The notes under the pieces: generated by a model
What the model was told of the DNA's origin: nothing
Databases searched by the model: none
The model's input: the letters and a program-made list of their open reading frames with translations, nothing else
In this document: positions 1 to 64,000 of the stretch, piece by piece
Layout: the number at the start of each line of letters is the position of its first letter
How positions within the stretch are numbered: position 1 is the first letter of the stretch
Made by a program: the position numbers and the translations under genes
Assembly (NCBI GenBank): GCA_001544655.2
Contig: FCOD02000028.1
Coordinates: 17,992-81,991, forward strand
Direction: 5' to 3'
Source: Caballeronia turbans
GTDB lineage: Bacteria > Pseudomonadota > Gammaproteobacteria > Burkholderiales > Burkholderiaceae
DNA length: 64,000 bases

Positions 1-205
1 AGAGGCCATATGAAAGCCTCGAAGTGAACTCGTCATGCGACAGCGCGATATGGTTCTCCCCTTCCCCGACCGCGCGCGTGATGTAGCGATGCGCGAACAT
101 CACCTGCGCGCCGATGCGTTCGCGCGCGAAGCCGAGCAAAGAGTCCTTGCCCGCGCCCGATGGTCCCATCACGTAGATCAGTTTCGAGCTATCGACTTCG
201 GTCAT
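1..205 (-). CDS. phnN: Ribose 1,5-bisphosphate phosphokinase PhnN (N-terminal part; runs off the left edge)
   Basis: PhnN phosphorylates ribose 1,5-bisphosphate to PRPP, the last step that returns the C-P lyase ribose carrier to metabolism. Only about 68 codons are in the window. They start MTEVDSSKLIYVMGPSGAGK, with a guanylate-kinase-like P-loop (GPSGAGKDS) at residues 14-22 followed by the HRYITR segment typical of PhnN. The ATG at 205 overlaps the stop of the upstream DUF1045 gene (ATGA), so the two are translationally coupled in a leftward phnF-DUF1045-phnN operon. The rest of the gene, and possibly a phosphonate transporter, should lie left of the window. The family call is firm; the C-terminus is unseen. 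Confidence 0.9.
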   Translation of the reverse strand, partial: MTEVDSSKLIYVMGPSGAGKDSLLGFARERIGAQVMFAHRYITRAVGEGENHIALSHDEFTSRLSYGL

Positions 206-894
206 GCCACATCCTGTGCGTTGTTGAACGGCAGGCGCTGCCACAGCGTGAAGGCCGCGCCCGGCTCGGGTTCGATGAAAAGCGCCGCGCCGTGCACCGG
301 CAGCGGGCCGAGCGCATCGATGCGCCGCATCCATTCCGACACGATCGACGCGCGCGCGTTCGCGTCGTCGAGCGAATCTGAAAGCGTCATGTGAAAGCGA
401 TATTCGTCGAAGACATACGGATAGCCCCATGCGCGCAGAAGCTCGACCTGGCGCGCGCTCATGTCCTCGTGAATGCGCCGTTCGAGGCTTTCAGGCGAAG
501 GCGTGGCGCGTAGCCCGGAAAGCGCCTGCAGGGCACTGGCGGCGAGCGTGCGAAGCGTCGCGTCGTCGCTGGCTTCGGCGGGCCGCAGCGCGACGAAGCG
601 GCCCAGTTCGGCCGCCTTGACGCGCATCTCGAAGCGCGGCACTGCGCTTGCCCATGCGCGAGCGCACGCGAGCACGTCCGCGAGTTCGATGCCGGGGGCC
701 ATGTGGAAGGGCGCGACGAGCGTCGCGTGCCAGCCGTAACGGCGCGGCGCATGCGTGACGTCATGAACGGCCGTCGCGGTCTCGCGTCCGTTCTCGGGAT
801 CGCGCCCGAGCCACTCGCAACCGTCGCGCCACCATGCGGAGGAGGCGGGCGGGGCGTAATAGAGCGCCACGCGCGGATGGGCGGCAACGCTCAT
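202..894 (-). CDS. DUF1045 phosphonate-operon protein (2H phosphoesterase-like)
   Basis: A 230-residue protein of the DUF1045 / phosphonate-operon protein family, starting MSVAAHPRVALYYAPP. I chose the ATG at 894 because it overlaps the phnF stop (ATGA) and gives the usual family N-terminus. It carries two H-x-T motifs (HATLVAPF and HMTLSDSL), the signature of the 2H phosphoesterase superfamily. Between phnF and phnN, a plausible job is processing a phosphoribosyl cyclic phosphate made by C-P lyase, the step done in E. coli by the unrelated PhnP. No phnP is visible here. Family and operon membership are seen in sequence; the cyclic-phosphodiesterase role is inference. Confidence 0.85.
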   Translation of the reverse strand: MSVAAHPRVALYYAPPASSAWWRDGCEWLGRDPENGRETATAVHDVTHAPRRYGWHATLVAPFHMAPGIELADVLACARAWASAVPRFEMRVKAAELGRFVALRPAEASDDATLRTLAASALQALSGLRATPSPESLERRIHEDMSARQVELLRAWGYPYVFDEYRFHMTLSDSLDDANARASIVSEWMRRIDALGPLPVHGAALFIEPEPGAAFTLWQRLPFNNAQDVA

Positions 895-1649
895 AGATCG
901 TGCTCGACCATCAACTGCACGCGGTCCGCCGCGAAATGCGTGATGCCGTATTTGATCGGCACGCCGTTCTCGTCGACATCGACGTTCTCGACCCACAGCA
1001 CCGGCTGCTGACGATTGATCTGCAAGCGCCGCGCCACGTCCGACGAAGGAAGCACGCTGCCGATGCGGCTCCATTTGCGCGTGTAGTCCTTCACGCCGAA
1101 CTTCGCAAGCGCAGCGCTGATGCCGCCCGCCGCTTCGATCGACGCGGGCAGATCGTTGAAGCGCGTGGCCGGATACCAGTTACGCGCGTAAGTCATCGGG
1201 ATGCCGTCGGAATCGTGGCGCGTTTCGATCTGATAGACGAGCGTGCCCGCGCGCACGCCGAGTGCCTTCGCGACGGCCGGATCGGCCTTCACGCGCTCCG
1301 AGCTCAACACGACGCCCGCCGACGTGTGCTTCTGGCGGCGCAGGTTCTCCGTGAAGCGCGTGCGGCGTCCGATCTGATAGTCGATCGCGCCCGGCTGCAC
1401 GAACGTGCCGCGCCCCTGCTCGACGCTGACGAGGCCCGTCGCGGCGAGCCGAAGCATCGCGCGGCGCACGGTATGACGGTTCACGTCGAAGCGCCTGGCG
1501 AGTTCGGCCTCGCTCGGCAGACGTCCTTCGTCGCCGAAGCTCTTTGCGGCGATCTCCGCGGCGAGGATCTGCTCGATCTGCCGCCAGACCGCAACCCCCG
1601 CGCCGCGCTCGACCGCATGGAGAGGCGCGGCATTTTCGCTGGATGTCAT
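891..1649 (-). CDS. phnF: Phosphonate utilisation regulator PhnF (GntR/HutC family)
   Basis: A 252-residue GntR/HutC-family repressor. The N-terminal winged helix-turn-helix (about residues 20-85, containing LPSEAELARRFDVNRHTVRR) is followed by a UTRA ligand-binding domain (about 105-245). The ATG at 1649 gives MTSSENAAPL; longer upstream starts only add unstructured residues. The gene heads the leftward arm and diverges from phnG, with a perfect palindrome in between (1744-1753) that fits a PhnF-type operator. By analogy with PhnF elsewhere it should repress the phn genes and respond to phosphonate or phosphate status; the effector cannot be read from sequence. Confidence 0.93.
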   Translation of the reverse strand: MTSSENAAPLHAVERGAGVAVWRQIEQILAAEIAAKSFGDEGRLPSEAELARRFDVNRHTVRRAMLRLAATGLVSVEQGRGTFVQPGAIDYQIGRRTRFTENLRRQKHTSAGVVLSSERVKADPAVAKALGVRAGTLVYQIETRHDSDGIPMTYARNWYPATRFNDLPASIEAAGGISAALAKFGVKDYTRKWSRIGSVLPSSDVARRLQINRQQPVLWVENVDVDENGVPIKYGITHFAADRVQLMVEHDL

Positions 1650-1743
1650 GGCGCTGTCATTCCTGTCGGTTTGAATATCGTTCTTCCGGATTGTAGTGCG
1701 CAACTCGTGATGGAAATGTGAAAAGCCTCACTACACGACCAAA

Positions 1744-1753
1744 CGTCTAGACG
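1744..1753. promoter_or_regulatory. Palindromic operator between phnF and phnG (probable PhnF site)
   Basis: The perfect palindrome CGTCTAGACG sits in the 163-bp gap between the divergent phnF and phnG starts, and a further GACTAGAT half-site-like block follows it. HutC-subfamily GntR regulators bind GT-x(n)-TA-x(n)-AC palindromes, and GTCTAGAC fits that pattern. Position and symmetry are seen; binding by PhnF is inferred. Confidence 0.65.
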
Positions 1754-1812
1754 ACTAGATAAGGCGACGAGTAGCATAGGACGGCCGGATCCTTTCGAAC
1801 ATAGGGAAAGCG

Positions 1813-2295
1813 ATGAGTAATTCAATGGAGTCGCGGAACGCTTTCGGCCGCCGTGAATGGATGGCGGTGCTCGCGCGCACGCCGCGCGACGCGCTGAAAC
1901 AGGCGCTCGATGCGGCGCTCGAAGGCGCGAAGGTGCCCGCTTATGTGTGGCTGCGCGCGCCGGACATCGGGCTTGCGATGGTGCGCGGGCGCATCGGCGG
2001 CACGGGCGATGCGTTCAATCTCGGCGAGACGACCGTCACGCGCGCCACGCTGCGTCTCGTGCTCGACGACGGCAGCGCGCCGGTCGGCGTCGCGGTACAC
2101 ATGGGCCGCGACAAGGAGCGCGCAACGCTCGCCGCGCTCGCCGACGCGCTCCTGCAGATGCCCCGCTATGCGGACAAGTTGCAGACGCAACTGGTTGCAC
2201 CGCTGGCCGCACGCATCGCCGATGAGCGGCGTCGCAAGGAAGCCGAAGCGGCCGCGACCAAGGTCGAATTTTTCACGATGGTGAGAGGCGAATGA
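1813..2295 (+). CDS. phnG: C-P lyase subunit PhnG
   Basis: A 160-residue PhnG. With PhnH, PhnI and PhnL it acts in attaching a phosphonate to the ribose C1 of ATP, displacing adenine, before the radical C-P cleavage by PhnJ. It shows the family N-terminus (REWMAVLARTPRDAL) and the ARTPRD..VPAYVWLRAPDIG segment, and is close in size to E. coli PhnG (150). It is first in the rightward operon. Its stop overlaps the phnH start by four bases. An AGGGAAAG ribosome-binding stretch precedes the ATG. Confidence 0.95.
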   Translation: MSNSMESRNAFGRREWMAVLARTPRDALKQALDAALEGAKVPAYVWLRAPDIGLAMVRGRIGGTGDAFNLGETTVTRATLRLVLDDGSAPVGVAVHMGRDKERATLAALADALLQMPRYADKLQTQLVAPLAARIADERRRKEAEAAATKVEFFTMVRGE

Positions 2296-2915
2296 TGCAG
2301 ATCGACATGACCCGGCTCGTGCCCGGCTTCAACGACACGGTGCACGACGCGCAGCGCGTGTTCCGCGCGTTGCTCGATGCGCTGTCGCGCCCGGGCAGCA
2401 TCGTCGCGATCGATGCCGCGTTGCCGAACAATCACGCAATGCGCGATGCGCTCGCCGCACGCGTGCCGCTCGCGGCGTTCGCGTCGCTGCTCGCGCTGAC
2501 GGATTATTCGACGCCGGTTTTCATCGAGCGCGAAGACGGCGTGCTGGGCGACGCCCTGCGTTTTCACGCGAGCGCGACCTTGACGCGCGATCGCCGCGCG
2601 GCCGCGTTCGCCTATATCGACGATGCGCGCGACATGCCTTCGCTCGATACGTTTTCGCACGGCGATCCCGAATCGCCCGAGGACTCCGCGACGTTGTTCA
2701 TTCGCGTGCCCTCGTTGACCGAAGGCGAACCGCTTGCATGGCGCGGTCCCGGCATCGCGGCGTCGCGCACGGTGGGCATTGCGGGATTGTCGCGCGAGTT
2801 CTGGCGCGAGCGCGCGGCGCTCACCGCGCTCTTTCCTTGCGGCATCGATTGCTACTTCGTCGCGGGCGGCTCGCTCGTCGGCCTGCCGCGCACGACGCAC
2901 GTGGAGGTGAGCTGA
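2292..2915 (+). CDS. phnH: C-P lyase subunit PhnH
   Basis: A 207-residue PhnH, the PLP-transferase-fold structural subunit of the PhnGHIJ core complex. The N-terminal LVPGFNDTVHDAQRVFR and the internal LSRPGS are family hallmarks, and the C-terminal half holds the GPGI and FPCGIDCYFVAG segments. ATG at 2292 overlaps the phnG stop; an in-frame ATG at 2295 is an alternative. The gene is fully coupled to its neighbours, and its stop overlaps the phnI start by one base (TGATG). Nothing unusual apart from a slightly extended length compared with E. coli (194). Confidence 0.95.
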   Translation: MMQIDMTRLVPGFNDTVHDAQRVFRALLDALSRPGSIVAIDAALPNNHAMRDALAARVPLAAFASLLALTDYSTPVFIEREDGVLGDALRFHASATLTRDRRAAAFAYIDDARDMPSLDTFSHGDPESPEDSATLFIRVPSLTEGEPLAWRGPGIAASRTVGIAGLSREFWRERAALTALFPCGIDCYFVAGGSLVGLPRTTHVEVS

Positions 2916-4015
2916 TGTACGTCGCGGTCAAGGGTGGTGAACGCGCCATCGAACGGTCATGGGACGTGCTCGCGAAAAAGCGTCGTGGCGATGTCGCCGT
3001 GCCCGAGCTTTCCGTCGCGCAGATTCGCGAGCAGATGCGTCTTGCCGTCGCGCGCGTGATGACTGAAGGCTCCGTCTACGACGAAGACCTCGCCGCGCTC
3101 GCCATCAAGCAGGCGGCGGGCGATCTCGTCGAAGCGATCTTCCTGCTGCGCGCCTATCGCACGACATTGCCGCGCTTCGGCTACACGCTGCCGATCGACA
3201 CGGAAGCCATGTGCGTCGAGCGCCGCATCTCGGCGGCGTTCAAGGACATTCCCGGCGGCCAGATGCTGGGCGGTACCTACGACTACACTCAGCGCCTGCT
3301 CGATTTCACCTTGCTCGCCGAAGGCGAACAAGTTGGCGATGCAACTATCGCGGCGAAGGCTTCCGGCGAAAGCGCGATGCCGCGCGTGCTGTCCATGCTC
3401 GACAAGGAAGGCCTCATCGAGCAGGAACGTTCGCACGAGAACGCGCCGCCACCGGGCGATCTGTCGCGCGAGCCGCTGTCGTTTCCCGCCGATCGCTCGA
3501 CGCGCCTGCAAAACCTCGCGCGCGGCGACGAAGGCTTTCTGCTCGCGGTCGGCTATGCGACGCAGCGCGGCTATGCGCACAGTCATCCGTTCGCGGGCGA
3601 GATCCGTCACGGCGAAGTGGCGGTGGAGATGGTCGTCGATGAGCTGGGCTTCGCGGTCGAGATCGGCGATATCGAAGTGACCGAGTGTCAGATGATCAAC
3701 CAGTTCGCGGGCAGCGGCGATGTGCCGCCGACGTTCACGCAAGGCTATGGCCTCGCCTTCGGTCATTCGGAGCGCAAGGCGATGGCGATGGCGCTCGTGG
3801 ACCGCGCATTGCGCGCGGAAGAACTGGGTGAGTCCGTTGCTTCGCCCACGCAGGATGCCGAGTTCGTGCTGTACCACAGCGATAACGTGGAAGCGTCCGG
3901 TTTCGTGCAACACCTGAAATTGCCGCATTACGTCGATTTCCAGTCCGAGCTGGAGCTGCTTCGCCGCCTGCGTGCGGCGCATGGCGCGGATGACAACAAG
4001 GAGAATGCGGCATGA
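2915..4015 (+). CDS. phnI: C-P lyase subunit PhnI (nucleosidase component)
   Basis: A 366-residue PhnI beginning MYVAVKGGERAIERSW, the strongly conserved family N-terminus. PhnI is the component that can cleave the N-glycosidic bond of nucleoside triphosphates and, with PhnG, PhnH and PhnL, forms alpha-D-ribose 1-phosphonate 5-triphosphate. I chose the ATG at 2915, which shares its A with the phnH stop, over a longer in-frame extension inside phnH that has no family similarity. The size is close to E. coli PhnI (354). It overlaps phnJ by four bases (ATGA at 4012-4015). Confidence 0.95.
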   Translation: MYVAVKGGERAIERSWDVLAKKRRGDVAVPELSVAQIREQMRLAVARVMTEGSVYDEDLAALAIKQAAGDLVEAIFLLRAYRTTLPRFGYTLPIDTEAMCVERRISAAFKDIPGGQMLGGTYDYTQRLLDFTLLAEGEQVGDATIAAKASGESAMPRVLSMLDKEGLIEQERSHENAPPPGDLSREPLSFPADRSTRLQNLARGDEGFLLAVGYATQRGYAHSHPFAGEIRHGEVAVEMVVDELGFAVEIGDIEVTECQMINQFAGSGDVPPTFTQGYGLAFGHSERKAMAMALVDRALRAEELGESVASPTQDAEFVLYHSDNVEASGFVQHLKLPHYVDFQSELELLRRLRAAHGADDNKENAA

Positions 4016-4866
4016 ACGCACTCACCGAAGGCTATAACTTCGCGTACCTCGACGAGCAGACCAAACGCATGATTCGCCGTGCGCTGCTCAAGGCGGTGGC
4101 GGTGCCGGGTTATCAGGTGCCGTTCGCGTCGCGCGAAATGCCGCTTCCGTATGGATGGGGCACGGGCGGCTTGCAGGTGACGTCGGCGATCATCGGCGAG
4201 AGCGATACGTTGAAAGTTATCGATCAAGGCTCCGACGAGACGACGAACGCGGTGAACATCCGCCGCTTCTTCGCGCGCACCGCGGGCGTGGCGACCACCA
4301 CGCGCACGGCGGAGGCGACCATCGTGCAGACGCGCCACCGCATTCCGGAGACGCCGCTGACGGACAAGCAGATCATCGTCTATCAGGTGCCGATGCCCGA
4401 GCCGCTGTTCCGTCTCGAACCGCGCGTGACGGAGTGCAGAAAGCTCCACGCGCTCGCGGACTATGGCCTCATCAACGTGAAATATTATGAGGATATCGTG
4501 CAGCACGGCAGCATTGCGACGACTTACGATTATCCGGTGCTGGTGAACGACCGCTATCTCACATCGCCCTCGCCGATCCCGAAGTTCGACAACCCGAAGA
4601 TGCACATGAACCCTGCATTGCAACTCTTCGGCGCTGGCCGCGAACGGCGCATCTATGCGATACCGCCTTATACGAAAGTGAAGAGCCTGGATTTCGAGGA
4701 TCATCCGTTCAGCGTGCAGAAGTGGGAGCACGCGTGCGCGCTGTGCGGTTCGCATGAAAGCTTTCTCGACGAGATGATCGTCGACGATCAGGGCACGCGC
4801 ATGTTCGTCTGCTCCGACAGCGATTACTGCCATAGCCGTCGCGACGACGAAGAGGTCGCGCAATGA
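4012..4866 (+). CDS. phnJ: C-P lyase radical-SAM subunit PhnJ
   Basis: A 284-residue PhnJ, the radical S-adenosylmethionine enzyme that cleaves the carbon-phosphorus bond to give ribose 1,2-cyclic phosphate 5-phosphate and an alkane. Four cysteines lie near the C-terminus with spacing C-x2-C-x21-C-x5-C (residues 242, 245, 267, 273), matching the E. coli cysteines 241, 244, 266 and 272. Gly33 in VPGYQVPF corresponds to the radical glycine. All key residues are present, so the enzyme looks functional. It overlaps both phnI and phnK by four bases. Confidence 0.97.
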   Translation: MNALTEGYNFAYLDEQTKRMIRRALLKAVAVPGYQVPFASREMPLPYGWGTGGLQVTSAIIGESDTLKVIDQGSDETTNAVNIRRFFARTAGVATTTRTAEATIVQTRHRIPETPLTDKQIIVYQVPMPEPLFRLEPRVTECRKLHALADYGLINVKYYEDIVQHGSIATTYDYPVLVNDRYLTSPSPIPKFDNPKMHMNPALQLFGAGRERRIYAIPPYTKVKSLDFEDHPFSVQKWEHACALCGSHESFLDEMIVDDQGTRMFVCSDSDYCHSRRDDEEVAQ

Positions 4867-5633
4867 ACGCACTGCTGAAGGCGACGCGCCTCACGAAGCG
4901 TTATGACGGACGCGGCGGTTGTGTCGATATCGATCTCGAGGTCTATCCGGGCGAGGTGCTGTGCATCGTCGGCGAATCGGGCTCGGGCAAATCGACCTTG
5001 CTGAATGCGCTCGCGTTGCGCAGCGAAATAGACGGCGGCGCGCTCACCTACACCACGCGCGAAGGGGAGGCGCTCGATCTATCGACGCTTGCCGAAGCAC
5101 GCAAGCGTCTTCTGTCGCGCACCGAATGGGGCTTCGTGCACCAGAACGCACGCGACGGCCTGCGCCGCAACGTATCCGCGGGCGCGAACATCGGCGAGCC
5201 GTTGATGGCGATCGGCGCGCGTCACTACGGACGGTTGCGCGAAACTGCCGCCGACTGGATGAGCCGCGTCGAACTGGATGCGGCGCGCATCGACGAATTG
5301 CCTTCGGCGTTTTCGGGCGGCATGCAACAGCGCTTGCAGATCGCGCGTAATCTGGTGACGGGGCCGCGCCTCGTGTTCATGGACGAGCCGACCGCCGGCC
5401 TCGATGTATCCGTGCAGGCGCGCCTGCTCGACCTGCTGCGCACGTTGACGAGCAAGCTGCATCTCGCCGCGGTGATCGTCACGCACGACATCGGCGTCGC
5501 GCGTCTGCTCGCGCATCGGCTGATGGTGATGAAGGACGGGCGCGTCGTCGAGAGCGGTCTTACGGACCAGGTGCTCGATGATCCGCAACATCCTTACACA
5601 CAGACGCTCGTCGCGTCCGTGCTGCCCGTTTGA
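4863..5633 (+). CDS. phnK: C-P lyase accessory ABC ATPase PhnK
   Basis: A 256-residue ABC-type ATPase that docks on the PhnGHIJ core rather than powering a transporter. Walker A is GESGSGKST (about residues 38-46), the signature is FSGGMQQRLQIARNL, and Walker B is LVFMDEPTAGLD. A C-terminal oligopeptide-transporter-like segment (DDPQHPYTQTLVASVL) is typical of PhnK. The start overlaps the phnJ stop. The phnK-phnL gap of ten bases is the only junction in the operon that does not overlap. Confidence 0.95.
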   Translation: MNALLKATRLTKRYDGRGGCVDIDLEVYPGEVLCIVGESGSGKSTLLNALALRSEIDGGALTYTTREGEALDLSTLAEARKRLLSRTEWGFVHQNARDGLRRNVSAGANIGEPLMAIGARHYGRLRETAADWMSRVELDAARIDELPSAFSGGMQQRLQIARNLVTGPRLVFMDEPTAGLDVSVQARLLDLLRTLTSKLHLAAVIVTHDIGVARLLAHRLMVMKDGRVVESGLTDQVLDDPQHPYTQTLVASVLPV

Positions 5634-5643
5634 GGTGCGACAG

Positions 5644-6411
5644 ATGACCATGAATGCCTTTGTCACGAACGACACGCTGATGCTGCAGGCACGCGGCATC
5701 GAAAAGACCTTTACGCTGCATCAGCAGGGGGGCGTCCGTATTGCTGCGCTGTCGGGCGTTTCGCTCGATGTCGAGCGCGGCGAATGTGTCGTGCTCGCGG
5801 GTGCATCGGGTGCGGGCAAGAGCACGTTCCTGCGCTGCATGTACGGCAACTATCTCGCGACGCGCGGCACCATCGCGATTCGTGACGACAGCCGTGCATC
5901 GCGCCACGTCGTGCTGACCGAAGCCGCGCCGCACGAGATCATCCGCTTGCGAAACACGACGATGGGCTATGTCAGCCAGTTCCTGCGCGCGATTCCGCGT
6001 GTGTCGTCGCTCGATCTCGTTGCGGAGCCGCTCGTGTCGCGCGGCGTGGACGAAGACGAAGCGCGCGCTCGCGCATGCGCGTTGCTCGAACGCCTCAACG
6101 TGCCGCGACGCCTGTGGGCGCTCGCGCCCGCGACGTTCTCGGGCGGCGAACAGCAGCGCGTGAACATCGCGCGCGGGCTGATCGCGGCGCATCCTCTTCT
6201 TTTGCTCGATGAACCCACCGCGTCGCTCGATGCCGAGAACCGCGACGTGGTCGCGGACCTCATCGTCGAGGCGCGCGAGCGAGGCGCGGCGATCGTCGGC
6301 ATCTTTCATGACGAGGACACGCGCGAGCGCGTCGCGACCCGCATCGTGCGGCTCGCGAGCGCCGGCGGCGCTTCCGTTCAAACCGATTCCGGAGTGTGGC
6401 AGACATGCTGA
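5644..6411 (+). CDS. phnL: C-P lyase accessory ABC ATPase PhnL
   Basis: A 255-residue ABC ATPase required with PhnG, PhnH and PhnI for the phosphonate-ribosyl transfer. It has Walker A AGASGAGKST, the signature FSGGEQQRVNIARG and Walker B LLLLDEPTASLD. The ATG at 5644 follows phnK by ten bases; an ATG at 5650 is possible. It is somewhat longer than E. coli PhnL (226), mostly by an N-terminal extension. Its 3' end overlaps the phnM start by seven bases. Confidence 0.94.
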   Translation: MTMNAFVTNDTLMLQARGIEKTFTLHQQGGVRIAALSGVSLDVERGECVVLAGASGAGKSTFLRCMYGNYLATRGTIAIRDDSRASRHVVLTEAAPHEIIRLRNTTMGYVSQFLRAIPRVSSLDLVAEPLVSRGVDEDEARARACALLERLNVPRRLWALAPATFSGGEQQRVNIARGLIAAHPLLLLDEPTASLDAENRDVVADLIVEARERGAAIVGIFHDEDTRERVATRIVRLASAGGASVQTDSGVWQTC

Positions 6412-7538
6412 TCAAGAATGCGCGCATCGTGACGCGCGACGAGGAGTTCGCGGGCACCGTGCGTGTCGAGGACGGACGCATCGCCGACATCGCGCCGGGC
6501 AATACATCGGCGCGCGATGCCGTCGACTGGGACGGCGACTATCTGCTGCCGGGCTTCGTCGAACTGCATACGGACAACATCGAAAAGCATCTCGCGCCGC
6601 GTCCGGGCGTGTTGTGGAATCACGAGGCCGCGATCATCGTCCATGACGCGCAAGTGGCATCCGCCGGCATCACGACGGTGTTCGATGCGCTCGGCGTGGG
6701 CTCGCGTCCCGAAGACGGCGTGCGCGGCCGCGAACTCCAGGTGCAATGCGCGAAGTCGATCGGCAAGTTCGTCGAGCGCGATCTCCTGCGCGCCGATCAC
6801 TTTCTGCATCTGCGTTGCGAAGTGGGCACGACGGATGTCGTCGAAGTGTTCGATTCGCTCTCGTCTCATCCGCTTTTCAGGCTCGCGTCGGTGATGGATC
6901 ACACTCCGGGGCAACGGCAATGGCAGGACCACGAGAAGTGGCGCAAATATCAGGAGCGTCACGGCAAGTGGAGCGACGAGCACACGAAAAAGATCCTCGC
7001 CGAGCTGGCGGAACATCAGGCGCGCTATGCCGCGAAGCATCGCGCGGAAATCGTCGGGCGTTGCAAGTCCCTGAACATCTCGCTCGCGAGTCACGACGAC
7101 ACGCTCGTCGAGCACGTCGAGGAAGCGGCGCGCGACGGCATCGCGCTCGCCGAATTCCCGACGACGCTCGACGCCGCCCGCGCCGCGCGCCACCACGGCA
7201 TCGCGACCATCATGGGCGCGCCGAACGTCGTGCGCGGCGGCTCGCATTCGGGCAACGTGTCGGCGCTCGAACTGGCGCGCGAAGGGCTGCTGGATATCCT
7301 GTCCTCGGACTACGTGCCGTCCAGTCTGCTGATCGCTGTATTCGATCTCGTGAGCAAAGCGGCCTGGTCGCTGCCGCGCGCGGTCGCGACGGTGTCGTGG
7401 GCGCCGGCGCATGCGGCCGGCCTGACCGATCGCGGCGCCATCGCGGCGGGCCTGCGCGCGGACTTCGTGCGCGTCGCGTCGGTGGACGGATTGCAGGTTC
7501 CACGCGAGACGTATCGCGCGGGACGGCGCGTAGCCTGA
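6405..7538 (+). CDS. phnM: Alpha-D-ribose 1-methylphosphonate 5-triphosphate diphosphatase PhnM
   Basis: A 377-residue amidohydrolase-superfamily enzyme that releases pyrophosphate from ribose 1-phosphonate 5-triphosphate, giving the PhnJ substrate. The metal-site segment is VELHTDNIEKH, followed by VMDHTPGQRQ and ASHDDT, all typical of PhnM. I chose the ATG at 6405 (MLIKNARIV) over a GTG at 6396 because GGAG at 6391-6394 is correctly spaced only for the former. The length matches E. coli PhnM (378). It is the last gene of the operon and is followed by a strong hairpin. Confidence 0.95.
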   Translation: MLIKNARIVTRDEEFAGTVRVEDGRIADIAPGNTSARDAVDWDGDYLLPGFVELHTDNIEKHLAPRPGVLWNHEAAIIVHDAQVASAGITTVFDALGVGSRPEDGVRGRELQVQCAKSIGKFVERDLLRADHFLHLRCEVGTTDVVEVFDSLSSHPLFRLASVMDHTPGQRQWQDHEKWRKYQERHGKWSDEHTKKILAELAEHQARYAAKHRAEIVGRCKSLNISLASHDDTLVEHVEEAARDGIALAEFPTTLDAARAARHHGIATIMGAPNVVRGGSHSGNVSALELAREGLLDILSSDYVPSSLLIAVFDLVSKAAWSLPRAVATVSWAPAHAAGLTDRGAIAAGLRADFVRVASVDGLQVPRETYRAGRRVA

Positions 7539-7580
7539 CACGCCGCGCTTCATTCCCATCCCGCCGATAGCCACAGGTCA

Positions 7581-7621
7581 GCGCTTCGTCATACGCGGGT
7601 AAGCCCGCGTTGACGAAGCGC
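7581..7621 (+). terminator. Long hairpin after phnM (probable operon terminator)
   Basis: An inverted repeat 43 bases after the phnM stop. An 11-bp outer stem (GCGCTTCGTCA with TGACGAAGCGC) and a 7-bp inner stem (ACGCGGG with CCCGCGT) are separated by a single unpaired T, with a TAAG loop. Only a weak T-containing stretch follows, so termination may be partial, or the hairpin may mainly protect the phn mRNA 3' end. Confidence 0.65.
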
Positions 7622-7814
7622 GAGCTTCTTCAGTACCCTCACACGCGTGTTCGCTATGTGAATCGGTGTTCGTCTAACGAACATTCGCGCCGATTTCCAT
7701 GCAACGACCGGGTCTGCGGCTCGCACGACAACGACAAAAACGCCGGCGGGAAGCGGTTTCAGTTCCGGGATGCGGCCTTGCGAGGCGCGCGCCCATCATC
7801 GAAAAGGGAATGAA

Positions 7815-9179
7815 GTGAGTAGAAGTCCTGCCGTGAACGTACAGACGTTCATCAACGAGCATCCGTTCTCGCCGTTTCAATGGCTCATCTTCGTGATGTG
7901 CTTCGTGATCGTCCTTCTGGATGGTTTCGATACCGCCGCGATCGGCTTCATTGCGCCTTCGCTCGTCAACGAATGGCATATCAGCCGGCCGGCGCTCGCG
8001 CCCGTTCTGAGCGCGGCGCTCTTCGGGCTCGCCGCGGGCGCGCTGCTTTCCGGGCCGCTGTCCGACAAGCTCGGCCGCCGCGCGATGCTGCTCTCGTCGG
8101 TGCTGCTCTTCGGCGTGGCGTGTCTCGCGTCGTCGTTCGCCGCGGACCTCACGCAACTGACGACGCTGCGCTTCATCACCGGCGTCGGCCTCGGCGCGGC
8201 CATGCCGAACGCCGTCACGATGATGAGCGAGTTCTGCCCCGACAACCGCCGCGCGACGCTCATCAATCTGATGTTCTGCGGCTTTCCGCTCGGCGCGGCG
8301 TTCGGCGGCTTTCTCGCGGCATGGATGATTCCGCATTTCGGCTGGCGCAGCGTGCTGATGCTGGGCGGCGTGGCGCCGCTCGTGCTGTCGGTGCTGCTCA
8401 TCGTGAAGCTGCCGGAATCGGTGCGTTATATGGTGGCGAAGGCGAAGCCAGTCGAGAAGATTCGCGCGACGCTCGCGCGCATCTCCTCCGACGCCATGCA
8501 GGCGGGCTCGTTCTTCATGACGGAAGCCGCGCCCGCCGCGGCGGGGCAGAGCGGCATGAGCGTGGTGCTGTCGCGCTCGTACATCGTCGGCTCGGTCATG
8601 CTGTGGCTCGCCTACTTCATGGGCCTCGTGATCTTCTACGCATCGATCAACTGGATGCCGATCCTGCTGAAGGAATCCGGATTGACGCCGCAGAAAGCGA
8701 CGCTCATTTCCGCGCTGTTCCCGCTCGGCGGCGTCGGCGCGGTGCTGTGCGGCGTGCTGATGGACAAGTTCAACGCCAACCGCATCATCGCGGCGTGTTA
8801 TGCGCTCACCGCCGTGAGCGTGTATCTGATCGGTCAGGCCGTGGGCAACGTCGGCATGCTCGTGCTCGTCGTGTTCCTCGCGGGCGTTCTGATGAACACC
8901 GCGCAATCGTCGATGCCCGCGCTGGCGGCGGCGTTCTATCCGACGCAGGGACGCGGCACGGGTGTCGCGTGGATGCTCGGCATCGGGCGCTTCGGCGGCA
9001 TCGCGGGATCGTTCCTCGTCGCCGAACTGACGCGCCTGCATTTCAGCTTCGGCGGCATTTTCGCGACGATCGCGGTGGCGGGAATCGTCTCGGCTGTCGC
9101 GCTCCTGATCAAGCAGGCGGCGCATCCGGAGACGGCGATGGCGAGCGACCTCAAGGCGACGGAACCGGTCGGGCATTGA
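7815..9179 (+). CDS. MFS transporter, aromatic acid:H+ symporter (AAHS) family
   Basis: A 454-residue, 12-helix major facilitator permease. The first membrane segment holds LLDGFDTAAIGFIAPSL, the signature of the AAHS family (PcaK, BenK, MhpT type), which imports protonated aromatic acids such as hydroxybenzoates. An MFS loop motif (GPLSDKLGRRAML) follows helix 2. I chose the GTG at 7815 because GGGAA precedes it at suitable spacing; GTG 7833 is an alternative. No aromatic catabolic gene is adjacent, so the substrate is unknown. It is monocistronic, ending at the terminator at 9206. Confidence 0.88.
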   Translation: MSRSPAVNVQTFINEHPFSPFQWLIFVMCFVIVLLDGFDTAAIGFIAPSLVNEWHISRPALAPVLSAALFGLAAGALLSGPLSDKLGRRAMLLSSVLLFGVACLASSFAADLTQLTTLRFITGVGLGAAMPNAVTMMSEFCPDNRRATLINLMFCGFPLGAAFGGFLAAWMIPHFGWRSVLMLGGVAPLVLSVLLIVKLPESVRYMVAKAKPVEKIRATLARISSDAMQAGSFFMTEAAPAAAGQSGMSVVLSRSYIVGSVMLWLAYFMGLVIFYASINWMPILLKESGLTPQKATLISALFPLGGVGAVLCGVLMDKFNANRIIAACYALTAVSVYLIGQAVGNVGMLVLVVFLAGVLMNTAQSSMPALAAAFYPTQGRGTGVAWMLGIGRFGGIAGSFLVAELTRLHFSFGGIFATIAVAGIVSAVALLIKQAAHPETAMASDLKATEPVGH

Positions 9180-9205
9180 TTCGACGCAGTTTCGTGCAGG
9201 CATAG

Positions 9206-9244
9206 CGCCCCGCGTGGCTTCGGTCTCGCGGGGCGTTTTTCTTT
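9206..9244 (+). terminator. Intrinsic terminator after the AAHS transporter
   Basis: A perfect 9-bp GC stem, CGCCCCGCG with CGCGGGGCG, around a 12-base loop, followed directly by TTTTTCTTT. Textbook Rho-independent structure on the plus strand, 26 bases after the stop codon. Confidence 0.92.
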
Positions 9245-9428
9245 GCATGACCCGCGTCGCGCGAGGTCCAGCGCCTCAAGAACGGCATCTGTCTGCCGTT
9301 AATTCCCATACGGCTTTCGATCGCAGGGCCACGATGCGCCTTTTCACGCAAACGTAAAACGGCACACGATCGCAAGCCGCACAGCAAGCGCCTGCCCCGG
9401 CGCTTTCATCGGCTCCTTCAACCAGATC

Positions 9429-10967
9429 GTGAAAAAAATATCCTTCAAGACCAAGCTCATGAGCACCGTGGGCTTCGTATGGCTCAGTCTGATTCTTCTG
9501 TGCGCGCTCAATGCGATCTCCACGAAACACTCGCTGATGCGCAACCGTGAAAACGTGCTCGCCGAACAGGTTCAATCGGCGACGAGCGTCGTCAGGTTCT
9601 ATGTCAAGCAGGCGCAAAGCGGCGCGCTGCCCGCGGAAGACGCGAAGAAGCTCGCGATCGCCAGCGTGCGCGCGATCCGTTACGGCACGAACGGCTATCT
9701 CGCCATCCTCGATTCGAAGATGTTTCAGGTGCTGAACTCGGTGCGCCCGGACACGGAAAACAAGATCAATGATTTCGTCGACAGCACCGGCAAGCACTTC
9801 ACCGGCGAAATCGTCAAGCACGGTCTCGACGGCTCGCATATCACGACCTATCTCTATCCGAAGCCCGGCGAGACCGAGCCGCTGCCAAAGATCACATACG
9901 GCGACTACGTGCGCGAATGGGACTGGCATATCTACACGGGCGCGTATATCGACGATATCGACACGGCCTTTCATGCGATCGTGCTCAAGTCGCTGCTGCT
10001 CATCGGCGTGATCGGCGCGGCGTTGACGCTCGCGATGGCGCTCATCATCCGCGGCGTGCTGAAGAGCATCGGCGGCGATCCGCAGGATGTGTCGATCGTC
10101 TGCCAGCGCATCGCGGCGGGCGATCTCGCGCAGGCCGTGCAGGTGAAGCCGGGCGACGATTCGAGTCTCATGCATTCGATGCACACGATGCAGTCGCGTC
10201 TCACGCAGACGATCGCGCAGATCAAGCTCGTCGCGGATGGCATCACGGCGGCGTCGCGGGAAATTGCAGACGGTCATCACGATCTGTCTTCGCGTACCGA
10301 AGAGCAGGCGGCTTCGCTCGCGGAAACCGCATCGAGCATGGAAGAGCTCACCTCGACCGTGCGCCTCAATTCGGATAACGCCGGCCAGGCGAGCCAGCTC
10401 GCGGCGAGCGCGTCGTCGACGGTCGAAAGCGGCAGCGGCGTCGTGCTCGGCGTCGTGGCGACGATGGACAAGATCGCGGGCAGCTCGGAGAAGATCGTCG
10501 ACATCATCGGCGTGATCGAAGGCATCGCGTTTCAGACCAACATTCTCGCGTTGAACGCGGCCGTCGAGGCGGCGCGCGCGGGTGAGCACGGGCGCGGATT
10601 CGCGGTGGTCGCATCGGAAGTGCGCGCGCTCGCGCAGCGTTGCGCGGCCGCGGCGAAGGACGTGAAGACGCTCATCGACGAATCGGTGACGAACGTCACG
10701 GCGGGGCAGGATCTCGCGCAGCAATCCGGCGACACGATGAAGCAGATTCTCACGTCCGTCACGCGCGTGAACGACATCATGAACGAGATCTCGTCGGCCT
10801 CGTCGCAGCAAACGCAGGGCATCGAACAGGTCGGCGTCGCGATCACGCAGATGGACGCCGTCACGCAACAGAACGCGGCGCTCGTCGAGCAGGCGACGGC
10901 CGCCGCTGCCGCGCTCGCCGTTCAGGCCGAAGAGCTGAAGCGCGCGGTCTCCGTGTTCAGAACCTGA
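9429..10967 (+). CDS. Methyl-accepting chemotaxis protein with periplasmic single-Cache domain
   Basis: A 512-residue chemoreceptor. Transmembrane helix 1 is at about residues 10-30. A periplasmic sensing domain (about 35-185, with [13 protein letters not shown] and [14 protein letters not shown]) looks like sCache_2, a fold that often senses small organic acids. TM2 is at about 188-208, then a HAMP domain and a cytoplasmic signalling domain whose hairpin tip contains [20 protein letters not shown]. There is no C-terminal CheR/CheB docking pentapeptide. It starts at a GTG ([10 protein letters not shown]). No che genes are nearby, so it presumably feeds the main chemotaxis system. Confidence 0.92.
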
Positions 10968-11129
10968 ACGCCTTTCATTCGACGACACTCCGTTTGCGAA
11001 TCGTCAGACCGTGGCATGTCGCGTGCTGATTCGTATCGTGCGAACCGGCCGCGGCTCAAGCGTCGCGGCCAGCAGGCAGAACAAGCCGCAAGCATCGCAT
11101 TTCGCAAACCGCAAACAGGAGTGTCCGAT

Positions 11130-11408
11130 ATGAAACGTTTCGCCCTTTCCGCCGCTGCCGGCGCCTTCGCTCTCGTCTGTGCATCCGCTTTCGCGCAGGA
11201 CAATCCGCCGAGCTCGAGCACGGGCCTGCAGGCCGGCGACAACGCGCAAACGACCACGCAGCACGCGCAGTCGAAATCCCACAAATCCACGCATTCGAAG
11301 AAGATGCAGAAGAGCCCGATGAACGCGGGCCCGTCCACCGCGCCGGGCGGCACGGCGGCGCCGAGCGGACCGGGCGCGCCGGTCAGCGCGAGCGGCTCGG
11401 GTCAGTAA
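11130..11408 (+). CDS. Small secreted low-complexity protein of unknown function
   Basis: A 92-residue predicted periplasmic protein. The signal peptide is MKRFALSAAAGAFALVCASA, cut after AFA. The mature part is rich in Ser, Thr, Gln and Pro, with a basic His/Lys cluster (SHKSTHSKKMQKSP) and a Gly/Pro/Ser tail. I chose the ATG at 11130 because it begins the signal peptide and follows ACAGGAG; longer in-frame starts add a non-secretory leader. I do not recognise a domain. It is followed at once by a strong terminator, so it is transcribed alone. Confidence 0.75.
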   Translation: MKRFALSAAAGAFALVCASAFAQDNPPSSSTGLQAGDNAQTTTQHAQSKSHKSTHSKKMQKSPMNAGPSTAPGGTAAPSGPGAPVSASGSGQ

Positions 11409-11432
11409 CGGGAAACGCGCGATGAAATGACG

Positions 11433-11465
11433 AACGGGACGCCGCTGGCGTCCCGTTTGCTTTTG
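11433..11465. terminator. Intrinsic terminator, probably bidirectional
   Basis: A perfect 11-bp stem (AACGGGACGCC with GGCGTCCCGTT), a three-base loop and a downstream TTTGCTTTT. It lies between the convergent small secreted gene and the VOC gene, so it can serve both. Confidence 0.9.
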
Positions 11466-11482
11466 GGCTTTTGATCGACGTC

Positions 11483-11917
11483 TTACTTCGCGAACAGCGA
11501 CGACATATCCGCGAACGCCTTGATCTCCACGGCATTGCCCGACGGATCGAGGAAGAACATCGTCGCCTGCTCGCCGACTTCGCCCCTGAAGCGCACATGC
11601 GGCTCGATGATGAAGCGCGTGCCCGCGGCGCGCAGTCTGCCGGCCAGTTCTTCCCATTGCGGAACAGACAGCACGACGCCGAAGTGGCGCACCGGCACCG
11701 CGTCGCCGTCGACCGCGCTCGTCGAACGATGCCCGGCTTCCTCGGGCGCGAGATGCGCGACGATCTGATGCCCATAGAAATTGAAATCGACCCAGGCGTC
11801 GGAGCTGCGGCCTTCCGGGCAGCCGAGCAATTCGCCGTAAAACTCGCGCGCAGCGGCGAGGCTGTGAACGGGGAACGCGAGATGGAAGGGCGGCATGGCG
11901 TGCTGGGTCGTGCTCAT
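11483..11917 (-). CDS. VOC (glyoxalase/bleomycin resistance/dioxygenase) family protein
   Basis: A 144-residue single-module vicinal-oxygen-chelate protein. Candidate metal ligands are His12 (PPFHLAFPV), His78 (VRHFGVVL) and Glu131 (GNAVEIKAF), at the usual positions of the paired beta-alpha-beta-beta-beta motifs. [13 protein letters not shown] is the common C-terminal VOC signature. Members are lyases, isomerases, dioxygenases or antibiotic-binding proteins, and the substrate cannot be told here. It diverges from the LysR gene at 12032 across an AT-rich gap, so that regulator probably controls it. Confidence 0.88.
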
Positions 11918-12031
11918 GGCGTGAATCCTTTAATCGACATGTGGGGAACGAAACCCCAGTGTATTGATAAATAAATCTGTTGAAAAACGATATATTGCGT
12001 GAGTCACCTCCAATATTTTCGATGAATCGAC
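11918..12031. promoter_or_regulatory. Divergent promoter region between VOC and LysR genes
   Basis: A 114-bp gap that is clearly AT-rich for this genome (TATTGATAAATAAATCTG and GAAAAACGATATATTG blocks). A TTGAAA-like and TATATT-like pair is visible on the plus strand near 11979-11995, though the spacing is short. Location and composition support overlapping divergent promoters with a LysR site; exact elements are uncertain. Confidence 0.5.
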
Positions 12032-12970
12032 ATGCTGCGCGAACTTCAGACCTTCATCGCGGTGGCGCGCCACGGTACGTTTGCGGGCGCGGGCGCGCAT
12101 ATCGGCCTCACGCAGTCGGCGGTGAGCGCGCAGATGCAGCGCCTCGAAGCGCATCTCGGCGTCACGCTCTTCGACCGCACCGGCCGCTCCGCGACGCTCA
12201 ACAAGGCGGGCAGACGCACGCTCGAACTCGCCGACGAACTGATCGCACTGTACGCGCGTCTGGCCGAACCGGAAGGCGAGGACGGGCGCGGCGGCTTGCT
12301 TTCGGTGGGCGCGATCGCCTCGGCCCATGCGGTGCTTTTGCCCGAAGCGATCGGCGCATTCCGGCGCGTGCTGCCCGCCTGGCGCATCCGGCTCGTGCCG
12401 GGCGTTTCGCTCAATCTGCTGGCGAGCGTCGATGCGGGCGAGATGGACATGGCCGTCATCATCCGTCCGCCGTTCGCGCTGCAGATAGAGCTGCGATGGC
12501 GCACGCTCGTCGCGGAGCCGTTCGTGCTGCTCGCGCCCGCCGCCAGGAAAGGCGCTGACTGGCGCGAACTGATCGAAACGGAGCCGTTCATCCGTTATGA
12601 CCGGCGCTCGTTCGGCGGGCGGCAAGTCGATATGTTTCTGACCAAGCGCCGCATCGCGGTGCGCGACTCGATCGAAGTCGACGAGCTGCCGGGCATCGCG
12701 CAACTGGTGGCGCGGGGCCTGGGCGTGGCGCTTCTGCCGGTGTCAGACGGCATCGGTGCGTGGCCGCGCGGTGCGGTCGCGCTCGAACTCGGCGATGCCA
12801 CGTTCCATCGCGAGATCGGTCTCGTCGAGCGCGCGCGGCGCCTGCGTGCGGACGAGCCGGATGCGGCGACGCGGCTCGCGGGCTGCATCGTCGAGGCGGC
12901 GGGGCGTGGCGCGGCGAAAACGCCTGTCGGACGCGCACGCAGGCGGAACCCGGGGCGCGGCATCGCCTAG
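12032..12970 (+). CDS. LysR-family transcriptional regulator
   Basis: A 312-residue LysR regulator. The winged HTH occupies residues 1-60 (MLRELQTFIAVARHGTFAGA, then LTQSAVSAQMQRLEAHLGV). The type-2 periplasmic-binding-like effector domain follows from about residue 90. It is transcribed away from the VOC gene, the standard arrangement for a LysR activator and its target. The C-terminus is basic and runs almost into the FUSC gene (about 36 bases), which may be cotranscribed. Effector unknown. Confidence 0.9.
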   Translation: MLRELQTFIAVARHGTFAGAGAHIGLTQSAVSAQMQRLEAHLGVTLFDRTGRSATLNKAGRRTLELADELIALYARLAEPEGEDGRGGLLSVGAIASAHAVLLPEAIGAFRRVLPAWRIRLVPGVSLNLLASVDAGEMDMAVIIRPPFALQIELRWRTLVAEPFVLLAPAARKGADWRELIETEPFIRYDRRSFGGRQVDMFLTKRRIAVRDSIEVDELPGIAQLVARGLGVALLPVSDGIGAWPRGAVALELGDATFHREIGLVERARRLRADEPDAATRLAGCIVEAAGRGAAKTPVGRARRRNPGRGIA

Positions 12971-13006
12971 AATGCGTTGCAGACGCGTTCCCTTCGGTGG
13001 ATGCCC

Positions 13007-14137
13007 ATGGATGACGAGGAAGATATCGGCGACGCGAGATCCGGCCTCGCGGACACGGCGCTGACGCTCGCGCGATCGGGCGCACGTCGCGCCGAGGCGG
13101 CGCTCGCGTGGCTCGATCGCGTCGATCCCGGCACGCATCGGCGTATCAAGGGATTGCGGCTCGTCACCGCGTACGGCCTCGCGGCGGCGCTCGGCGCGTT
13201 GCAGGACGTGACGCAGAGCGTGCCGCCGGGCGTGTCCGTCGGCGGGCTCGCGGGCGGGTTCGCGCTCTGGGCGAGCGTGTCGGAGGCGCGCGCGACGCGT
13301 TTCGAATCGAGCCGCGATCTCGTCGTGCTGTGCATCGCGGCGGCGTTCGGTGCGCTGACCTTTGCTCTGTTCGGCCCGTCGCTGCGCGAGCTCGGGCGCG
13401 GCGGCGCCGAGCTGATTCTCGTGACGGGCGCCTTTCTGGCGGGCTACCTGAAGCGGTTCGGAGTGACCGGCGCGGGTATCGGCTCGCAGCTCTACATCGG
13501 ACAGCTTCTCGCCTATGGGATGGACCTCAGGCCCGGCGATTCACGGGCGATTCTGATCGCCTTGCTGATCGGGATGCTTGCTGCCATCGTGCCGCGCATG
13601 TTGAGCGGGCCGGCCGAGCATCCGGCCGTGCTGCCGGCGTTGGCGTCCGAGCCTGCGTATGGACGTCACGCGATATCGCCGGCGTTCGCGATGGGCCTGC
13701 AGGCGGCGTGCGGCGCGCTCGTCGTCGTAGTGCTGAACCGCGCGTTCGGGCTGGCGGAATCGGCGTGGGCGATCACGGCTTGCGTGTATGTCGTCGCGAC
13801 GTCGGCGGTCGGGACGGCGGAGCGCGTGCGGCGACGCATCTACGGGACGCTCGTCGGGGTGCCGATCGGCATCGTTTGCCTGCCGCTTGCGGAGCATTGG
13901 CCGCTCGTCGTCTGGATCTTGTCCGCGTTCGCGATGATCGCTTATGCGATGGCGTTGCCGGAGCGGTATGACGTCGCGTGTGGGGCCTTTGCGTTCGTGC
14001 TCATCGTGACGATGGCGGCGAGCGGGGTGCATTCCGTGGAACTGCTGACGGCGCGGGCCTGGGAGACGCTTTTGGGTGGGGCGTTGGGGTTGCTTGCGTC
14101 GAGGGTTATTTTTCCGTTGCGGGTGGTGAGGGGGTAG
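13007..14137 (+). CDS. FUSC-family inner membrane protein
   Basis: A 376-residue membrane protein with two blocks of hydrophobic helices (about residues 45-195 and 220-370) separated by a short loop. It resembles the fusaric acid resistance / YccS family membrane domain, duplicated as in FUSC proteins. Such proteins are linked to aromatic acid or fusaric acid efflux, but it lacks the long cytoplasmic domain and no HlyD partner is adjacent. I prefer ATG 13007 because GGTGG is six bases upstream; ATG 13001 is possible. The last 150 bases are markedly G/T-rich on the plus strand (see findings). Confidence 0.75.
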   Translation: MDDEEDIGDARSGLADTALTLARSGARRAEAALAWLDRVDPGTHRRIKGLRLVTAYGLAAALGALQDVTQSVPPGVSVGGLAGGFALWASVSEARATRFESSRDLVVLCIAAAFGALTFALFGPSLRELGRGGAELILVTGAFLAGYLKRFGVTGAGIGSQLYIGQLLAYGMDLRPGDSRAILIALLIGMLAAIVPRMLSGPAEHPAVLPALASEPAYGRHAISPAFAMGLQAACGALVVVVLNRAFGLAESAWAITACVYVVATSAVGTAERVRRRIYGTLVGVPIGIVCLPLAEHWPLVVWILSAFAMIAYAMALPERYDVACGAFAFVLIVTMAASGVHSVELLTARAWETLLGGALGLLASRVIFPLRVVRG

Positions 14138-14289
14138 GGTGGTGGTTTTTGGCGCCGCGGTGCTCCCTCTTCTTTTGGATAGCAAAGTTATCGGATTTGA
14201 AGTCAGAACGAAACAGGCAGGCGAAATGTTGTGTCGATGAAGCTGCGCAAAGCTGACGCTTCTTGAATTCGAGCGTTATGCGAGTAAGC

Positions 14290-14331
14290 GCCGCCCCGCA
14301 CGGCGCAACGCTGATAAACCAACGCGAACAC
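14290..14331. repeat. Short relative of the outer end of the 35-kb inverted repeat
   Basis: This stretch contains GCCGCCCCGCA, then GCT, ATAAACCAA and CGAA-AC in the same order and spacing as the outer end of the right arm of the large inverted repeat (about 35384-35426). It is the only second trace of that element I see in the window. It lies in the gap between the convergent FUSC and kinase genes. The remaining gap sequence (14138-14289) holds nothing I can name. Confidence 0.6.
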
Positions 14332-14373
14332 GCAACTGCCGAAAGCGCAAAAGCACCAGCTAACCCAACCAGC

Positions 14374-16395
14374 TCAACGCCCCGCCACCTTCTCCAGCAA
14401 CCTGTCCAGCACGTCGAAATCGACCGGCTTCACGAGATGCATATCGAAGCCCGCCTGCGCGGAGCGTTCCTTGTCGCTCTCCTGCCCGAACCCCGTCATC
14501 GCGACCACTTTGGCGGGTCCAAGGAGCCGTTGCGAGCGCAGCGTCCGCAGCACCGCGTACCCATCCATATCGGGCAACGCCAGATCGAGCAGAACCAGAT
14601 CCGGAGGAAAATGCCGAATGACTTCGAGCCCTTCCTTGCCGTGATACGCGGTGCGCACGTCATGCCCCTTCATCTGCAGCAGCATGGCGAGGCTGTCGGC
14701 TGAATCCTGGTTGTCGTCGATCAGCACGACGCGCAGACCATCGCCCGCGGCCTGCGTCGCGTTCTGCGCGAGCACGCGATGCGGCCGCGGCGCATCGTCG
14801 TCGGACGCATAGGGCAGGCGCACCGTAAACGTGCTGCCCTGATTCGGCCCGGCGCTCACCGCGCTGATCGAGCCGCCATGCATCTCGACGATCGACCGGC
14901 ACAGCGTGAGTCCGATGCCGAGCCCCGCTTCGCCGGGATTGAGATAGTGATCCTCCTGCACGAAGAGATCGAAGATGGACGCGAGGCCCTTTTGCGAAAT
15001 GCCGCGCCCGGTGTCGATCACTTTCAGCAGCAGGGCGGTCGGCTCAGGCTCGACGACAACGCTGATCGTGCTCCCCCGCGGCGAGAACTTCGACGCGTTG
15101 TTCAACAGGTTCTGCACGACCTGCACGAGCCGTGTGCTGTCCCCCACCACATGAACCGGCTCCTGCGGCAGCTTCGTGACGACGCGCTGCATGCGCTCAT
15201 CGGTGAAAGGATGCACGAGCTCGGTGCTGCGCGCGACGATATCGCTCACGTCCACGCGCGCCATGCGCAGATCGATCTTGCCCGTGGTGATGCGGCCCAT
15301 GTCCAGCAGATCGTCGACGAGCCGGCCGAGATGCGACGTCTGCCTGTCGATGATGTCGCGGCACGCGGCGACGCGCTGCGGCATGTCCGTTTCCATCTGC
15401 ATCACGCCGATGGCATTGCGCACCGGCGCGAGCGGATTGCGCAGCTCGTGCGCGAGCGTAGCGAGAAACTCGCTGATGCGCCGCGACGATACCTCGAGCT
15501 GCTCGAGGCGCTTGCGCTCGCTCATGTCGCGCGTGACCTTCGCGAAGCCGCGCAGCACGCGATGCTCGTCGTACACCGCCGTGATGATCACGTTCGCCCA
15601 GAAGAGCGAGCCGTCCTTGCGCACGCGCCAGCCTTCGTTTTCCACGCGGCCAGTGCGAATCGCGGTCTGTAGTTCGATCTCGGGAAGGTTCGCGGCCAGA
15701 TCCTCGGGGCAATAAAACGTCGAAAAGTGCTTCCCGAGAATCTCCGATGGCTGATAGCCCTTGATGCGCATCGCGCCCGTATTCCAGCTCGCGATATGGC
15801 CGCCCGTATCGAGCATGAAGATCGCGTAGTCGCTCACGCTTTCCACGAGCAAACGGAAGCGCTCTTCGGACAGACGCAGCTTTTCCTCCTCGGCGCGCTT
15901 GGCGGTGAGATCGTGCGTGCATTTCGCGTAGCCGATGATCTCGCCCTTCGTATTGCGCGCCGCGGTAATGACGACGTTCGCCCAGAACAGCGAGCCGTCC
16001 TTGCGCACGCGCCAGCCTTCATCCTCGAAGCGGCCGGTCGCGTACGCCTGCTTCAGTTCGTATTCGGGCCAGCCGCGCGCCACCGACTCCGCCGTGTAGA
16101 AGCGCGACAGATGCTGGCCGATGATCTCGTGCGCCTCATAACCTTTGATCTTGCGTGCGCCGCTGTTCCAGCTCGTGATGCGGCCGTTGAGGTCGAGCAT
16201 GAAAATCGCGCAGTCTTCGATCGCATCGACGAGCGCGTGATACTGCGCGTCGGTCATTGCGCGCCCGCTCGAAGCCGGGCCTGCGACGCCGAGTTGGGGA
16301 ACGGCGGATCTCGATCTGGTCATGGGTCTGTAGTCAGCGCAGCGGTGATGTGGTGTATCGCATTTCCGTGTAGCCGGTGCGTGGCCGGTGGACAT
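14374..16395 (-). CDS. Hybrid sensor histidine kinase, PAS-PAS-HisKA-HATPase-REC
   Basis: A 673-residue soluble hybrid kinase. Two PAS domains (about residues 48-165 and 175-290) carry almost identical repeats (EGWRVRKDGSLFWANV in both), so they arose by internal duplication. HisKA has the phospho-acceptor His316 in AHELRNP. The HATPase_c domain shows N-box QNLLNNASKFS and G boxes DTGRGI and GLGIGL. A C-terminal receiver has DD and the acceptor Asp in LLDLALPDMDG. There is no transmembrane helix, so the signal is intracellular or a PAS ligand such as haem or flavin. No partner regulator is adjacent. ATG 16323 (MTRSRSAVPQ) is an equally reasonable start. Confidence 0.92.
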   Translation of the reverse strand: MSTGHAPATRKCDTPHHRCADYRPMTRSRSAVPQLGVAGPASSGRAMTDAQYHALVDAIEDCAIFMLDLNGRITSWNSGARKIKGYEAHEIIGQHLSRFYTAESVARGWPEYELKQAYATGRFEDEGWRVRKDGSLFWANVVITAARNTKGEIIGYAKCTHDLTAKRAEEEKLRLSEERFRLLVESVSDYAIFMLDTGGHIASWNTGAMRIKGYQPSEILGKHFSTFYCPEDLAANLPEIELQTAIRTGRVENEGWRVRKDGSLFWANVIITAVYDEHRVLRGFAKVTRDMSERKRLEQLEVSSRRISEFLATLAHELRNPLAPVRNAIGVMQMETDMPQRVAACRDIIDRQTSHLGRLVDDLLDMGRITTGKIDLRMARVDVSDIVARSTELVHPFTDERMQRVVTKLPQEPVHVVGDSTRLVQVVQNLLNNASKFSPRGSTISVVVEPEPTALLLKVIDTGRGISQKGLASIFDLFVQEDHYLNPGEAGLGIGLTLCRSIVEMHGGSISAVSAGPNQGSTFTVRLPYASDDDAPRPHRVLAQNATQAAGDGLRVVLIDDNQDSADSLAMLLQMKGHDVRTAYHGKEGLEVIRHFPPDLVLLDLALPDMDGYAVLRTLRSQRLLGPAKVVAMTGFGQESDKERSAQAGFDMHLVKPVDFDVLDRLLEKVAGR

Positions 16396-16500
16396 CGCCT
16401 GGACAAAAGTCGCTTACGACAGTTTACCCGCTGGCGGCGCCTCGCACCGAAGCCTTTGTAACAAGCGGTAGGCGGCGGCTGGCCGTCCCGTAAACGTCCC

Positions 16501-16529
16501 TTGACAGCGCGCGGTGTGATTTATAGCTT
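16501..16529 (+). promoter_or_regulatory. Possible sigma-70 promoter upstream of phoD
   Basis: A consensus -35 hexamer TTGACA (16501-16506) is followed by TATAGC/TAGCTT at 15-17 bp spacing, about 115 bases before the PhoD start. The -35 is perfect and the -10 is approximate. I saw no convincing Pho box in this gap. Confidence 0.4.
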
Positions 16530-16642
16530 TTAATCATTTCAATCCCGAAAAGAGCCTCGCTCATCCGTCGGATCGGCCGCTCGACGCATCCAGCGAACTC
16601 GTCTGTTGCGCACCGCCCTGACGTTTGCAAACGGAGGCTCTC

Positions 16643-18451
16643 ATGGACCGTCGTCGCTTCCTCTCGCTGTCCGCGTTCTATACCGTCGCGGCCGCCACCG
16701 GCACGCTTGCCGCCTGCCATTCGGGCGATCACGACGACAACGGCAACGCCGGGGGCGGCGGTTCGACGCCGCCGCCCGCGGGCGCATTTGCGTTCCCGCA
16801 AGGCGTCGCGAGCGGCGATCCGCGCGACGTCTCCGCGGTATTCTGGACCCGCTGCGTCGCGAACGGCAGCAATGCGGCGGCGTCGCCGTCGCCCGTCGCG
16901 GTGACGTTGCAGGTGTCAGCGCAGCAGAACTTCGCGCAGCTCGTCGCCAGCGTGCCGTTGAGTGCCGTCGCAGATTACGACTTCACCGTGCGGACCAAGG
17001 TCACCGGTCTCGCCGCGAAGACGACGTACTACTACCGTTTCGTCGCGGGCAGCGACATCAGCGCGACGGGCACGACGCGCACCGCGGCCGCGGCGAACGA
17101 AGCCATCCCGCAACTGCGCTTCGCTTGGTTCGTGTGCCAGAACTGGAGCGCGAATCACTGGCAGGCAATGTCGCTGCTGGCCGCTGAAACCGATCTCGAC
17201 TTCGTCGTGCATCTGGGCGATTACATCTACGAGGCGGGCTTCGCCGCGCAACCCGGCACCGTGGAGCCGGCGCATCCGGCGATCACGCTGCCGAGCGGCG
17301 GCGCCTATGCCAGCACGCTCGATGACTACCGCACGCTATATCGCACATATCGCGGCGACGCGCGCCTGCAGAACGTGCATGCGCGCTTCCCGGTCATCGC
17401 GATCTGGGACGATCACGAATTCTCCGACGATTGCTGGCAGGATCATCAGACCTATACGAACGCCAATCTTCAGCAGACCGCGCGACGCCGCAATGCGAAT
17501 CAGGCGTGGGCCGAGTACTTGCCGGTCGACTGGGGCGACGTGTCGTTCGATCTCAACAACACGGCCTACGACAACATCCGCATCTATCGCGACTTCCACT
17601 TCGGCTCGCTCATGCATCTCGTGATGACCGACGAGCGGCTCTATCGCGACGATCACGTCGTGAGCGAAGCGGCCATCGCGCAGGCGCTCGGGCACGATCC
17701 GGTCAACGGCAACGATCTCGTCGGCTCGCGTTATTTCGTGGCCCAGCAAGTGCTCGCGCGATTCGAAGCAGCCGATACGCAACGGCTCGGGCGCGTACCC
17801 TCTATCTTCGGTCCCGCGCAGACGCAATGGTGGAAGGACACGCTGAAGGCTTCCACCTCGATATGGAAGGTATGGGGCAACGAAGTGATGATGAACCGAC
17901 TGTGGCTCGATCTCACGTCGATCGCGCCCGCGCCCGATAACGTCGTGTTCGTGCTCGATTGCGACGCGTGGGATGGCTATCCGTCGCACAAGGCGGATCT
18001 GCTGTCGTTCGTGAAGGCGCAGAACATCACGAATCTCGTCGCGATCACGGGCGATCTGCATGCGTTCCAGGCGGGCATCGTGCGCGACGTGCCCAATCCC
18101 GCGACGGGCACGCCGGTGATGATCGATCTGATGTCGGCGGGCATCAGCAGCCAGCCTTTCTTCGAAGACGTGAAGACGTATGCGGCGGGCATGCCCCTCG
18201 CCTCGCTGATCGGTTCATCGGCGCTATTGGACAGCTTCATCCGCCAGAACAATCCGGACATGCTGTATGCCGATCACGACGGCATCGGCTACGCATCGGC
18301 GACTCTCACGCCCACGCAATTCGTCGCGATCTTCAACAAGATGAAGTTCCTCAATGCCGACGGCACTGCGCCGCAAAGCCCGCTGCAAAAGCGCACGCGA
18401 CTGACGATCAATGCGGGCGCGGTATCCGTCGCTGTCGAGGACAACGTATGA
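16643..18451 (+). CDS. phoD: PhoD-family alkaline phosphatase/phosphodiesterase, Tat-exported
   Basis: A 602-residue PhoD-type phosphatase. The N-terminus MDRRRFLSLSAFYTVAAATG is a twin-arginine signal, and it ends in a lipobox-like LAAC (Cys25), so the protein may be a Tat-exported lipoprotein. A PhoD_N immunoglobulin-like domain (about 45-150) precedes the metallophosphatase domain with HLGDYIYEAG, IWDDHEFSDD and AITGDLHAFQAG, the Fe/Ca ligand motifs of the family. GGAGG five bases upstream fixes the start. It frees phosphate from organic phosphomonoesters or diesters in the periplasm, and so complements the phosphonate operon at the left of the window. Confidence 0.92.
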   Translation: MDRRRFLSLSAFYTVAAATGTLAACHSGDHDDNGNAGGGGSTPPPAGAFAFPQGVASGDPRDVSAVFWTRCVANGSNAAASPSPVAVTLQVSAQQNFAQLVASVPLSAVADYDFTVRTKVTGLAAKTTYYYRFVAGSDISATGTTRTAAAANEAIPQLRFAWFVCQNWSANHWQAMSLLAAETDLDFVVHLGDYIYEAGFAAQPGTVEPAHPAITLPSGGAYASTLDDYRTLYRTYRGDARLQNVHARFPVIAIWDDHEFSDDCWQDHQTYTNANLQQTARRRNANQAWAEYLPVDWGDVSFDLNNTAYDNIRIYRDFHFGSLMHLVMTDERLYRDDHVVSEAAIAQALGHDPVNGNDLVGSRYFVAQQVLARFEAADTQRLGRVPSIFGPAQTQWWKDTLKASTSIWKVWGNEVMMNRLWLDLTSIAPAPDNVVFVLDCDAWDGYPSHKADLLSFVKAQNITNLVAITGDLHAFQAGIVRDVPNPATGTPVMIDLMSAGISSQPFFEDVKTYAAGMPLASLIGSSALLDSFIRQNNPDMLYADHDGIGYASATLTPTQFVAIFNKMKFLNADGTAPQSPLQKRTRLTINAGAVSVAVEDNV

Positions 18452-18510
18452 ATGCACAACGCGCTTCATACACAAGCGATCGATCCATCCATTCCTATCC
18501 GTGCTTTTGA

Positions 18511-18631
18511 GGGGATTTCAACGCCGATCCGCGCACGTAGACTGCGTGCACATTTCATGAGGTCGGTTGCTGGCAGGCAGTGCAATGAGGCCGATTTGAA
18601 GTGGCTATGTGAAACCCTCAGGAGCACTATC
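18511..18631 (+). repeat. Leader of small gene, copy A of a duplicated 5' region
   Basis: From GGGGATTTCAA at 18511 to the ATG, this 121-base leader aligns through its whole length with the leader at 18961-19080. Shared blocks include GCACATTTC, TGGCAGGCAGTGC, GAGGCC, TTGAAGTG, GAAACC and TCAGGAGCAC. The conservation extends well beyond the ribosome-binding site (AGGAG), which suggests either a recent duplication or a functional leader. Confidence 0.75.
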
Positions 18632-18859
18632 ATGACCGGCAAACTCAAAGGCATCTTCCTCGTCGCGGCGCTCGCGGGCGCTTCCCATGCAATGGCGAGC
18701 GGCTATGGCCCTGCACCGTATTACTCGCCGATGGACGGCGCGCCCATGTCGCAGCAAGGCATGAACATGCAGACCATCGCACAGGATGCACAGCAAACCA
18801 ACGACGCGAGCGTCGACAAGTCGAAGCAGGACAGCCCGCTCATGCAGGCGCAGGACTGA
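18632..18859 (+). CDS. Small exported protein, paralogue 1
   Basis: A 75-residue protein starting MTGKLKGIFLVAALAGASHA, a signal peptide probably cut after AMA. The mature part is rich in Met, Gln, Asp and Ser and ends DSPLMQAQD. The ATG is preceded by AGGAG seven bases upstream. It is clearly related to the next gene (start MTG, hydrophobic leader, end DSPLLQSQD). I do not recognise the family and assign no function. A hairpin without a T tract (18879-18907, 12-bp stem with one G-U pair) follows it. Confidence 0.75.
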   Translation: MTGKLKGIFLVAALAGASHAMASGYGPAPYYSPMDGAPMSQQGMNMQTIAQDAQQTNDASVDKSKQDSPLMQAQD

Positions 18860-18878
18860 GCACGTCTGCGATGACTTC

Positions 18879-18907
18879 GCGTCCTGCCGGTCATGCCGGC
18901 GGGACGC
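18879..18907 (+). terminator. Hairpin between the two small paralogues
   Basis: The stem GCGTCCTGCCGG pairs with CCGGCGGGACGC (one G-U wobble) around a TCATG loop, 19 bases after the first gene's stop. No U tract follows, so it may be an mRNA 3'-end stabiliser rather than a true intrinsic terminator. Confidence 0.5.
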
Positions 18908-18960
18908 GCTCGTCCTGAATCCGCCGATGCGGTGACACCCATGGTGAGCCGTTCTTCCGG

Positions 18961-19080
18961 GGGGATTTCAAGTCGAGCGCACGCAATTACACTGCGGGCA
19001 CATTTCGGAGGGTCGAGCCTGTGGCAGGCAGTGCGAAGAGGCCCTTGAAGTGAACCTTCGAAACCTTCAGGAGCACGACC
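18961..19080 (+). repeat. Leader of small gene, copy B of a duplicated 5' region
   Basis: Second copy of the leader described at 18511-18631, 450 bases downstream. Shared blocks keep order and spacing up to the ATG, including TTGAAGTG and TCAGGAGCAC just before the start. Confidence 0.75.
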
Positions 19081-19302
19081 ATGACAGGAAGACTCATCGG
19101 CATTGTCCTCATCGCGGCGCTGGTCGCCGGATGCTATGCGCTCGCACGCGGCCATGGTCCCATGACGTACTACATGGACGACAACGCGCTGCTGTCGCGC
19201 TATCTCGCCGATGCACAGACGCTCGCAAGCGACAGTCAGCCCGCGAGCGCGAGTGTCGCGACCGTGAAGCACGACAGCCCGCTGCTTCAGTCGCAGGACT
19301 GA
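19081..19302 (+). CDS. Small exported lipoprotein, paralogue 2
   Basis: A 73-residue protein starting MTGRLIGIVLIAALVAGCYA. Unlike its paralogue it has a lipobox (LVAGC, Cys18), so it is predicted to be lipid-anchored. The C-terminus DSPLLQSQD mirrors DSPLMQAQD of paralogue 1, while the middle has diverged. The pair looks like a tandem duplication followed by a change of anchoring. Function unknown. The gene faces the convergent DHA2 exporter 53 bases away. Confidence 0.75.
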   Translation: MTGRLIGIVLIAALVAGCYALARGHGPMTYYMDDNALLSRYLADAQTLASDSQPASASVATVKHDSPLLQSQD

Positions 19303-19355
19303 CGACGCTCGGCGAAATGCGGCTGATGTACTGGGTCGAGATCATCGCCGACGAT

Positions 19356-20885
19356 TCAATGGAACGCCTGATTCGCCGCGTTTTTCGCGGCGTTCGATGC
19401 GCCGTCCGCGCCGACGTTCCCGACGGTTTCCTTCGCGCGCCCGATCTCGATCTTCGGCATGAACAGCATCGCGACGACGGTGCCGAGCGCGATCACGAAC
19501 ATTGCCGCGAACGTCAGATGCAGCGAGTGATGCAGCACGAGTCGGATCTCGTTGTTCGTCGCGAAGTCGCCGGGCACGGACGAGAGCAGTTGCTTCAACT
19601 GGTCCGCGTGCACGGGCGGCAGGCCGTCCGTATGCGTGAGGCCGTAGTTCTGCACCGCGCCGAACACGGCGGCGCCGAGCGTGTTGCCGAGATTGCGCGA
19701 GAAGAGGTTCGATGCGGTCGCGCTGCCTCGCTCGTGCGGCTGCACGATTTCCTGGATCAGGATGAGACACGACACGCTCGTGATGCCCATGCCTAAGCCG
19801 AGCACCGCCGAGCCGACGCCCGCCCAGATCGCGCTCGATTGCGGACCGAGCAGCACGAAGGGCAACGCGCCGAGCGGAATGAACACCGGGCCGATCATCA
19901 ACAGGCGCCTCAGACCGATGCGGCTGAACGAGCGCGAAGTAAAGGTCGCGCCGCTCGGCCAGCCGATCATCATCATCGTGAGCGCGAGGCCCGCTTCGAC
20001 CGGCGTGCGATGCATCACGCCCTGCACGTACATCGGCAGGAAGGTGGTGAGGCCCATCATCGCCATGCCGGCGAGCAGGGTCGCGACGTTGCTCGCCGCG
20101 ATCGGCCGATGCGACCACAGGCCGAACGAGATCATCGGATCGGCGGCGCGGCGCTCCTGAACCACGAAGCACACGCTGGCGATGACCAGCACCGCGATCT
20201 CGATGCCGACGCGCGCATTGCTCGCGTGGCCGGCGTCGGTGAGCGTCATCATCAGCGCGGCGACGGCGGCGGTGAAGAAGAACGCGCCCGCGAAATCGAT
20301 CGCCGGACGGCCGTGACGCTTTTCCTCGTGCAGGAAGAGGATGAAAAGCAGCGCGGCCAGAATGCCGATCGGCACGTTGATCCAGAAGATCCACGCCCAC
20401 GAGAACTGGCGGATCAGCAGGCCGCCGACCATCGGCCCGAGCACGGCGGACACCGCCCAGACGCTCGCGAGATAGCCCTGCACCTTGCCGCGCTCGCGCG
20501 CCGGATAGAGATCGCCGACCACCGTCAGCGCGACCGGCAGGATCGCCCCCGCGCCGACACCCTGGATCAGCCGGAACACGATCATCGCGGGCATCGACCA
20601 CGCGAAGCCCGCGAGCACCGAGCCGATCAGAAAGATGGCGATGCCCGCAAGGATGGCCGGCTTGCGGCCGTACAGGTCCGCGAGCTTGCCGAACACCACC
20701 GTGAGCGCCGTCTGCGTGAGCAGGAAGGAAGAAAACACCCAGCTGTAGAGATTGAGCCCGCCGAGTTGCGTCGCGATTTGCGGCATCGCGGTCGAGACGA
20801 TGGTGGCTTCGATCGCGACCATGGCCATCGAGGCCATGACCGCTGCAATGACGAGGGGACGGGCGGTTTGTCTGTTCTGTGACAT
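19356..20885 (-). CDS. DHA2-family (14-TMS) MFS drug exporter
   Basis: A 509-residue MFS exporter of the drug:H+ antiporter-2 family (EmrB/QacA type). The first helix carries the DHA2 pattern AIEATIVSTAMPQIATQLGG, followed by the loop GKLADLYGRKPA and motif C-like GPMVGGLLI. The ATG at 20885 (MSQNRQTARP) starts just before helix 1; longer in-frame extensions lack family features. No EmrA-type adaptor or outer-membrane factor is adjacent, so it probably exports across the inner membrane alone. The gene is isolated, with small exported genes converging on its 3' end. Confidence 0.9.
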   Translation of the reverse strand: MSQNRQTARPLVIAAVMASMAMVAIEATIVSTAMPQIATQLGGLNLYSWVFSSFLLTQTALTVVFGKLADLYGRKPAILAGIAIFLIGSVLAGFAWSMPAMIVFRLIQGVGAGAILPVALTVVGDLYPARERGKVQGYLASVWAVSAVLGPMVGGLLIRQFSWAWIFWINVPIGILAALLFILFLHEEKRHGRPAIDFAGAFFFTAAVAALMMTLTDAGHASNARVGIEIAVLVIASVCFVVQERRAADPMISFGLWSHRPIAASNVATLLAGMAMMGLTTFLPMYVQGVMHRTPVEAGLALTMMMIGWPSGATFTSRSFSRIGLRRLLMIGPVFIPLGALPFVLLGPQSSAIWAGVGSAVLGLGMGITSVSCLILIQEIVQPHERGSATASNLFSRNLGNTLGAAVFGAVQNYGLTHTDGLPPVHADQLKQLLSSVPGDFATNNEIRLVLHHSLHLTFAAMFVIALGTVVAMLFMPKIEIGRAKETVGNVGADGASNAAKNAANQAFH

Positions 20886-21191
20886 GCGGTGATGAATGGC
20901 AGATCGCGCGCCGCGCGAACCGGATGCGATGCGCGCGAAGCGGTCATGCTCGAAAGATGGAATTGCGGCGGCGACGCCCAGGCTTGCGAATTCCTTGCAG
21001 CCGAAGCAATGTCGCCGATGAAGAAGCGCCGGATGCAATGTTATCCCGCCGCGGGAAACGCTGCTCGGCGACGCCTGACGCGCCCTCATTCAACGCTAAT
21101 TCTTCGCGCCTACGCTTCTTCATGTGGACGGGCGGCGCTTGCCCCAGCACTTTGCGGCTCGTTTCACGTTTTTCGTAACTCCTCAGCCCTT

Positions 21192-21229
21192 GGGCGTCGG
21201 CCGTCATCGGACCGACGCCCTTTTTCTTC
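21192..21229 (+). terminator. Orphan intrinsic terminator in the 464-bp gap before the two-component genes
   Basis: A perfect 9-bp stem (GGGCGTCGG with CCGACGCCC) is followed directly by TTTTTCTT on the plus strand. No plus-strand gene lies upstream: the neighbouring exporter reads leftward from 20885. Apart from this structure, the gap 20886-21349 shows no gene I can support. It may end a small RNA or the leader of the following kinase gene. Confidence 0.8.
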
Positions 21230-21349
21230 CGGCGCTCACGCGCAGCTGTCACGCACATGTCGTCTTTCAGACCGAAATCTCCGGGAATGTCGCCTAAAAT
21301 CGAACGGGCAGCTGAATCGCCCCGTTCCTTTCCGAAGCGGCGCACCCGG

Positions 21350-22699
21350 ATGATCAAATCACTGAAGAATCAACTCGTCGTCGCGCTGGGGCTGCTCGTG
21401 AGCGTGATCGGCGTCGTGCAGGGCGTGAGTTCGTATCAGTTGAGCAAGACCGGCATGAGCGCGCTCCTCGACATGCGGCTCGAACAAGTGGCGGCGCGCA
21501 TGCGCGACGGCTTCGCCGAGGGCATACCGCAGAATCCCGCGCGCGGCTCGCAGGACGATCGCGATGTCGTCGTCGTCGTGTGGAAGCCCGATGCCACTTT
21601 CCCGTTCCGCACGACCGATCCGTCACTGCATTTTCCGCGCGACGCGCAAGCGGGTTTCTCCGGCGTCGAGGTCAACGACGAACATTGGCGCGTCTTCACC
21701 CGTCAGGAGCCGACGATGACCATTCAGGTCGCGCAACGTTCGTCCGTGCGCCGCGAGATCACGCAGGAAGCCGCGACGCAAACGCTCTGGCCGATCGCCG
21801 TACTGCTGCCGCTCATATGGATCGCGGTCGCGCTCGTCGTGCGGCGCTCGCTGCGTCAGTTGAACGAGCTGGGCGCGCAGGTGCGGGCCATCGACATGGG
21901 TCATCTGCAGCCGCTGCCGACCGTCGGCGTGCCGACGGAAATCACGCCCTTCATCGAGTCGATCAACACGATGATCGAGCGCCTGGCCACCTCGATCGAA
22001 AAGGAACGCAAGTTCATCGCCGACGCCGCGCACGAACTCCGCACGCCGCTCACCGCGCTTCAGCTTCAGGCCGACAATCTCGCGCCGCATATCGTCGCCG
22101 GCAATCAGGAGCGCTTTCAGGAATTGCGCAAGGGCATCGCGCGCAGCGGCAAGCTCATCGCGCAACTCTTGCGGCTCGCGCGCGCCGATGCACCGGTGAA
22201 CGGCGCACCGCTCGCGCGCGTAGACCTCTCGGAAGTGGTGACGGGCGCCGTCGCCGACGTGCTGCCGATCGCGATCTCGCGCGGCATGGACATCGGCGCG
22301 GAGGAAATGGTGAACGCGCACGTGCGCGCGGTCGAGACGGACATCGGGATGGCGGTGAAGAATCTCGTGTCGAACGCGGTGCGCTATACGCCGGATGGCG
22401 GCACCATCGACCTGCGCATGCGGCGTGACGGCGACATGGTCTGGATCGACGTGATCGACAACGGCCCGGGCATCGACGAAGCACTGCTGCCGCGCGTGTT
22501 CGATCGCTTTTTCCGGGCGAATCCGGACGTGGAGGGCAGCGGGCTAGGCTTGTCCATCGTGAAGGCTATCGCCGCGCGCTACGGCGGCGACGTCACGCTG
22601 AGAAACCGCAGCGACGGCCAATCGGGCATCGTCGCTTCAATCAGCTTTCCGGTCGAAGAAGTCAGCGAAAACGTGCCTGCGCCTGTATTCAACACGTAG
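21350..22699 (+). CDS. Membrane sensor histidine kinase (QseC/PmrB-like)
   Basis: A 449-residue sensor kinase. TM1 (about 8-28) and TM2 (about 147-165) enclose a periplasmic domain of about 115 residues with no metal-binding motif I recognise. A HAMP domain follows, then HisKA with His228 (DAAHELRTPLTALQLQ) and HATPase_c (NLVSNAVRYTPDG, DNGPGI, GSGLGLSIV). The ATG at 21350 (MIKSLKNQL) puts TM1 at the N-terminus; upstream extensions are basic and unstructured. Its response regulator lies 167 bases downstream, the reverse of the usual regulator-kinase order. Confidence 0.92.
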   Translation: MIKSLKNQLVVALGLLVSVIGVVQGVSSYQLSKTGMSALLDMRLEQVAARMRDGFAEGIPQNPARGSQDDRDVVVVVWKPDATFPFRTTDPSLHFPRDAQAGFSGVEVNDEHWRVFTRQEPTMTIQVAQRSSVRREITQEAATQTLWPIAVLLPLIWIAVALVVRRSLRQLNELGAQVRAIDMGHLQPLPTVGVPTEITPFIESINTMIERLATSIEKERKFIADAAHELRTPLTALQLQADNLAPHIVAGNQERFQELRKGIARSGKLIAQLLRLARADAPVNGAPLARVDLSEVVTGAVADVLPIAISRGMDIGAEEMVNAHVRAVETDIGMAVKNLVSNAVRYTPDGGTIDLRMRRDGDMVWIDVIDNGPGIDEALLPRVFDRFFRANPDVEGSGLGLSIVKAIAARYGGDVTLRNRSDGQSGIVASISFPVEEVSENVPAPVFNT

Positions 22700-22761
22700 G
22701 GATTTGCGCGCGCTTTTACGACGATTACAATGCATTCGCTGCGCGGCACAAAGCGATCTTC

Positions 22762-22792
22762 ACCGGTCAGTAGAAGAATTAAATAGACCGGT
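22762..22792. promoter_or_regulatory. Inverted repeat upstream of the response regulator
   Basis: Perfect 7-base arms ACCGGTC and GACCGGT are separated by 17 bases of A-rich sequence (AGTAGAAGAATTAAATA), about 75 bases before the regulator start. This could be an autoregulatory operator, or a hairpin affecting regulator expression separately from the kinase. Confidence 0.4.
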
Positions 22793-22866
22793 CGTGCGTT
22801 TGGATTTTTCGGGCCGCATTCCTAGGCGCGTGGCGCGCGCCATTCTCGCGAGGCGCGGGGTGGAAC

Positions 22867-23550
22867 ATGCGAATTCTCCTGATCGAAGACGACGTGCAGA
22901 TCGGCACGAGCCTCATGCGTGCGCTCAAGGATGCCGACTATGCCGTGGACTGGGTCCGCGACGGCAACGCGGGCCGCGAGGCGATCAACGCCGCCGAATA
23001 CACCGTCGTGCTGCTCGATCTCGGCTTGCCGGGCGTGACGGGCATCGAGCTGTTGCGACAGGCGCGCACGGGCGGAAACGCGACGCCGGTGCTGATCCTC
23101 ACCGCGCGCGATGATGTCGACACACGCGTTCAGGGCCTCGATCTCGGCGCCGACGACTATCTGCTCAAGCCCTTCAATATGCCCGAACTCCTTGCGCGCA
23201 TCCGCGCGGTGCTGCGGCGCAAGGCGGGCTACGCGGTCTCGCGTCTCGGCGACGATTCGATCTGCCTCAATCTCGACCAGCGCACGCTCACCTGCGGCGA
23301 GAATTCGGGCGTGCTGTCCGCACGTGAATTCGCGCTGATGCACGCGCTGCTCGAACGTCCCGGCACGATCTTCTCGCGCGACCAACTGGAAGACCGGCTC
23401 TATGGCTGGGGCAAGGAAGTGGAGAGCAACGCCGTGGACGTGCTGATCCATTCGGTGCGCAAGAAATTCGGCGCGGGCGTGATCCGCAACGTGCGCGGGC
23501 TCGGCTGGACCGTGATGCTCGGGCAGGCGGGCCGCGAGGAAACGAAGTAG
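22867..23550 (+). CDS. OmpR-family response regulator (QseB/PmrA-like)
   Basis: A 227-residue response regulator. The receiver domain (1-120) has the acidic pair in LLIEDD, phospho-acceptor Asp51 (VVLLDLGLPG), Thr in LILTARD and Lys in LLKPF. The C-terminal winged helix (about 130-222) ends IRNVRGLGWTVML. All phosphorylation residues are intact. It should be the partner of the kinase upstream. QseB and PmrA homologues control motility, envelope modification or metal responses; which applies here is not visible. Confidence 0.93.
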   Translation: MRILLIEDDVQIGTSLMRALKDADYAVDWVRDGNAGREAINAAEYTVVLLDLGLPGVTGIELLRQARTGGNATPVLILTARDDVDTRVQGLDLGADDYLLKPFNMPELLARIRAVLRRKAGYAVSRLGDDSICLNLDQRTLTCGENSGVLSAREFALMHALLERPGTIFSRDQLEDRLYGWGKEVESNAVDVLIHSVRKKFGAGVIRNVRGLGWTVMLGQAGREETK

Positions 23551-23576
23551 CGCGCGTTGCATCGGCGGCGCGGCGC

Positions 23577-23771
23577 TCAGGGCCGATCGTGATGCCGCCC
23601 GAGGGCGCCGCAGAAATACATGCTGTAGTCGTGATCCTGCGTTTCGACCTGACGCATGCGGCGTTCGAGATCGGCGAGATCGCTCGATGATGCGAGATAG
23701 GCGTCGCGGGCCTCGTCCGGCGTGTGAATCGAGAAGAGATGGTCGATGGACTGCGAAAGACGTGCAAACAT
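23577..23771 (-). CDS. DUF3563 family protein
   Basis: A 64-residue protein starting MFARLSQSIDHLFSIHTPDE, matching the DUF3563 family common in Burkholderiaceae. It has a short amphipathic N-terminal helix, then DEARDAYLASSSDLADLERRMRQ, and no signal peptide. GGGAG precedes the ATG at good spacing. Function unknown. It converges on the response regulator gene, 26 bases away. The gap to the next gene (23772-24063) shows no other gene. Confidence 0.85.
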   Translation of the reverse strand: MFARLSQSIDHLFSIHTPDEARDAYLASSSDLADLERRMRQVETQDHDYSMYFCGALGRHHDRP

Positions 23772-24063
23772 GATGTGCTCCCGTCGTTGAAAAAAGGCCG
23801 ATATGAGTGGGGCCGACGAAAGCAGGTTATGCCCGGCGAATTAGAAAGGAATGAGAGCGCAATCGCATGCCTTCGATGCGCGATTGCGCCCTTCGCATGA
23901 CGAAGCGTTCGCCAACGCACCGTGAATCCGATCGCACTGCGGGCAGGCACTGCCGCGCCGCACCATCCCGTGCTATCGTGCTTTTATACGGGTTACATGC
24001 GGGTTTCGATACGAAACGCCGTGCGTCATCCGCGTTCGTCGATCGTCTCTCGTGAAGGCCGCC

Positions 24064-24429
24064 ATGAACGATGTGTCTCGTATCCTCAGTGCCCGCGACC
24101 GCGTCGAGTTGCTCTGCTGGCTCACGTGCGGCAGTCTCGGCGCGTATTACCTGAATGGCGACTGGCCTGCCGCCTCGTTTCACGTGCAGGCCGCGCATAA
24201 ATGGCTCGACCGGCATCAGCGCCTCGCGGACTGGCTCACGGTCGCCAAGCTCGCCGCCATTGCACGCGAGATCGCCACGCAGCATTGCGCGCTGCTCGAA
24301 GCGGACTGGGCGCGCGACGCCGTCGAGGAAATCCTCGACAGTGAAGACCTCAACTATCAATCGGATGTCGTCCGGCAGGTCTTCGACGATTGCCGCCGCG
24401 CACTCGCCGAAAAGCGCACGCCGGAATGA
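24064..24429 (+). CDS. Uncharacterised protein
   Basis: A 121-residue protein beginning MNDVSRILSARDRVELLCWL. It looks largely helical and soluble, with several Trp, Cys and His residues in the first half (LLCWLTCGSLGAYYLNGDWP, HKWLDRHQRLADWL) and an acidic C-terminal third. I recognise no domain. A GTG at 24052 in frame is an alternative start. Codon use matches its neighbours, so I treat it as real. It lies 34 bases upstream of the LexA box of dinB but on the other side of that promoter, so it is probably separate. Confidence 0.6.
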   Translation: MNDVSRILSARDRVELLCWLTCGSLGAYYLNGDWPAASFHVQAAHKWLDRHQRLADWLTVAKLAAIAREIATQHCALLEADWARDAVEEILDSEDLNYQSDVVRQVFDDCRRALAEKRTPE

Positions 24430-24463
24430 CGTGCTCGCGCGCACGGGCAGGCTCTAGCGCGAA

Positions 24464-24485
24464 TTACTGTATGGATGTACAGTAA
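24464..24485 (+). promoter_or_regulatory. LexA (SOS) box upstream of dinB
   Basis: The palindrome TTACTGT-N8-ACAGTAA contains a perfect CTGT-N8-ACAG core at 24467-24482, the consensus LexA operator. It lies 111 bases upstream of the dinB start and indicates SOS control. Confidence 0.9.
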
Positions 24486-24592
24486 GCCATTTTTATTGCC
24501 TGGCGGCACTGCCTTAGCATGTTCGGTGCGTTCTCCTCTGTCGATTTCGCCTTGAGCGCGTCTCGTTGCGCAGCGACGTTCTGATCGCCGCA

Positions 24593-25771
24593 ATGGACAC
24601 GCCGTCTCCGACACCCGCGCCGCGCCGCATCGCGCATCTCGACATGGATGCGTTCTTCGCGTCGGTCGAACTCCTGCGTTATCCCGAACTGCGCGGCATG
24701 CCCGTCGTGGTCGGCGGCGGCCGCAGCGCCACGCCCGAGACGCTCCCCGACGGCTCGCGCCGCTTCAGGCGCCTGCGCGATTACGCGGGCCGCGGCGTCG
24801 TGACCACATCCACTTACGAGGCGCGCAAGTTCGGCGTCTTTTCCGCAATGGGCATGATGAAGGCCGCGCAGCTCGCGCCCGACGCGATCCTTCTGCCGAC
24901 CGACTTCGAGTCCTATCGCCACTACTCGCGCCTCTTCAAGGCCGCGATCGCGACGTTTACGACGCAGATCGAGAATCGCGGCATCGACGAGATTTATATC
25001 GACGTCAGCGATCTGCCTGGCGAGCCGGCCGATATCGGTCAGCGGATGAAGGACGCCGTGCGCGAGGCGACCGGGCTCACGTGCTCGATCTGCATCGCGC
25101 CGAACAAGCTGCTCGCAAAGATCGGCTCCGAGCTCGACAAGCCCGACGGCCTCACCATCCTCACGATGGCCGACCTGCCGACGCGCATCTGGCCGCTCGC
25201 CGCGCGCAAGGTGAACGGCATCGGCCCGAAGGCGAGCGAAAAACTCGCGGCGCTCGGCATCGTCACTGTGGGCGATATCGCCGCCGCCGATCCCGGGTTC
25301 CTGCAGACGCACTTCGGCGGCACGTATGCCGCATGGCTCGCGCGCATCGCGCAGGGACAGGACGAGCGGCCTGTCGTCGTGAGTTCGACACCCAAGTCGA
25401 TGAGCCGCGAGACCACGTTCGAGCGCGACTTTCATCCGAAGCAGGATCGCGCGACGCTCTCCGCGGAGTTCACGGGCCTGTGCACGCGTGTCGCCGAGGA
25501 CTTGCAGCGCAAAGGCTATGTCGGGCGCACGGTGGGCATCAAGCTGCGCTTCGACGACTTTCGCACCGTGACGCGCGATCTCACCGTGCCTGTTGCGACC
25601 GCTGATCCGGTCGAGATCCGCCGCGCCGCGACCGAATGCCTGAAGCGAATCGTGCTCGATCGCCGCATCCGGTTGCTTGGCGTGCGCGTCAGCGCGCTCG
25701 CGGGGCGCGATGAGAGTGGTTTCGCCGAGCCGGTGCAGGTCGAATTACCGTTCGACGCCGCCGGCGACTAA
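24593..25771 (+). CDS. dinB: DNA polymerase IV (DinB, Y-family)
   Basis: A 392-residue translesion polymerase. The catalytic acidic residues are in HLDMDAFFASVE near the N-terminus and in DEIYIDVSD. The steric-gate region EARKFGVFSAMGM and the helix-hairpin-helix thumb (VNGIGPKASEKLAALGI) are present, followed by the little-finger domain (SRETTFERDF). It lacks an obvious C-terminal clamp-binding motif, ending PVQVELPFDAAGD; QVELPF may serve as that motif. There is an insertion relative to E. coli DinB after VVVGGG (RSATPETLPDGSRRFRRLRD). The LexA box upstream shows SOS regulation. Confidence 0.95.
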   Translation: MDTPSPTPAPRRIAHLDMDAFFASVELLRYPELRGMPVVVGGGRSATPETLPDGSRRFRRLRDYAGRGVVTTSTYEARKFGVFSAMGMMKAAQLAPDAILLPTDFESYRHYSRLFKAAIATFTTQIENRGIDEIYIDVSDLPGEPADIGQRMKDAVREATGLTCSICIAPNKLLAKIGSELDKPDGLTILTMADLPTRIWPLAARKVNGIGPKASEKLAALGIVTVGDIAAADPGFLQTHFGGTYAAWLARIAQGQDERPVVVSSTPKSMSRETTFERDFHPKQDRATLSAEFTGLCTRVAEDLQRKGYVGRTVGIKLRFDDFRTVTRDLTVPVATADPVEIRRAATECLKRIVLDRRIRLLGVRVSALAGRDESGFAEPVQVELPFDAAGD

Positions 25772-25950
25772 GCGTTTCCCCGTACGGCGCACTCGTCACC
25801 CAATGCCTATTAGGCTGATCAATACAGAAGTCTTTCATTGGTTCACCGCTCTGAGCGGGCTTTATCGCAGCGGCGCATAACGAAAGCTCGGATCCTTCGT
25901 TGCCGGCTCAATCGACGCGCGTTAGATTGTTCGCTTCCCCGAAGTTATCG

Positions 25951-26886
25951 ATGGTTATCGATTCGACCGTGACGATTCAGACCGCTTTCAATCCCGCTCT
26001 CGCTTCCCTTGCCACATCCCGCGAAGCCGCCGATCAACCCATCGAGATTCGCCAGTTCGACGCGCCGCTCGGCGCCGAAGTGATCGGGCTCGATCTGTCG
26101 AAGCCGATATCGAAAGCCGATTTCGCGCGCATTCACCGCGCGCACCTGGATCATCACGTGCTCGTGTTTCGCGATCAGCGGATCACGCCCGATGAGCAGG
26201 TCGCGTTCAGCAAGCGTTTCGGCCCGTTGCAGATTCACGTGCTGCATCAGTTCGCGCTCGCGGGACATCCGGAAGTGCTGATCGTGTCGAACATCGTCGA
26301 GAACGGCAAGCCGATCGGCCTCGGCGATGCAGGCCATTTCTGGCACTCGGATCTCTCGTACAAGGACAAGCCGAGTCTCGGGTCACTTTTGCATGCGCAG
26401 GAATTGCCCACGGTCGGCGGCGACACGCTCTTTGCGAACCAGCATCTCGCGTGGGACACGCTGCCCGTGCATCTGCGCGATGCGGTCGAAGGCCGTGCGG
26501 CCGAGCACACGTATCTCGCCAAATACGCCGAGCTGCAACAGCGCAGCCCATGGCGGCCCAATCTTTCGGCGGAGCAGATCGCGCAGGTCAAGCCGGTCAC
26601 GCATCCGATCGTGCGCACGCATCCGGAAACCGGGCGCCGCGCGCTCTTCGTCAGCGAGCATTTCACGACGCGCGTGATCGGCTTGCCCGAAGACGAAAGC
26701 CGCGCCTTGCTCGCGGAACTGTTCGCGCACAGCACGCGGCCAGAGTTCATCTATCGCCATCAATGGCGCGAGAGCGACATGGTGTTCTGGGACAACCGCT
26801 CGGTCATGCATCTCGCGGCGGGCACGCCCGACGATCAGCGCCGCAAGCTGTATCGCACGACCATCGAAGGCGACGCGCCTTTCTAA
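25951..26886 (+). CDS. TauD/TfdA-family Fe(II)/2-oxoglutarate dioxygenase
   Basis: A 311-residue dioxygenase. Iron ligands are the H-x-D pair His132/Asp134 (GHFWHSDLS) and the distal His287 (SVMHLAAG), with the 2-oxoglutarate arginine near the C-terminus (LYRTTI). Family members hydroxylate alkylsulfonates, taurine, sulfate esters or aryloxyacids, releasing sulfite or aldehyde. It is followed by an SBP, an ATPase and a permease of the sulfonate/nitrate transporter type. That context favours sulfonate or sulfate-ester use for sulfur supply. ATG 25951 is chosen over an extension that lacks family similarity. The exact substrate is unknown. Confidence 0.88.
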   Translation: MVIDSTVTIQTAFNPALASLATSREAADQPIEIRQFDAPLGAEVIGLDLSKPISKADFARIHRAHLDHHVLVFRDQRITPDEQVAFSKRFGPLQIHVLHQFALAGHPEVLIVSNIVENGKPIGLGDAGHFWHSDLSYKDKPSLGSLLHAQELPTVGGDTLFANQHLAWDTLPVHLRDAVEGRAAEHTYLAKYAELQQRSPWRPNLSAEQIAQVKPVTHPIVRTHPETGRRALFVSEHFTTRVIGLPEDESRALLAELFAHSTRPEFIYRHQWRESDMVFWDNRSVMHLAAGTPDDQRRKLYRTTIEGDAPF

Positions 26887-26919
26887 ATACGAATATCGCT
26901 TCATTCACGGGGTTTTTCG

Positions 26920-27942
26920 ATGCATTCTCGATCAGGGAAGGGCGCGCCGCGCGCCTTCATGGCCGCGCTCGCGGTCTCGCTCGGCATCACGTCGGCGAGC
27001 GCGCATGCGGAAGGCACATTGCGTATCGCCGAGCAGTTCGGTGTCGTCTATCTGTTGCTCAATGTGGCGCGCGATCAGAAGTTCATCGAGCAGGAAGGCA
27101 AGAAAGAAGGCCTTGATATCAAGGTCGATTGGGCGAAGCTGTCGGGCGGTTCGAGCGTGAACGACGCGCTGCTGTCCGGCTCGGTCGATATCGCGGCGGC
27201 GGGCGTCGGCCCCTTGCTGACGATCTGGGACCGTACGCACGGACGGCAGAACGTGAAGGGCGTCGCGTCGCTGGGCAATTTTCCGTATTACCTCGTATCG
27301 AACGATCCGCGCGTGAAGACCATCGCCGATTTCAGCGAAAAGGACCGCATCGCGGTGCCGGCGGTCGGCGTGTCCGTACAGTCGCGCATCCTGCAATATG
27401 CGGCGGCCAAGCAATGGGGCGACAAGCAATATGATCGCCTGGACAAGCTCACGCAGGCCGTGCCGCATCCCGATGCGACCGCGGCGATCATCGCGGGCGG
27501 CACGGAGATCAATGCGCACTTCGGCAATCCGCCGTTTCAGCAGCAGGAACTCGCGGGCAATCCGAAAGCGCATATCGTGCTCAATTCATACGATGTCCTC
27601 GGCGGCCCGAGTTCCGCGACCGTGCTCTACGCGACCGAGAAGTTCCGCAACGAGAATCCGAAGACATATCGCGCGTTCGTCGCCGGTCTCGCCGATGCCG
27701 CGCGCTACATCACGCAGCATCCCGATCAGGCCGCCGATATCTATCTGCGCGTGAACAACGCGAAAATCGATCGTGATCTGCTCATCAAGGTGATCAAGGA
27801 TCCGTCGGTGCAATTCAAGGTCGCGCCGCAAAACACGTTCGCGCTTGCGCAGTTCATGCATCGCGTCGGCGCGATCAAGAACGAGCCGAAGTCGTGGCAG
27901 GACTACTTCTTCTCCGATCCCGCGACGAAGGACGGAAGCTGA
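26920..27942 (+). CDS. Sulfonate/taurine-type ABC transporter substrate-binding protein
   Basis: A 340-residue periplasmic protein of the SsuA/TauA (NitT/TauT) family. A signal peptide spans about residues 1-29 (AALAVSLGITSASAHA). The mature fold begins GTLRIAEQFGVVYLLLNVAR and includes SGGSSVNDALLSGSVDIAAAG, the family ligand-pocket region. It lies 33 bases after the dioxygenase. SsuA-like members bind alkanesulfonates, but some bind other anions; the pairing with a TauD-type enzyme is the main support for an organosulfur ligand. Confidence 0.88.
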   Translation: MHSRSGKGAPRAFMAALAVSLGITSASAHAEGTLRIAEQFGVVYLLLNVARDQKFIEQEGKKEGLDIKVDWAKLSGGSSVNDALLSGSVDIAAAGVGPLLTIWDRTHGRQNVKGVASLGNFPYYLVSNDPRVKTIADFSEKDRIAVPAVGVSVQSRILQYAAAKQWGDKQYDRLDKLTQAVPHPDATAAIIAGGTEINAHFGNPPFQQQELAGNPKAHIVLNSYDVLGGPSSATVLYATEKFRNENPKTYRAFVAGLADAARYITQHPDQAADIYLRVNNAKIDRDLLIKVIKDPSVQFKVAPQNTFALAQFMHRVGAIKNEPKSWQDYFFSDPATKDGS

Positions 27943-28046
27943 ACAGGCGCGCTTATCGGCGAGCGCGAATTGGATATGCGCATTGATTGGTTCGCTCGAG
28001 ACGAGCGCGCCGGTATCGTGTTCGTTTGCCATCCAGCAGACAGATC

Positions 28047-28868
28047 ATGGCCGCCAATCCCCAAGCGCTTTATTCACAGGAAGCCGATCGTCACACTTCC
28101 ATGAGCGGCAAGCTTCTGAGCGCGAAGAACGTCACGCTCGAATACCGCACGCCCGAGCGTCTCGTGCGCGCGACGCACGATGTCAGTTTCGATGTGTACG
28201 GCGCCGACCGCTTCGTGCTGCTCGGGCCGTCGGGCTGCGGTAAGTCCACCTTGCTCAAGGCCGTCGCCGGTTTCATCGAGCCTGTCGCGGGCAGCATCGA
28301 AATCGGCGGCGAGCGCGTGCGCGGGCCGGGCGCGGATCGCATCGTCGTGTTTCAGGAATTCGACCAGTTGCCGCCGTGGAAGACGGTTCTCCAAAACGTC
28401 GCCTTCCCGTTGCGCGTCGCGCGCAAGCTCGGCCGCGCCGAAGCGCGTGAGCGCGCGCTGCATTATCTCGACAAGGTCGGCCTCGCCAAATTCGCCGACG
28501 CTTATCCGCACACGCTATCGGGCGGCATGAAGCAGCGCGTCGCCATTGCGCGCGCGCTCGCGATGCAGCCGCGCGTGCTCCTGATGGACGAGCCCTTCGC
28601 CGCGCTCGATGCGCTCACGCGCCGCCGCATGCAGGAAGAGCTGTTGCGCCTGTGGAGCGACGAGCGCTTCACGTTGCTGTTCGTCACGCATTCGATCGAG
28701 GAAGCGCTCATCATCGGCAATCGCATTCTGCTGCTGACGCCGCATCCGGGGCGCGTGCGCGCTGAACTGAACAGTCATCAATACACGCAGGAAAGCATGG
28801 GTCGCGGAGAGTTTCAGCAAAGCGTTGCGCGCATTCATCGTCTGCTGTTCGAAGAGGAGGCGCAATGA
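28047..28868 (+). CDS. Sulfonate/taurine-type ABC transporter ATPase
   Basis: A 273-residue ABC ATPase of the SsuB/TauB group. It has Walker A GPSGCGKST, a Q-loop in VVFQEFDQLPPWKTV (the QxxxLxPWxTV pattern is typical of this group), the signature LSGGMKQRVAIARAL and Walker B VLLMDEPFAALD. ATG 28047 (MAANPQALYS) is my choice; ATG 28101 (MSGKLLSAKN) would remove 18 residues of poor conservation. It overlaps the permease start by four bases. It energises import of the ligand of the preceding binding protein. Confidence 0.9.
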   Translation: MAANPQALYSQEADRHTSMSGKLLSAKNVTLEYRTPERLVRATHDVSFDVYGADRFVLLGPSGCGKSTLLKAVAGFIEPVAGSIEIGGERVRGPGADRIVVFQEFDQLPPWKTVLQNVAFPLRVARKLGRAEARERALHYLDKVGLAKFADAYPHTLSGGMKQRVAIARALAMQPRVLLMDEPFAALDALTRRRMQEELLRLWSDERFTLLFVTHSIEEALIIGNRILLLTPHPGRVRAELNSHQYTQESMGRGEFQQSVARIHRLLFEEEAQ

Positions 28869-29743
28869 GCACGCCGCATCTGATCGTGCCGCCCGTGCGG
28901 CCCGAATACGAAGTCACGCCCGCCGCGCTTGCCGGGGTCGAACACGAAGCGCCGCTGCCGCTTGCGAAGCGGCTTGCGGATCGCGCGTGGCTGCGCAAGT
29001 CCATCATCGCGATCGTGTTGATCGCGATCTGGGAAATCGCCGCGCGCGCCGTCGATAACGATCTCCTGCTGCCGACTTTCAGCGCGACTTTCGTCGCGTT
29101 CGTGCAGGGCATTGCGTCGGGCGAGCTGATCGCGAAGGTCGGCATTTCGATGTCGGTATTGCTGCGCGGCTATGCGCTCGGCGCAGCGCTCGCGTTCGTG
29201 CTGACGTCGCTTGCGGTATCGACGCGCATCGGCCGCGACATCCTTTCTATGCTCACGGCGATGTTCAATCCGCTGCCGTCCATCGCACTGTTGCCGCTCG
29301 CGTTGCTGTGGTTCGGCCTCGGGACGGGAAGCCTGCTCTTCGTGCTCGTGCATTCGGTGTTGTGGCCGCTCGCGCTCAATACGTATTCCGGATTCCAGGC
29401 GGTGCCTTCGACCTTGCGCATGACCGGCCGCAACTACGGTCTCACCGGCATGCGTCATGTGATGCTGATCCTCGTGCCCGCCGCGATGCCGTCGATTCTC
29501 GCGGGGCTGCGCGTCGGCTGGGCATTCGCGTGGCGCACGCTGATCGCGGCGGAGCTCGTGTTCGGCGCGAGCTCGGGCAAGGGCGGCCTCGGCTGGTACA
29601 TCTTCCAGAATCGCAACGAGCTTTACACGGATCGCGTGTTCGCCGGGCTCGCCGCGGTCATCGTGATCGGCCTCGCCGTCGAGCATCTCGTGTTCGATAC
29701 CGTCGAGCGCGTCACGGTGCGTCGCTGGGGCGTGCAGCAATAA
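28865..29743 (+). CDS. Sulfonate/taurine-type ABC transporter permease
   Basis: A 292-residue SsuC/TauC-type permease with six predicted helices after a roughly 55-residue cytoplasmic N-terminus. The EAA loop that docks the ATPase is at about residues 185-205 (RNYGLTGMRHVMLILVPAAM). FNPLPSIALLPLALLWFG is the family hallmark in helix 4. It completes the dioxygenase-SBP-ATPase-permease operon. It ends six bases from the convergent LysR gene. Confidence 0.9.
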   Translation: MSTPHLIVPPVRPEYEVTPAALAGVEHEAPLPLAKRLADRAWLRKSIIAIVLIAIWEIAARAVDNDLLLPTFSATFVAFVQGIASGELIAKVGISMSVLLRGYALGAALAFVLTSLAVSTRIGRDILSMLTAMFNPLPSIALLPLALLWFGLGTGSLLFVLVHSVLWPLALNTYSGFQAVPSTLRMTGRNYGLTGMRHVMLILVPAAMPSILAGLRVGWAFAWRTLIAAELVFGASSGKGGLGWYIFQNRNELYTDRVFAGLAAVIVIGLAVEHLVFDTVERVTVRRWGVQQ

Positions 29744-29749
29744 CCGCGA

Positions 29750-30643
29750 TCAATTTCCGTCGCGAATGAAGTCGATGAATGCGCGCAGCGGCCCCGGCAT
29801 GTGCGCGCGGCTCGGATAGTAGAGCCGCGGGCCGGTGAAACTCTGCCACCACGGCTTGAGCACCGGCACGAGCGCGCCGGCGTCGATCGCCTCGCGCACG
29901 AATTCGTCGAACGTATAGACGAGACCCAGCCCGGCGATCGCCGCGCTTCTGCTTATTTCGATCGACGACGTGACGAGCGGACCCTGCGGTGCGATGCGCA
30001 TCACTTCCTTGCCGCGCATGAATTCCCACACCGCCAGCACGCCGCTGTCGAAGCGATGCCCGATGCACGCGTGGTTCACGAGATCGCGCGGATGTTTCGG
30101 CTCGCCGTGCGCGGCGAGATAGGACGGCGCCGCAACCGCGACGAAGCGCTGCGTGCGCGGCCCGATCGGCACCGCGATCATGTCGCGCTCGATGCGCTCG
30201 TCGTAGCGAATGCCCGCATCGAAACCGGCGGCGAGCACGTCGATGAACGTATCGGTTGCGCTGATTTCCAGCTTGATGCCCGGATGCGCCGTCAAAAAGC
30301 GCGCGACGATGGGCGGCAGTATTTCGCGCGAGACGATCCTCGGCACGTTTAGCCGCAGCGTGCCGGTCGGGCTGTCGCGAAAGTGGTTGACGGTATCGAG
30401 CGCGCCCGCGATTTCCGCGAAGGCGGGCGCAAGGCGTTCGATCAGCCGCTCGCCCGCTTCGGTCGGCGTGACGCTACGCGTCGTGCGATTGAGAAGGCGC
30501 ACGCCCAGCCGTGTTTCGAGCCTGCGGATCGCCTCGCTCAGCGACGACGCCGACACGCCGCGCAACAGCGCCGCCTGCCTGAAGCCGCGCGAGCGCGCGA
30601 CGGCCAGAAACGCGTGAAGGTCCGACAAATCCGGCTCGTCCAT
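29750..30643 (-). CDS. LysR-family transcriptional regulator
   Basis: A 297-residue LysR regulator. The HTH is in residues 1-62 ([20 protein letters not shown], then [20 protein letters not shown]) and the effector domain belongs to the CrgA-like group ([10 protein letters not shown]...). It diverges from the aldo/keto reductase gene across 109 bases, so that gene is the likely target. The ATG at 30643 begins exactly at the HTH. The effector is unknown. Confidence 0.9.
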
Positions 30644-30752
30644 GGTTTGCTCATTGTTCGCATGGGCGCACAGCCCATTCGCATTGAGGCGGATTATCGC
30701 ACGTGTCAATTGCTCCCATAATCCTCTCCACGTCCTTCAGGAGAGAACCATC

Positions 30753-31757
30753 ATGGAACAACGCAGACTCGGGAAGACCGGACCGCAATCGTCGGCCATC
30801 GGGCTCGGATGTATGGGCATGTCGGGCATGTACGGGCCATCGGATCGCGCGGAGAGCATCGCGACGATTCACGCGGCGCTCGAAGTGGGCATCACGCTGC
30901 TCGACACCGGCGACTTCTACGGCATGGGCCACAACGAAATGCTGATCGGCGAGGCGCTGAAAAGCGCGCCGCCTTCACGGCGCGATTCGGCGATTGTGAG
31001 CGTCAAGTTCGGCGGCATGCGCGACCCGGCCGGCAATTTCATCGGGTTCGACGGACGTCCCGTTGCCGTGAAGAACGCGCTCGCGTACACGTTGCAGCGG
31101 CTCGGCGTCGACCATATCGACATCTTCCGCCCCGCGCGGCTCGATGCGAACGTGCCGGTCGAAGATACCGTCAGCGCCATCGCCGACATGATCGAGGCGG
31201 GCTATGTGCGTCATGTCGGGCTGTCGGAAGTGGGCGCGGAAACGATCCGCAAGGCGGCGGCCGTGCATCCGGTGTGCGATCTGCAAATCGAGTATTCGCT
31301 GATCTCGCGCGGCATCGAGGACGCGATCCTTGCGGCATGCAGGGAACTCGGCATCGGCATCACGGCGTATGGCGTGCTGTCGCGGGGGCTCATCAGCGGA
31401 CACTGGAGGAAGGACGCCGCGCAAGCGGGCGACTGGCGCGCGAACAGTCCGCGCTTTCAGCAAGGCAATGTCGAACGCAATCTCGCGCTCGTCGATGCGC
31501 TGCGCAAGATCGCGGATGCGAAAAGCGTGAGCGTCGCGCAGATCGCCATTGCATGGGTGCTGGCGCAGGGCGATGACATCGTTCCCGTGATCGGCGCACG
31601 CCGCCGCGATCGCCTGACGGAATCGCTCGGCGCGCTCGACGTGACGCTCACGAAGGATGACTTCGCCGCGATCGAAGCGGCGGTGCCGAGGGGCGCGGCG
31701 GCGGGCGATCGCTATGAGGCCGTGCAGATGGCGCACCTCGACAGCGAGAAAAACTAA
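30753..31757 (+). CDS. Aldo/keto reductase family protein with an altered active-site His
   Basis: A 334-residue protein of the aldo/keto reductase superfamily (YhdN/YajO-like TIM barrel), starting [20 protein letters not shown]. Asp, Tyr and Lys of the catalytic tetrad are present ([16 protein letters not shown]). In the fourth position, where relatives have YYQHR, this protein has FRPAR, so His is replaced by Ala. This may change the pH optimum or substrate, or mark a subfamily with a different reaction. The NADP-binding C-terminal motif ([12 protein letters not shown]) is intact. AGGAGAG precedes the ATG. Confidence 0.88.
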
Positions 31758-31761
31758 GCGC

Positions 31762-32955
31762 TCATCGTGCGCGCAGAAACACCCACGCATTGAACGCGGC
31801 GCCGGCGAACATCAGCACGCTCGTCATCGCGAAGACGGAGTGCATGCCCGAATGCGCGGCGATGAAGCCGCCCGCGAGCGGTCCCGTCACCTGCCCGATG
31901 TATTGCGCCGATGTCGCGTAGCCGAGGATGTATCCGGCTGCGTGATCGGGCACGTTGTGACGCACGACGCTCGTGATCGCGGGCAGCAGGCCGCCCAAAG
32001 CGAGGCCCATCAGAAAGCGCAGCACGACGAGCTGCGTGCCGTTGGTGACGAACATCTGCGGAATCAGCAGCACGCCGCAGACGGCAAGACACGCGACGAT
32101 CACCTTCGGTGCGCCGATGCGATCCGCAAGCCGTCCGACGCGCGGCGCCGCGAGCACGCTGCCGAGCGCGGCGGCCGACATCACGAAGCCCGCGACGAGC
32201 GTGACCTGCTTCGCGTCCTTCACGAGTTGCGCCACGTACACCGTGATGATCGGCTCGATCGACATGTTCGCGAACATGAGGAGCATCGCGCTCACGAGCA
32301 TCGCGATGACGGGCGTAAGCAGCGGCACGTCGCGCCAGCCGCCGCGAGGCCTTGTCTTCGCGTGATCGGGCGCGCGGCGCGCTTCCTTGACGAGCAGCGT
32401 CGTCATGATGAACGAGCAGAAGATGAGGCCGCCCGCGAGAAAGAACGTCGCGCGTATGCCGATCAGTCCCGGCAGGAGTCCGCCGACGAGCGGTCCGACG
32501 AGATTGCCGGCCATCATGCCGGCCGCGTGCGTGCCGAGCGCCCATGCGGTGCGGTGCTTCGGCGTCTGCGTTGCAATCATCACGATGGCGCCGCTCGCAT
32601 AGCCGCCGACGAGCCCCGCGAGAAAGCGCATCGCCACGAGTTGCCAGACGGTCTGTACGACGCCGAGCAGGGACATCGTGATCGCCATGCCGAGGCTCGC
32701 GCGGATCAGGATCGGCTTGCGGCCGTAGCGGTCGGCGAGACGCCCCCATAGCGGCGCGACGAGCCCCGCCGCGAGAAACGTCGCGCCGAAAGCGACGCCG
32801 GACCATTGCACCGCCGCATCCACCGACGAGGCCCCGAGCTGCTGCACATAGAGCGGCAGGAAGGGCAGGAGCAGCGTCATCGCCATGATGGTGGTGAACG
32901 AGCCGAATACGCAGACGTAGAGATTGCGCTGCCAGTGAGCGGAGCCTTCGGACAT
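31762..32955 (-). CDS. MFS transporter, MdtG-like (DHA1)
   Basis: A 397-residue 12-helix MFS exporter. It starts MSEGSAHWQRNLYVCVFG and contains WSGVAFGATFLAAGLVAPLW, GRLADRYGRKPILIRASLGM and WALGTHAAGM, which closely follow the pattern of the MdtG (YceE) drug-efflux family. The substrate is unknown; MdtG relatives export fosfomycin, deoxycholate or other drugs. The stop codons of this gene and of the convergent reductase are four bases apart. It is divergent from xthA (129-bp gap). Confidence 0.87.
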   Translation of the reverse strand: MSEGSAHWQRNLYVCVFGSFTTIMAMTLLLPFLPLYVQQLGASSVDAAVQWSGVAFGATFLAAGLVAPLWGRLADRYGRKPILIRASLGMAITMSLLGVVQTVWQLVAMRFLAGLVGGYASGAIVMIATQTPKHRTAWALGTHAAGMMAGNLVGPLVGGLLPGLIGIRATFFLAGGLIFCSFIMTTLLVKEARRAPDHAKTRPRGGWRDVPLLTPVIAMLVSAMLLMFANMSIEPIITVYVAQLVKDAKQVTLVAGFVMSAAALGSVLAAPRVGRLADRIGAPKVIVACLAVCGVLLIPQMFVTNGTQLVVLRFLMGLALGGLLPAITSVVRHNVPDHAAGYILGYATSAQYIGQVTGPLAGGFIAAHSGMHSVFAMTSVLMFAGAAFNAWVFLRAR

Positions 32956-33083
32956 GGATGCAAGGAGGTCGCGGAGTTCGCGTGACTTTCGCAGATTTTG
33001 CGCCGATGCGCTCGCGCACGTTGCGGCACGCAAACTGCGACGCGTGTACGATCGATCCCGATCCACCGATGGAGAGACGCCGA

Positions 33084-33887
33084 GTGAAAATCGCGACCTT
33101 CAACATCAACGGCATTCGTCCGCGTCTCGACGCCTTGTTGAAATGGCTCGAACGCGAGTCGCCCGATATCGTCTGTCTGCAGGAATTGAAAGCGACGGAT
33201 GCGCAGTTTCCCGCCGATGCGATCGCGAGCGCGGGCTATGGCGCGCTATGGCACGGACAGCAGTCGTGGAACGGCGTGGCGATTCTCGCGAAGGATGCCG
33301 AGCCGGTGCTGGTCCGGCGCGGGCTGCCCGGCTACGAGGACGACACGCATAGCCGTTATATCGAAGCGGCCGTGGGCGGATTGCTGATCGGTTGTCTGTA
33401 TCTTCCGAACGGCAATCCGCAGCCGGGCCCGAAGTTCGACTACAAGCTCGCGTGGTTCGAGCGTTTCAATGCGCACGCGAAAGCGTTGTTCGACAGCGGT
33501 CATCCCGTCGTGCTCGCGGGCGATTACAACGTCGTGCCCACCGACGAGGATATCTACAACACGCGCTCGTGGCTGAAGGACGCGCTCCTGCAGCCCGAAA
33601 GCCGCGCGGCATATGCGGATCTCCTTGCGCAAGGCTGGACGGATGCGTTGCGCAAGACGTTTCCCGACGAGCGCATCTATACGTTCTGGGATTACTTCCG
33701 CAATCACTGGCAGACCAACTCGGGCCTGCGCATCGATCATATTTTGCTCAGCAAGGATCTGGCGAAGAAGCTCGAGAGCGCGGGCGTGGATACATGGGTG
33801 CGCGGCGAGCCGCATGCGAGCGATCATGCGCCGACATGGGTCACGCTCAAGCTCGGGCGCACGCGCAGGAAAGCGGCGGGCGCTTAG
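33084..33887 (+). CDS. xthA: Exodeoxyribonuclease III
   Basis: A 267-residue AP endonuclease / 3'-5' exonuclease used in base-excision repair. Motifs: KIATFNINGIRPRL, CLQELKATD (metal Glu), AGDYNVVPTDEDIYN, RIDHILLS and the catalytic SDHAPTWV. I prefer the GTG at 33084, which gives the family N-terminus (MKIATFNING) and has GGAGAG eight bases upstream; ATG 33069 adds five residues. Its TAG stop overlaps the TAA stop of the convergent hydrolase by two bases. Confidence 0.95.
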   Translation: MKIATFNINGIRPRLDALLKWLERESPDIVCLQELKATDAQFPADAIASAGYGALWHGQQSWNGVAILAKDAEPVLVRRGLPGYEDDTHSRYIEAAVGGLLIGCLYLPNGNPQPGPKFDYKLAWFERFNAHAKALFDSGHPVVLAGDYNVVPTDEDIYNTRSWLKDALLQPESRAAYADLLAQGWTDALRKTFPDERIYTFWDYFRNHWQTNSGLRIDHILLSKDLAKKLESAGVDTWVRGEPHASDHAPTWVTLKLGRTRRKAAGA

Positions 33888-34708
33888 GCTTGCAGCGTGT
33901 CCCGCGCCGGTTGCAGCGAGGAGAGGAATTGCATGACGTGCTCGCGGCCGCCCATCGTCCAGACGTCGAGATGATCGGCGTCTTCGATGAGCGCGAGGCG
34001 CTTGTCGCCGCGTGCGGCGTCGAAGAGGCGCTGGAAGTGCGCGGGCGGGATCACCCCGTCTTTGGTGCCGCCGTAGATCAGAAGCGGCGCGCGCACCGAT
34101 GCGATCTTCGAAAGGCTATCGTAGCGATCGCGTGCGAGCAGCCGCACCGGGAAGAGCCGGAATCGCATCGCCGCCACATCGACGATGCTCGTGAACGGGG
34201 CTTCGAGCATCAACGCGTTGATTTTTGCTTCGCTCGCGAGCTGCACGGCGACGCCCGAGCCGAGCGAATAGCCGTGCAGCACGATGTTCGATGAACGCGC
34301 CGATGCATAGGCGTAGGCGGCGCGTGCATCGGCATAGAGGCCGGCTTCGTGCGGCCTGCCGGGGTTGCCGCCGTAGCCGCGGTATTCGGCGAGGAGCACG
34401 CCGTAGCCTGCTTCGATCAGCTCGAGCGCGATGTGGCCGCGTTGGGCGAGGTCTTCGCCATTGCCGTGGAAGAGGATGATTGTCGAGGCGGTTTTTTGTT
34501 TGGGTGCTTTGTAGCGGACGGTCAGGGTGAGTTCGTCTTCGGTTTTTATGCGGACCGCTTCGGTTTGCTCCTCCAGTTCCGCGTTCTTGAAAGCTTCGAT
34601 CTTTTCCAATGGATAGACCAGGCGGCCTTGTAGCCAATAGAGTCCCGCCAAGGCAATGGCGTAGAGCAGCGCGATCGCTGTCAGAAGAATCCAGAGGGTT
34701 TCTGGCAT
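33884..34708 (-). CDS. Alpha/beta hydrolase, membrane-anchored, Bem46-like
   Basis: A 274-residue serine hydrolase with one N-terminal membrane helix (about residues 5-25, LWILLTAIALLYAIALAGLY). The oxyanion motif is FHGNGED, the nucleophile elbow is GYSLGSG (Ser), the acid is probably Asp in YGGTKDGVIPP, and the His is in DADHLD. It resembles the Bem46/ABHD13 group, whose substrates are poorly known. The first 250 bases of the gene and its upstream region are unusually G/T-rich on the plus strand, next to the inverted repeat. Confidence 0.87.
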   Translation of the reverse strand: MPETLWILLTAIALLYAIALAGLYWLQGRLVYPLEKIEAFKNAELEEQTEAVRIKTEDELTLTVRYKAPKQKTASTIILFHGNGEDLAQRGHIALELIEAGYGVLLAEYRGYGGNPGRPHEAGLYADARAAYAYASARSSNIVLHGYSLGSGVAVQLASEAKINALMLEAPFTSIVDVAAMRFRLFPVRLLARDRYDSLSKIASVRAPLLIYGGTKDGVIPPAHFQRLFDAARGDKRLALIEDADHLDVWTMGGREHVMQFLSSLQPARDTLQA

Positions 34709-34806
34709 TTGTTTTTGAGGGCGAGGGCGGAGGTGGGGGCTTTCCTATGGTAGTGGGTTTGCTTTTTGTGCGTTTGTACGGTGGATTGCTTTTGGGTTTC
34801 GTTTTT

Positions 34807-35437
34807 CGCCGGATCCCGTTTTGTTTGTGGTTTATTAGCGTTGCCCCTATGCGGGGCGGCAGTCACTTTCTTTGCTGCTGCAAAGAAAGTAACCAAAGAA
34901 AGCAGCTCGATAAGCCCGCGGTCACACGCAGTTTGGCCATGCTTGCCATGTGATCGTGGGCTGCCTAAGTGTCGCCCTCACAAGACTAATCGGGCTTGGC
35001 TCGCGCACGGTCTGTCACCTCGCGCCGCACAGCGGAGCGGTTCAGCACCAAATGGCTCCGGCCCGCTTCGCGGCCGATGGGTTCATCGGGTTTGCGCGCG
35101 CTTCGTCGTAACGCTTCCATCTCATTGCATGTGCGATAGGTTGGTTTCCTTTGTAGACCCGTCGGCAGCGCGTAGCGCTGTGCCGGTGCTATTTGGTGCT
35201 GAACCAGCAAGTGGAGTGGTGCGATGATACAGACCGTGCGCGAGCCAAGCGCGGTTGGGCCTATGAGGGCGACACTTAGGCAGCCCACGATCACATGGCA
35301 CGCGTGGCCAAACTGCGTGTGACCGCGGGCGTGTGGAGCTGCTTTCTTTGGTTACTTTCTTTGCAGCAGCAAAGAAAGTGACTGCCGCCCCGCATAGGGG
35401 CAGTGCTAATAAACCAATACGAAAACGGGATCCGGCG
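34807..35437. repeat. Large non-coding inverted repeat (two ~257-bp arms, ~117-bp spacer)
   Basis: The left arm 34807-35063 and the reverse complement of the right arm 35181-35437 align end to end with long exact blocks. One block spans about 66 bases (from GCCCCTATGCGGGGC to AGCAGCTC) and another about 36 bases around GATCGTGGGCTGCCTAAG. Each arm holds its own hairpins, such as CTTTCTTTGC-TGCT-GCAAAGAAAG and GCCCCTATGCGGGGC. Short frames inside encode the arginine/lysine-rich AVTFFAAAKKVTKESS-type peptide on both arms, which I regard as artefacts of the repeat. There is no transposase and I see no target-site duplication. It occupies most of the 744-bp gap 34709-35452. Confidence 0.85.
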
Positions 35438-35452
35438 ACAAACAAACAACCC

Positions 35453-36817
35453 TCACTCCCTCACATCCCCATCCCGTAAGCTCAGAGGCATCTCCGCAGC
35501 GATCTCCCTCTCGATATCCTCCGAATCGCGCTCCCGATTAAGAAGCGCATTGAGCAGAATCGCAAACACGGCAGCGAGCGTGATCCCGCTATGCGTAAGG
35601 GGCCCTGCCCACCCCGGCATATGGGCAAAAAACGTCGGCGCTGCAAGCGGAATCACCCCCACGCCCAAACTGATCGCGATGATGAGCAAATTGTTCTTGC
35701 TGTCGAAATCGACCTTGCTCAGGATCTTCACGCCGGTCGCCGCGACCATCCCGAACATGGCGATGCCCGCCCCGCCGAGCACGACAACCGGTATCGAAGC
35801 AATCAGATTGGAAAGCTTCGGCAACAGCCCCAGCAAAATCAAAATCACTCCCGACACCGCGACGACCCACCGGCTTTTCACACCGGTAATTCCCACGAGC
35901 CCGATGTTCTGCGAGAACGACGAATGCGCAAACGTATTGAAGATCCCGCCGATCACCGTGCCGAGACCATCGGTGCGCAACCCGCGCGTCGCATCGATGC
36001 GCGAAACGGGCCGCATCGTGAGATCACCAAGCGCGAGAAACATGCCGAGCGATTCCACCATGATGACGACCATCACGAGGCATAGCGACGCAATGGCAGC
36101 GATATCGAAAGTCGGCATGCCGAACGCGAACGGTCGCACCGGCGCGAACCACGCGGCCTGACCCACGCCCGCGAAGTCGACGAAGCCGAGCGGCAGCGCG
36201 ATCACAAAGCCGATCGCCATGCCGAGCAACACGGAAATATTCGCGATGAAGCCCTTCAGATACTTGTTGATGAGCAGAATCGCGAGCAGCACGGTCGCCG
36301 CGATCATCAGGTTCCTCGGCTCGCCGAAATTCGCCGCGCCGCGCCCGCCGCCCGCCCAGTTGATCGCCACCGGAAAGAGCGTCATGCCGATCGTGAGAAT
36401 GATCGTGCCCGTGACGAGCGGCGGAAAGAAGCGCATCAGCCGGCCGAAGAAAGGCGCGATCAGTATCGCGAAAACACCCGCCGCGATCGTCGCGCCGAAG
36501 ATCGTCGTCAGGCCGGCGCCGGATGACGCCATCGCGACCATCGGCCCGACAGGGGCGAAGCTCACGCCCATGATCACCGGCAAGCGGATGCCGAACTTCC
36601 ATACGCCGATGCACTGCACCAGCGTGACGAGCCCGCACGCAAAGAGGTCCGAGCTGATCAGAAACGCGACCTGATCCTTGGGCAGCTTCAACGCCGCGCC
36701 GATGATGAGCGGCACCGCGATCGCTCCCGCATACATGACGAGCACGTGCTGAATGCCGACCGCGAGCATCTGACCGATAGGCAGCACTTCGTCGACGGGA
36801 TGAATCGTTTGGGCCAT
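35453..36817 (-). CDS. NCS2-family nucleobase:cation symporter (xanthine/urate type)
   Basis: A 454-residue permease with 14 predicted helices of the nucleobase-ascorbate transporter fold. The signature HSSFSQNIGLVGITGVKSR lies at about residues 300-320, and the helix-8 Glu is in MVESLGMF. It starts MAQTIHPVDEVLPIGQMLA at ATG 36817; longer in-frame starts are unstructured. Family members of this subtype import xanthine, uric acid or uracil with protons. No purine catabolic gene is adjacent. Its 3' end directly abuts the inverted repeat and is A/C-rich on the plus strand. Confidence 0.9.
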   Translation of the reverse strand: MAQTIHPVDEVLPIGQMLAVGIQHVLVMYAGAIAVPLIIGAALKLPKDQVAFLISSDLFACGLVTLVQCIGVWKFGIRLPVIMGVSFAPVGPMVAMASSGAGLTTIFGATIAAGVFAILIAPFFGRLMRFFPPLVTGTIILTIGMTLFPVAINWAGGGRGAANFGEPRNLMIAATVLLAILLINKYLKGFIANISVLLGMAIGFVIALPLGFVDFAGVGQAAWFAPVRPFAFGMPTFDIAAIASLCLVMVVIMVESLGMFLALGDLTMRPVSRIDATRGLRTDGLGTVIGGIFNTFAHSSFSQNIGLVGITGVKSRWVVAVSGVILILLGLLPKLSNLIASIPVVVLGGAGIAMFGMVAATGVKILSKVDFDSKNNLLIIAISLGVGVIPLAAPTFFAHMPGWAGPLTHSGITLAAVFAILLNALLNRERDSEDIEREIAAEMPLSLRDGDVRE

Positions 36818-37212
36818 GTGCGCTCCGGCGGGTCGAATGACGTTCTTGTCTATCGCCCGAGTATTGCATCGGGCAATACCCAAAAAAATATTCCCGCCGC
36901 TATACACGGCATCGCACGGCGCGCCAGCGGGCGGCTGTACACGCACGCATGACACAGGATATTTGACCGGACTTCGGTGCCCGCGAGCGAAAGACCGGAA
37001 GCAATTGCCGATTCACCGACGTGCGACAGACGGCCAACGACATATTCACGGAATCCCTTGCGCTACAAGACTTCCCGGACTGTCGATTTTTGGGATGGCG
37101 TGCTACATTCCGAGCGCCTTGCGTCGCGTTTATTTCGATACTCGTAGCGGCGACGCAACAACCAACGTCCGGGGCTTGGCGCCCGATAACATCATTTGCA
37201 CAGGATCTCGGC
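36818..37212. promoter_or_regulatory. Divergent promoter region between the NCS2 permease and the rsbR operon
   Basis: A 395-bp gap with no gene I can support. It contains two interleaved inverted repeats near 36855-36879: GTATTGC with GCAATAC, and GCCCGA with TCGGGC. They sit just upstream of the permease start and are followed by an A-rich run (CAAAAAAATA). These could form an operator or an attenuator for the permease. Nearer rsbR I see no clear promoter hexamers or alternative-sigma motif. Confidence 0.45.
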
Positions 37213-38130
37213 ATGGAAATGGTCGGCGGAATGCGGCTTGCCCAATTGTTCACTAACAATCAGGAACAACTGCTCGCGGAGTGGTTCGCGCAGCAGCACG
37301 CCATCGCTTCGCGGCGCGGACTCGTCGGTGAAGCGGAGTTGCGCAATCAGTTCGCGCAATTCGTCTCGCTGCTGATGGCGGCGCTCGGCTCATCCGAGCG
37401 CGTCGATTTCAAATCGCCCGCGTGGCAGGATGTGCGCGCGTTTCTCGCGGAAATGTCCACGCAGCGCGCGCGTCAGGGCTTCACGCCGGTCGAGACCGCC
37501 ATGTTCGTGTTCTCGCTGAAGCAGCCGCTCTTCATGCGTCTGCGCGAGGCGCTCGGCAACGATGCCGCGACGCTCGCCGATCTCACCTTGACGGTCAGCA
37601 CGCTCTTCGACGACCTCGGCCTCTTCACGACCGAAGTCTTTCAGACGAGCCGCGAGCAGGTCATCGTGCGCCAGCAGCAGGAACTGCTCGAACTGTCGAC
37701 GCCCGTCGTGCAGTTGTGGGACGGCATTCTCGCGCTGCCGCTCATCGGCACGCTCGATTCCGCGCGCACGCAGGTCGTGATGGAGAACCTGCTGCAGAAG
37801 ATCGTCGAGACGGGCGCCGCGATCGCGATCATCGACATCACCGGCGTGCCGACCGTCGATACGCTCGTCGCCCAGCACTTGCTCAAGACCGTCGCGGCGG
37901 CGCGTCTGATGGGCGCGGACTGCATCATCAGCGGCATTCGTCCGCAAATCGCGCAGACCATCGTGCACCTCGGCGTCAACCTGTCGAACGTCACGACCAA
38001 GGCGACGCTCGCGGCGGCCTTCGTCATCGCGCTGCAGCGCACCGGCAAGTCGGTGACGGCAGGGTCCGCGCAGGACGCATTGCGCGCAGGCCGTTCGAGC
38101 GACGGCTTCGATTCGCTGCAACCGGAATGA
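37213..38130 (+). CDS. rsbR: RsbR-type stressosome sensor/scaffold protein
   Basis: A 305-residue RsbR paralogue. The N-terminal domain (about 1-150, starting MEMVGGMRLAQLFTNNQEQL) is a helical RsbR-type sensory domain, neither PAS nor globin. A linker (QQELLELSTPVVQLWDGILA) leads into a STAS domain (about 172-290) with LIDTE-type residues and IIDITGVPTVDTLVAQH, where Thr217 in PTVDT and Thr180 in LIGT match the positions of known RsbR phosphosites by motif. GIRPQIAQTIVHLGV is the standard RsbR STAS C-terminus. It heads a six-gene operon. In Gram-positive stressosomes RsbR and RsbS sequester the kinase RsbT until stress. Confidence 0.93.
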   Translation: MEMVGGMRLAQLFTNNQEQLLAEWFAQQHAIASRRGLVGEAELRNQFAQFVSLLMAALGSSERVDFKSPAWQDVRAFLAEMSTQRARQGFTPVETAMFVFSLKQPLFMRLREALGNDAATLADLTLTVSTLFDDLGLFTTEVFQTSREQVIVRQQQELLELSTPVVQLWDGILALPLIGTLDSARTQVVMENLLQKIVETGAAIAIIDITGVPTVDTLVAQHLLKTVAAARLMGADCIISGIRPQIAQTIVHLGVNLSNVTTKATLAAAFVIALQRTGKSVTAGSAQDALRAGRSSDGFDSLQPE

Positions 38131-38193
38131 CGCCGCATCTCGCCATTCGAAGCACGCATCGAACGCAACGCGACTGAACGGGGCCCTCAAGCA

Positions 38194-38553
38194 ATGGAAC
38201 GCATTCCGATTCTCAGGATGGGCAAGCTGCTGCTCGTCACCATTCAGGTCGACATGCACGACCGGCTCGCGCTCGCGCTGCAGGACGACCTGACGAGCCG
38301 CATCGTGAAGGACGGCGCGCGCGGCGTGCTGATCGACATTTCTTCTCTCGATGTGGTCGATTCGTTCATCGGACGCATGATCGGCAATACGGCCGCGATG
38401 GCGCGCGTGCTCGACGCGGAGACGGTCGTCGTCGGCATGCAGCCGTCGGTGGCGATCACGCTGGTCGAACTCGGGCTCACGCTCTCGGGCGTGCGCACCG
38501 CGCTCAACGTGGAGAAGGGCATGGCGCTCCTCGCGACGAACGGCACGGTCTGA
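38194..38553 (+). CDS. rsbS: RsbS-type STAS-domain stressosome scaffold
   Basis: A 119-residue single STAS-domain protein starting MERIPILRMGKLLLVTIQVD. Ser57 in SSLDVVDSFIGRM occupies the phosphorylation site of RsbS, and SVAITLVELGLTLSGVRTALN is the family C-terminal helix region. It is the antagonist that binds RsbT; phosphorylation of this serine by RsbT releases it. It lies 63 bases after rsbR and 21 bases before rsbT, an order identical to the Bacillus rsbRST cluster. Confidence 0.95.
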   Translation: MERIPILRMGKLLLVTIQVDMHDRLALALQDDLTSRIVKDGARGVLIDISSLDVVDSFIGRMIGNTAAMARVLDAETVVVGMQPSVAITLVELGLTLSGVRTALNVEKGMALLATNGTV

Positions 38554-38574
38554 CGGCCGCATGCGAACGACGCC

Positions 38575-39015
38575 ATGACGACCTTCAACTCCACAGCCGC
38601 ACCGACGTCCAGCACGCCGCCCGACACGCTGCCGATCCGCTCCGACGAACAGATCGTGCGGCTGCGCCAGTTCGTGCGCGAGCGCGCCGTCGCACAGGGC
38701 CTCTCGCTCATCGATCAGACCAAGTTCGTGACGGCGGCGAGCGAACTGGCACGCAACACGCTCATCTACGGCGGCGGCGGCGACGTGCACTGCTATCTCG
38801 TCGAGCGCAACGGCCGCCGCGGCCTTAGACTCGAATTCGTCGACAATGGCCCGGGCATTCCGGATATCCAGCGCGCGCTGTCCGACGGCTTCACATCGGG
38901 CAGCGGCCTCGGCCTCGGCCTTGGCGGCGCGAAACGTCTGTGCGACGAATTCGACATTCGTTCGGCGCCTGGCGTTGGTACGCAGGTCTCGATCACGAAA
39001 TGGAAACCGTTCTGA
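38575..39015 (+). CDS. rsbT: RsbT-type serine/threonine kinase (GHKL)
   Basis: A 146-residue RsbT. The GHKL ATPase motifs are the N box (TAASELARNTLIYGGGG), G1 (DNGPGIPD) and G2 (GSGLGLGLGGAKRLCDEF). It has a Ser/Thr/Pro-rich N-terminal extension of about 20 residues not seen in Bacillus RsbT (133). It should phosphorylate RsbR and RsbS on stress and then bind a downstream partner. No RsbU phosphatase is encoded here, so the partner may be the protein from the next genes. It ends eight bases before the next start. Confidence 0.95.
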   Translation: MTTFNSTAAPTSSTPPDTLPIRSDEQIVRLRQFVRERAVAQGLSLIDQTKFVTAASELARNTLIYGGGGDVHCYLVERNGRRGLRLEFVDNGPGIPDIQRALSDGFTSGSGLGLGLGGAKRLCDEFDIRSAPGVGTQVSITKWKPF

Positions 39016-39023
39016 AGGAATCG

Positions 39024-40064
39024 ATGGCCGCGCAGCAGCGCTTCGAAATCGCGGAGGCGAGTCAGATCGCCTATGCGCGGCGCTCGATCGGCGAACTCGC
39101 GCGCGGGCTCGGTTTCAACGAGACCGCCGCGGGCGCGCTCGCGATCGTCGTCACCGAATGCGGCACGAATCTGCTGAAGCACGCACAGCGCGGCGAGTTG
39201 CTCGTGCGGCCGCTCGTCGATGCAGGCGAGGGCGGCGTTCAGCGTTACGGCATCGAAGTGGTGTGCATCGATAGCGGGCCGGGCATTTACGACCTGCATC
39301 GCTGTTTCGAGGACGGCTACACGACCGCGGGCAGCGCCGGCAACGGCATGGGCGCGATCGAGCGCCTGTCCCACGCGCTCGATATCTGGAGCGCGCCGGG
39401 ACGCGGCACCGTGCTGCGCGTCGTGTTCTGGAACGCGGCGGGCGCGGCGCACGCGCCTGACACGCAACTGACCTATGGCGTCGTGAATCTGCCGCTGCAC
39501 ACGGAAACCGTTTGCGGCGATGCATGGGCATGCTGCGCGAATCACGGCGAATTCACCGTGCTCGTCGCCGATGGCCTCGGTCACGGTCCGCTCGCGAATG
39601 TCGCGGCGGTCGAGGCGGCGAAGGCGCTGGCCGCACATGGCGATCTGCCGCTCGAGCGCATCATGGAAGCCGCCAACGACGCCCTGCGCCCGACGCGCGG
39701 CGCCGCGGTCGGCATCGCGCGCATGCCGGCGTTCGCGTCCATGGCGGGCACGCCGGTTTCATTCGCGGGCATCGGCAATATTTCGGCGAGCGTGTGGGCG
39801 GAAAGCTCGCACAGGCATCTCGTGTCGCACAGCGGCATCGTCGGGCATGCGGCGCGGCGCGCGCAGGTGTTCGACGTGCCGTACCCGCCGAACGCGCTCG
39901 TCGTGCTGCATTCGGACGGGCTCGCGTCGCGCTGGGATCTCGCGCGCTATCCGGGTCTCGCGATGCGGCATCCGGCGCTCGTCGCGGCGGTGCTGTACCG
40001 CGACTTCTCGCGCGGCCGCGACGATGTCACCGTGTTCGTCGCCCGCGTGACCGGAGGCGCATGA
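39024..40064 (+). CDS. Fused GHKL ATPase and SpoIIE/RsbX-type PP2C phosphatase
   Basis: A 346-residue fusion. Residues 1-140 form a second RsbT/RsbW-like GHKL domain (VTECGTNLLKHA, DSGPGIYD, GNGMGAIERL). Residues 150-346 are a PP2C-type phosphatase of the SpoIIE/RsbX group (VLVADGLGHGPLANVAA, GIGNISASV, LHSDGLASRW and RDDVTVFVA carry the metal Asp residues). RsbX in Bacillus resets RsbR and RsbS by dephosphorylation; here that activity is joined to an ATPase. ATG 39024 has AAGGA five bases upstream; ATG 39000 would overlap rsbT. It overlaps the next gene by four bases. Confidence 0.9.
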   Translation: MAAQQRFEIAEASQIAYARRSIGELARGLGFNETAAGALAIVVTECGTNLLKHAQRGELLVRPLVDAGEGGVQRYGIEVVCIDSGPGIYDLHRCFEDGYTTAGSAGNGMGAIERLSHALDIWSAPGRGTVLRVVFWNAAGAAHAPDTQLTYGVVNLPLHTETVCGDAWACCANHGEFTVLVADGLGHGPLANVAAVEAAKALAAHGDLPLERIMEAANDALRPTRGAAVGIARMPAFASMAGTPVSFAGIGNISASVWAESSHRHLVSHSGIVGHAARRAQVFDVPYPPNALVVLHSDGLASRWDLARYPGLAMRHPALVAAVLYRDFSRGRDDVTVFVARVTGGA

Positions 40065-41785
40065 TGACGCAGCCGCTCTACGCGATGCATATCGAAAACG
40101 AGCGCGACATGGTCGCGGCCCGCGTGAAGGCGCGCGATGCGAGCGCGGCGCTCGGTTTCTCGCCGCAGGATCAGACGCGCATTTCGACCTCCGTCCTCGA
40201 AGCGGCGCGCACGGTGCTGACTGCGGGGCAGCCGGCGCGCGCCGAATTCCTCGTCGAAGCCGCCACGCGTCCGCGACGCTTCGTCGTGCGTTTTCTGGCG
40301 GCCGCGGGCGCAGGCGAGCGTTTGCGCGCGATGCGCAACGACGACGCGCAAGCCGCGCTCGGCCTGCTCGCGGCCCAGCGTCTGATGGATCAATGCGCGA
40401 TCGCCGATGAAGCGGACGGCGTCACGTCGATCTCGCTCGCGAAGGCGCTGCCCGATGGCGTGCCGTGCGACCTGCAGGCGGTCGGCGACGCGCTTTCGCG
40501 TCAGCCGCGCGAGGACACGGCGGCGGAATTGCAGCGCCAGAATCGCGAGCTGATCGCCGCGTTGGCCGATCTGCGCGAGCGTCAGGAAGAATTGACGCGT
40601 CTCACGCGCGAGCTCGAAGACACCAATCGCGGCGTCGTCGCGCTCTATGCGGAACTCGATGCGCGCGCCGATCATCTGCGTCGCGCGGATGAATCGAAGT
40701 CGCGCTTCCTGTCGAACATGAGCCACGAGTTCCGCACGCCGCTCTCGTCGATCCGTGCGTTGTCGAAGCTCTTGCTCGATCGTATCGACGGCGATCTGAC
40801 GGAAGAGCAGGAGAAGCAGGTGCGCTTCATCCGCAAGGCGGCCGAGGATCTGTCGGAGACGGTCGACGACCTGCTCGATCTCGCGAAGATCGAGGCGGGC
40901 AAGATCGAAGTGCGCCCGGCCCAGTTCGAAGTCGATACCTTGTTTTCGGCGCTGCGCGGCATGTTGCGGCCGCTGTCGCCGGGCGGCGCGGTCGAGCTGA
41001 TTTTCGATTCGTGTGAAGGCCTGCCGCCCATCCGCACCGATGAAGCCAAGGTCGCGCAAGTGCTGCGCAACTTCGTGTCGAACGCGCTCAAGTTCACCGA
41101 GCGCGGCGAAGTGCGCGTCGCCGCGAACTATGACGATGTGCGCCGGCTCATTACGTTTTCCGTCAGCGATACGGGCATCGGCATCGCGCCGGAACATCAG
41201 CAAGTGGTGTTCGAGGAGTTCGGGCAAGTCGAGAACCGGCTTCAGCAATACGTGAAAGGCACGGGACTCGGCTTGCCGCTATGCCGCAAGCTCTGCAAGC
41301 TGCTCGGCGGCGACGTTTCGCTCACGAGCGAAGTCGGGCGCGGCTCGACTTTCAGTGCCACGATTCCCGCGCATTACGGCGCGGACGTCGACGCGGCGCA
41401 TCATGCGGCAGGCGATACGCGGCCCGCCGTGCTCATCGTCGCGAGCAATCCGATCGAACGGCTCGATTGCGAAGCCGCGCTGCGCGATTCTTCGTATCGT
41501 GCAATGAGCGCCGCGACGCTCGACGAAGCCGGCCGCGTGCTCGCGCGCACGCAGCCCGTCGCGCTCCTGCTCGCGGTGCGCCCCGCGCCTTCGGAAGCAT
41601 GGATCTGGCTCGCCGCGCTGCGGGCGCAGGCCGCGACGCGCAGCATTCCGATCGTCGTGCTCGGCGATGTCGAGGATCGCAATGAAGCGCAGGCGCTCGG
41701 CGCGGCCGCGTTCATCGGCAAGCCGGTCGGCGGCGGCGCGCTGCCGGGTGCGCTCGACGCGGTGACGGGCAAGGGGCCATCATGA
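40061..41785 (+). CDS. Histidine kinase with degenerate RsbT-like N-terminus and pseudo-receiver
   Basis: A 574-residue protein. Residues 1-135 resemble RsbT without its ATP-binding glycines: GFSPQDQTRISTSVLEAAR mirrors the RsbT N box and AQAALGLLAAQRLMDQCAI mirrors its G2 region. A coiled coil (about 150-210) leads to HisKA with His222 (SNMSHEFRTPLSSIRAL) and HATPase_c (NFVSNALKFTERG, DTGIGI, GTGLGLPL). The C-terminal 120 residues fold like a receiver, but the acidic pair is replaced (IVASNP) and the phospho-acceptor Asp is Ala (LLLAVRP), while the Lys remains (IGKP). It probably receives the RsbT-type signal through its N-terminus. It overlaps both neighbours by four bases. Confidence 0.9.
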   Translation: MMTQPLYAMHIENERDMVAARVKARDASAALGFSPQDQTRISTSVLEAARTVLTAGQPARAEFLVEAATRPRRFVVRFLAAAGAGERLRAMRNDDAQAALGLLAAQRLMDQCAIADEADGVTSISLAKALPDGVPCDLQAVGDALSRQPREDTAAELQRQNRELIAALADLRERQEELTRLTRELEDTNRGVVALYAELDARADHLRRADESKSRFLSNMSHEFRTPLSSIRALSKLLLDRIDGDLTEEQEKQVRFIRKAAEDLSETVDDLLDLAKIEAGKIEVRPAQFEVDTLFSALRGMLRPLSPGGAVELIFDSCEGLPPIRTDEAKVAQVLRNFVSNALKFTERGEVRVAANYDDVRRLITFSVSDTGIGIAPEHQQVVFEEFGQVENRLQQYVKGTGLGLPLCRKLCKLLGGDVSLTSEVGRGSTFSATIPAHYGADVDAAHHAAGDTRPAVLIVASNPIERLDCEAALRDSSYRAMSAATLDEAGRVLARTQPVALLLAVRPAPSEAWIWLAALRAQAATRSIPIVVLGDVEDRNEAQALGAAAFIGKPVGGGALPGALDAVTGKGPS

Positions 41786-43701
41786 GAAGCGACTGGAACG
41801 AGGTGCTGATCCTCAACGTCGACGACAACGACGGCGCGCGCTATGCGAAAACGCGCATCCTGTCGCGCGCGGGCTTCAATGTGATCGAAGCGGCGACGGG
41901 CACCGCCGCGCTCGAACGCGTGCGCGTGGACGCGCCCGATCTCGTGCTGCTCGACGTGAAGCTGCCCGACATCAACGGGCTCGAAGTGTGCCGGCAGATC
42001 AAGGCGTCGCCGGAAACCGCGAGCGCGCTCGTGCTGCAGACATCGGCGGCGGCGGTGCATAGCCTCGATCGCATTCGCGGTCTCGAAGGCGGCGCGGACA
42101 GCTATCTGACCGAACCCGTGGAACCCGCCGAGCTGATCGCGCATGTGCGTGCCTTGTTGCGCGTGCGGCTCGCGGAAAACGCGTTGCGCGAGAGCGAAGA
42201 GCGCTTTCGCCAGCTTGCCGAAAATATCGACGACGTGTTCTGGATGCTCGATCCCGCATCCGGCGAACTGCTTTACGTCAGCCCCGCCTACGCGCATCTC
42301 TTCGATCCGGGCGACGGCGCGCCCGCGCCCGTGCCGGGACCGGATCACTGGTCCGGCGATATCCTTCCGCTCGATCGTCATCATGTCGCCGATGCGTATC
42401 GGCAACTGCTCGCGAACGGCACGCCGTATCAGGTCGAATATCGCATCGTGCGGGCGAGCGGCGGGCCGCGCTGGGTGGCGGAGCGCGCGTTTCCGGTGCG
42501 CGGCGCGGCGGGGCATCCGGCGCGGCCGTATCGCATCGCGGGCATCGTCAACGATATCTCCGAGCGCAAGGCCGCCGAACTGCTGTTGCGCGAAGCGGAC
42601 CGTCGCAAGGACGAGTTTCTCGCGATGCTCGCGCACGAGTTGCGCAATCCGCTCGCGCCCATCCGCAACGCCGTGGATTTGCTCGACCCCGACCGCGAGC
42701 CTTCCGTGCAGCACTTCGCGACGGTGCGCGCGATCATCGACAGGCAGGTGCGGCATCTGAGTCATCTTGTCGACGATCTGCTCGATGTCGCGCGCATCAC
42801 GCAAGGCAAGATCACGCTGCGTCAGGAAACGGTCGATCTCGCGGCGGCGATCGCCGCGGCCATCGAGACCGTGCAGCCCGCGCTCGAACGAAAGCGCCAT
42901 ACGTTGACGGTGAAGCTGCCGGATGCGCCGCTTTACATCGTCGGCGATATCGTGCGGCTTGCGCAGGTGTTCGGCAATCTGCTTTCGAATGCGTCGAAGT
43001 ACAGCCTCGAAGAGGGCGAGATCGCGATCGAGGCCGAACAGTTCGGCGACGAAGTGCGCATCGTCGTGCGCGACAAGGGCATCGGCATCGCGCCCGACAT
43101 GCTGCCGCATATCTTCGATCTGTTCGTGCAGTCGGAGACGTCGCTGGAACGATCGGAGGGCGGGCTCGGCATCGGCCTGCCATTGGCGAAGACGCTCGTC
43201 GAGCTGCAGGGCGGGCGCGTCGAGGCATTCTCGGCGGGACCGCAGACGGGCAGCGAGTTCGTCGTGCGGCTGCCGCTCGCGCTGGATGCCCAGGTGGCCG
43301 CGCAGGGCGCGGGAGAAGCGCCGGTGGGCGTGGCGGCCGGCAAGCGCGTGCTGGTCGTCGACGACAGCGTGGACGCGGCCACCGCGATGGCGCTGCTGCT
43401 CGAAGCGGACGGCTTCGACGTGCGCATGGCGCACGACGCGGCTGAAGCGCTCGCGCTCTCCGATGTCTTCGCGCCGCAAATCGTGCTGCTCGACATCGGC
43501 TTGCCGGGGATGGACGGCTATAGCCTCGCGGGCGAAATGCGCGCGCGCCCCGCAACCGCCGACGCCTTGCTGATCGCGGTGACGGGATACGGGCAGGCGC
43601 ATGATCGCCAGCGCTCGAAGGAAGCGGGCTTCGATCATCATCTCGTGAAGCCGGTCGCGTTCGCGGAGATTCAGCGGGCGGTCTCCGGGAAGTTCGCGTA
43701 A
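41782..43701 (+). CDS. Hybrid histidine kinase, REC-PAS-HisKA-HATPase-REC
   Basis: A 639-residue soluble kinase. The N-terminal receiver (1-125) has Asp58 (LVLLDVKLPD), but the conserved Lys is Glu (YLTEPVEP). A PAS domain (about 138-262) precedes HisKA with His285 (LAMLAHELRNPLAPIRNAVD) and HATPase_c (NLLSNASKYS, DKGIGI, GLGIGLPLA). A C-terminal receiver has intact DD, Asp (VLLDIGLPGMDG) and Lys (HLVKPV). It ends the stressosome operon and could accept phosphate from the preceding kinase and pass it on, so the operon output is likely a phosphorelay. No DNA-binding regulator is encoded in the operon. Confidence 0.92.
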   Translation: MRSDWNEVLILNVDDNDGARYAKTRILSRAGFNVIEAATGTAALERVRVDAPDLVLLDVKLPDINGLEVCRQIKASPETASALVLQTSAAAVHSLDRIRGLEGGADSYLTEPVEPAELIAHVRALLRVRLAENALRESEERFRQLAENIDDVFWMLDPASGELLYVSPAYAHLFDPGDGAPAPVPGPDHWSGDILPLDRHHVADAYRQLLANGTPYQVEYRIVRASGGPRWVAERAFPVRGAAGHPARPYRIAGIVNDISERKAAELLLREADRRKDEFLAMLAHELRNPLAPIRNAVDLLDPDREPSVQHFATVRAIIDRQVRHLSHLVDDLLDVARITQGKITLRQETVDLAAAIAAAIETVQPALERKRHTLTVKLPDAPLYIVGDIVRLAQVFGNLLSNASKYSLEEGEIAIEAEQFGDEVRIVVRDKGIGIAPDMLPHIFDLFVQSETSLERSEGGLGIGLPLAKTLVELQGGRVEAFSAGPQTGSEFVVRLPLALDAQVAAQGAGEAPVGVAAGKRVLVVDDSVDAATAMALLLEADGFDVRMAHDAAEALALSDVFAPQIVLLDIGLPGMDGYSLAGEMRARPATADALLIAVTGYGQAHDRQRSKEAGFDHHLVKPVAFAEIQRAVSGKFA

Positions 43702-44089
43702 TCAGGGTTTCGCGAGTTCGGGGCCAGATCTCACGGCATCGAGCATCGGCTTCCTCGCGGCCGTGCGAGCGGTCGACAGACTCGTCGTCGCCAATGTCAT
43801 GGACTATGGACAAAATACATCCATCGTTCACGGTATCGTCCTTGAACGTCTGGCCGTGGTGCCACGCTGGCCGATGCTTCGTCTCACCGGCCGGGGAACC
43901 GTGCTCGACCGGCTACTTTGACTGATGCGTTACGACGCGGCGCGCATACCCGGAGTCGGCGTTTTCACCTAGCAATTCGAGGTTGACTCGGGCGGGCGCA
44001 CGTCCGAAACTTTAGTCACTCGATGTGTGATCACAGGTCACACGATACGCAGACATTGCAGCAGCCGAACGAAAGTACGGAGGCAGATT
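43702..44089. promoter_or_regulatory. Promoter/operator region of the GntR-controlled catabolic operon
   Basis: A 388-bp gap with no gene I can support. A perfect 10-bp palindrome TGTGATCACA (44026-44035) lies within a longer symmetric arrangement, GTGTGA-N7-TCACAC (44025-44043), 50 to 65 bases before the GntR start. The position suits autoregulation by the FCD-type GntR protein. The core also resembles a CRP half-site pair, but the spacing does not match a full CRP site. Confidence 0.5.
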
Positions 44090-44800
44090 GTGGCGACACG
44101 CTCGACGACGGACTTACCCGCGCTCGAATTGGTTGCACGCGAAACGATGGCCGGCCGCGTCTATGCGCAACTGAGGCAAGCGATCATGACGGGCCGCTTC
44201 GCGCCCGGACAGTTGCTGAGCCTGCGCAGCGTCGCGGAAGCAGTCGGCTCTTCGACGATGCCGGTGCGCGCCGCGCTCACGCGTCTGCAGGCGGAAGGCG
44301 CATTGATCGACGGCCCCGGCCGCGCGCTGATGGTCCCGCCGATGACGCTCGAGTTGCTCGACGAACTGCGCGACGTGCGCATCGCGCTCGAGGGCGCGGT
44401 CGCGAAGCGCGCGGCGTCGCGCATGACGCGCGCCCATCTCGAAGCATTGCAGGCGATTTTCGACACGATGGACGCCCATGTGGAAGCGGGCGACGTGCCC
44501 GCTTATCTGCGCAGCAATTTCGAGTTCCACATCGCCATCTACGCGCACGGCGCGAGCGACCTCACGCTCGCGACGATCCAGAACCTCTGGATGCGTATCG
44601 GCCCGTTCCTGAATCTCGTCGCACCCGACATTCCCCATATGCGCCGTTCGATGGCCGCGCATCGCCATATCGTCGAGGCCCTCTGGCGAGGCGACGGCGA
44701 AGGCGCGCGCGCGGGCATCGAAGAAGACATCGGCGATGCCGCCGCCGACTTGCAGGAGCGCCTGCAAAGCGGCGACATGTCGAAGGAAGCGAGCGCCTGA
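44090..44800 (+). CDS. GntR-family (FCD) transcriptional regulator
   Basis: A 236-residue GntR regulator. The winged HTH is at about residues 15-80 (RVYAQLRQAIMTGRFAPGQLLSLR segment, then VGSSTMPVRAALTRLQAEGA) and the helical FCD effector domain at about 90-225. I chose GTG 44090 because GGAGG sits six bases upstream. It opens a same-strand cluster of catabolic and transport genes (44836-55648), so it most likely controls them, with a sugar acid or pathway intermediate as ligand. Confidence 0.92.
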   Translation: MATRSTTDLPALELVARETMAGRVYAQLRQAIMTGRFAPGQLLSLRSVAEAVGSSTMPVRAALTRLQAEGALIDGPGRALMVPPMTLELLDELRDVRIALEGAVAKRAASRMTRAHLEALQAIFDTMDAHVEAGDVPAYLRSNFEFHIAIYAHGASDLTLATIQNLWMRIGPFLNLVAPDIPHMRRSMAAHRHIVEALWRGDGEGARAGIEEDIGDAAADLQERLQSGDMSKEASA

Positions 44801-44835
44801 GCTGTACCGCAACGACAACAAAAAAGGAGACATGC

Positions 44836-45642
44836 ATGACGGTTCTTCAGATGCTGAAACCGCAGGCGGGCCTGCGCGTACTCATCACGGGCGGCGCATC
44901 GGGCATCGGGCTCGTGATCGCGCGCGCGTTCATCGATGCAGGCGCGCGCGTGCACGTCTGCGATGCGAGTCCCGAGGCGATCGATGCACTGACGAAAGCC
45001 GAAGCGAGCGCGGAGTGCAACGCGATCACGTCGACGCTCGCGGACGTATCGGACAAGGATGCGGTCGAGCGCGTGTTCGCCGATGTGCAGAGCGAACTCG
45101 GCGGACTCGATGTGCTCGTGAACAACGCGGGCATCGCGGGGCCGACGGGCGGCATCGACGAACTCGACGTGAAGGAGTGGGAGCAAACCGTCGATGTCAA
45201 TCTGAACGCGCAGTTCTACTTCGCCCGCCGCGCAGTGCCGCTGCTGCGCGACGCGCACGGCGGCGGGACGATCATCGCGTTGTCATCGGTGGCGGGCCGG
45301 CTCGGCTATGCATTCCGCACGCCTTATGCCGCGACGAAGTGGGCGGTCGTCGGCATGACCAAGAGTCTTGCGATCGAACTGGGGCCGTCCAATATCCGCG
45401 TCAATGCGATACAGCCGGGCATCGTGAAAGGACCGCGCATCGAGCGCGTGATCGCCGCACGCGCGAAGCAACTGAACCTGCCGTATGAAGAGATGGAGAA
45501 GCAATATGTCGAGAAGATCTCGCTGCGCCGCATGACCACGCCCGAGGAAGTCGCGGCCACCGCGCTCTTTCTGTGCTCGCCCGCGGGCAGCGGCATCTCG
45601 GGACAGGCGATCTCGGTGTGCGGCAACGTGGAAGTCCTGTAA
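44836..45642 (+). CDS. Short-chain dehydrogenase/reductase (SDR)
   Basis: A 268-residue classical SDR. The cofactor motif is ITGGASGIGLVIA, with Asp (VCDAS) after beta-2 favouring NAD. The structural NNAGIAGP and the catalytic Ser and Tyr-x3-Lys (ALSSVAGRLGYAFRTPYAATK) are present. ATG 44836 follows AAAGGAGA. In this cluster it may oxidise a sugar or polyol at the first step, possibly to a lactone, or act on a later hydroxyl. It is followed 15 bases later by the BKACE gene. Confidence 0.9.
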   Translation: MTVLQMLKPQAGLRVLITGGASGIGLVIARAFIDAGARVHVCDASPEAIDALTKAEASAECNAITSTLADVSDKDAVERVFADVQSELGGLDVLVNNAGIAGPTGGIDELDVKEWEQTVDVNLNAQFYFARRAVPLLRDAHGGGTIIALSSVAGRLGYAFRTPYAATKWAVVGMTKSLAIELGPSNIRVNAIQPGIVKGPRIERVIAARAKQLNLPYEEMEKQYVEKISLRRMTTPEEVAATALFLCSPAGSGISGQAISVCGNVEVL

Positions 45643-45657
45643 AACAACGAGGATCAC

Positions 45658-46590
45658 ATGGCAACGAAACGCAAGGTCATCATCACATGCGCGCCGACCG
45701 GCGCGATCCATACGCCTTCGATGTCGCCGTATCTTCCGCTGACGCCGCAACAGATCGGTGATGCAGCGCTCGCAGCCGCACAGGAAGGCGCGGCGATTCT
45801 GCATCTTCACGCACGCGATCCGAACGACGGCCATCCGACGCAGGATCCCGCCGTGTTTCAGGAGTTCCTGCCGCGCATCAAGGCGAATACCGATGCCGTC
45901 ATCAACATCACGACGGGCGGCAGTCCGCACATGACCGTCGCGGAGAGATTGAAGCCGGCGCATCACTTCAAACCGGAAGTCGCGTCGCTCAACATGGGCT
46001 CGATGAACTTCGGCCTCTATCCGATGCTGGAGCGCTTCAAGGATCTCAAGTACGAGTGGGAGCGCAAGCATTTGGAGAACAGCCGCGATCTCGTGTTCAA
46101 GAACACCTTCGCGGATATCGAATACATCCTCACGTCGTGCAGCGCGAACGGCACGCGTTTCGAGTACGAGTGCTACGACATCTCGCATCTGTACAACCTC
46201 GCGCACTTCGTCGATCGCGGGCTCGCGAAGCCGCCGTTTTTCGTGCAGAGCGTGTTCGGCCTGCTCGGCGGCATCGGGCCGCATCCCGAAGATCTCGCGC
46301 ACATGAAGCGCACCGCGGATCGGCTCTTCGGCAAGGACTACGTGTGGTCGATTCTCGGCGCGGGTCGCAACCAGATTCCGCTCGGTTCGATCGGCGTCGC
46401 GCAGGGATCGAACGTGCGCGTCGGCCTCGAAGACTCGCTGTGGATCGAGCCGGGCAAGCTCGCCGAATCGAGCGCGGCGCAGGTGCGCAAGATCCGCCAG
46501 GTGATCGAAGGCCTGTCGCTCGATATCGCGACGCCCGCCGAAGCGCGCGAGATGCTCGCGCTCAAGGGCGCGAGCGACACCAATTTCTGA
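45658..46590 (+). CDS. BKACE family beta-keto acid cleavage enzyme (DUF849)
   Basis: A 310-residue TIM-barrel Zn enzyme of the BKACE family (3-keto-5-aminohexanoate cleavage enzyme, Kce). Zn-site motifs are HLHARDP near the N-terminus and the C-terminal barrel Glu region (VRVGLEDSLWIEPG). ITTGG and SLNMGSMNFG are also typical. BKACE enzymes condense a beta-keto acid with acetyl-CoA and release acetoacetate plus a new acyl-CoA. The neighbouring lambda-crystallin-type dehydrogenase would produce just such a 3-keto acid from a 3-hydroxy sugar acid. The substrate subtype is not known. Confidence 0.92.
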   Translation: MATKRKVIITCAPTGAIHTPSMSPYLPLTPQQIGDAALAAAQEGAAILHLHARDPNDGHPTQDPAVFQEFLPRIKANTDAVINITTGGSPHMTVAERLKPAHHFKPEVASLNMGSMNFGLYPMLERFKDLKYEWERKHLENSRDLVFKNTFADIEYILTSCSANGTRFEYECYDISHLYNLAHFVDRGLAKPPFFVQSVFGLLGGIGPHPEDLAHMKRTADRLFGKDYVWSILGAGRNQIPLGSIGVAQGSNVRVGLEDSLWIEPGKLAESSAAQVRKIRQVIEGLSLDIATPAEAREMLALKGASDTNF

Positions 46591-46604
46591 CGACGGAGGG
46601 CATC

Positions 46605-47378
46605 GTGAACGCGAAGCTGAAAGTAGTCGCGATGCCGACGGGCTGGCTCACCGTCGATCGCTCGTCGCAGGTGTATGGCCGCTACTTCGGCCAGCAGATG
46701 AAGGTGCCGGTGTGGTCGACGGCGATCGTCGGCGCGCAGAAGAAGATCGTCGTCGATACCGGCATTCATGATCCGGGCTGGGTCTCGAACTTCGTGTGCC
46801 CGTGCGATCAGGCGCCGGAAGAAAAGCTCGAGCGCGCGTTGAAGGAATACGTCGGCTGGAGCGCGGATGACGTCGATATCGTCATCAACACGCATCTGCA
46901 TTACGACCATTCGGGCGGCAACACGCTCTTCAAGAATGCACGTTTCATCGTGCAGGCGGCCGAGTGGGAATACGCGGGCCATCCGCTGCCGACGCAGGCC
47001 ACGTATTACCAGGAGTTCCTGATCGGCCGCGAGCCGCTCGCGTATTTTCGCTGGCAGTTCGTGAACGGCGTGACCGATATCGTGCCCGGCGTGCGCGTCG
47101 TGCCGACGCCGGGCCATACGCCGGGGCATCAGTCCGTCGCGGTCGATACGGAAGAAGGCGTCGTGCTGATCGCGGGCGATTGCGCGAACTGCATGGAGAA
47201 CATCGTCGATCTCGTGCCGGTGGGCATCGTGCATGAAACGCTCGCGGAAATCGGCTCGCTTTCGCGCATTCGCCAGATCGCCGATTTCGTCATACCCGGA
47301 CACGATCCGAACGTCGTTCCCGGCAGCGCGGGCATCGCCTTGCCTGCGAGCGCTCGCCTGCCGCACGTCCGAACCTAG
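46605..47378 (+). CDS. Metallo-beta-lactamase-fold hydrolase (AHL-lactonase-like)
   Basis: A 257-residue MBL-fold protein. The binuclear-metal motif HLHYDHSGG, then PGHTPGH, AGDCANC and IPGHD supply the ligands. It most resembles the N-acyl-homoserine-lactonase family, but in this operon a sugar-lactone substrate is at least as likely. GTG 46605 has GGAGGG five bases upstream. It encodes one of two lactonase-type enzymes in the cluster (with SMP-30). Confidence 0.85.
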   Translation: MNAKLKVVAMPTGWLTVDRSSQVYGRYFGQQMKVPVWSTAIVGAQKKIVVDTGIHDPGWVSNFVCPCDQAPEEKLERALKEYVGWSADDVDIVINTHLHYDHSGGNTLFKNARFIVQAAEWEYAGHPLPTQATYYQEFLIGREPLAYFRWQFVNGVTDIVPGVRVVPTPGHTPGHQSVAVDTEEGVVLIAGDCANCMENIVDLVPVGIVHETLAEIGSLSRIRQIADFVIPGHDPNVVPGSAGIALPASARLPHVRT

Positions 47379-47418
47379 AAGCGCCCGCTTCATAACCATA
47401 CGAAGACCGGAGGAAGAC

Positions 47419-48546
47419 ATGAAAGCATTGACGCAGTCGATTCGTCATGCGGGACGGGCCGCGCTCGGCCTCGCGTTCGCGGCGGCGCTCGCCGTCTCGG
47501 GCCAGGCGCACGCGGCCGGCAAGTACAAGATCTTCTTGTCGATGAGCTATGTCGGCAACGACTGGCAGACGGAAGCCGCGAATATGGTGAAGGCGATGGC
47601 CAACACGCCCGCGCTCAAGGACAAGGTCGATCTCGAAGTGCAGGTCGCGGGCACCGACGCGCAGAAGCAGATCCAGCAGATCAATTCGATGGTGCAGGCC
47701 GGCGCGAAGGCGATCGTCATCTATCCCATCTCGCCGACCGCGCTCAATCGGGCGATCAAGAATGCGTGCTCGAAGGGGGTCGTCGTCGCGGCGTATGACG
47801 GCGAAGTGACCGAGCCGTGCGCGCACAACGTCACGATCGATCAGCATCAGGCCGGCACCGTCACCGCCGAATGGCTCGCCAAGACGCTCAACGGCAAGGG
47901 CAACGTCGTGATGATCACGGGGGTGCCGGGCACGTCCGTGGACCGTGCGCGCACCGAAGCGGCGAAGGCCGTGTTCGCGAAGTTCCCGGGCATGAAGATC
48001 GTCGCGGAAGGCACGGGCATGTGGAGCCAGGCGACCGCGAAGACCGAGCTCTCGAAGATTCTCGCGACGAATAGCTGGGACAAGATCGACGGCCTGTGGA
48101 TGCAGGTGGGCTGCTTCACGGCCGCGTCGATGCAGCTCGAGGCGGGCATCGCCGACGACAAGATCAAGCCGTGCGCGGGCGAATCGTCGAACGGGCATCG
48201 CGTGCAGATGCTGCCGCCGGGTGAAGTGAAGGGGCAGGGCGGCTATCGCTCCATCGGCTATCGCTCGATCTCTTACGGCGCGCCGCCGTACTCCGGCGCG
48301 ATGGCGCTCAAGATGGCCGTGAAGAAGCTGGATGGCGGCGACTTTCCGCAGCGCGTGACGCTGAAGCTGCCGCTCGTGCTGACATCGGAGTCGAAGCTGT
48401 GCAAGACCGGCAGCATCGACGAGCTGAAGGCGGGCTGCACGGCGTTCCCGCCGGACAAGGTGCCGCCGGGCTGGTTCGCGGACATCTACTCGGAAGACAC
48501 GAAGGAAGTGGGCTTCAACGCGGCTCTGACAGGTAATCAGGACTGA
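47419..48546 (+). CDS. Sugar ABC transporter substrate-binding protein (ribose/autoinducer-2 type)
   Basis: A 375-residue periplasmic-binding protein of the Peripla_BP_4 class. The signal peptide is at about residues 1-33 (LAFAAALAVSGQAHA). The mature protein begins AGKYKIFLSMSYVGNDWQ and contains IQQINSMVQAGAKAIVIYP and KGVVVAAYDG, the usual RbsB-type strands. AGGAAG precedes the ATG. It should deliver a sugar, polyol or sugar acid to the ABC importer encoded by the next two genes. Confidence 0.92.
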   Translation: MKALTQSIRHAGRAALGLAFAAALAVSGQAHAAGKYKIFLSMSYVGNDWQTEAANMVKAMANTPALKDKVDLEVQVAGTDAQKQIQQINSMVQAGAKAIVIYPISPTALNRAIKNACSKGVVVAAYDGEVTEPCAHNVTIDQHQAGTVTAEWLAKTLNGKGNVVMITGVPGTSVDRARTEAAKAVFAKFPGMKIVAEGTGMWSQATAKTELSKILATNSWDKIDGLWMQVGCFTAASMQLEAGIADDKIKPCAGESSNGHRVQMLPPGEVKGQGGYRSIGYRSISYGAPPYSGAMALKMAVKKLDGGDFPQRVTLKLPLVLTSESKLCKTGSIDELKAGCTAFPPDKVPPGWFADIYSEDTKEVGFNAALTGNQD

Positions 48547-48549
48547 GGC

Positions 48550-50067
48550 ATGGCGATGAACGACGCATCACTGGCGATCGATCTGTCGAAGGTGACGAAA
48601 CGCTTCGGCGCGACCGTCGCGCTCGATGGCGCGTCGTTCTCGGTGAAACGCGGCGCCGTGCATGCGCTGCTCGGCGAGAACGGCGCGGGCAAGTCCACCA
48701 CGGTCAAGCTGTTGTCGGGATTGATGCAGCCGGACGCGGGCAGCATCCGTGTGATGGGCCGCGACGTGACGATGCGCGGCCCGAAAGACGCGCATCGCGC
48801 GGGCGTGCAGACGGCGTTTCAGGAGATGACGCTCGTGCGCGATCTCACGGTCGCGCAAAACCTGCTGATGTCGTATGAGCCGACGGGTTTTCTCGGGCGC
48901 ATCAGGAAGCGCGATGCGCAGCGGCAGGCGGCAGAATGGCTCGACAGGCTCGAACTGTCCGATGTGCGTCCGGGCGCGTATATCCGCGATCTTTCACTGC
49001 CGGTGCGGCAGAAGATCGAGATCGCGAAGGCGATCGTGCGCCGGCCGAAGGTGCTGCTGCTCGACGAACCGACTTCGGCGCTGTCGGGACGCGATGTCGC
49101 GTGGCTGTCGAGGCGCATCGACGAACTGAAGGCGAGCGACGTGACCTTCGTGTTCATCTCGCATCGGATGCAGGAAGTGCGCGAGTTCTGCGACAGTCTC
49201 ACGGTGTATCGCAATGGCCGCGACGTGGGCGCATTCGACGCCGCCGATATCTCCGATGACGAAGTGATCCGCCTCGTCATCGGCCGGTCGATGGAGGCGA
49301 AGTATCCGCCGAAGGTCGCTTCAGTGAAGCGCGACGCGACGCCCGCGATTGAGACGCGCAACGTTCGCGTCGATGGCGTCGTGACCGATTTCGATCTTGC
49401 CGTGAAGCCTGGCGAAGTGCACGGCATCGCGGCGCTGCAGGGCATGGGGCAACGCGAGCTGTTCGAAGCGCTGTTCGGCGCGACCTATATCGACGATGGC
49501 GAGATACGCATCGACGGCAAGCCGGTCACGCTGACCTGCACGGCGGATTCGCTGAAGGCCGGCGTATCGACGAGCTTCCTGCCGGAGGATCGCAAGACCG
49601 AAGGCCTGTTCCTGCGCCTGCCGGGCGGCGAGAACGTGTCCCTGCCGGTGATCGGCCGCTATACGCGCTTCGGCCTTATCGATCGAAAGCGCGAGCAGGC
49701 CGCGATACGCCGCTCGCTCGCGCAGATGGAGGTGAATCCGCGCGCGCTCTACAAGCCGTGCCTGTCGTTCTCGGGCGGCAATCAGCAGAAGATCGCGATG
49801 GCGAAATGGCTGCTCACGCAGAGCCGCGTCTGGCTCATGTTCGACCCGACGCGCGGCATCGACGTCGGTACCAAGCATCAGATCTTCGTGTTGATGCGCG
49901 CGTTCGCGGCAGCGGGCGGCTCCGTGCTGTTCTATTCGACCGATGTGCCCGAACTCGTCAACGTGTGCGATCGCGTCTCGGTGATGTATCGCGGCCGCAA
50001 TGTCGGCGAGCTGAGCGGCGATGCGCTCACCGAAGAGAACGTGATGCGCAAGATGCTTTCCAGTTGA
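48550..50067 (+). CDS. Sugar ABC transporter ATPase, dual domain (RbsA type)
   Basis: A 505-residue protein with two nucleotide-binding domains. The first has Walker A GENGAGKST and Walker B VLLLDEPTSAL, but its signature is degenerate (LSLPVRQKIEIAKAI). The second has a degenerate Walker A (LQGMGQRELF) and an intact signature (FSGGNQQKIAMAKWL), as is usual in RbsA/MglA/XylG proteins. It follows the binding protein by three bases. MAMNDASLAI is the start; ATG 48556 is possible. Confidence 0.93.
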   Translation: MAMNDASLAIDLSKVTKRFGATVALDGASFSVKRGAVHALLGENGAGKSTTVKLLSGLMQPDAGSIRVMGRDVTMRGPKDAHRAGVQTAFQEMTLVRDLTVAQNLLMSYEPTGFLGRIRKRDAQRQAAEWLDRLELSDVRPGAYIRDLSLPVRQKIEIAKAIVRRPKVLLLDEPTSALSGRDVAWLSRRIDELKASDVTFVFISHRMQEVREFCDSLTVYRNGRDVGAFDAADISDDEVIRLVIGRSMEAKYPPKVASVKRDATPAIETRNVRVDGVVTDFDLAVKPGEVHGIAALQGMGQRELFEALFGATYIDDGEIRIDGKPVTLTCTADSLKAGVSTSFLPEDRKTEGLFLRLPGGENVSLPVIGRYTRFGLIDRKREQAAIRRSLAQMEVNPRALYKPCLSFSGGNQQKIAMAKWLLTQSRVWLMFDPTRGIDVGTKHQIFVLMRAFAAAGGSVLFYSTDVPELVNVCDRVSVMYRGRNVGELSGDALTEENVMRKMLSS

Positions 50068-50077
50068 GAGGTTGCTC

Positions 50078-52177
50078 ATGAAGATAGCCGTTGCGTCGCC
50101 CGAAAGCGAGATCGTGCGGCCGGGCGCGCGCCTGGGTTGGGGCGCGCGCATCGATCATAATCGCGGGCTCATCATCGCGATCAGCGCGTTGCTCGCGATG
50201 CTCGCCGCATGGGTCGCGCTGTCCGCGACGCCCGTCGGGCTCTATGACATCGGCTCGGTGATTTCGAGCGCGACCACGCTCGCGCTCGCGGCGATCGGGC
50301 AGACGATCGTCGTGTTGTCGGGCGGCTTCGATCTGTCGGCGTCGGCGGTCGTGTCGCTCGCGAACGTGCTCGCGGTGCGCTTCGTGCAGGGGTCACCCAT
50401 CGAACAGTGGGCGGGCGCCGCGCTGATTCTCGCGATCGGCGGCGGTATCGGCCTCGTGAACGGCGCGCTGATCGCATGGTTTCGCCTGCAATCCATCGTC
50501 GTCACGCTCGCGACGATGTTCATGGTGCAAGGCCTCACGCTGCTGATTCAGAACAAGCCGGGCGGCAGCGTTGGCGATCAGTTCGGCGCGGTGCTCACGG
50601 CCGATCTCATTGCCGACAAGATGCCGATGTCGGCCGCCTTGCTGATTCTCGCGTTGCTGATCTGGTCGTTCATCAAGCGCACGCGCTTTGGCGTGGGGCT
50701 TTATGCGCTCGGAAGCGATCCTGACGGCGCGTATGCGAACGGCATGCCGGTCACGCGCTATCGCATCTCGACGTATGCGCTCGCAGGCATGTTCTACGCG
50801 GCGGCGGGCCTGTATGTATCGGCGCAGACGGGTTCGGCCGATCCGCTCGTCGGTCGTCCCTTGCTGCTTTCGATGTTCACTGCCGTCGTGCTCGGCGGCA
50901 CGCTGCTTGGCGGCGGGCGCGGCGGTTGCGTCGGCACCGTGTTCGCCGCGATGACGCTGATGATCACCGTGAACATCCTGCTCGTGCTGAACGTGTCGGC
51001 GTTCTTCACGACGATCGCTGAAGCCGTGATCCTGATGCTCGCGGTGCTCGGTTCGTCGATCGGCAAGCAGTCGGCGGCGCACGAATCCGCCCGTCATGCG
51101 GCGCAGTGGTTCAAGGCGATGCGAACGGGAACACGGGCGCGCGACGACAGAAACGCGCGACGCGTCACGTTCGAGGTCGACGATTTTCGTCCGGTCGAGA
51201 ACACGGAGTTGAAGGGCCGTCCGATCGCCGACTGGATCGAGCGCAATCGCGAATGGGTCAAATATGTCGTTCCGGCGTATCTGCTGTTCTTTGCGGTCGT
51301 CATCATCACGGGCTTCGTCTATGGTCCCGGCGTGCTCGTCAGCGCGAACTTCTACAGCAGCCTGCTCACGTTGACCTTGTTCCTCGCGATTCTCGGGCTG
51401 GGGCAGGGTGCGGTGATTCTGACGGGCGGACTCGATCTCTCGATGCCCTGGCTCATCACGCTATCCGGCGTCCTGTTGACAGGACTCACGCACGGCATGA
51501 ACGGCGCGGCCGCGTGGGCGGTGCCGATGGTGCTGCTCGTCGGGTTGCTCGTGGGCGTGTTCAACGGCGTGGGCGTCGTCATGCTCGGCTTGCCGCCCAT
51601 CGTCGTCACGCTTGCTGCGAATGGCTTGCTGCAAGGGCTGACGCTGATCTATTGCAACGGCTCGCCGCAAGGATGGTCACCCTCGTCGATCAGCGAATTC
51701 ACCAACGGTCGAGTCGGGCCGCTGTCGCTCGCGGCGTGGAGCGTGCCGGTGTTTCTCGTCGTCGCGTTGTTGCTGTTGCATCGCACGCCGTTCGGGCGGC
51801 GCGTGTATGCGCTCGGCAATTCGCCCGTCGCGGCGAAGCTCTCGGGCGTGCGCGTAGGCAACACGTTGATCGCCGTATATTGCCTCTCCGGTCTTTGCTC
51901 GGCGATCGTCGGCCTGCTGCTCGCGGGGTTCAGCTCGCAAGCGTTCCTCGGCATGGGCGATCCGTATCTGCTGCCGTCGATTGCCGTGGTCGTGGTCGGC
52001 GGCGCGCTCATCACCGGTGGACGCGGCCACTATCTCGGCGTGTTCGGCGGTGCGTTGCTGCTCACGGCGCTCGGGACCTTGCTTGCGGGAACCACCGTGC
52101 CGCCCGCGGTGCGGGACATCATCAACGGACTCGTCGTGCTGGCGGCTGTCATCACGCTGCGGGACAAGAAAGGCTGA
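50078..52177 (+). CDS. Two RbsC-type permeases fused in one polypeptide
   Basis: A 699-residue protein made of two complete RbsC-like permeases. The first is at about residues 25-335 (GGFDLSASAVVSLANVLAVR, LGGTLLGGGRGG). The second is at about 390-695 (GGLDLSMPWLITLSGVLLTG, VGGALITGGRGH). A hydrophilic linker joins them (FKAMRTGTRARDDRNARR). Each half has eight or more hydrophobic helices. RbsC permeases usually assemble as two copies of a single-domain protein or as separate genes; here both halves come from one uninterrupted frame. ATG 50078 (MKIAVASPES) is preceded by GAGAGG. Confidence 0.92.
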   Translation: MKIAVASPESEIVRPGARLGWGARIDHNRGLIIAISALLAMLAAWVALSATPVGLYDIGSVISSATTLALAAIGQTIVVLSGGFDLSASAVVSLANVLAVRFVQGSPIEQWAGAALILAIGGGIGLVNGALIAWFRLQSIVVTLATMFMVQGLTLLIQNKPGGSVGDQFGAVLTADLIADKMPMSAALLILALLIWSFIKRTRFGVGLYALGSDPDGAYANGMPVTRYRISTYALAGMFYAAAGLYVSAQTGSADPLVGRPLLLSMFTAVVLGGTLLGGGRGGCVGTVFAAMTLMITVNILLVLNVSAFFTTIAEAVILMLAVLGSSIGKQSAAHESARHAAQWFKAMRTGTRARDDRNARRVTFEVDDFRPVENTELKGRPIADWIERNREWVKYVVPAYLLFFAVVIITGFVYGPGVLVSANFYSSLLTLTLFLAILGLGQGAVILTGGLDLSMPWLITLSGVLLTGLTHGMNGAAAWAVPMVLLVGLLVGVFNGVGVVMLGLPPIVVTLAANGLLQGLTLIYCNGSPQGWSPSSISEFTNGRVGPLSLAAWSVPVFLVVALLLLHRTPFGRRVYALGNSPVAAKLSGVRVGNTLIAVYCLSGLCSAIVGLLLAGFSSQAFLGMGDPYLLPSIAVVVVGGALITGGRGHYLGVFGGALLLTALGTLLAGTTVPPAVRDIINGLVVLAAVITLRDKKG

Positions 52178-52204
52178 ACCAACTCGAATGAGGAACAGAC
52201 ACAG

Positions 52205-53149
52205 ATGCAAGCGAAGAACATTGCGGTGATCGGCTCGGGCCGCATCGGCCGCGCGTGGGCGATCGTATTCGCGAAGAGCGGTTTCGACGTGAAGATTCAC
52301 GATGCATCGAAGGACATGCTCGCGGGCGCGATTCCGTCGATCCGCGAAAGCCTGCAGGATCTCGCGTCCTTTCACCTGATCGACGAACCCGTCGATACGA
52401 TCGTCTCGCGCATCACCGCATGCGAAAGCCTGGCCGACGCCGTCGCCGATGCGGATCTCGTGCAGGAGAACATTGCGGAAGTGGTGGAAGCGAAACGCGC
52501 GTTGTTCGTCGAACTGGATCGTCTGACGAAGCCTGATGCGCTGCTTGCAAGTTCGACCTCGGGACTGCCCGCATCGACATTCACGGAGGGTATTGCAGGC
52601 CGCGCGCGCTGCCTCGTCGCGCATCCGGTCAATCCGCCTTCGCTCGTGCCGCTCGTCGAGTTGTGCGGCGCGCCGTGGACCGCGCATGAAGCGGTGGAGC
52701 GCGCCCGTGCCATCTATGAACGGGCGGGACAAAAGCCCGTGACCGTCAACGGGGAAATCTCGGGGTTCTTGCTCAATCGACTGCAAGGCGCGCTGCTCGA
52801 CGAAGCGTTGAGCCTCTATGAACAAGGCTATGCGAGCGCCGCCGATCTCGACACCGTGATTCGCGACGGCCTTGCGATGCGCTGGTCGTTCATGGGGCCG
52901 TTCGAAACGATCGACCTGAACGCGCCCGGCGGCGTGGCGGATTACGCAGCGCGCTACGGCGGCACGTATCGCACGATTGCGTCGGGGCGCACGCCGTTCG
53001 ACTGGTCCGCCGATACGCTTCACAGGCTCGATGCGGAACGCCGCGCCGTGCTGCCGCGCGAAAGCATCGAGGAACGCAGCCGCTGGCGCGATCGACGCCT
53101 GATGGCGCTGCTCGCGCACCGGCGCGATGTCAAGGACGGTGACGACTAA
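52205..53149 (+). CDS. 3-hydroxyacyl-CoA dehydrogenase family, lambda-crystallin/L-gulonate 3-dehydrogenase-like
   Basis: A 314-residue NAD-dependent dehydrogenase. The Rossmann motif is IGSGRIGRAWAIVFAKSG. The catalytic His lies in AHPVNPPSLVPLVEL, and GFLLNRLQGALLDEALSL and DGLAMRWSFMGPFETIDLNAPGG follow. The last two motifs match the CRYL1 (L-gulonate 3-dehydrogenase) and carnitine-dehydrogenase branch rather than fatty-acid FadB. Such enzymes oxidise the 3-hydroxyl of a short hydroxy acid to a 3-keto acid, which would be the substrate for the BKACE enzyme in this operon. The exact substrate is inference. Confidence 0.88.
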   Translation: MQAKNIAVIGSGRIGRAWAIVFAKSGFDVKIHDASKDMLAGAIPSIRESLQDLASFHLIDEPVDTIVSRITACESLADAVADADLVQENIAEVVEAKRALFVELDRLTKPDALLASSTSGLPASTFTEGIAGRARCLVAHPVNPPSLVPLVELCGAPWTAHEAVERARAIYERAGQKPVTVNGEISGFLLNRLQGALLDEALSLYEQGYASAADLDTVIRDGLAMRWSFMGPFETIDLNAPGGVADYAARYGGTYRTIASGRTPFDWSADTLHRLDAERRAVLPRESIEERSRWRDRRLMALLAHRRDVKDGDD

Positions 53150-53164
53150 CCAAAGGAGATGACG

Positions 53165-54067
53165 ATGGCCGAAGTACGCTTGCTGGTCGATGCGAACAAT
53201 CACCTCGGCGAAGGGCCGCTCTGGGACGTCAAGGAGGAACGCCTGTACTGGATCGACAGCACCGCCGCGGAGATCTATAGCTGCCGCGCGGATGGCAGTG
53301 ACGTAAAGCGCTATTTCGTGCCGCGTCATATCGGATCGATGGCATTGCGCGAGCAAGGCGGCGCGGTGGTCGCGCTCGCGAACGGCCTGCATTTCTACGA
53401 CTTCGACGCGCAGACTGTGCAGTTCATCGCCGATCCGGAAAGCGACGATCCCGAGACGCGTTTCAACGACGGCAAGGTGGATCGACGTGGCCGCTTCGTC
53501 GCGGGGACGATGTCCTACGATTTCGATCGCTACGACGCCGATCGCGGTCAGCGCTCCACGCGCAGCGGCGGTCTCTACCGGCTCGATACGGACGGCAGGG
53601 TCGCGCGACTCGATAGCGGCATCAGTTGTTCGAACGGTCCATGCTGGAGCCCCGACGACCAGACGTTCTACTTCACAGACACGTACAGCAAGGAGATGTA
53701 CGCATACGACTACGACATCGAAACGGGCGCGGCGACGAACAAGCGCCTCTTCGCATCCGCGCATGACATGGCGGGCACGTTCGATGGCGCGACCGTGGAC
53801 GAGGAAGGCTATGTCTGGTCCGCGCTCGTGTTCGGCGGGCGCATCCTGCGCTTTGCGCCTGACGGGAAGCTCGATCGCATCGTGCCGTTTCCGGTGCGCA
53901 ATCTGACGAGCGTGATGTTCGGCGGGCCGAATCTCGACATCCTCTATGTATCGACGATGGGCCGCCCAATGTGGGGCATTCCGCAGAAAGAGCGGGACAA
54001 GGGCGGCTTGTTCGCAGTGACGGGTCTCGGCGTGCGTGGCATTCCCGAGCCGCGTTTCGCAGGATGA
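53165..54067 (+). CDS. SMP-30/gluconolactonase family lactonase
   Basis: A 300-residue six-bladed beta-propeller lactonase. Divalent-metal ligands are in LGEGPLW (Glu), RFNDGKVD (Asn), CSNGPCWSPDD (Asn) and DGATVDEEGYVW (Asp). It hydrolyses sugar 1,4- or 1,5-lactones to aldonates. ATG 53165 (MAEVRLLV) has AAAGGAG six bases upstream, while ATG 53159 is too close to it. It sits between the dehydrogenase and the acyl-CoA ligase and fits an aldonate-forming step in the pathway. Confidence 0.92.
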   Translation: MAEVRLLVDANNHLGEGPLWDVKEERLYWIDSTAAEIYSCRADGSDVKRYFVPRHIGSMALREQGGAVVALANGLHFYDFDAQTVQFIADPESDDPETRFNDGKVDRRGRFVAGTMSYDFDRYDADRGQRSTRSGGLYRLDTDGRVARLDSGISCSNGPCWSPDDQTFYFTDTYSKEMYAYDYDIETGAATNKRLFASAHDMAGTFDGATVDEEGYVWSALVFGGRILRFAPDGKLDRIVPFPVRNLTSVMFGGPNLDILYVSTMGRPMWGIPQKERDKGGLFAVTGLGVRGIPEPRFAG

Positions 54068-54118
54068 TGCACGAGCGTTATCATGCGTGCCTGAAAGTCA
54101 CGAACGCTATCGCTCGAT

Positions 54119-55648
54119 ATGGATACGAACACGCTCATTGCGTCGCTGCCGTCGCGCATCGACGCGATCGTCTCGCGCGGCGCGAAGGCGCATCCCGATC
54201 ACATTGCGTTGCATGAAGACGCGCGGACGCTGACCTATGCGCAACTCGACGATGCCGTCGATGCGCTCGCCGCGCGTCTTGCGGCTGCGGGCGTACGAGC
54301 CGGCGACCGCGTGATGCTGACCGGCGAAAACAGCGTCGCGCTCGTCGCATCGCTCTTTGCCGTGAGCCGTCTCGACGCATGGGCGCTCGTCGCGAATGCG
54401 CGACTGTCCCCTGTCGAACTCGATGCGATCCGCGCGCATGCGACGCCGCGCATCGCCCTCTATACCGTGGAAGCATCCGACGATGCCGCGCGTCACGCGC
54501 AACGCGATGGTGCCGTGGTCGAATCGCTCGAAGCAACGCCGATCGGTGCGTTTGCGCTGAGCGCCATCGAAACGACTTCCGCGCAAGAACCGCACGGCCT
54601 GCCTTCGGACCAGCAGTGCGCGGCGCTCATCTACACGACCGGCACGACAGGCGCACCGAAAGGCGTAATGCTGTCGCATCGCAATCTGCTCTTCGTCGCC
54701 GCGGTGTCGAGCACGCTGCGCCGTGTGGGTTCCGACGATCGCGTGTATGCCGTGTTGCCGATCTCGCATGTGTTCGGTCTTGCATCCATGTGTCTCGGCT
54801 CGCTCTATGCGGGCGCGACGCTGCGGCTCGCGGCGCGCTTCGACGCCAAGCGCGCGGGACGCGTGCTCAGCGAGGAACGCATGACGATCTTTCAGGGCGT
54901 GCCCGCGATGCACGCGAAGCTGATCGATCATTTCACGCCACGCGGCGGCCTGAATGCACCCTCGCTGCGATTCGTCTATAGCGGCGGCTCGCCGCTCGAC
55001 ACGACACTCAAGTCCGCTGCCGAAGCGTTTTACGGCGTGCCCTTGCACAACGGTTACGGCATGACAGAAAGCAGCCCGACGGTGTCGAACACGCTGCTCG
55101 ATGCGCCGGCGCGCGATTCGTCCGTGGGCCCGTTGATTCCCGGCGTCGAGGCGCGCATCGTGCCGCTCGCGCGTGAGAGCGAGAGCGACGACACCGGCGA
55201 ACTATGGGTGCGCGGCCCGAACGTGATGCTCGGCTATTACCGTGATGCGGTGCAAACGGCCGCCACGGTGACGACGGACGGATGGCTCAAGACCGGCGAT
55301 CTCGCGCACTTCGAGGACGGCAATCTGTATATCGTCGGACGCAGCAAGGAGCTCATCATCCGTTCGGGCTTCAATGTGCATCCCGCCGAAGTGGAGCAGG
55401 CGTTCAACAGTCATCCCGCCGTGCTGCATTCCGCCGTGATCGGGCGAAGCGCGCGGGGCAACGAGGACGTGCTCGCGTTCGTCGAACTGAGGCCAGGCTG
55501 CACGGCGGATGAAGACGAACTCGCTCAGTGGGTGAGCGCTCGGCTCGCGCCGTACAAGCGGCCTTCCTCGATCCGCATTCTCGGTGCGCTGCCGGTGTCG
55601 GCGAGCGGCAAGGTGCTCAAGCATCGGCTCGGGACGCTCGCTAATTAG
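54119..55648 (+). CDS. Acyl-CoA synthetase (AMP-binding, class I adenylating enzyme)
   Basis: A 509-residue acyl-CoA ligase. Core motifs are LIYTTGTTGAPKGVMLSH (P-loop), YGMTESSP, DGWLKTGDLA and the C-terminal catalytic Lys in SASGKVLKHR. It is the last gene of the cluster, 51 bases after the lactonase. It could activate acetoacetate or the organic acid left by BKACE cleavage, or a substrate carboxylate. It resembles long- or medium-chain ligases in length, but the acyl specificity is not readable. It overlaps the convergent efflux gene by eight bases. Confidence 0.9.
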   Translation: MDTNTLIASLPSRIDAIVSRGAKAHPDHIALHEDARTLTYAQLDDAVDALAARLAAAGVRAGDRVMLTGENSVALVASLFAVSRLDAWALVANARLSPVELDAIRAHATPRIALYTVEASDDAARHAQRDGAVVESLEATPIGAFALSAIETTSAQEPHGLPSDQQCAALIYTTGTTGAPKGVMLSHRNLLFVAAVSSTLRRVGSDDRVYAVLPISHVFGLASMCLGSLYAGATLRLAARFDAKRAGRVLSEERMTIFQGVPAMHAKLIDHFTPRGGLNAPSLRFVYSGGSPLDTTLKSAAEAFYGVPLHNGYGMTESSPTVSNTLLDAPARDSSVGPLIPGVEARIVPLARESESDDTGELWVRGPNVMLGYYRDAVQTAATVTTDGWLKTGDLAHFEDGNLYIVGRSKELIIRSGFNVHPAEVEQAFNSHPAVLHSAVIGRSARGNEDVLAFVELRPGCTADEDELAQWVSARLAPYKRPSSIRILGALPVSASGKVLKHRLGTLAN

Positions 55649-57077
55649 TCGATGCAACCGGTTTGATCGCAGCTTTCGTGTCCTCGCCGGCGCCGCCTAG
55701 CGACTGAAAGAGCGCGGCCGTATCAGACAGGCGGCTCGCTTGCGCGAGCGCGTAATCGAGTTGCGTTTGCAGCGCCTGGCGTTGCGTGTCGAGCAAATCG
55801 AAACGGCTCACGCCGCCTGCCGCATACCGCGCGTTGTTGGTATCGAGATTCGCTTGCGCCTGGTTTGCTGCTACGCGGCGCGCTTGCAATGCATCGCCAT
55901 CGTTCTGCAGCGCCGTCAGGCTGTCGGCGACTTGCTGAAGCGCGTCCAGCACGGTTTGTCGATAGGCTTGCATGGCTGCATCGTAAGCCGCTTCCGACGA
56001 ACGCTTCTTCGCGCGCAGTTCGCCACCATGAAACAGCGGCTGCGTGAGATTCAGGCCGACATTCCATACGTTCAGGCTATTGAGCATGTCGTGGATGTTC
56101 GTGCGCTGGGTTCCCACGCCCGCCGAAAGCGAGAACTTCGGATAGAGATCGGCCGTGGCCACGCCGACATTCGCGCTCGCCTGATGCAGCAACGCTTCCG
56201 ATGCACGGATGTCGGGACGTTCGCGGGCGAGCGTCGAAGGCAGCGTGAGCGGAACGCTGTCTGGCAGACGCAGCGAGTCGAGCGTGATCGCATCGAAGTC
56301 GGCGACGGAAGGCTCGACGCCGATCAATACCGCAAGCCGGTGATCGGCCTGATCGCGTTGCGTGACGAGCGATGGCAGATTCGCGCGCGTCTGCTCGACG
56401 AGCGTGCGCTGGCTGCGCACATCGAACAGCGCGACGCCGCCCGCTTGCAGTCGGCCTTCCATGATCGACAGTTGCCGCATCTGTGCATCGACGAGGCGCT
56501 CGGTAAGCGTGATCTGTTGCTGCACTGAAGCGCGCCGGATCGCGGCGGCGACGACATTGCCCGCGATCGAGAGACGCGCCGCATCGAGTTCGAAGGACTG
56601 GTAGTCCACTTGCGCGCGCAACGCTTCGAGCGCCCGCCGCTCGCCGCCGAAGATATCGAGCGTGTACGACACGCTGACCGATGCATCGTAGAGCGTGAAG
56701 GGGCCGGGGCTCGGAATGGGCACGCCGAACGCGGCCGGGTCCACCTTCTGGCGCGTGCCGGAGACCGAGGCGTCGATGGCGGGGAAGTACGTCGCGCCCG
56801 CTTGCGCGCGGTAGTCTTCACGCGCTTGCACGAGCTTCGCACGGGCTTGCTCGAGCGTGGGACTGTCGCTCAATGCGCGATCGACGAGGCGGTTTAGCGC
56901 ATCCGAGCCGAACTGCGTCCACCAGCGCGGCAACGCGTGATCAATGGCGGGAAAGCTTTGCGCCGCGACAGTCGTTTTGACATAGGTCTGCGTAGCGGGG
57001 GGCGCGGGCGCGTGAAAGTCGGGGCCGACAGTGCAGCCGCACAGCACGAGCACACAAAGCGGAAGAAGCGGTTTCAT
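55641..57077 (-). CDS. Efflux outer-membrane lipoprotein, NodT family
   Basis: A 478-residue outer-membrane factor (TolC fold). The N-terminus MKPLLPLCVLVLCGCTVGPD has a lipobox (LCGC, Cys15) and the typical TVGPDF. Two OEP repeats follow (about residues 60-260 and 270-465), each with long coiled-coil helices. ATG 57077 is the lipoprotein start. It is the distal gene of a four-gene leftward efflux operon (HlyD, ATPase, permease, outer-membrane factor), completing an envelope-spanning exporter. Confidence 0.93.
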   Translation of the reverse strand: MKPLLPLCVLVLCGCTVGPDFHAPAPPATQTYVKTTVAAQSFPAIDHALPRWWTQFGSDALNRLVDRALSDSPTLEQARAKLVQAREDYRAQAGATYFPAIDASVSGTRQKVDPAAFGVPIPSPGPFTLYDASVSVSYTLDIFGGERRALEALRAQVDYQSFELDAARLSIAGNVVAAAIRRASVQQQITLTERLVDAQMRQLSIMEGRLQAGGVALFDVRSQRTLVEQTRANLPSLVTQRDQADHRLAVLIGVEPSVADFDAITLDSLRLPDSVPLTLPSTLARERPDIRASEALLHQASANVGVATADLYPKFSLSAGVGTQRTNIHDMLNSLNVWNVGLNLTQPLFHGGELRAKKRSSEAAYDAAMQAYRQTVLDALQQVADSLTALQNDGDALQARRVAANQAQANLDTNNARYAAGGVSRFDLLDTQRQALQTQLDYALAQASRLSDTAALFQSLGGAGEDTKAAIKPVASTN

Positions 57078-57087
57078 CGACGTCTCC

Positions 57088-58248
57088 CTAATCGAGCGTG
57101 CGCCGGTAGAAGCGCAGCGCAATACCCATCACGATGACGGTGAAGAGGACCATCGGCCAGACCGAAGGCCACAGGTCCGCCCAGCCGTTGCCCTTGAGCA
57201 GAATGCCGCGTATCAGGCGATTGAAGTAAGTGAGCGGCAGCAGATTGCCGATGAACTGGGCCCACGCGGGCATGCCCGCGAATGGAAACATGAAGCCCGA
57301 AAGCAGAATGTTCGGCAGGAAGTAGAACATGGTCAGTTGCATCGCCTGAAGCTGATTCTGCGCGAGCGACGACAGCGTGATGCCCACCGTCAGATTCGCG
57401 GCGATGAACAGCAGCGCGGCGAGGTAGATTGCGAGCGGATTGCCGACGAGCGGCACATGAAACACGAAGCGCGTGGCCGCGAGAATGATCGATGCCTGAA
57501 TGAGGCCGATGAATACGTAGGGCACGATCTTGCCCGTCATCACTTCGACGGGGCGCACCGGTGTCGCGAGCAGGTTCTCCATCGTGCCGCGTTCGCGTTC
57601 GCGTGTCATCGCAAGGCCTGTCATCATCACGAGCGTCATCGTGAGGATCACGCCCATCAGGCCAGGCACGACGTTGTATTGCGTGATGCCTTCGGGGTTA
57701 TAGAGGTTGTGGATCTGCACGTCGAAAGCGGCGGGCGTGCCGTTCAAGCGCGCGAGCGGGCCGGTGAGGTCCTTGCTTGCCACGGATTGCACGAGCGCTG
57801 ACAGTGAATTGCTCGCTTTGCTGACCGCGTTTGGATCGGTGGCGTCGGCTTCGACGAGCAGCGCTGGCCGCTCGCCGCGCAACAGCTTGCGCGAGAAATC
57901 GGCTGGAATGCTGAGCACGAAAAGCACGCGGCCTTGTGCGAGCGCGCGGCGGCCGGCTTCGTCGTCGGGCAGCGTGTCGACGATATCGAAGTAGTCGGAG
58001 TGCTCCATCGCAGCGATGAAGCTGCGCGAAAACGGGCTTTGATCGCCGACGATCACGGCGGTGGGCAGATGCTTCGGGTCCGTGTTGATCGCGTAACCGA
58101 AGAGCGCGAGCTGCACGATCGGCAAGCCGATGATCATGCCGAATGTGATGCGGTCGCGCCGAAGCTGCAGAAACTCCTTGATCACAATGCTCCACCAGCG
58201 CGTGACGGAGAAGCGCGCGAAGAGCGCGATGCGATCGCCGGCCTTCAT
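57088..58248 (-). CDS. ABC-2 type efflux permease (YhhJ/YbhR-like)
   Basis: A 386-residue permease. One N-terminal helix (about residues 20-50, with IKEFLQLRRDR before it) is followed by a large periplasmic domain (about 55-180), then five helices with ALTMTLVMMTGLAMTRERERGTMENLLATP, the conserved ABC-2 coupling segment. The fold matches YhhJ/YbhR permeases, which work with HlyD partners. Only one such permease is present, so it presumably acts as a homodimer. It overlaps the ATPase gene by four bases. Confidence 0.9.
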   Translation of the reverse strand: MKAGDRIALFARFSVTRWWSIVIKEFLQLRRDRITFGMIIGLPIVQLALFGYAINTDPKHLPTAVIVGDQSPFSRSFIAAMEHSDYFDIVDTLPDDEAGRRALAQGRVLFVLSIPADFSRKLLRGERPALLVEADATDPNAVSKASNSLSALVQSVASKDLTGPLARLNGTPAAFDVQIHNLYNPEGITQYNVVPGLMGVILTMTLVMMTGLAMTRERERGTMENLLATPVRPVEVMTGKIVPYVFIGLIQASIILAATRFVFHVPLVGNPLAIYLAALLFIAANLTVGITLSSLAQNQLQAMQLTMFYFLPNILLSGFMFPFAGMPAWAQFIGNLLPLTYFNRLIRGILLKGNGWADLWPSVWPMVLFTVIVMGIALRFYRRTLD

Positions 58249-59189
58249 GACCTCACCTTGAAGTTGTCGGTCGAGCGGCTCATCAGATAGATGAAGACGT
58301 CTTCGAGCCCGGTTTCGATGGGCTCCGCACGCGTTGCGGCGTCTTTCGTCGCATCACGCACGGCCTGTTCCAGCGCGGCATGATCGCTGCCGCTCACATG
58401 GAGCGCCGAGCCGAACACGACCGTCTGATCGATGCCCGGTGTCTTGCGCAAGCGCTCGGAGAGCGCGCTGAGATGCTCGCCGTGAATGCTCCACGTCGCG
58501 AGGTTTTGCGACGCGATGACCTCGTTCGCGGTGCCTTGCGCGAGCAGCTTGCCGTATGCGATATACGCGAGCTTGTGACAGCGCTCGGCTTCGTCCATGT
58601 AATGCGTGCTGACGAGAACGGAAATGCCTTTCGCCGCGAGCCGATGCAGCTCTTCCCAGAAGTCGCGGCGCGCGGTGGGATCGACGCCCGCGGTCGGTTC
58701 ATCGAGCAGCAGCAGTTTCGGCTCGTGCAACATGCATGCGGCGAGCGCGAGGCGTTGCTTCCATCCGCCCGAGAGCGAACCCGTCAGTTGCTTCGCGCGG
58801 CTTTGCAAACCCAGCGCTTCGAGCGCGCGGTCCACGGCTTCGCGGCGGTTTTCCATTTGATAGATGCGCGCAACGAAGTCGAGATTCTCGCGGATCGTCA
58901 GGTCTTCCCAATACGAGAAACGCTGCGTCATATAGCCGACGTTGCGCTTGATCTCTTCGCTTTCGCGGACGATGTCGTAGCCGAGACACGTGCCGCTACC
59001 CGAATCGGGCGTGAGCAGGCCGCACATCAGGCGGATGGAGGTTGTCTTGCCACTGCCGTTCGGGCCGAGAAAGCCGAAGATCTCGCCGCGCGCGACCTGC
59101 AACGACACATCGTTGACGACGTGCTTGTCGCCGAAACGCTTGTTGAGATTGTGTACGTCGATGACGTAAGGTGTGTCTTGCGCGTTCAT
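58245..59189 (-). CDS. ABC-2 type efflux ATPase (single domain)
   Basis: A 314-residue ATPase with Walker A LGPNGSGKTTS, signature LSGGWKQRLALAACM, Walker B LLLLDEPTAGVDPTARRDFW and a C-terminal DUF4162-like region (about 235-314). It resembles one half of YbhF/YhiH. It overlaps the HlyD gene and the permease gene by four bases each, so the subunits are translationally coupled. Confidence 0.92.
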   Translation of the reverse strand: MNAQDTPYVIDVHNLNKRFGDKHVVNDVSLQVARGEIFGFLGPNGSGKTTSIRLMCGLLTPDSGSGTCLGYDIVRESEEIKRNVGYMTQRFSYWEDLTIRENLDFVARIYQMENRREAVDRALEALGLQSRAKQLTGSLSGGWKQRLALAACMLHEPKLLLLDEPTAGVDPTARRDFWEELHRLAAKGISVLVSTHYMDEAERCHKLAYIAYGKLLAQGTANEVIASQNLATWSIHGEHLSALSERLRKTPGIDQTVVFGSALHVSGSDHAALEQAVRDATKDAATRAEPIETGLEDVFIYLMSRSTDNFKVRS

Positions 59190-60142
59190 TGCACCCTCAC
59201 CGCGACGGGTTGGCCGGGATGGAGCTTCGCTGCATCGGCCCGTTGCGGATGCGCCTCGATCATGAACACGAGCTTCGAGCGGTTTTCGTTGCTATAGATC
59301 ACGGGCGGCGTGTATTCCGCCTGATTCGACACGTAGGAGATCGTCGCGGGCACGTCTTGCGCGCAGCCGTCGCAATGAATCGATACGGCGCGCCCCGCCG
59401 CGAGACCGCCCACTGCGCTCTCTGGCACGAAGAAGCGAACCTTCACGTTCTGCGGCGGCAGCATCTGCACGACGGGCGTGCCAGCCTGCACCCATTCTCC
59501 GACGCGATAGAGCGTGTCGTACACGAGTCCGTCCGCTGGCGCCGCGACACGCTTTTGATCGACTTTCCATTGAGCCTGGACGACGAACGCCTTCGCGGCG
59601 GCCACTTGCGCGCGCTGCGCTTCGATCTGCTGAGGACGCCCGGGTAAGCGTGCGATGTCGACTTGTTCGGCGAGATCGCGCACTTGCGCAGCGGCAGCAT
59701 CGGCATTGGCGCGCGAATCGTCGAGTTGTCCTTTTGCGATGCCGCCTGCACTGAACTGCGCTTCGTCGCGGCTCAGTTGCAATGCGGCCTTGCGGGCGTT
59801 CGCGCGTGCCTGCGCGAGTTGCGCGCGCACCGAAGCGATTTCGGGTGCGCGCTTACCTGTGAGGATGTCTTCGAGTTGCGACTGCGCGGCAGTCAACTGG
59901 CGTTGCGCCTGATCGAGTGCCGCGGTTTCATCGACGGATTCGAGCGCGAACGTGCTCGCGCCCGCTTTAAGCGTTTGCCCGCGGGCGACGGACAATGTGG
60001 CGAGCTTGCCGGATTGCGACGAGCCGAGGTAGACGAACTCTCCCTCGACATAGCCCTGATAGACGTCGCGGTCCTGATGAGAGCACGCCGCGAGTGCCGC
60101 GGCGAAAAGTAGATAGAACGGTATGCCGGTGATGCGGCTCAT
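59186..60142 (-). CDS. HlyD-family periplasmic adaptor lipoprotein (YbhG-like)
   Basis: A 318-residue membrane-fusion protein with a lipobox (FAAALAACS), a biotinyl-lipoyl-like domain (YVEGEFVYLGSSQSGKLATL), a long alpha-helical hairpin (about residues 75-190, rich in Ala, Gln, Arg) and a beta-barrel end. ATG 60142 has GGAG six bases upstream; ATG 60172 is an alternative. It links the ABC-2 pump to the outer-membrane factor. It is first in the efflux operon, with the palindrome at 60177 in its leader. Confidence 0.9.
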   Translation of the reverse strand: MSRITGIPFYLLFAAALAACSHQDRDVYQGYVEGEFVYLGSSQSGKLATLSVARGQTLKAGASTFALESVDETAALDQAQRQLTAAQSQLEDILTGKRAPEIASVRAQLAQARANARKAALQLSRDEAQFSAGGIAKGQLDDSRANADAAAAQVRDLAEQVDIARLPGRPQQIEAQRAQVAAAKAFVVQAQWKVDQKRVAAPADGLVYDTLYRVGEWVQAGTPVVQMLPPQNVKVRFFVPESAVGGLAAGRAVSIHCDGCAQDVPATISYVSNQAEYTPPVIYSNENRSKLVFMIEAHPQRADAAKLHPGQPVAVRVQ

Positions 60143-60176
60143 GGCGTACTCCATGATCAGGTTGTCTTTCATTTGG

Positions 60177-60188
60177 TTGGTCTACCAA
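60177..60188. promoter_or_regulatory. Palindrome at the efflux operon start (possible TetR-type operator)
   Basis: TTGGT-CT-ACCAA is a perfect palindrome 35 bases upstream of the HlyD start, embedded in an AT-rich stretch (GTTTATTGTTTGG on the minus strand). TetR-family efflux repressors use sites like this, and YbhGFSR-type operons usually have a TetR gene in front. None is present here; the rest of the gap to 60563 holds no gene I can support. Confidence 0.5.
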
Positions 60189-60563
60189 ACAATAAACGAG
60201 GCGCTTGGTTGCTGTCAATCGGAGCGCGCCTGGGGCCCGCGCTTCGGCGTTCAAGACAAGGATAGAAGAGGACTGCGTCGGCAAGGCGTCTGCCGAATGA
60301 AAGCGGGGAACGGGCGCTCGGAGCGATGGATTCGTACGCTCGGTCACGAACCGGTAGCGAGGAAGTAAATACCGGCAAGTCGCATGGACGGTATGAGTAA
60401 AAATGACACGCGGGATGTGCTTCCATTCTCGTGCGTGCGCTACTTCGTGTATCGAAATCCAGTCTGGCAGGACAAGTCCACCTTTGCGCGTGCTGTGCAT
60501 TCGCATTACATTGCGATATCCGCGTGACTCGAATCGATACCGATAAAAAAAGGAGACGCCAAG

Positions 60564-62987
60564 ATGAAGGGAAGGAAGAGACAACGCCTGCTCGCACTGA
60601 TGATCGGTGCATCGCTCTGCGGACCGCTTGCGGCCCGAGTCGCGCTGGCTGATGCTCTCGCCGACGAAACGATCGCTGTAGCGGGACTCTCGCAGCCATC
60701 GGACATTCTGATCGACCACTGGGGTGTACCGCATATCTTCGCGGCCAACGACAGCGATGCGTTCTTTGTACAAGGCTTTAATGCCGCACGCGACCGTATG
60801 TTTCAGATCGATCTATGGCGCAGGCGGGGACTCGGTGAGCTGTCGGAAGTGTTCGGCCCGGCCTACGTGGAGCAGGACAAGGCGACACGGCTCTTTCTCT
60901 ATCGCGGCGACATGGCGACCGAATGGCAGCGTTATGGTCCCGATGCAAAGCCTGCTGCCGTGCGCTTTGCCGCAGGCGTCAACGCGTACATCGACTGGCT
61001 CGCAGCGCATCCGGACCGCATGCCCTATGAGTTTCGCAAGATCGGCTATTGGCCGGCGAAATGGAATGCGAACGACATCGTGCGCATTCGCAGTCACGGT
61101 CTCACGCGAAATCTGACGAGTGAAGTCGCGCGTGCGCGTGTGGCGTGCAAGAGTTCGCTCGATGCTGATTCCGTGCGCTTCGGGCTGCAGCCGCCTTGGA
61201 AAGCCCAGATGCCTGCCGGCCTCGATCCATGCCTCCCCGATGACGTGCTCAAGGTCTTCACGCTCGCGACGCAAGGCGTGCGCGTAACGAAGGAGTCGAT
61301 GAAGAGCGCGGATGCATCGGCGACGATGATCGCCGCAGCCGACAATCCCGAGGAAGTCACCGAAGGCAGCAACAACTGGGTCATCGCGCCATCGAAGTCG
61401 GCGACGGGCCGCGCGATCATGGCGAACGATCCGCACCGCGCGTACGCGGCGCCGAGCCTTCGATACATCCAGCAGATCAGCACGCCGACGCTCGATATCA
61501 TCGGCGCGGGCGAGCCTTCCGCGCCGGGCATTTCGATCGGGCATAACGGTTCGATCGCTTACGGGCTCACGATCTTCAATATCGATCAGGAAGATCTCTA
61601 TGTGTATGAGCTGAATCCCGCGAATCCGCGGCAGTATCGCTACAAGGGCAAGTGGGAGCCGATGCGCGTCGTGCACGAACAGGTCGCGGTGCGCAACGGA
61701 TCGCCTGTCACGGTCGATCTGTTATTCACGCGTCACGGCCCTGTGATCTATACGGAGGAAACCAGGCATCGCGCATTCGCGGTGCGTACCGCGTGGCTGT
61801 CGCCGGGGATGTCGCCATACTTCGATTCGATGCGCTACATGCGCGCGAAGAACTACGCGCAATTCAAGGCATCGCTCGCGACCTGGGGCGCGCCGACCGT
61901 CAATCAGGTCTACGCGGACAAGGACGGCAACATAGGCTGGGTCCCGAGCGGGCTTGCGCCGATACGCCCGAACTGGGACGGCCTCATGCCCGTGCCCGGC
62001 GATGGCCGCTATGAATGGGCGGGCTTCTGGCCGCGCGATGCGATGCCTTCGGTCTATAACCCTGCGCAAGCCTATTTCACTACGTCGAATGAAATGAATT
62101 TGCCGGCGGCTTATCCGTATGCCGAGCGCAAGCTCGGTTTCGAATGGACCAACGGGTCGCGACATCAGCGTATCGATGAAGTGTTGAAGTCGCTGCCCAA
62201 GGTGTCGATCGAAGACTCGGAGCGCTTGCAGAACGATATCGTTTCGATTCCGGCGCGCAGACTCGTCGCATTGCTCGCGCCGCTGTCGAGCGATGACGAA
62301 GACACGCGCGCCGCACTCGCGATGCTCAAGGGCTGGGATGCACACATGGGCGCCGATTCGCCGCAAGCCGCGCTCGAAGAGGTGTGGCTGTCGCGGCATC
62401 TCGGACGCACATTCAAGGAAGCGGTCTTGCCGAAGAACGCGGCGGCATCGTTCGGCGCACCCGATACAGCCGTGATGCTCGACACGCTCGAACACCCTGA
62501 GGCGCGTTTCGGCGATAACGCTCAAGCCAAACGCAATGCCGTGCTGATGTCGAGCCTGCACGATGCCTATGTGGAAATGCGGCATCTGCAAGGCGACGAT
62601 GCAAGCCAGTGGCAATGGGGAAAGCTGCAGACGAACATGAACGCGCATCCTTTGGCCGATGTCGTCGATGCGGATATGCGCGCGAAGCTCAACGTCGGGC
62701 CAATCGGAAAGGGCGGCAGCGCGTATACGCCGAATCAGTCGACGTATCGCGCGAACGATTTCCGCGAGACCAACGGGCCTTCGTTTCGTGTGGTCGTCGA
62801 TGTCGGCAACTGGGACGGCTCGCGTGCGGTGAATCTGCCTGGCGAGTCGGGTGACCCGGATAGCCCGCATTACCGTGATCTCGCGCAGATGTGGCTCGAC
62901 GGACAGTACTTCCCGTTGCTGTATTCCCGTAAGGCCGTCGAAGCCGCGACCGAGAAACGCGTGCATCTCGTGCCGGACGCGCATTGA
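60564..62987 (+). CDS. Penicillin acylase family Ntn-hydrolase, exported
   Basis: An 807-residue precursor of the penicillin G acylase / AHL acylase superfamily. The signal peptide ends near residue 31 (LAARVALADA). The alpha chain (about 32-265) has DHWGVPHIFA and QGFNAARDRMFQIDLWRR. Autocatalytic cleavage should expose Ser269 in TEGSNNWVIAPSKSATG as the new N-terminal nucleophile of the beta chain. NDPHRAYAAPS and the Asn near ETNGPSFRVVVDVG complete the oxyanion and catalytic environment. The protein could hydrolyse acyl-homoserine lactones, beta-lactams or other amides. AAGGAG precedes the ATG. It is transcribed alone. Confidence 0.93.
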   Translation: MKGRKRQRLLALMIGASLCGPLAARVALADALADETIAVAGLSQPSDILIDHWGVPHIFAANDSDAFFVQGFNAARDRMFQIDLWRRRGLGELSEVFGPAYVEQDKATRLFLYRGDMATEWQRYGPDAKPAAVRFAAGVNAYIDWLAAHPDRMPYEFRKIGYWPAKWNANDIVRIRSHGLTRNLTSEVARARVACKSSLDADSVRFGLQPPWKAQMPAGLDPCLPDDVLKVFTLATQGVRVTKESMKSADASATMIAAADNPEEVTEGSNNWVIAPSKSATGRAIMANDPHRAYAAPSLRYIQQISTPTLDIIGAGEPSAPGISIGHNGSIAYGLTIFNIDQEDLYVYELNPANPRQYRYKGKWEPMRVVHEQVAVRNGSPVTVDLLFTRHGPVIYTEETRHRAFAVRTAWLSPGMSPYFDSMRYMRAKNYAQFKASLATWGAPTVNQVYADKDGNIGWVPSGLAPIRPNWDGLMPVPGDGRYEWAGFWPRDAMPSVYNPAQAYFTTSNEMNLPAAYPYAERKLGFEWTNGSRHQRIDEVLKSLPKVSIEDSERLQNDIVSIPARRLVALLAPLSSDDEDTRAALAMLKGWDAHMGADSPQAALEEVWLSRHLGRTFKEAVLPKNAAASFGAPDTAVMLDTLEHPEARFGDNAQAKRNAVLMSSLHDAYVEMRHLQGDDASQWQWGKLQTNMNAHPLADVVDADMRAKLNVGPIGKGGSAYTPNQSTYRANDFRETNGPSFRVVVDVGNWDGSRAVNLPGESGDPDSPHYRDLAQMWLDGQYFPLLYSRKAVEAATEKRVHLVPDAH

Positions 62988-63360
62988 GCATCGGATTCGC
63001 GCGCTTCATTGTTGCGAGATAGGCAAGGCATCTTCAACGCGAGCAGCGATGATCTTCACGCTGCCTTGCGTCACAATTCGATCGCGGTGGACGGGTGCTG
63101 GCTGGCGCCTTGCCGGACTCCTCATCCGGCTCGTCCTCCGCGCTTTCTCTCCTTCATCTCTCCCGTTGATGCCGACGCCCGTCGGCTGAAAACGTGCATC
63201 GCCGCGGGAATAGATCGCGACGTCCCCGGGTTAACCAATCGAAGCCTCAACGCTTGAAACTGATTCGAGTGAGTCGAAGCCGCGCAAGGGCCCTGTGCGT
63301 TCGATGAGGTTCGTGGATCGCGTGCGATCCGGTCAACCTTTCTGTCGGAGTGTGAACATC
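62988..63360. other. Intergenic region with no supported gene
   Basis: A 373-base gap after the acylase gene. I see one small hairpin (GCCGACG with CGTCGGC, 63171-63186) without a T tract and no convincing reading frame. The last 100 bases must hold the promoter of the DUF4148 gene, but I cannot pick out hexamers with confidence. Confidence 0.5.
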
Positions 63361-63735
63361 ATGAACGCTATCGCCAAATTCGTCGTGTCCCTCGCCGTGG
63401 TCGCTGCGCCCACGTTCGTTTTTGCGCAGAGCCAGAACGGCCCGTTGACGCGCGCGCAAGTGAAGGCCGAGCTAGTCCAGCTCGAACAGGCAGGCTATTC
63501 GCCAGCGGTGGGAGAGCAAGCCAACTATCCCGCGGATATTCAGGCCGCGGAAGCGAAGGTCGCTGCGCAACAGAACACGAAGGAAACGAACGAAGCATAT
63601 GGCGGCACGGGTGCCGGCGGCGCGTCTTCCGGTTCCGGCTCGATGCGTGCGCCCATGTGGAGGCAGCACGGTTCGATGCCGGCGTCGGATTGCGTCGGGC
63701 CTGCGGGATTCTGCACGCCGTTCTTTGGAAGCTGA
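63361..63735 (+). CDS. DUF4148 family exported protein
   Basis: A 124-residue protein with a signal peptide (MNAIAKFVVSLAVVAAPTFV, cut after FAQ or FA) followed by LTRAQVKAELVQLEQAGYSP and YPADIQAAEAKVAAQ, the DUF4148 signature common in Burkholderiaceae. The C-terminal part is Gly/Ser-rich and ends in a segment with two cysteines (DCVGPAGFCTPF). ATG 63361 starts the signal peptide; longer in-frame starts are not secretory. Function unknown; the family is often induced under stress. Confidence 0.9.
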   Translation: MNAIAKFVVSLAVVAAPTFVFAQSQNGPLTRAQVKAELVQLEQAGYSPAVGEQANYPADIQAAEAKVAAQQNTKETNEAYGGTGAGGASSGSGSMRAPMWRQHGSMPASDCVGPAGFCTPFFGS

Positions 63736-63858
63736 ACCGTCGGCTGGTTATCGGGCACGGGAAGATCAGTCATGGCTCTTCGCGCTCGCAACGCCTTGGC
63801 CTGGACATGGCATTCTTTGACGCCCCTGTGGCCTTAGAAAAAAATTTGCGAAGGGGGC

Positions 63859-63887
63859 TTGCGAGGACGTCATCGGCCCGTCATAAT
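63859..63887 (+). promoter_or_regulatory. Probable rRNA operon promoter
   Basis: A -35 TTGCGA (63859-63864) and a -10 CATAAT (63882-63887) are separated by 17 bases. An A/T-rich UP-element-like stretch (AGAAAAAAATTTGCG) lies just upstream at 63837-63850. Start of transcription would be near 63894. The boxA-like leader that follows makes this an rRNA promoter rather than a protein-gene promoter. Confidence 0.75.
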
Positions 63888-63889
63888 CT

Positions 63890-64000
63890 CGTTTCTCTGC
63901 TGCTGATGCAGCGACGCAAGACGGAAGGTGAGGTAGGGGTCTTGCGATGTGCTCTTTAAAAACTAACAGCCGATAAGTGTGGGCGCTTGATGTTGAGTGC
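63890..64000 (+). other. rRNA operon leader with boxA (16S gene expected just outside)
   Basis: This transcribed leader carries TGCTCTTTAAAAAC at 63950-63963, matching the boxA antitermination element (TGCTCTTTA) found upstream of 16S genes. The following bases (AGCCGATAAGTGTGGGCGCT) resemble the Burkholderiaceae 16S leader and RNase III-stem region. The mature 16S start is not in the window. Confidence 0.8.

Follow-up and report, generated by a model that had tools for sequence, protein, structure and literature searches.

An importer-equipped gene cluster of Caballeronia turbans that probably encodes a variant of the oxidative deoxyribonate pathway

Introduction

The oxidative deoxyribonate pathway has been published as a route with uncertain natural substrates and with transport by MFS proteins (Price 2019, PMC6365646). 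According to that paper, the genes PS417_07240-07265 of Pseudomonas simiae WCS417 encode, in this order, a GntR regulator, an SDR, a BKACE (beta-keto acid cleavage enzyme), a lactonase and two MFS proteins; the sequence GTGATCAC lies at −47 to −40, and the glycerate kinase is encoded elsewhere in the genome. In the in vitro work reported there, the SDR converted deoxyribonate to a ketodeoxyribonate with an unassigned keto position, and deoxyribose was not oxidised. The same account mentions a similar cluster in Burkholderia graminis and presents two other arrangements. In Paraburkholderia bryophila and Burkholderia phytofirmans, the cluster is AraC-regulated and is described as lacking a gene closely related to that of the P. 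simiae lactonase, whereas Klebsiella michiganensis uses an acyl-CoA route. The glyceryl-CoA hydrolase of the deoxyribonate pathway is named as unknown in another article (PMC9007349).

Here we analysed a 64-kb stretch of the Caballeronia turbans genome (64,000 nt, hereafter the window) that holds a related operon. The initial annotation had named no described pathway with exactly this gene set. The logic of the operon is nevertheless not without precedent, because the P. simiae cluster, as described by Price 2019 (PMC6365646), shares with the window the GntR, SDR, BKACE and lactonase genes and the GTGATCAC sequence upstream of the GntR gene. The window differs from it in that an ABC importer with a fused permease replaces the two MFS proteins, and in having an additional HADH (3-hydroxy acid dehydrogenase) and MBL-fold hydrolase and, in some strains, a ligase. 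The core of the pathway is thus of an already published kind, and what is new is the importer, HADH, MBL and sometimes the ligase. Literature searches, in which bioRxiv was covered only via PMC, found no description of a version of the pathway with an ABC importer.

Results

Ten genes transcribed in one direction (forward strand) occupy positions 44090-55648 of the window with intergenic gaps of 3 to 51 nt, and each product carries a Pfam domain, which confirms the operon and the gene calls made earlier. For comparison we collected 79 loci by similarity to BKACE, keeping the best 80 of 245 relatives. Genes in these loci were counted with tblastn, because the ORF caller fails to report a gene when it overlaps with a longer spurious ORF. 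The order GntR-SDR-BKACE-MBL-SBP-ATPase-permease-HADH-SMP30 was intact in 38 of these 79 loci, arguing that the gene set did not arise by chance, and P. graminis C4D1M carries this nine-gene type. The tenth gene (54119..55648; PF00501, 282 bits) encodes an AMP-forming acyl-CoA ligase and forms a strain-dependent end of the operon, being present in 10 of the 38 loci with the intact order (best 80 of 245 relatives).

The first gene (44090..44800) has a GTG start and encodes a GntR/FCD-family regulator (Pfam FCD, 91 bits; GntR, 58 bits). Upstream of it lies the palindrome GTGATCAC (44027..44034), a putative operator by virtue of its conserved position and the published motif. This is the single match in the window; since 1.06 matches are expected per 64 kb, one copy is not significant, and it is the place of the sequence that counts rather than its presence. 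The palindrome was found at most 200 nt upstream of the GntR gene in 71 of the 72 GntR-bearing loci, where approximately 0.005-0.016 occurrences per locus would be expected. Judging from this conservation, the regulator would act via GTGATCAC.

The published layout, with an SMP-30 lactonase, was recognised in five (loci L146-L150) of the 16 Pseudomonas-family loci examined, a set that covers 16 of the 27 BKACE places in that family. We infer from their layout and operator spacing (GTGATCAC is 40-47 nt upstream of GntR) that these loci represent the P. simiae cluster, and the identities given here are to the L146-L150 sequences. In L146, both transporter genes resemble MFS models but score under the curated cut-offs, and L147-L150 received the layout label by sequence clustering with L146. 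The window has an ABC importer in the place of these two transporters, and its proteins are about 45-70% identical to those of the five loci, at 45-46% for the GntR regulator, 58-59% for the SDR, 70% for BKACE and 48-49% for the SMP-30 protein.

The SDR gene (44836..45642; Pfam adh_short_C2, 198 bits) encodes a probable 2-deoxyaldonate (deoxyribonate-type) 3-dehydrogenase, and the catalytic N, S, Y and K residues were retained in all 99 homologues. Given the published layout of the Pseudomonas-family loci and the similarity of their proteins to those of the window, the SDR is most likely the enzyme that performs 3-oxidation. It had been proposed earlier that the SDR oxidises a sugar to a lactone and that the lambda-crystallin-type enzyme performs the 3-oxidation. 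Both assignments now appear unlikely, since in the published pathway the acid is oxidised by an SDR that is inactive on the sugar itself, and the window SDR therefore need not be a sugar 1-dehydrogenase.

HADH (52205..53149; Pfam 3HCDH) scored 445 bits with NF004783/PRK06129, above the curated cut-off of 347, but the family name does not settle whether the substrate is a free acid or a CoA ester. In phmmer searches its closest solved relatives were the lambda-crystallins 3ado and 3f3s (212 and 205 bits), and the other six relatives listed scored 97-110 bits. HADH shares with L-gulonate 3-dehydrogenase/lambda-crystallin the 3HCDH fold over almost the full length, the catalytic Ser, His, Glu and Asn, and the Arg of an MR(Y/W) segment, although the similarity is moderate and HADH belongs to the bacterial PRK06129 family. 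Ser117, His140, Glu152, Asn191 and Arg226 were retained in 70 of 70 homologues, and the segment around Arg226 is common to lambda-crystallin and absent from two aligned chains of the acyl-CoA-dehydrogenase type. These features support the suggestion in the initial annotation that the protein looks like a free-acid dehydrogenase.

BKACE (45658..46590) was identified by PF05853 (356 bits over 24.8) and NF053538 (557 bits over 430); the latter subfamily is named for 3,5-dioxohexanoate, not deoxyribonate. The closest solved relative is 3e49, and His49, His51, Arg254, Glu258 and Asp259, which we take to be residues with functional roles, were retained in 120 of 120 homologues. We examined hand-picked plasmid neighbourhoods, 10 of the 45 records with HADH and 10 of the 164 with BKACE. 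BKACE adjoins HADH in 6 of the first 10, and 6 of 10 plasmid BKACE homologues had no SDR or HADH of this kind nearby. Both were likewise missing beside BKACE in 9 of the 79 loci (best 80 of 245 relatives), which argues that the BKACE subfamily serves several pathways; one of the 16 Pseudomonas-family loci also had neither dehydrogenase.

The SMP-30 gene (53159..54067; PF08450, SMP-30/SGL, 270 bits) encodes a predicted lactonase, the apparent counterpart of the lactonase in L146-L150. E18, N103, N159 and D209, presumably the metal ligands as in SMP-30 structures, were retained in 60 of 60 homologues. The MBL-fold hydrolase (46605..47378, GTG start; PF00753), a candidate lactonase or thioesterase, carries HxHxDH and is AiiA-like, but scored 131 with NF045699, below the cut-off of 375. 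AiiA has a Tyr that we assume to be an active-site residue; at the position aligned to it, all 41 orthologues have Asn or Ser. We had equated MBL with the P. simiae lactonase because the GntR-SDR-BKACE-lactonase order is the same, and dropped this assignment because the Pseudomonas-family loci have SMP-30 in that place and because no close MBL homologue was found elsewhere in 369 genomes of the class, C. turbans included (the best match by E-value was 38% identical, and some shorter matches reached 54%); in the named collections, the close matches were all in the cluster's own relatives (four plasmid records, all Caballeronia). MBL and the importer occurred together in 41 of 41 loci that have either (best 80 of 245 BKACE relatives), and a search at E <= 1e-15 detected no MBL in any of the 12 rhizobial-type modules. 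MBL was considered as a glyceryl-CoA hydrolase for its position after BKACE and the missing AiiA Tyr, but its restriction to loci with the importer and its lack of a match in the rhizobial-type modules have weakened that candidacy. For the ligase, none of the 25 NCBIfam models listed reached its cut-off.

The importer comprises a periplasmic sugar-type binding protein (47419..48546; PF13407, Peripla_BP_4, 176 bits), a CUT2-like ABC ATPase with two ATPase domains (48550..50067; PF00005 in two stretches) and a fused CUT2-like permease (50072..52177; BPD_transp_2 in two stretches). The ATPase scored best with NCBIfam models for ATPases of monosaccharide importers but passed the cut-off of none of the 25 listed, and the ribose importer equivalogs were not reached (RbsA model, 376 versus 745; RbsB model, 34 versus 337). 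The permease is a single polypeptide of 701 aa. Its full-length counterparts in the 12 rhizobial-type modules are 49-54% identical to it, and the binding proteins of these modules are 59-67% identical to that of the window. In G740, the binding protein has a second match that is weaker (41%).

The importer, SDR, HADH, BKACE and SMP-30 genes recur, rearranged, in Rhizobiales. In nine genomes outside the class that were chosen by the Agrobacterium binding protein alone, we found SMP-30 in 9, HADH in 8, SDR in 8 and BKACE in 7. Genes for a glycerate kinase and an HIBCH-type hydrolase accompany the module in both Rhizobium ruizarguesonis pRlX3 and Agrobacterium Q15/94, and the R. ruizarguesonis cluster further holds a LarA-type racemase system, a CoA-transferase and a thiolase. 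A glycerate kinase (MOFRL type) was present in 2 of the 12 rhizobial-type modules within the stretches examined. A chemoreceptor gene follows the module in two rhizobial plasmids (Rhizobium, Agrobacterium), suggesting that the compound matters near plants.

No glycerate kinase gene was found in the window's own cluster. As in P. simiae WCS417, according to the published description of that strain, it is encoded elsewhere in the genome (contig C50; PF02595, 393 bits). The C. turbans genome also holds deoC, 3-oxoacid CoA-transferase homologues (two TIGR02429 matches over the cut-off on C15) and two further clusters with a BKACE of this subfamily. One, on C54 (89%), is of the type GntR-SDR-BKACE-MFS. 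The other, on C51, has AraC, BKACE (60% identical), a transporter and two SDRs, the layout that Price describes for P. bryophila (PMC6365646). The P. bryophila-type cluster, as it is depicted there, shares with the window the SDR, BKACE, a transporter and a second dehydrogenase, and differs in its AraC regulator and in having no ABC importer. HADH was considered as the equivalent of that second dehydrogenase and rejected, because the C51 cluster has a FabG-like SDR in this position (FabG model, 302 over the cut-off of 296). Deoxyribonate may be handled by the C51 and C54 clusters, in which case the substrate of the window cluster may be different.

Discussion

We propose that the cluster probably encodes the oxidative deoxyribonate pathway in a form that has its own importer. 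The ABC importer would bring in a 2-deoxyaldonate or the corresponding lactone; the most likely compound would be a 2-deoxypentonate, e.g. 2-deoxy-D-ribonate or deoxyribonolactone. The lactone would be opened by the SMP-30 protein, and possibly by MBL as well, and the SDR, by analogy with the P. simiae enzyme, would oxidise C3 to give the 3-keto acid. HADH may be a second 3-hydroxy acid dehydrogenase that leads into the same step, probably from the opposite C3 configuration. BKACE with acetyl-CoA would yield acetoacetate and a short hydroxyacyl-CoA, expected to be glyceryl-CoA, which would be hydrolysed and the product phosphorylated by glycerate kinase, while acetoacetate would be reactivated; the genes for these last reactions would lie elsewhere in the C. 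turbans genome and inside the cluster in Rhizobium. Four steps named in the initial annotation appear correct: uptake, opening of a lactone, oxidation at C3 to a 3-keto acid and cleavage by BKACE. The glycerate kinase, 3-oxoacid CoA-transferase homologues and deoC of the genome are in keeping with the deoxyribonate-type reading. Against it stand the C51 and C54 clusters, the lack of a glycerate kinase gene in the window's own cluster and its scarcity in the rhizobial-type modules (2 of 12 within the stretches examined), the naming of the BKACE subfamily for 3,5-dioxohexanoate and the several pathways that this subfamily seems to serve. The roles of the ligase and MBL are likewise not accounted for by this reading.

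The operon could also be read as a new route for aldonates. The SDR would then act as a sugar 1-dehydrogenase, the two lactonases would open the lactone, and HADH alone would make a 3-keto aldonate for BKACE. The sugar-type importer, the two lactonase folds and the lambda-crystallin-type enzyme are in keeping with this idea, as are the 2 of 79 loci (best 80 of 245 relatives) in which HADH without SDR stands beside BKACE. We consider it unlikely, however, because in the closest layouts the SDR is a deoxyribonate dehydrogenase, and because BKACE stands beside an SDR but no HADH in 23 of the same 79 loci (best 80 of 245) and in 12 of the 16 Pseudomonas-family loci. Moreover, the known type of BKACE substrate suggests that a hydroxyl at C2 would be unusual, so that a 2-deoxyaldonate, in which C2 is CH2, is chemically likelier than the plain aldonate of the initial annotation, and a 2-deoxyaldonate or its lactone is the more likely substrate. 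A non-sugar hydroxy-lactone such as 3,5-dihydroxyhexanoate or a triacetate-type lactone would suit the lactonases and the high NF053538 score of BKACE, but it is rather improbable, since the binding protein is sugar-type and the glycerate kinase in two rhizobial modules indicates a three-carbon glyceryl product.

In an acyl-CoA route, the ligase would activate the hydroxy acid and HADH would act on the CoA ester. Price 2019 (PMC6365646) contains such a route, and the window shares with that of K. michiganensis, as the paper describes it, a CoA-synthetase type gene, a beta-hydroxyacyl-CoA dehydrogenase gene and a lactonase; in contrast to it, the window has BKACE and lacks a thiolase and a CoA-transferase, neither of which was detected by Pfam among the ten genes. 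Although HADH was present in all 12 of the 79 loci that have the ligase, 35 of the 47 HADH loci do not have the ligase (both counts from the best 80 of 245 BKACE relatives). In addition, BKACE acts on a free acid, the Arg226 segment of HADH resembles lambda-crystallin rather than the two acyl-CoA-dehydrogenase-type chains, and the second dehydrogenase in the organism's own P. bryophila-type cluster is FabG-like and not of the HADH kind. We therefore regard this route as very unlikely. A 3HCDH-type dehydrogenase and a BKACE also occur together in carnitine pathways, as they do in the window, but degradation of a carnitine-like quaternary amine is highly improbable here, because the L-carnitine dehydrogenase models fell far under their cut-offs (NF005716, 177 versus 592; NF005471, 162 versus 414) and neither lactonases nor a sugar-type importer would suit it.

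To return to the deoxyribonate-type pathway, we tentatively suggest an extension that is possible but doubtful. The SDR and HADH would have opposite C3 preferences and give one 3-keto acid, so that a single BKACE would suffice for 2-deoxypentonates of either C3 configuration; in Rhizobium, the C4 centre would likewise be neutralised by the LarA-type nickel racemase acting on glycerate, and the 3-hydroxyisobutyryl-CoA-hydrolase-type enzyme would be the missing glyceryl-CoA hydrolase. The presence of the HIBCH-type enzyme in the rhizobial clusters makes the hydrolase question testable.

The importer gives this pathway family a dedicated binding protein with a measurable ligand, and HADH, as a second dehydrogenase, poses a clear stereochemical question. 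The rhizobial versions offer candidates for the missing hydrolase, and one rhizobial plasmid offers, in a single gene run, candidates for glycerate racemisation and acetoacetate reactivation. If the reading with two epimers, racemase and hydrolase is true, the cluster family would dispose of every stereoisomer within a class of sugar acids, with targets such as the acids and lactones that come from oxidised DNA and sugars.

Gene cluster and its relation to the deoxyribonate pathway

The ten genes at 44090 to 55648 all run in one direction, with gaps of only 3 to 51 nt between them. Pfam and NCBIfam assigned the first half to a GntR/FCD regulator, an SDR, a beta-keto acid cleavage enzyme (BKACE), an MBL-fold hydrolase and a sugar-type periplasmic binding protein, and the second half to a two-domain ABC ATPase, a permease made as one 701-aa polypeptide with two BPD_transp_2 stretches, a PRK06129 dehydrogenase of the 3HCDH fold (HADH), an SMP-30 protein and an AMP-forming ligase. 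The gene set described in the initial annotation was thus confirmed. The neighbours on both sides look unrelated to the cluster. Upstream (37021-43701) lie genes for an RsbRD_N/STAS protein, a HATPase-SpoIIE protein and a PAS hybrid histidine kinase, a set that resembles partner-switching stress regulation; downstream, within 55641-62987, are minus-strand genes for an outer-membrane efflux protein, an ABC-2 permease, an ABC ATPase and HlyD, followed by a plus-strand gene of the penicillin-amidase family (807 aa).

Price et al. (2019; PMC6365646) describe a deoxyribonate cluster of Pseudomonas simiae that consists of GntR, SDR, BKACE, a lactonase and two MFS transporters. The SDR converted deoxyribonate to ketodeoxyribonate in vitro but was inactive on deoxyribose, and mutants in SDR or BKACE failed to grow on deoxyribonate. 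The same authors compared P. simiae with other Pseudomonas and Burkholderia graminis and detected the palindrome GTGATCAC, which occupies positions −47 to −40 of the P. simiae GntR gene, with comparable sites at GntR homologues. The Pseudomonas family was reached through a PrrF RNA match over the cut-off in one genome (G162), and its 298 genomes were searched for BKACE (E <= 1e-60), which gave 27 places in 23 genomes, from which 16 neighbourhoods were fetched. Five of the 16 (L146-L150) had the P. simiae-type layout, with an SMP-30 gene at the lactonase position and with GntR preceded by GTGATCAC at a distance of 40 to 47 nt. From this layout and operator spacing, we infer that the five loci are equivalent to the P. 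simiae cluster, and that its lactonase is an SMP-30 protein. The window products are 45-46% (GntR), 58-59% (SDR), 70% (BKACE) and 48-49% (SMP-30) identical to those of the five loci. A window-type cluster is also present in P. graminis C4D1M (L019), and is probably the one compared by Price et al.

The window has a single GTGATCAC, at 44027-44034; since chance alone predicts 1.06 copies in 64 kb, its mere presence carries little weight. It was found within 200 nt upstream of GntR in 71 of the 72 loci with this GntR type, the sole exception being L065, when about 0.005 to 0.016 would be expected per locus. The cluster had been put forward as a new sugar-acid pathway; its core (GntR, SDR, BKACE, lactonase and GTGATCAC) matches the published deoxyribonate route and is not new. 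What is new is the variant: the oxidative route of the deoxyribonate type here comes with an ABC importer and a further dehydrogenase.

Conservation of the cluster

A search for BKACE relatives in named genomes returned 245 stretches, of which the best 80, representing 79 loci, were used. The nine-gene order without the ligase was intact in 38 of these 79 loci, in Caballeronia, Paraburkholderia and strains named Burkholderia; the loci are mostly orthologous, and the counts are therefore not independent events. The window BKACE is 99% identical to those of C. sp. INDeC2 and C. novacaledonica, and these nearest relatives point to Caballeronia as the source of the window. The ligase was present in 12 of the 79 loci, each with HADH. 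Reduced forms were also seen: SDR-BKACE-HADH-ligase lacking the importer and lactonases (L002, L018), GntR-SDR-BKACE-HADH (L011), BKACE-HADH alone (L021) and, in L068, GntR-SDR-BKACE with an SMP-30 match split into two separate pieces.

The C. turbans genome carries two further BKACE clusters. One (contig C54, L144) is arranged GntR-SDR-BKACE-MFS, with a BKACE 89% identical to that of the window; the other (contig C51, L145) contains AraC, a BKACE (60%), a transporter gene, a FabG-like SDR and an SDR (60%), the layout published for P. bryophila. The presence of three BKACE clusters of the subfamily in one genome argues that they serve different but related acids, and it is chiefly on this ground that we doubt that deoxyribonate itself is the substrate of the window cluster. 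The genome also encodes a GarK-type glycerate kinase, two CoA-transferase A homologues over the cut-off and deoC, and no MOFRL-type glycerate kinase was found in it.

The importer, SDR, HADH, BKACE and SMP-30 genes were found reordered on plasmids of Phyllobacterium, Rhizobium and Agrobacterium, where the binding protein is 61-64% and the fused permease 51-52% identical to those of the window. With the Agrobacterium binding protein alone as query, a search of 398 genomes from the phylum gave five with a match (the C. turbans genome, a congener and three from outside its class), and one of 276 genomes in the family of one of those three gave seven, one of them counted before; even within that family the module is rare. 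These queries added nine genomes from outside the window's class, which are probably alphaproteobacterial. All nine neighbourhoods were fetched, and they contained SMP-30 (9/9), HADH (8/9), SDR (8/9) and BKACE (7/9). That the module is common to two classes in differing gene order is good evidence that its parts function together. L197 has the module without BKACE, and L194 has only the importer and SMP-30, with no HADH and no SDR of the cluster's kind (its SDR match was 34%); the importer may thus feed another substrate fate in such loci. Among the 12 rhizobial-type modules, GTGATCAC is flanked by GntR and the divergently oriented importer genes in L195 and L196, was absent from the fetched stretch in L170, L171, L172, L190, L191 and L194, and is at other positions in the remainder. 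A gene for a methyl-accepting chemotaxis protein lies directly 3' of SMP-30 in Agrobacterium (L172, 9960-12269) and Rhizobium (L201, 10284-12593), and its product may sense the pathway substrate.

Roles of the two dehydrogenases

In the initial annotation, the lambda-crystallin-type enzyme was to carry out the 3-oxidation and the SDR was to act on the sugar. This assignment is unlikely, since the SDR is the steadier partner of BKACE and is related to the published deoxyribonate dehydrogenase. Across the 79 loci, SDR and HADH occurred together in 45, SDR only in 23, HADH only in 2 and neither in 9, and SDR occurred without HADH in 12 of the 16 Pseudomonas-family loci. HADH is nevertheless a genuine partner of BKACE: the two genes adjoin in L152, L153 and L155 (Pseudomonas family), Castellaniella, Lautropia, Sagittula, Cereibacter, Microvirga and others, and some of these pairings lack the SDR.

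Among solved structures, HADH is nearest to lambda-crystallins (212 and 205 bits); the six further relatives listed score 97-110 bits. The segment with Arg226, a residue that we take to bind the substrate carboxylate, is common to lambda-crystallin and missing in both aligned acyl-CoA-dehydrogenase-type chains; all 70 homologues carry Arg226 as well as the catalytic Ser, His, Glu and Asn. Because of these closest relatives and the retained Arg226 segment, HADH looks like an enzyme that acts on a free acid. Enzymes of the 3HCDH type (3-hydroxyacyl-CoA, L-gulonate and L-carnitine dehydrogenases) use an L-configured 3-hydroxyl, and many hydroxybutyrate-type SDRs a D-configured one. The C3 hydroxyl of 2-deoxy-D-ribonate is D-configured, which suits the SDR. 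One could therefore envisage a division of labour in which HADH would take the opposite C3 epimer from the SDR, and both would give a single 3-keto acid to be cleaved by BKACE.

Near some HADH-BKACE pairs of the Pseudomonas family (L152, 8683-10209; L153, 8539-10065) and a Comamonadaceae plasmid (L163, 3978-5504) there is a gene of the altronate/galactarate-dehydratase family, which suggests that this branch uses a different hydroxy acid substrate. On Mesorhizobium ciceri pMc1284 (L164, 6096-7930), within a sugar ABC cluster that has no BKACE nearby, an HADH homologue (53%) is directly preceded by a gene whose annotation is N-acyl homoserine lactonase family; this lactonase-family gene did not match the window MBL.

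MBL enzyme, ligase and observations against the reading

The MBL gene is tied to the importer across the 79 loci, MBL and the binding protein occurring in 41 and never one without the other. The enzyme has the metal motif, and the position of the AiiA tyrosine is Asn or Ser in 41 of 41; it could be a thioesterase, or a lactonase with one particular lactone as its substrate. The ligase is present only in some strains, and plasmid relatives from outside the cluster reach no more than 51% identity among the 10 of 29 records listed; our guess is that it may reactivate acetoacetate.

Some observations count against the deoxyribonate-type reading. The NCBIfam name of the BKACE subfamily is 3,5-dioxohexanoate:acetyl-CoA acetone transferase, neither dehydrogenase is near BKACE in 6 of 10 hand-picked plasmid homologues and in 9 of the 79 loci, and HADH lacks an adjoining BKACE in 4 of 10 plasmid loci picked by hand for their HADH.

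Candidates for missing steps

In Rhizobium ruizarguesonis pRlX3 (CP140871.1, L201), the module runs onward into the chemoreceptor gene, followed by genes for a LarA homologue, LarC, LarE and LarB (6101-10138), and then a glycerate kinase and an adjoining 3-hydroxyisobutyryl-CoA hydrolase (HIBCH)-type protein (3700-6070); past one opposite-strand regulator gene are CoA-transferase A and B and thiolase. A kinase-hydrolase pair also ends the Agrobacterium module (L172, 12406-14798). The pRlX3 LarB, LarC, LarE, both CoA-transferase subunits and thiolase (TIGR01930) exceeded NCBIfam cut-offs. The LarA homologue, below each racemase cut-off among the models listed (340 against 460), is possibly a glycerate racemase. 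The pRlX3 kinase is assigned from annotation and fell below both glycerate 2-kinase equivalog cut-offs (257 against 550); the Agrobacterium kinase, 82.6% identical to it, exceeded the cut-offs of Pfam MOFRL and DUF4147.

PMC9007349 names the glyceryl-CoA hydrolase of the route as unknown. Glyceryl-CoA differs from 3-hydroxyisobutyryl-CoA by a hydroxyl for the methyl at C2, which makes the HIBCH-type family a sound candidate for this hydrolase. The pRlX3 protein scored 445 against a cut-off of 274 with the NCBIfam 3-hydroxyisobutyryl-CoA hydrolase model, and the Agrobacterium protein, 67.8% identical to it, scored 426; L195 and L196 have a remoter hydrolase of the family (37-40% identical) beside SMP-30 and SDR. 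In the fetched stretches of the 12 rhizobial-type modules, the hydrolase was found in four, the MOFRL-type kinase in two and the LarA system in one. The hydrolase may instead have a role in valine metabolism, as the two other relatives that we inspected (51-53% identical) are in apparent valine operons. With the HIBCH-type protein as candidate glyceryl-CoA hydrolase, the rhizobial relatives of the cluster offer testable candidates for the missing steps.
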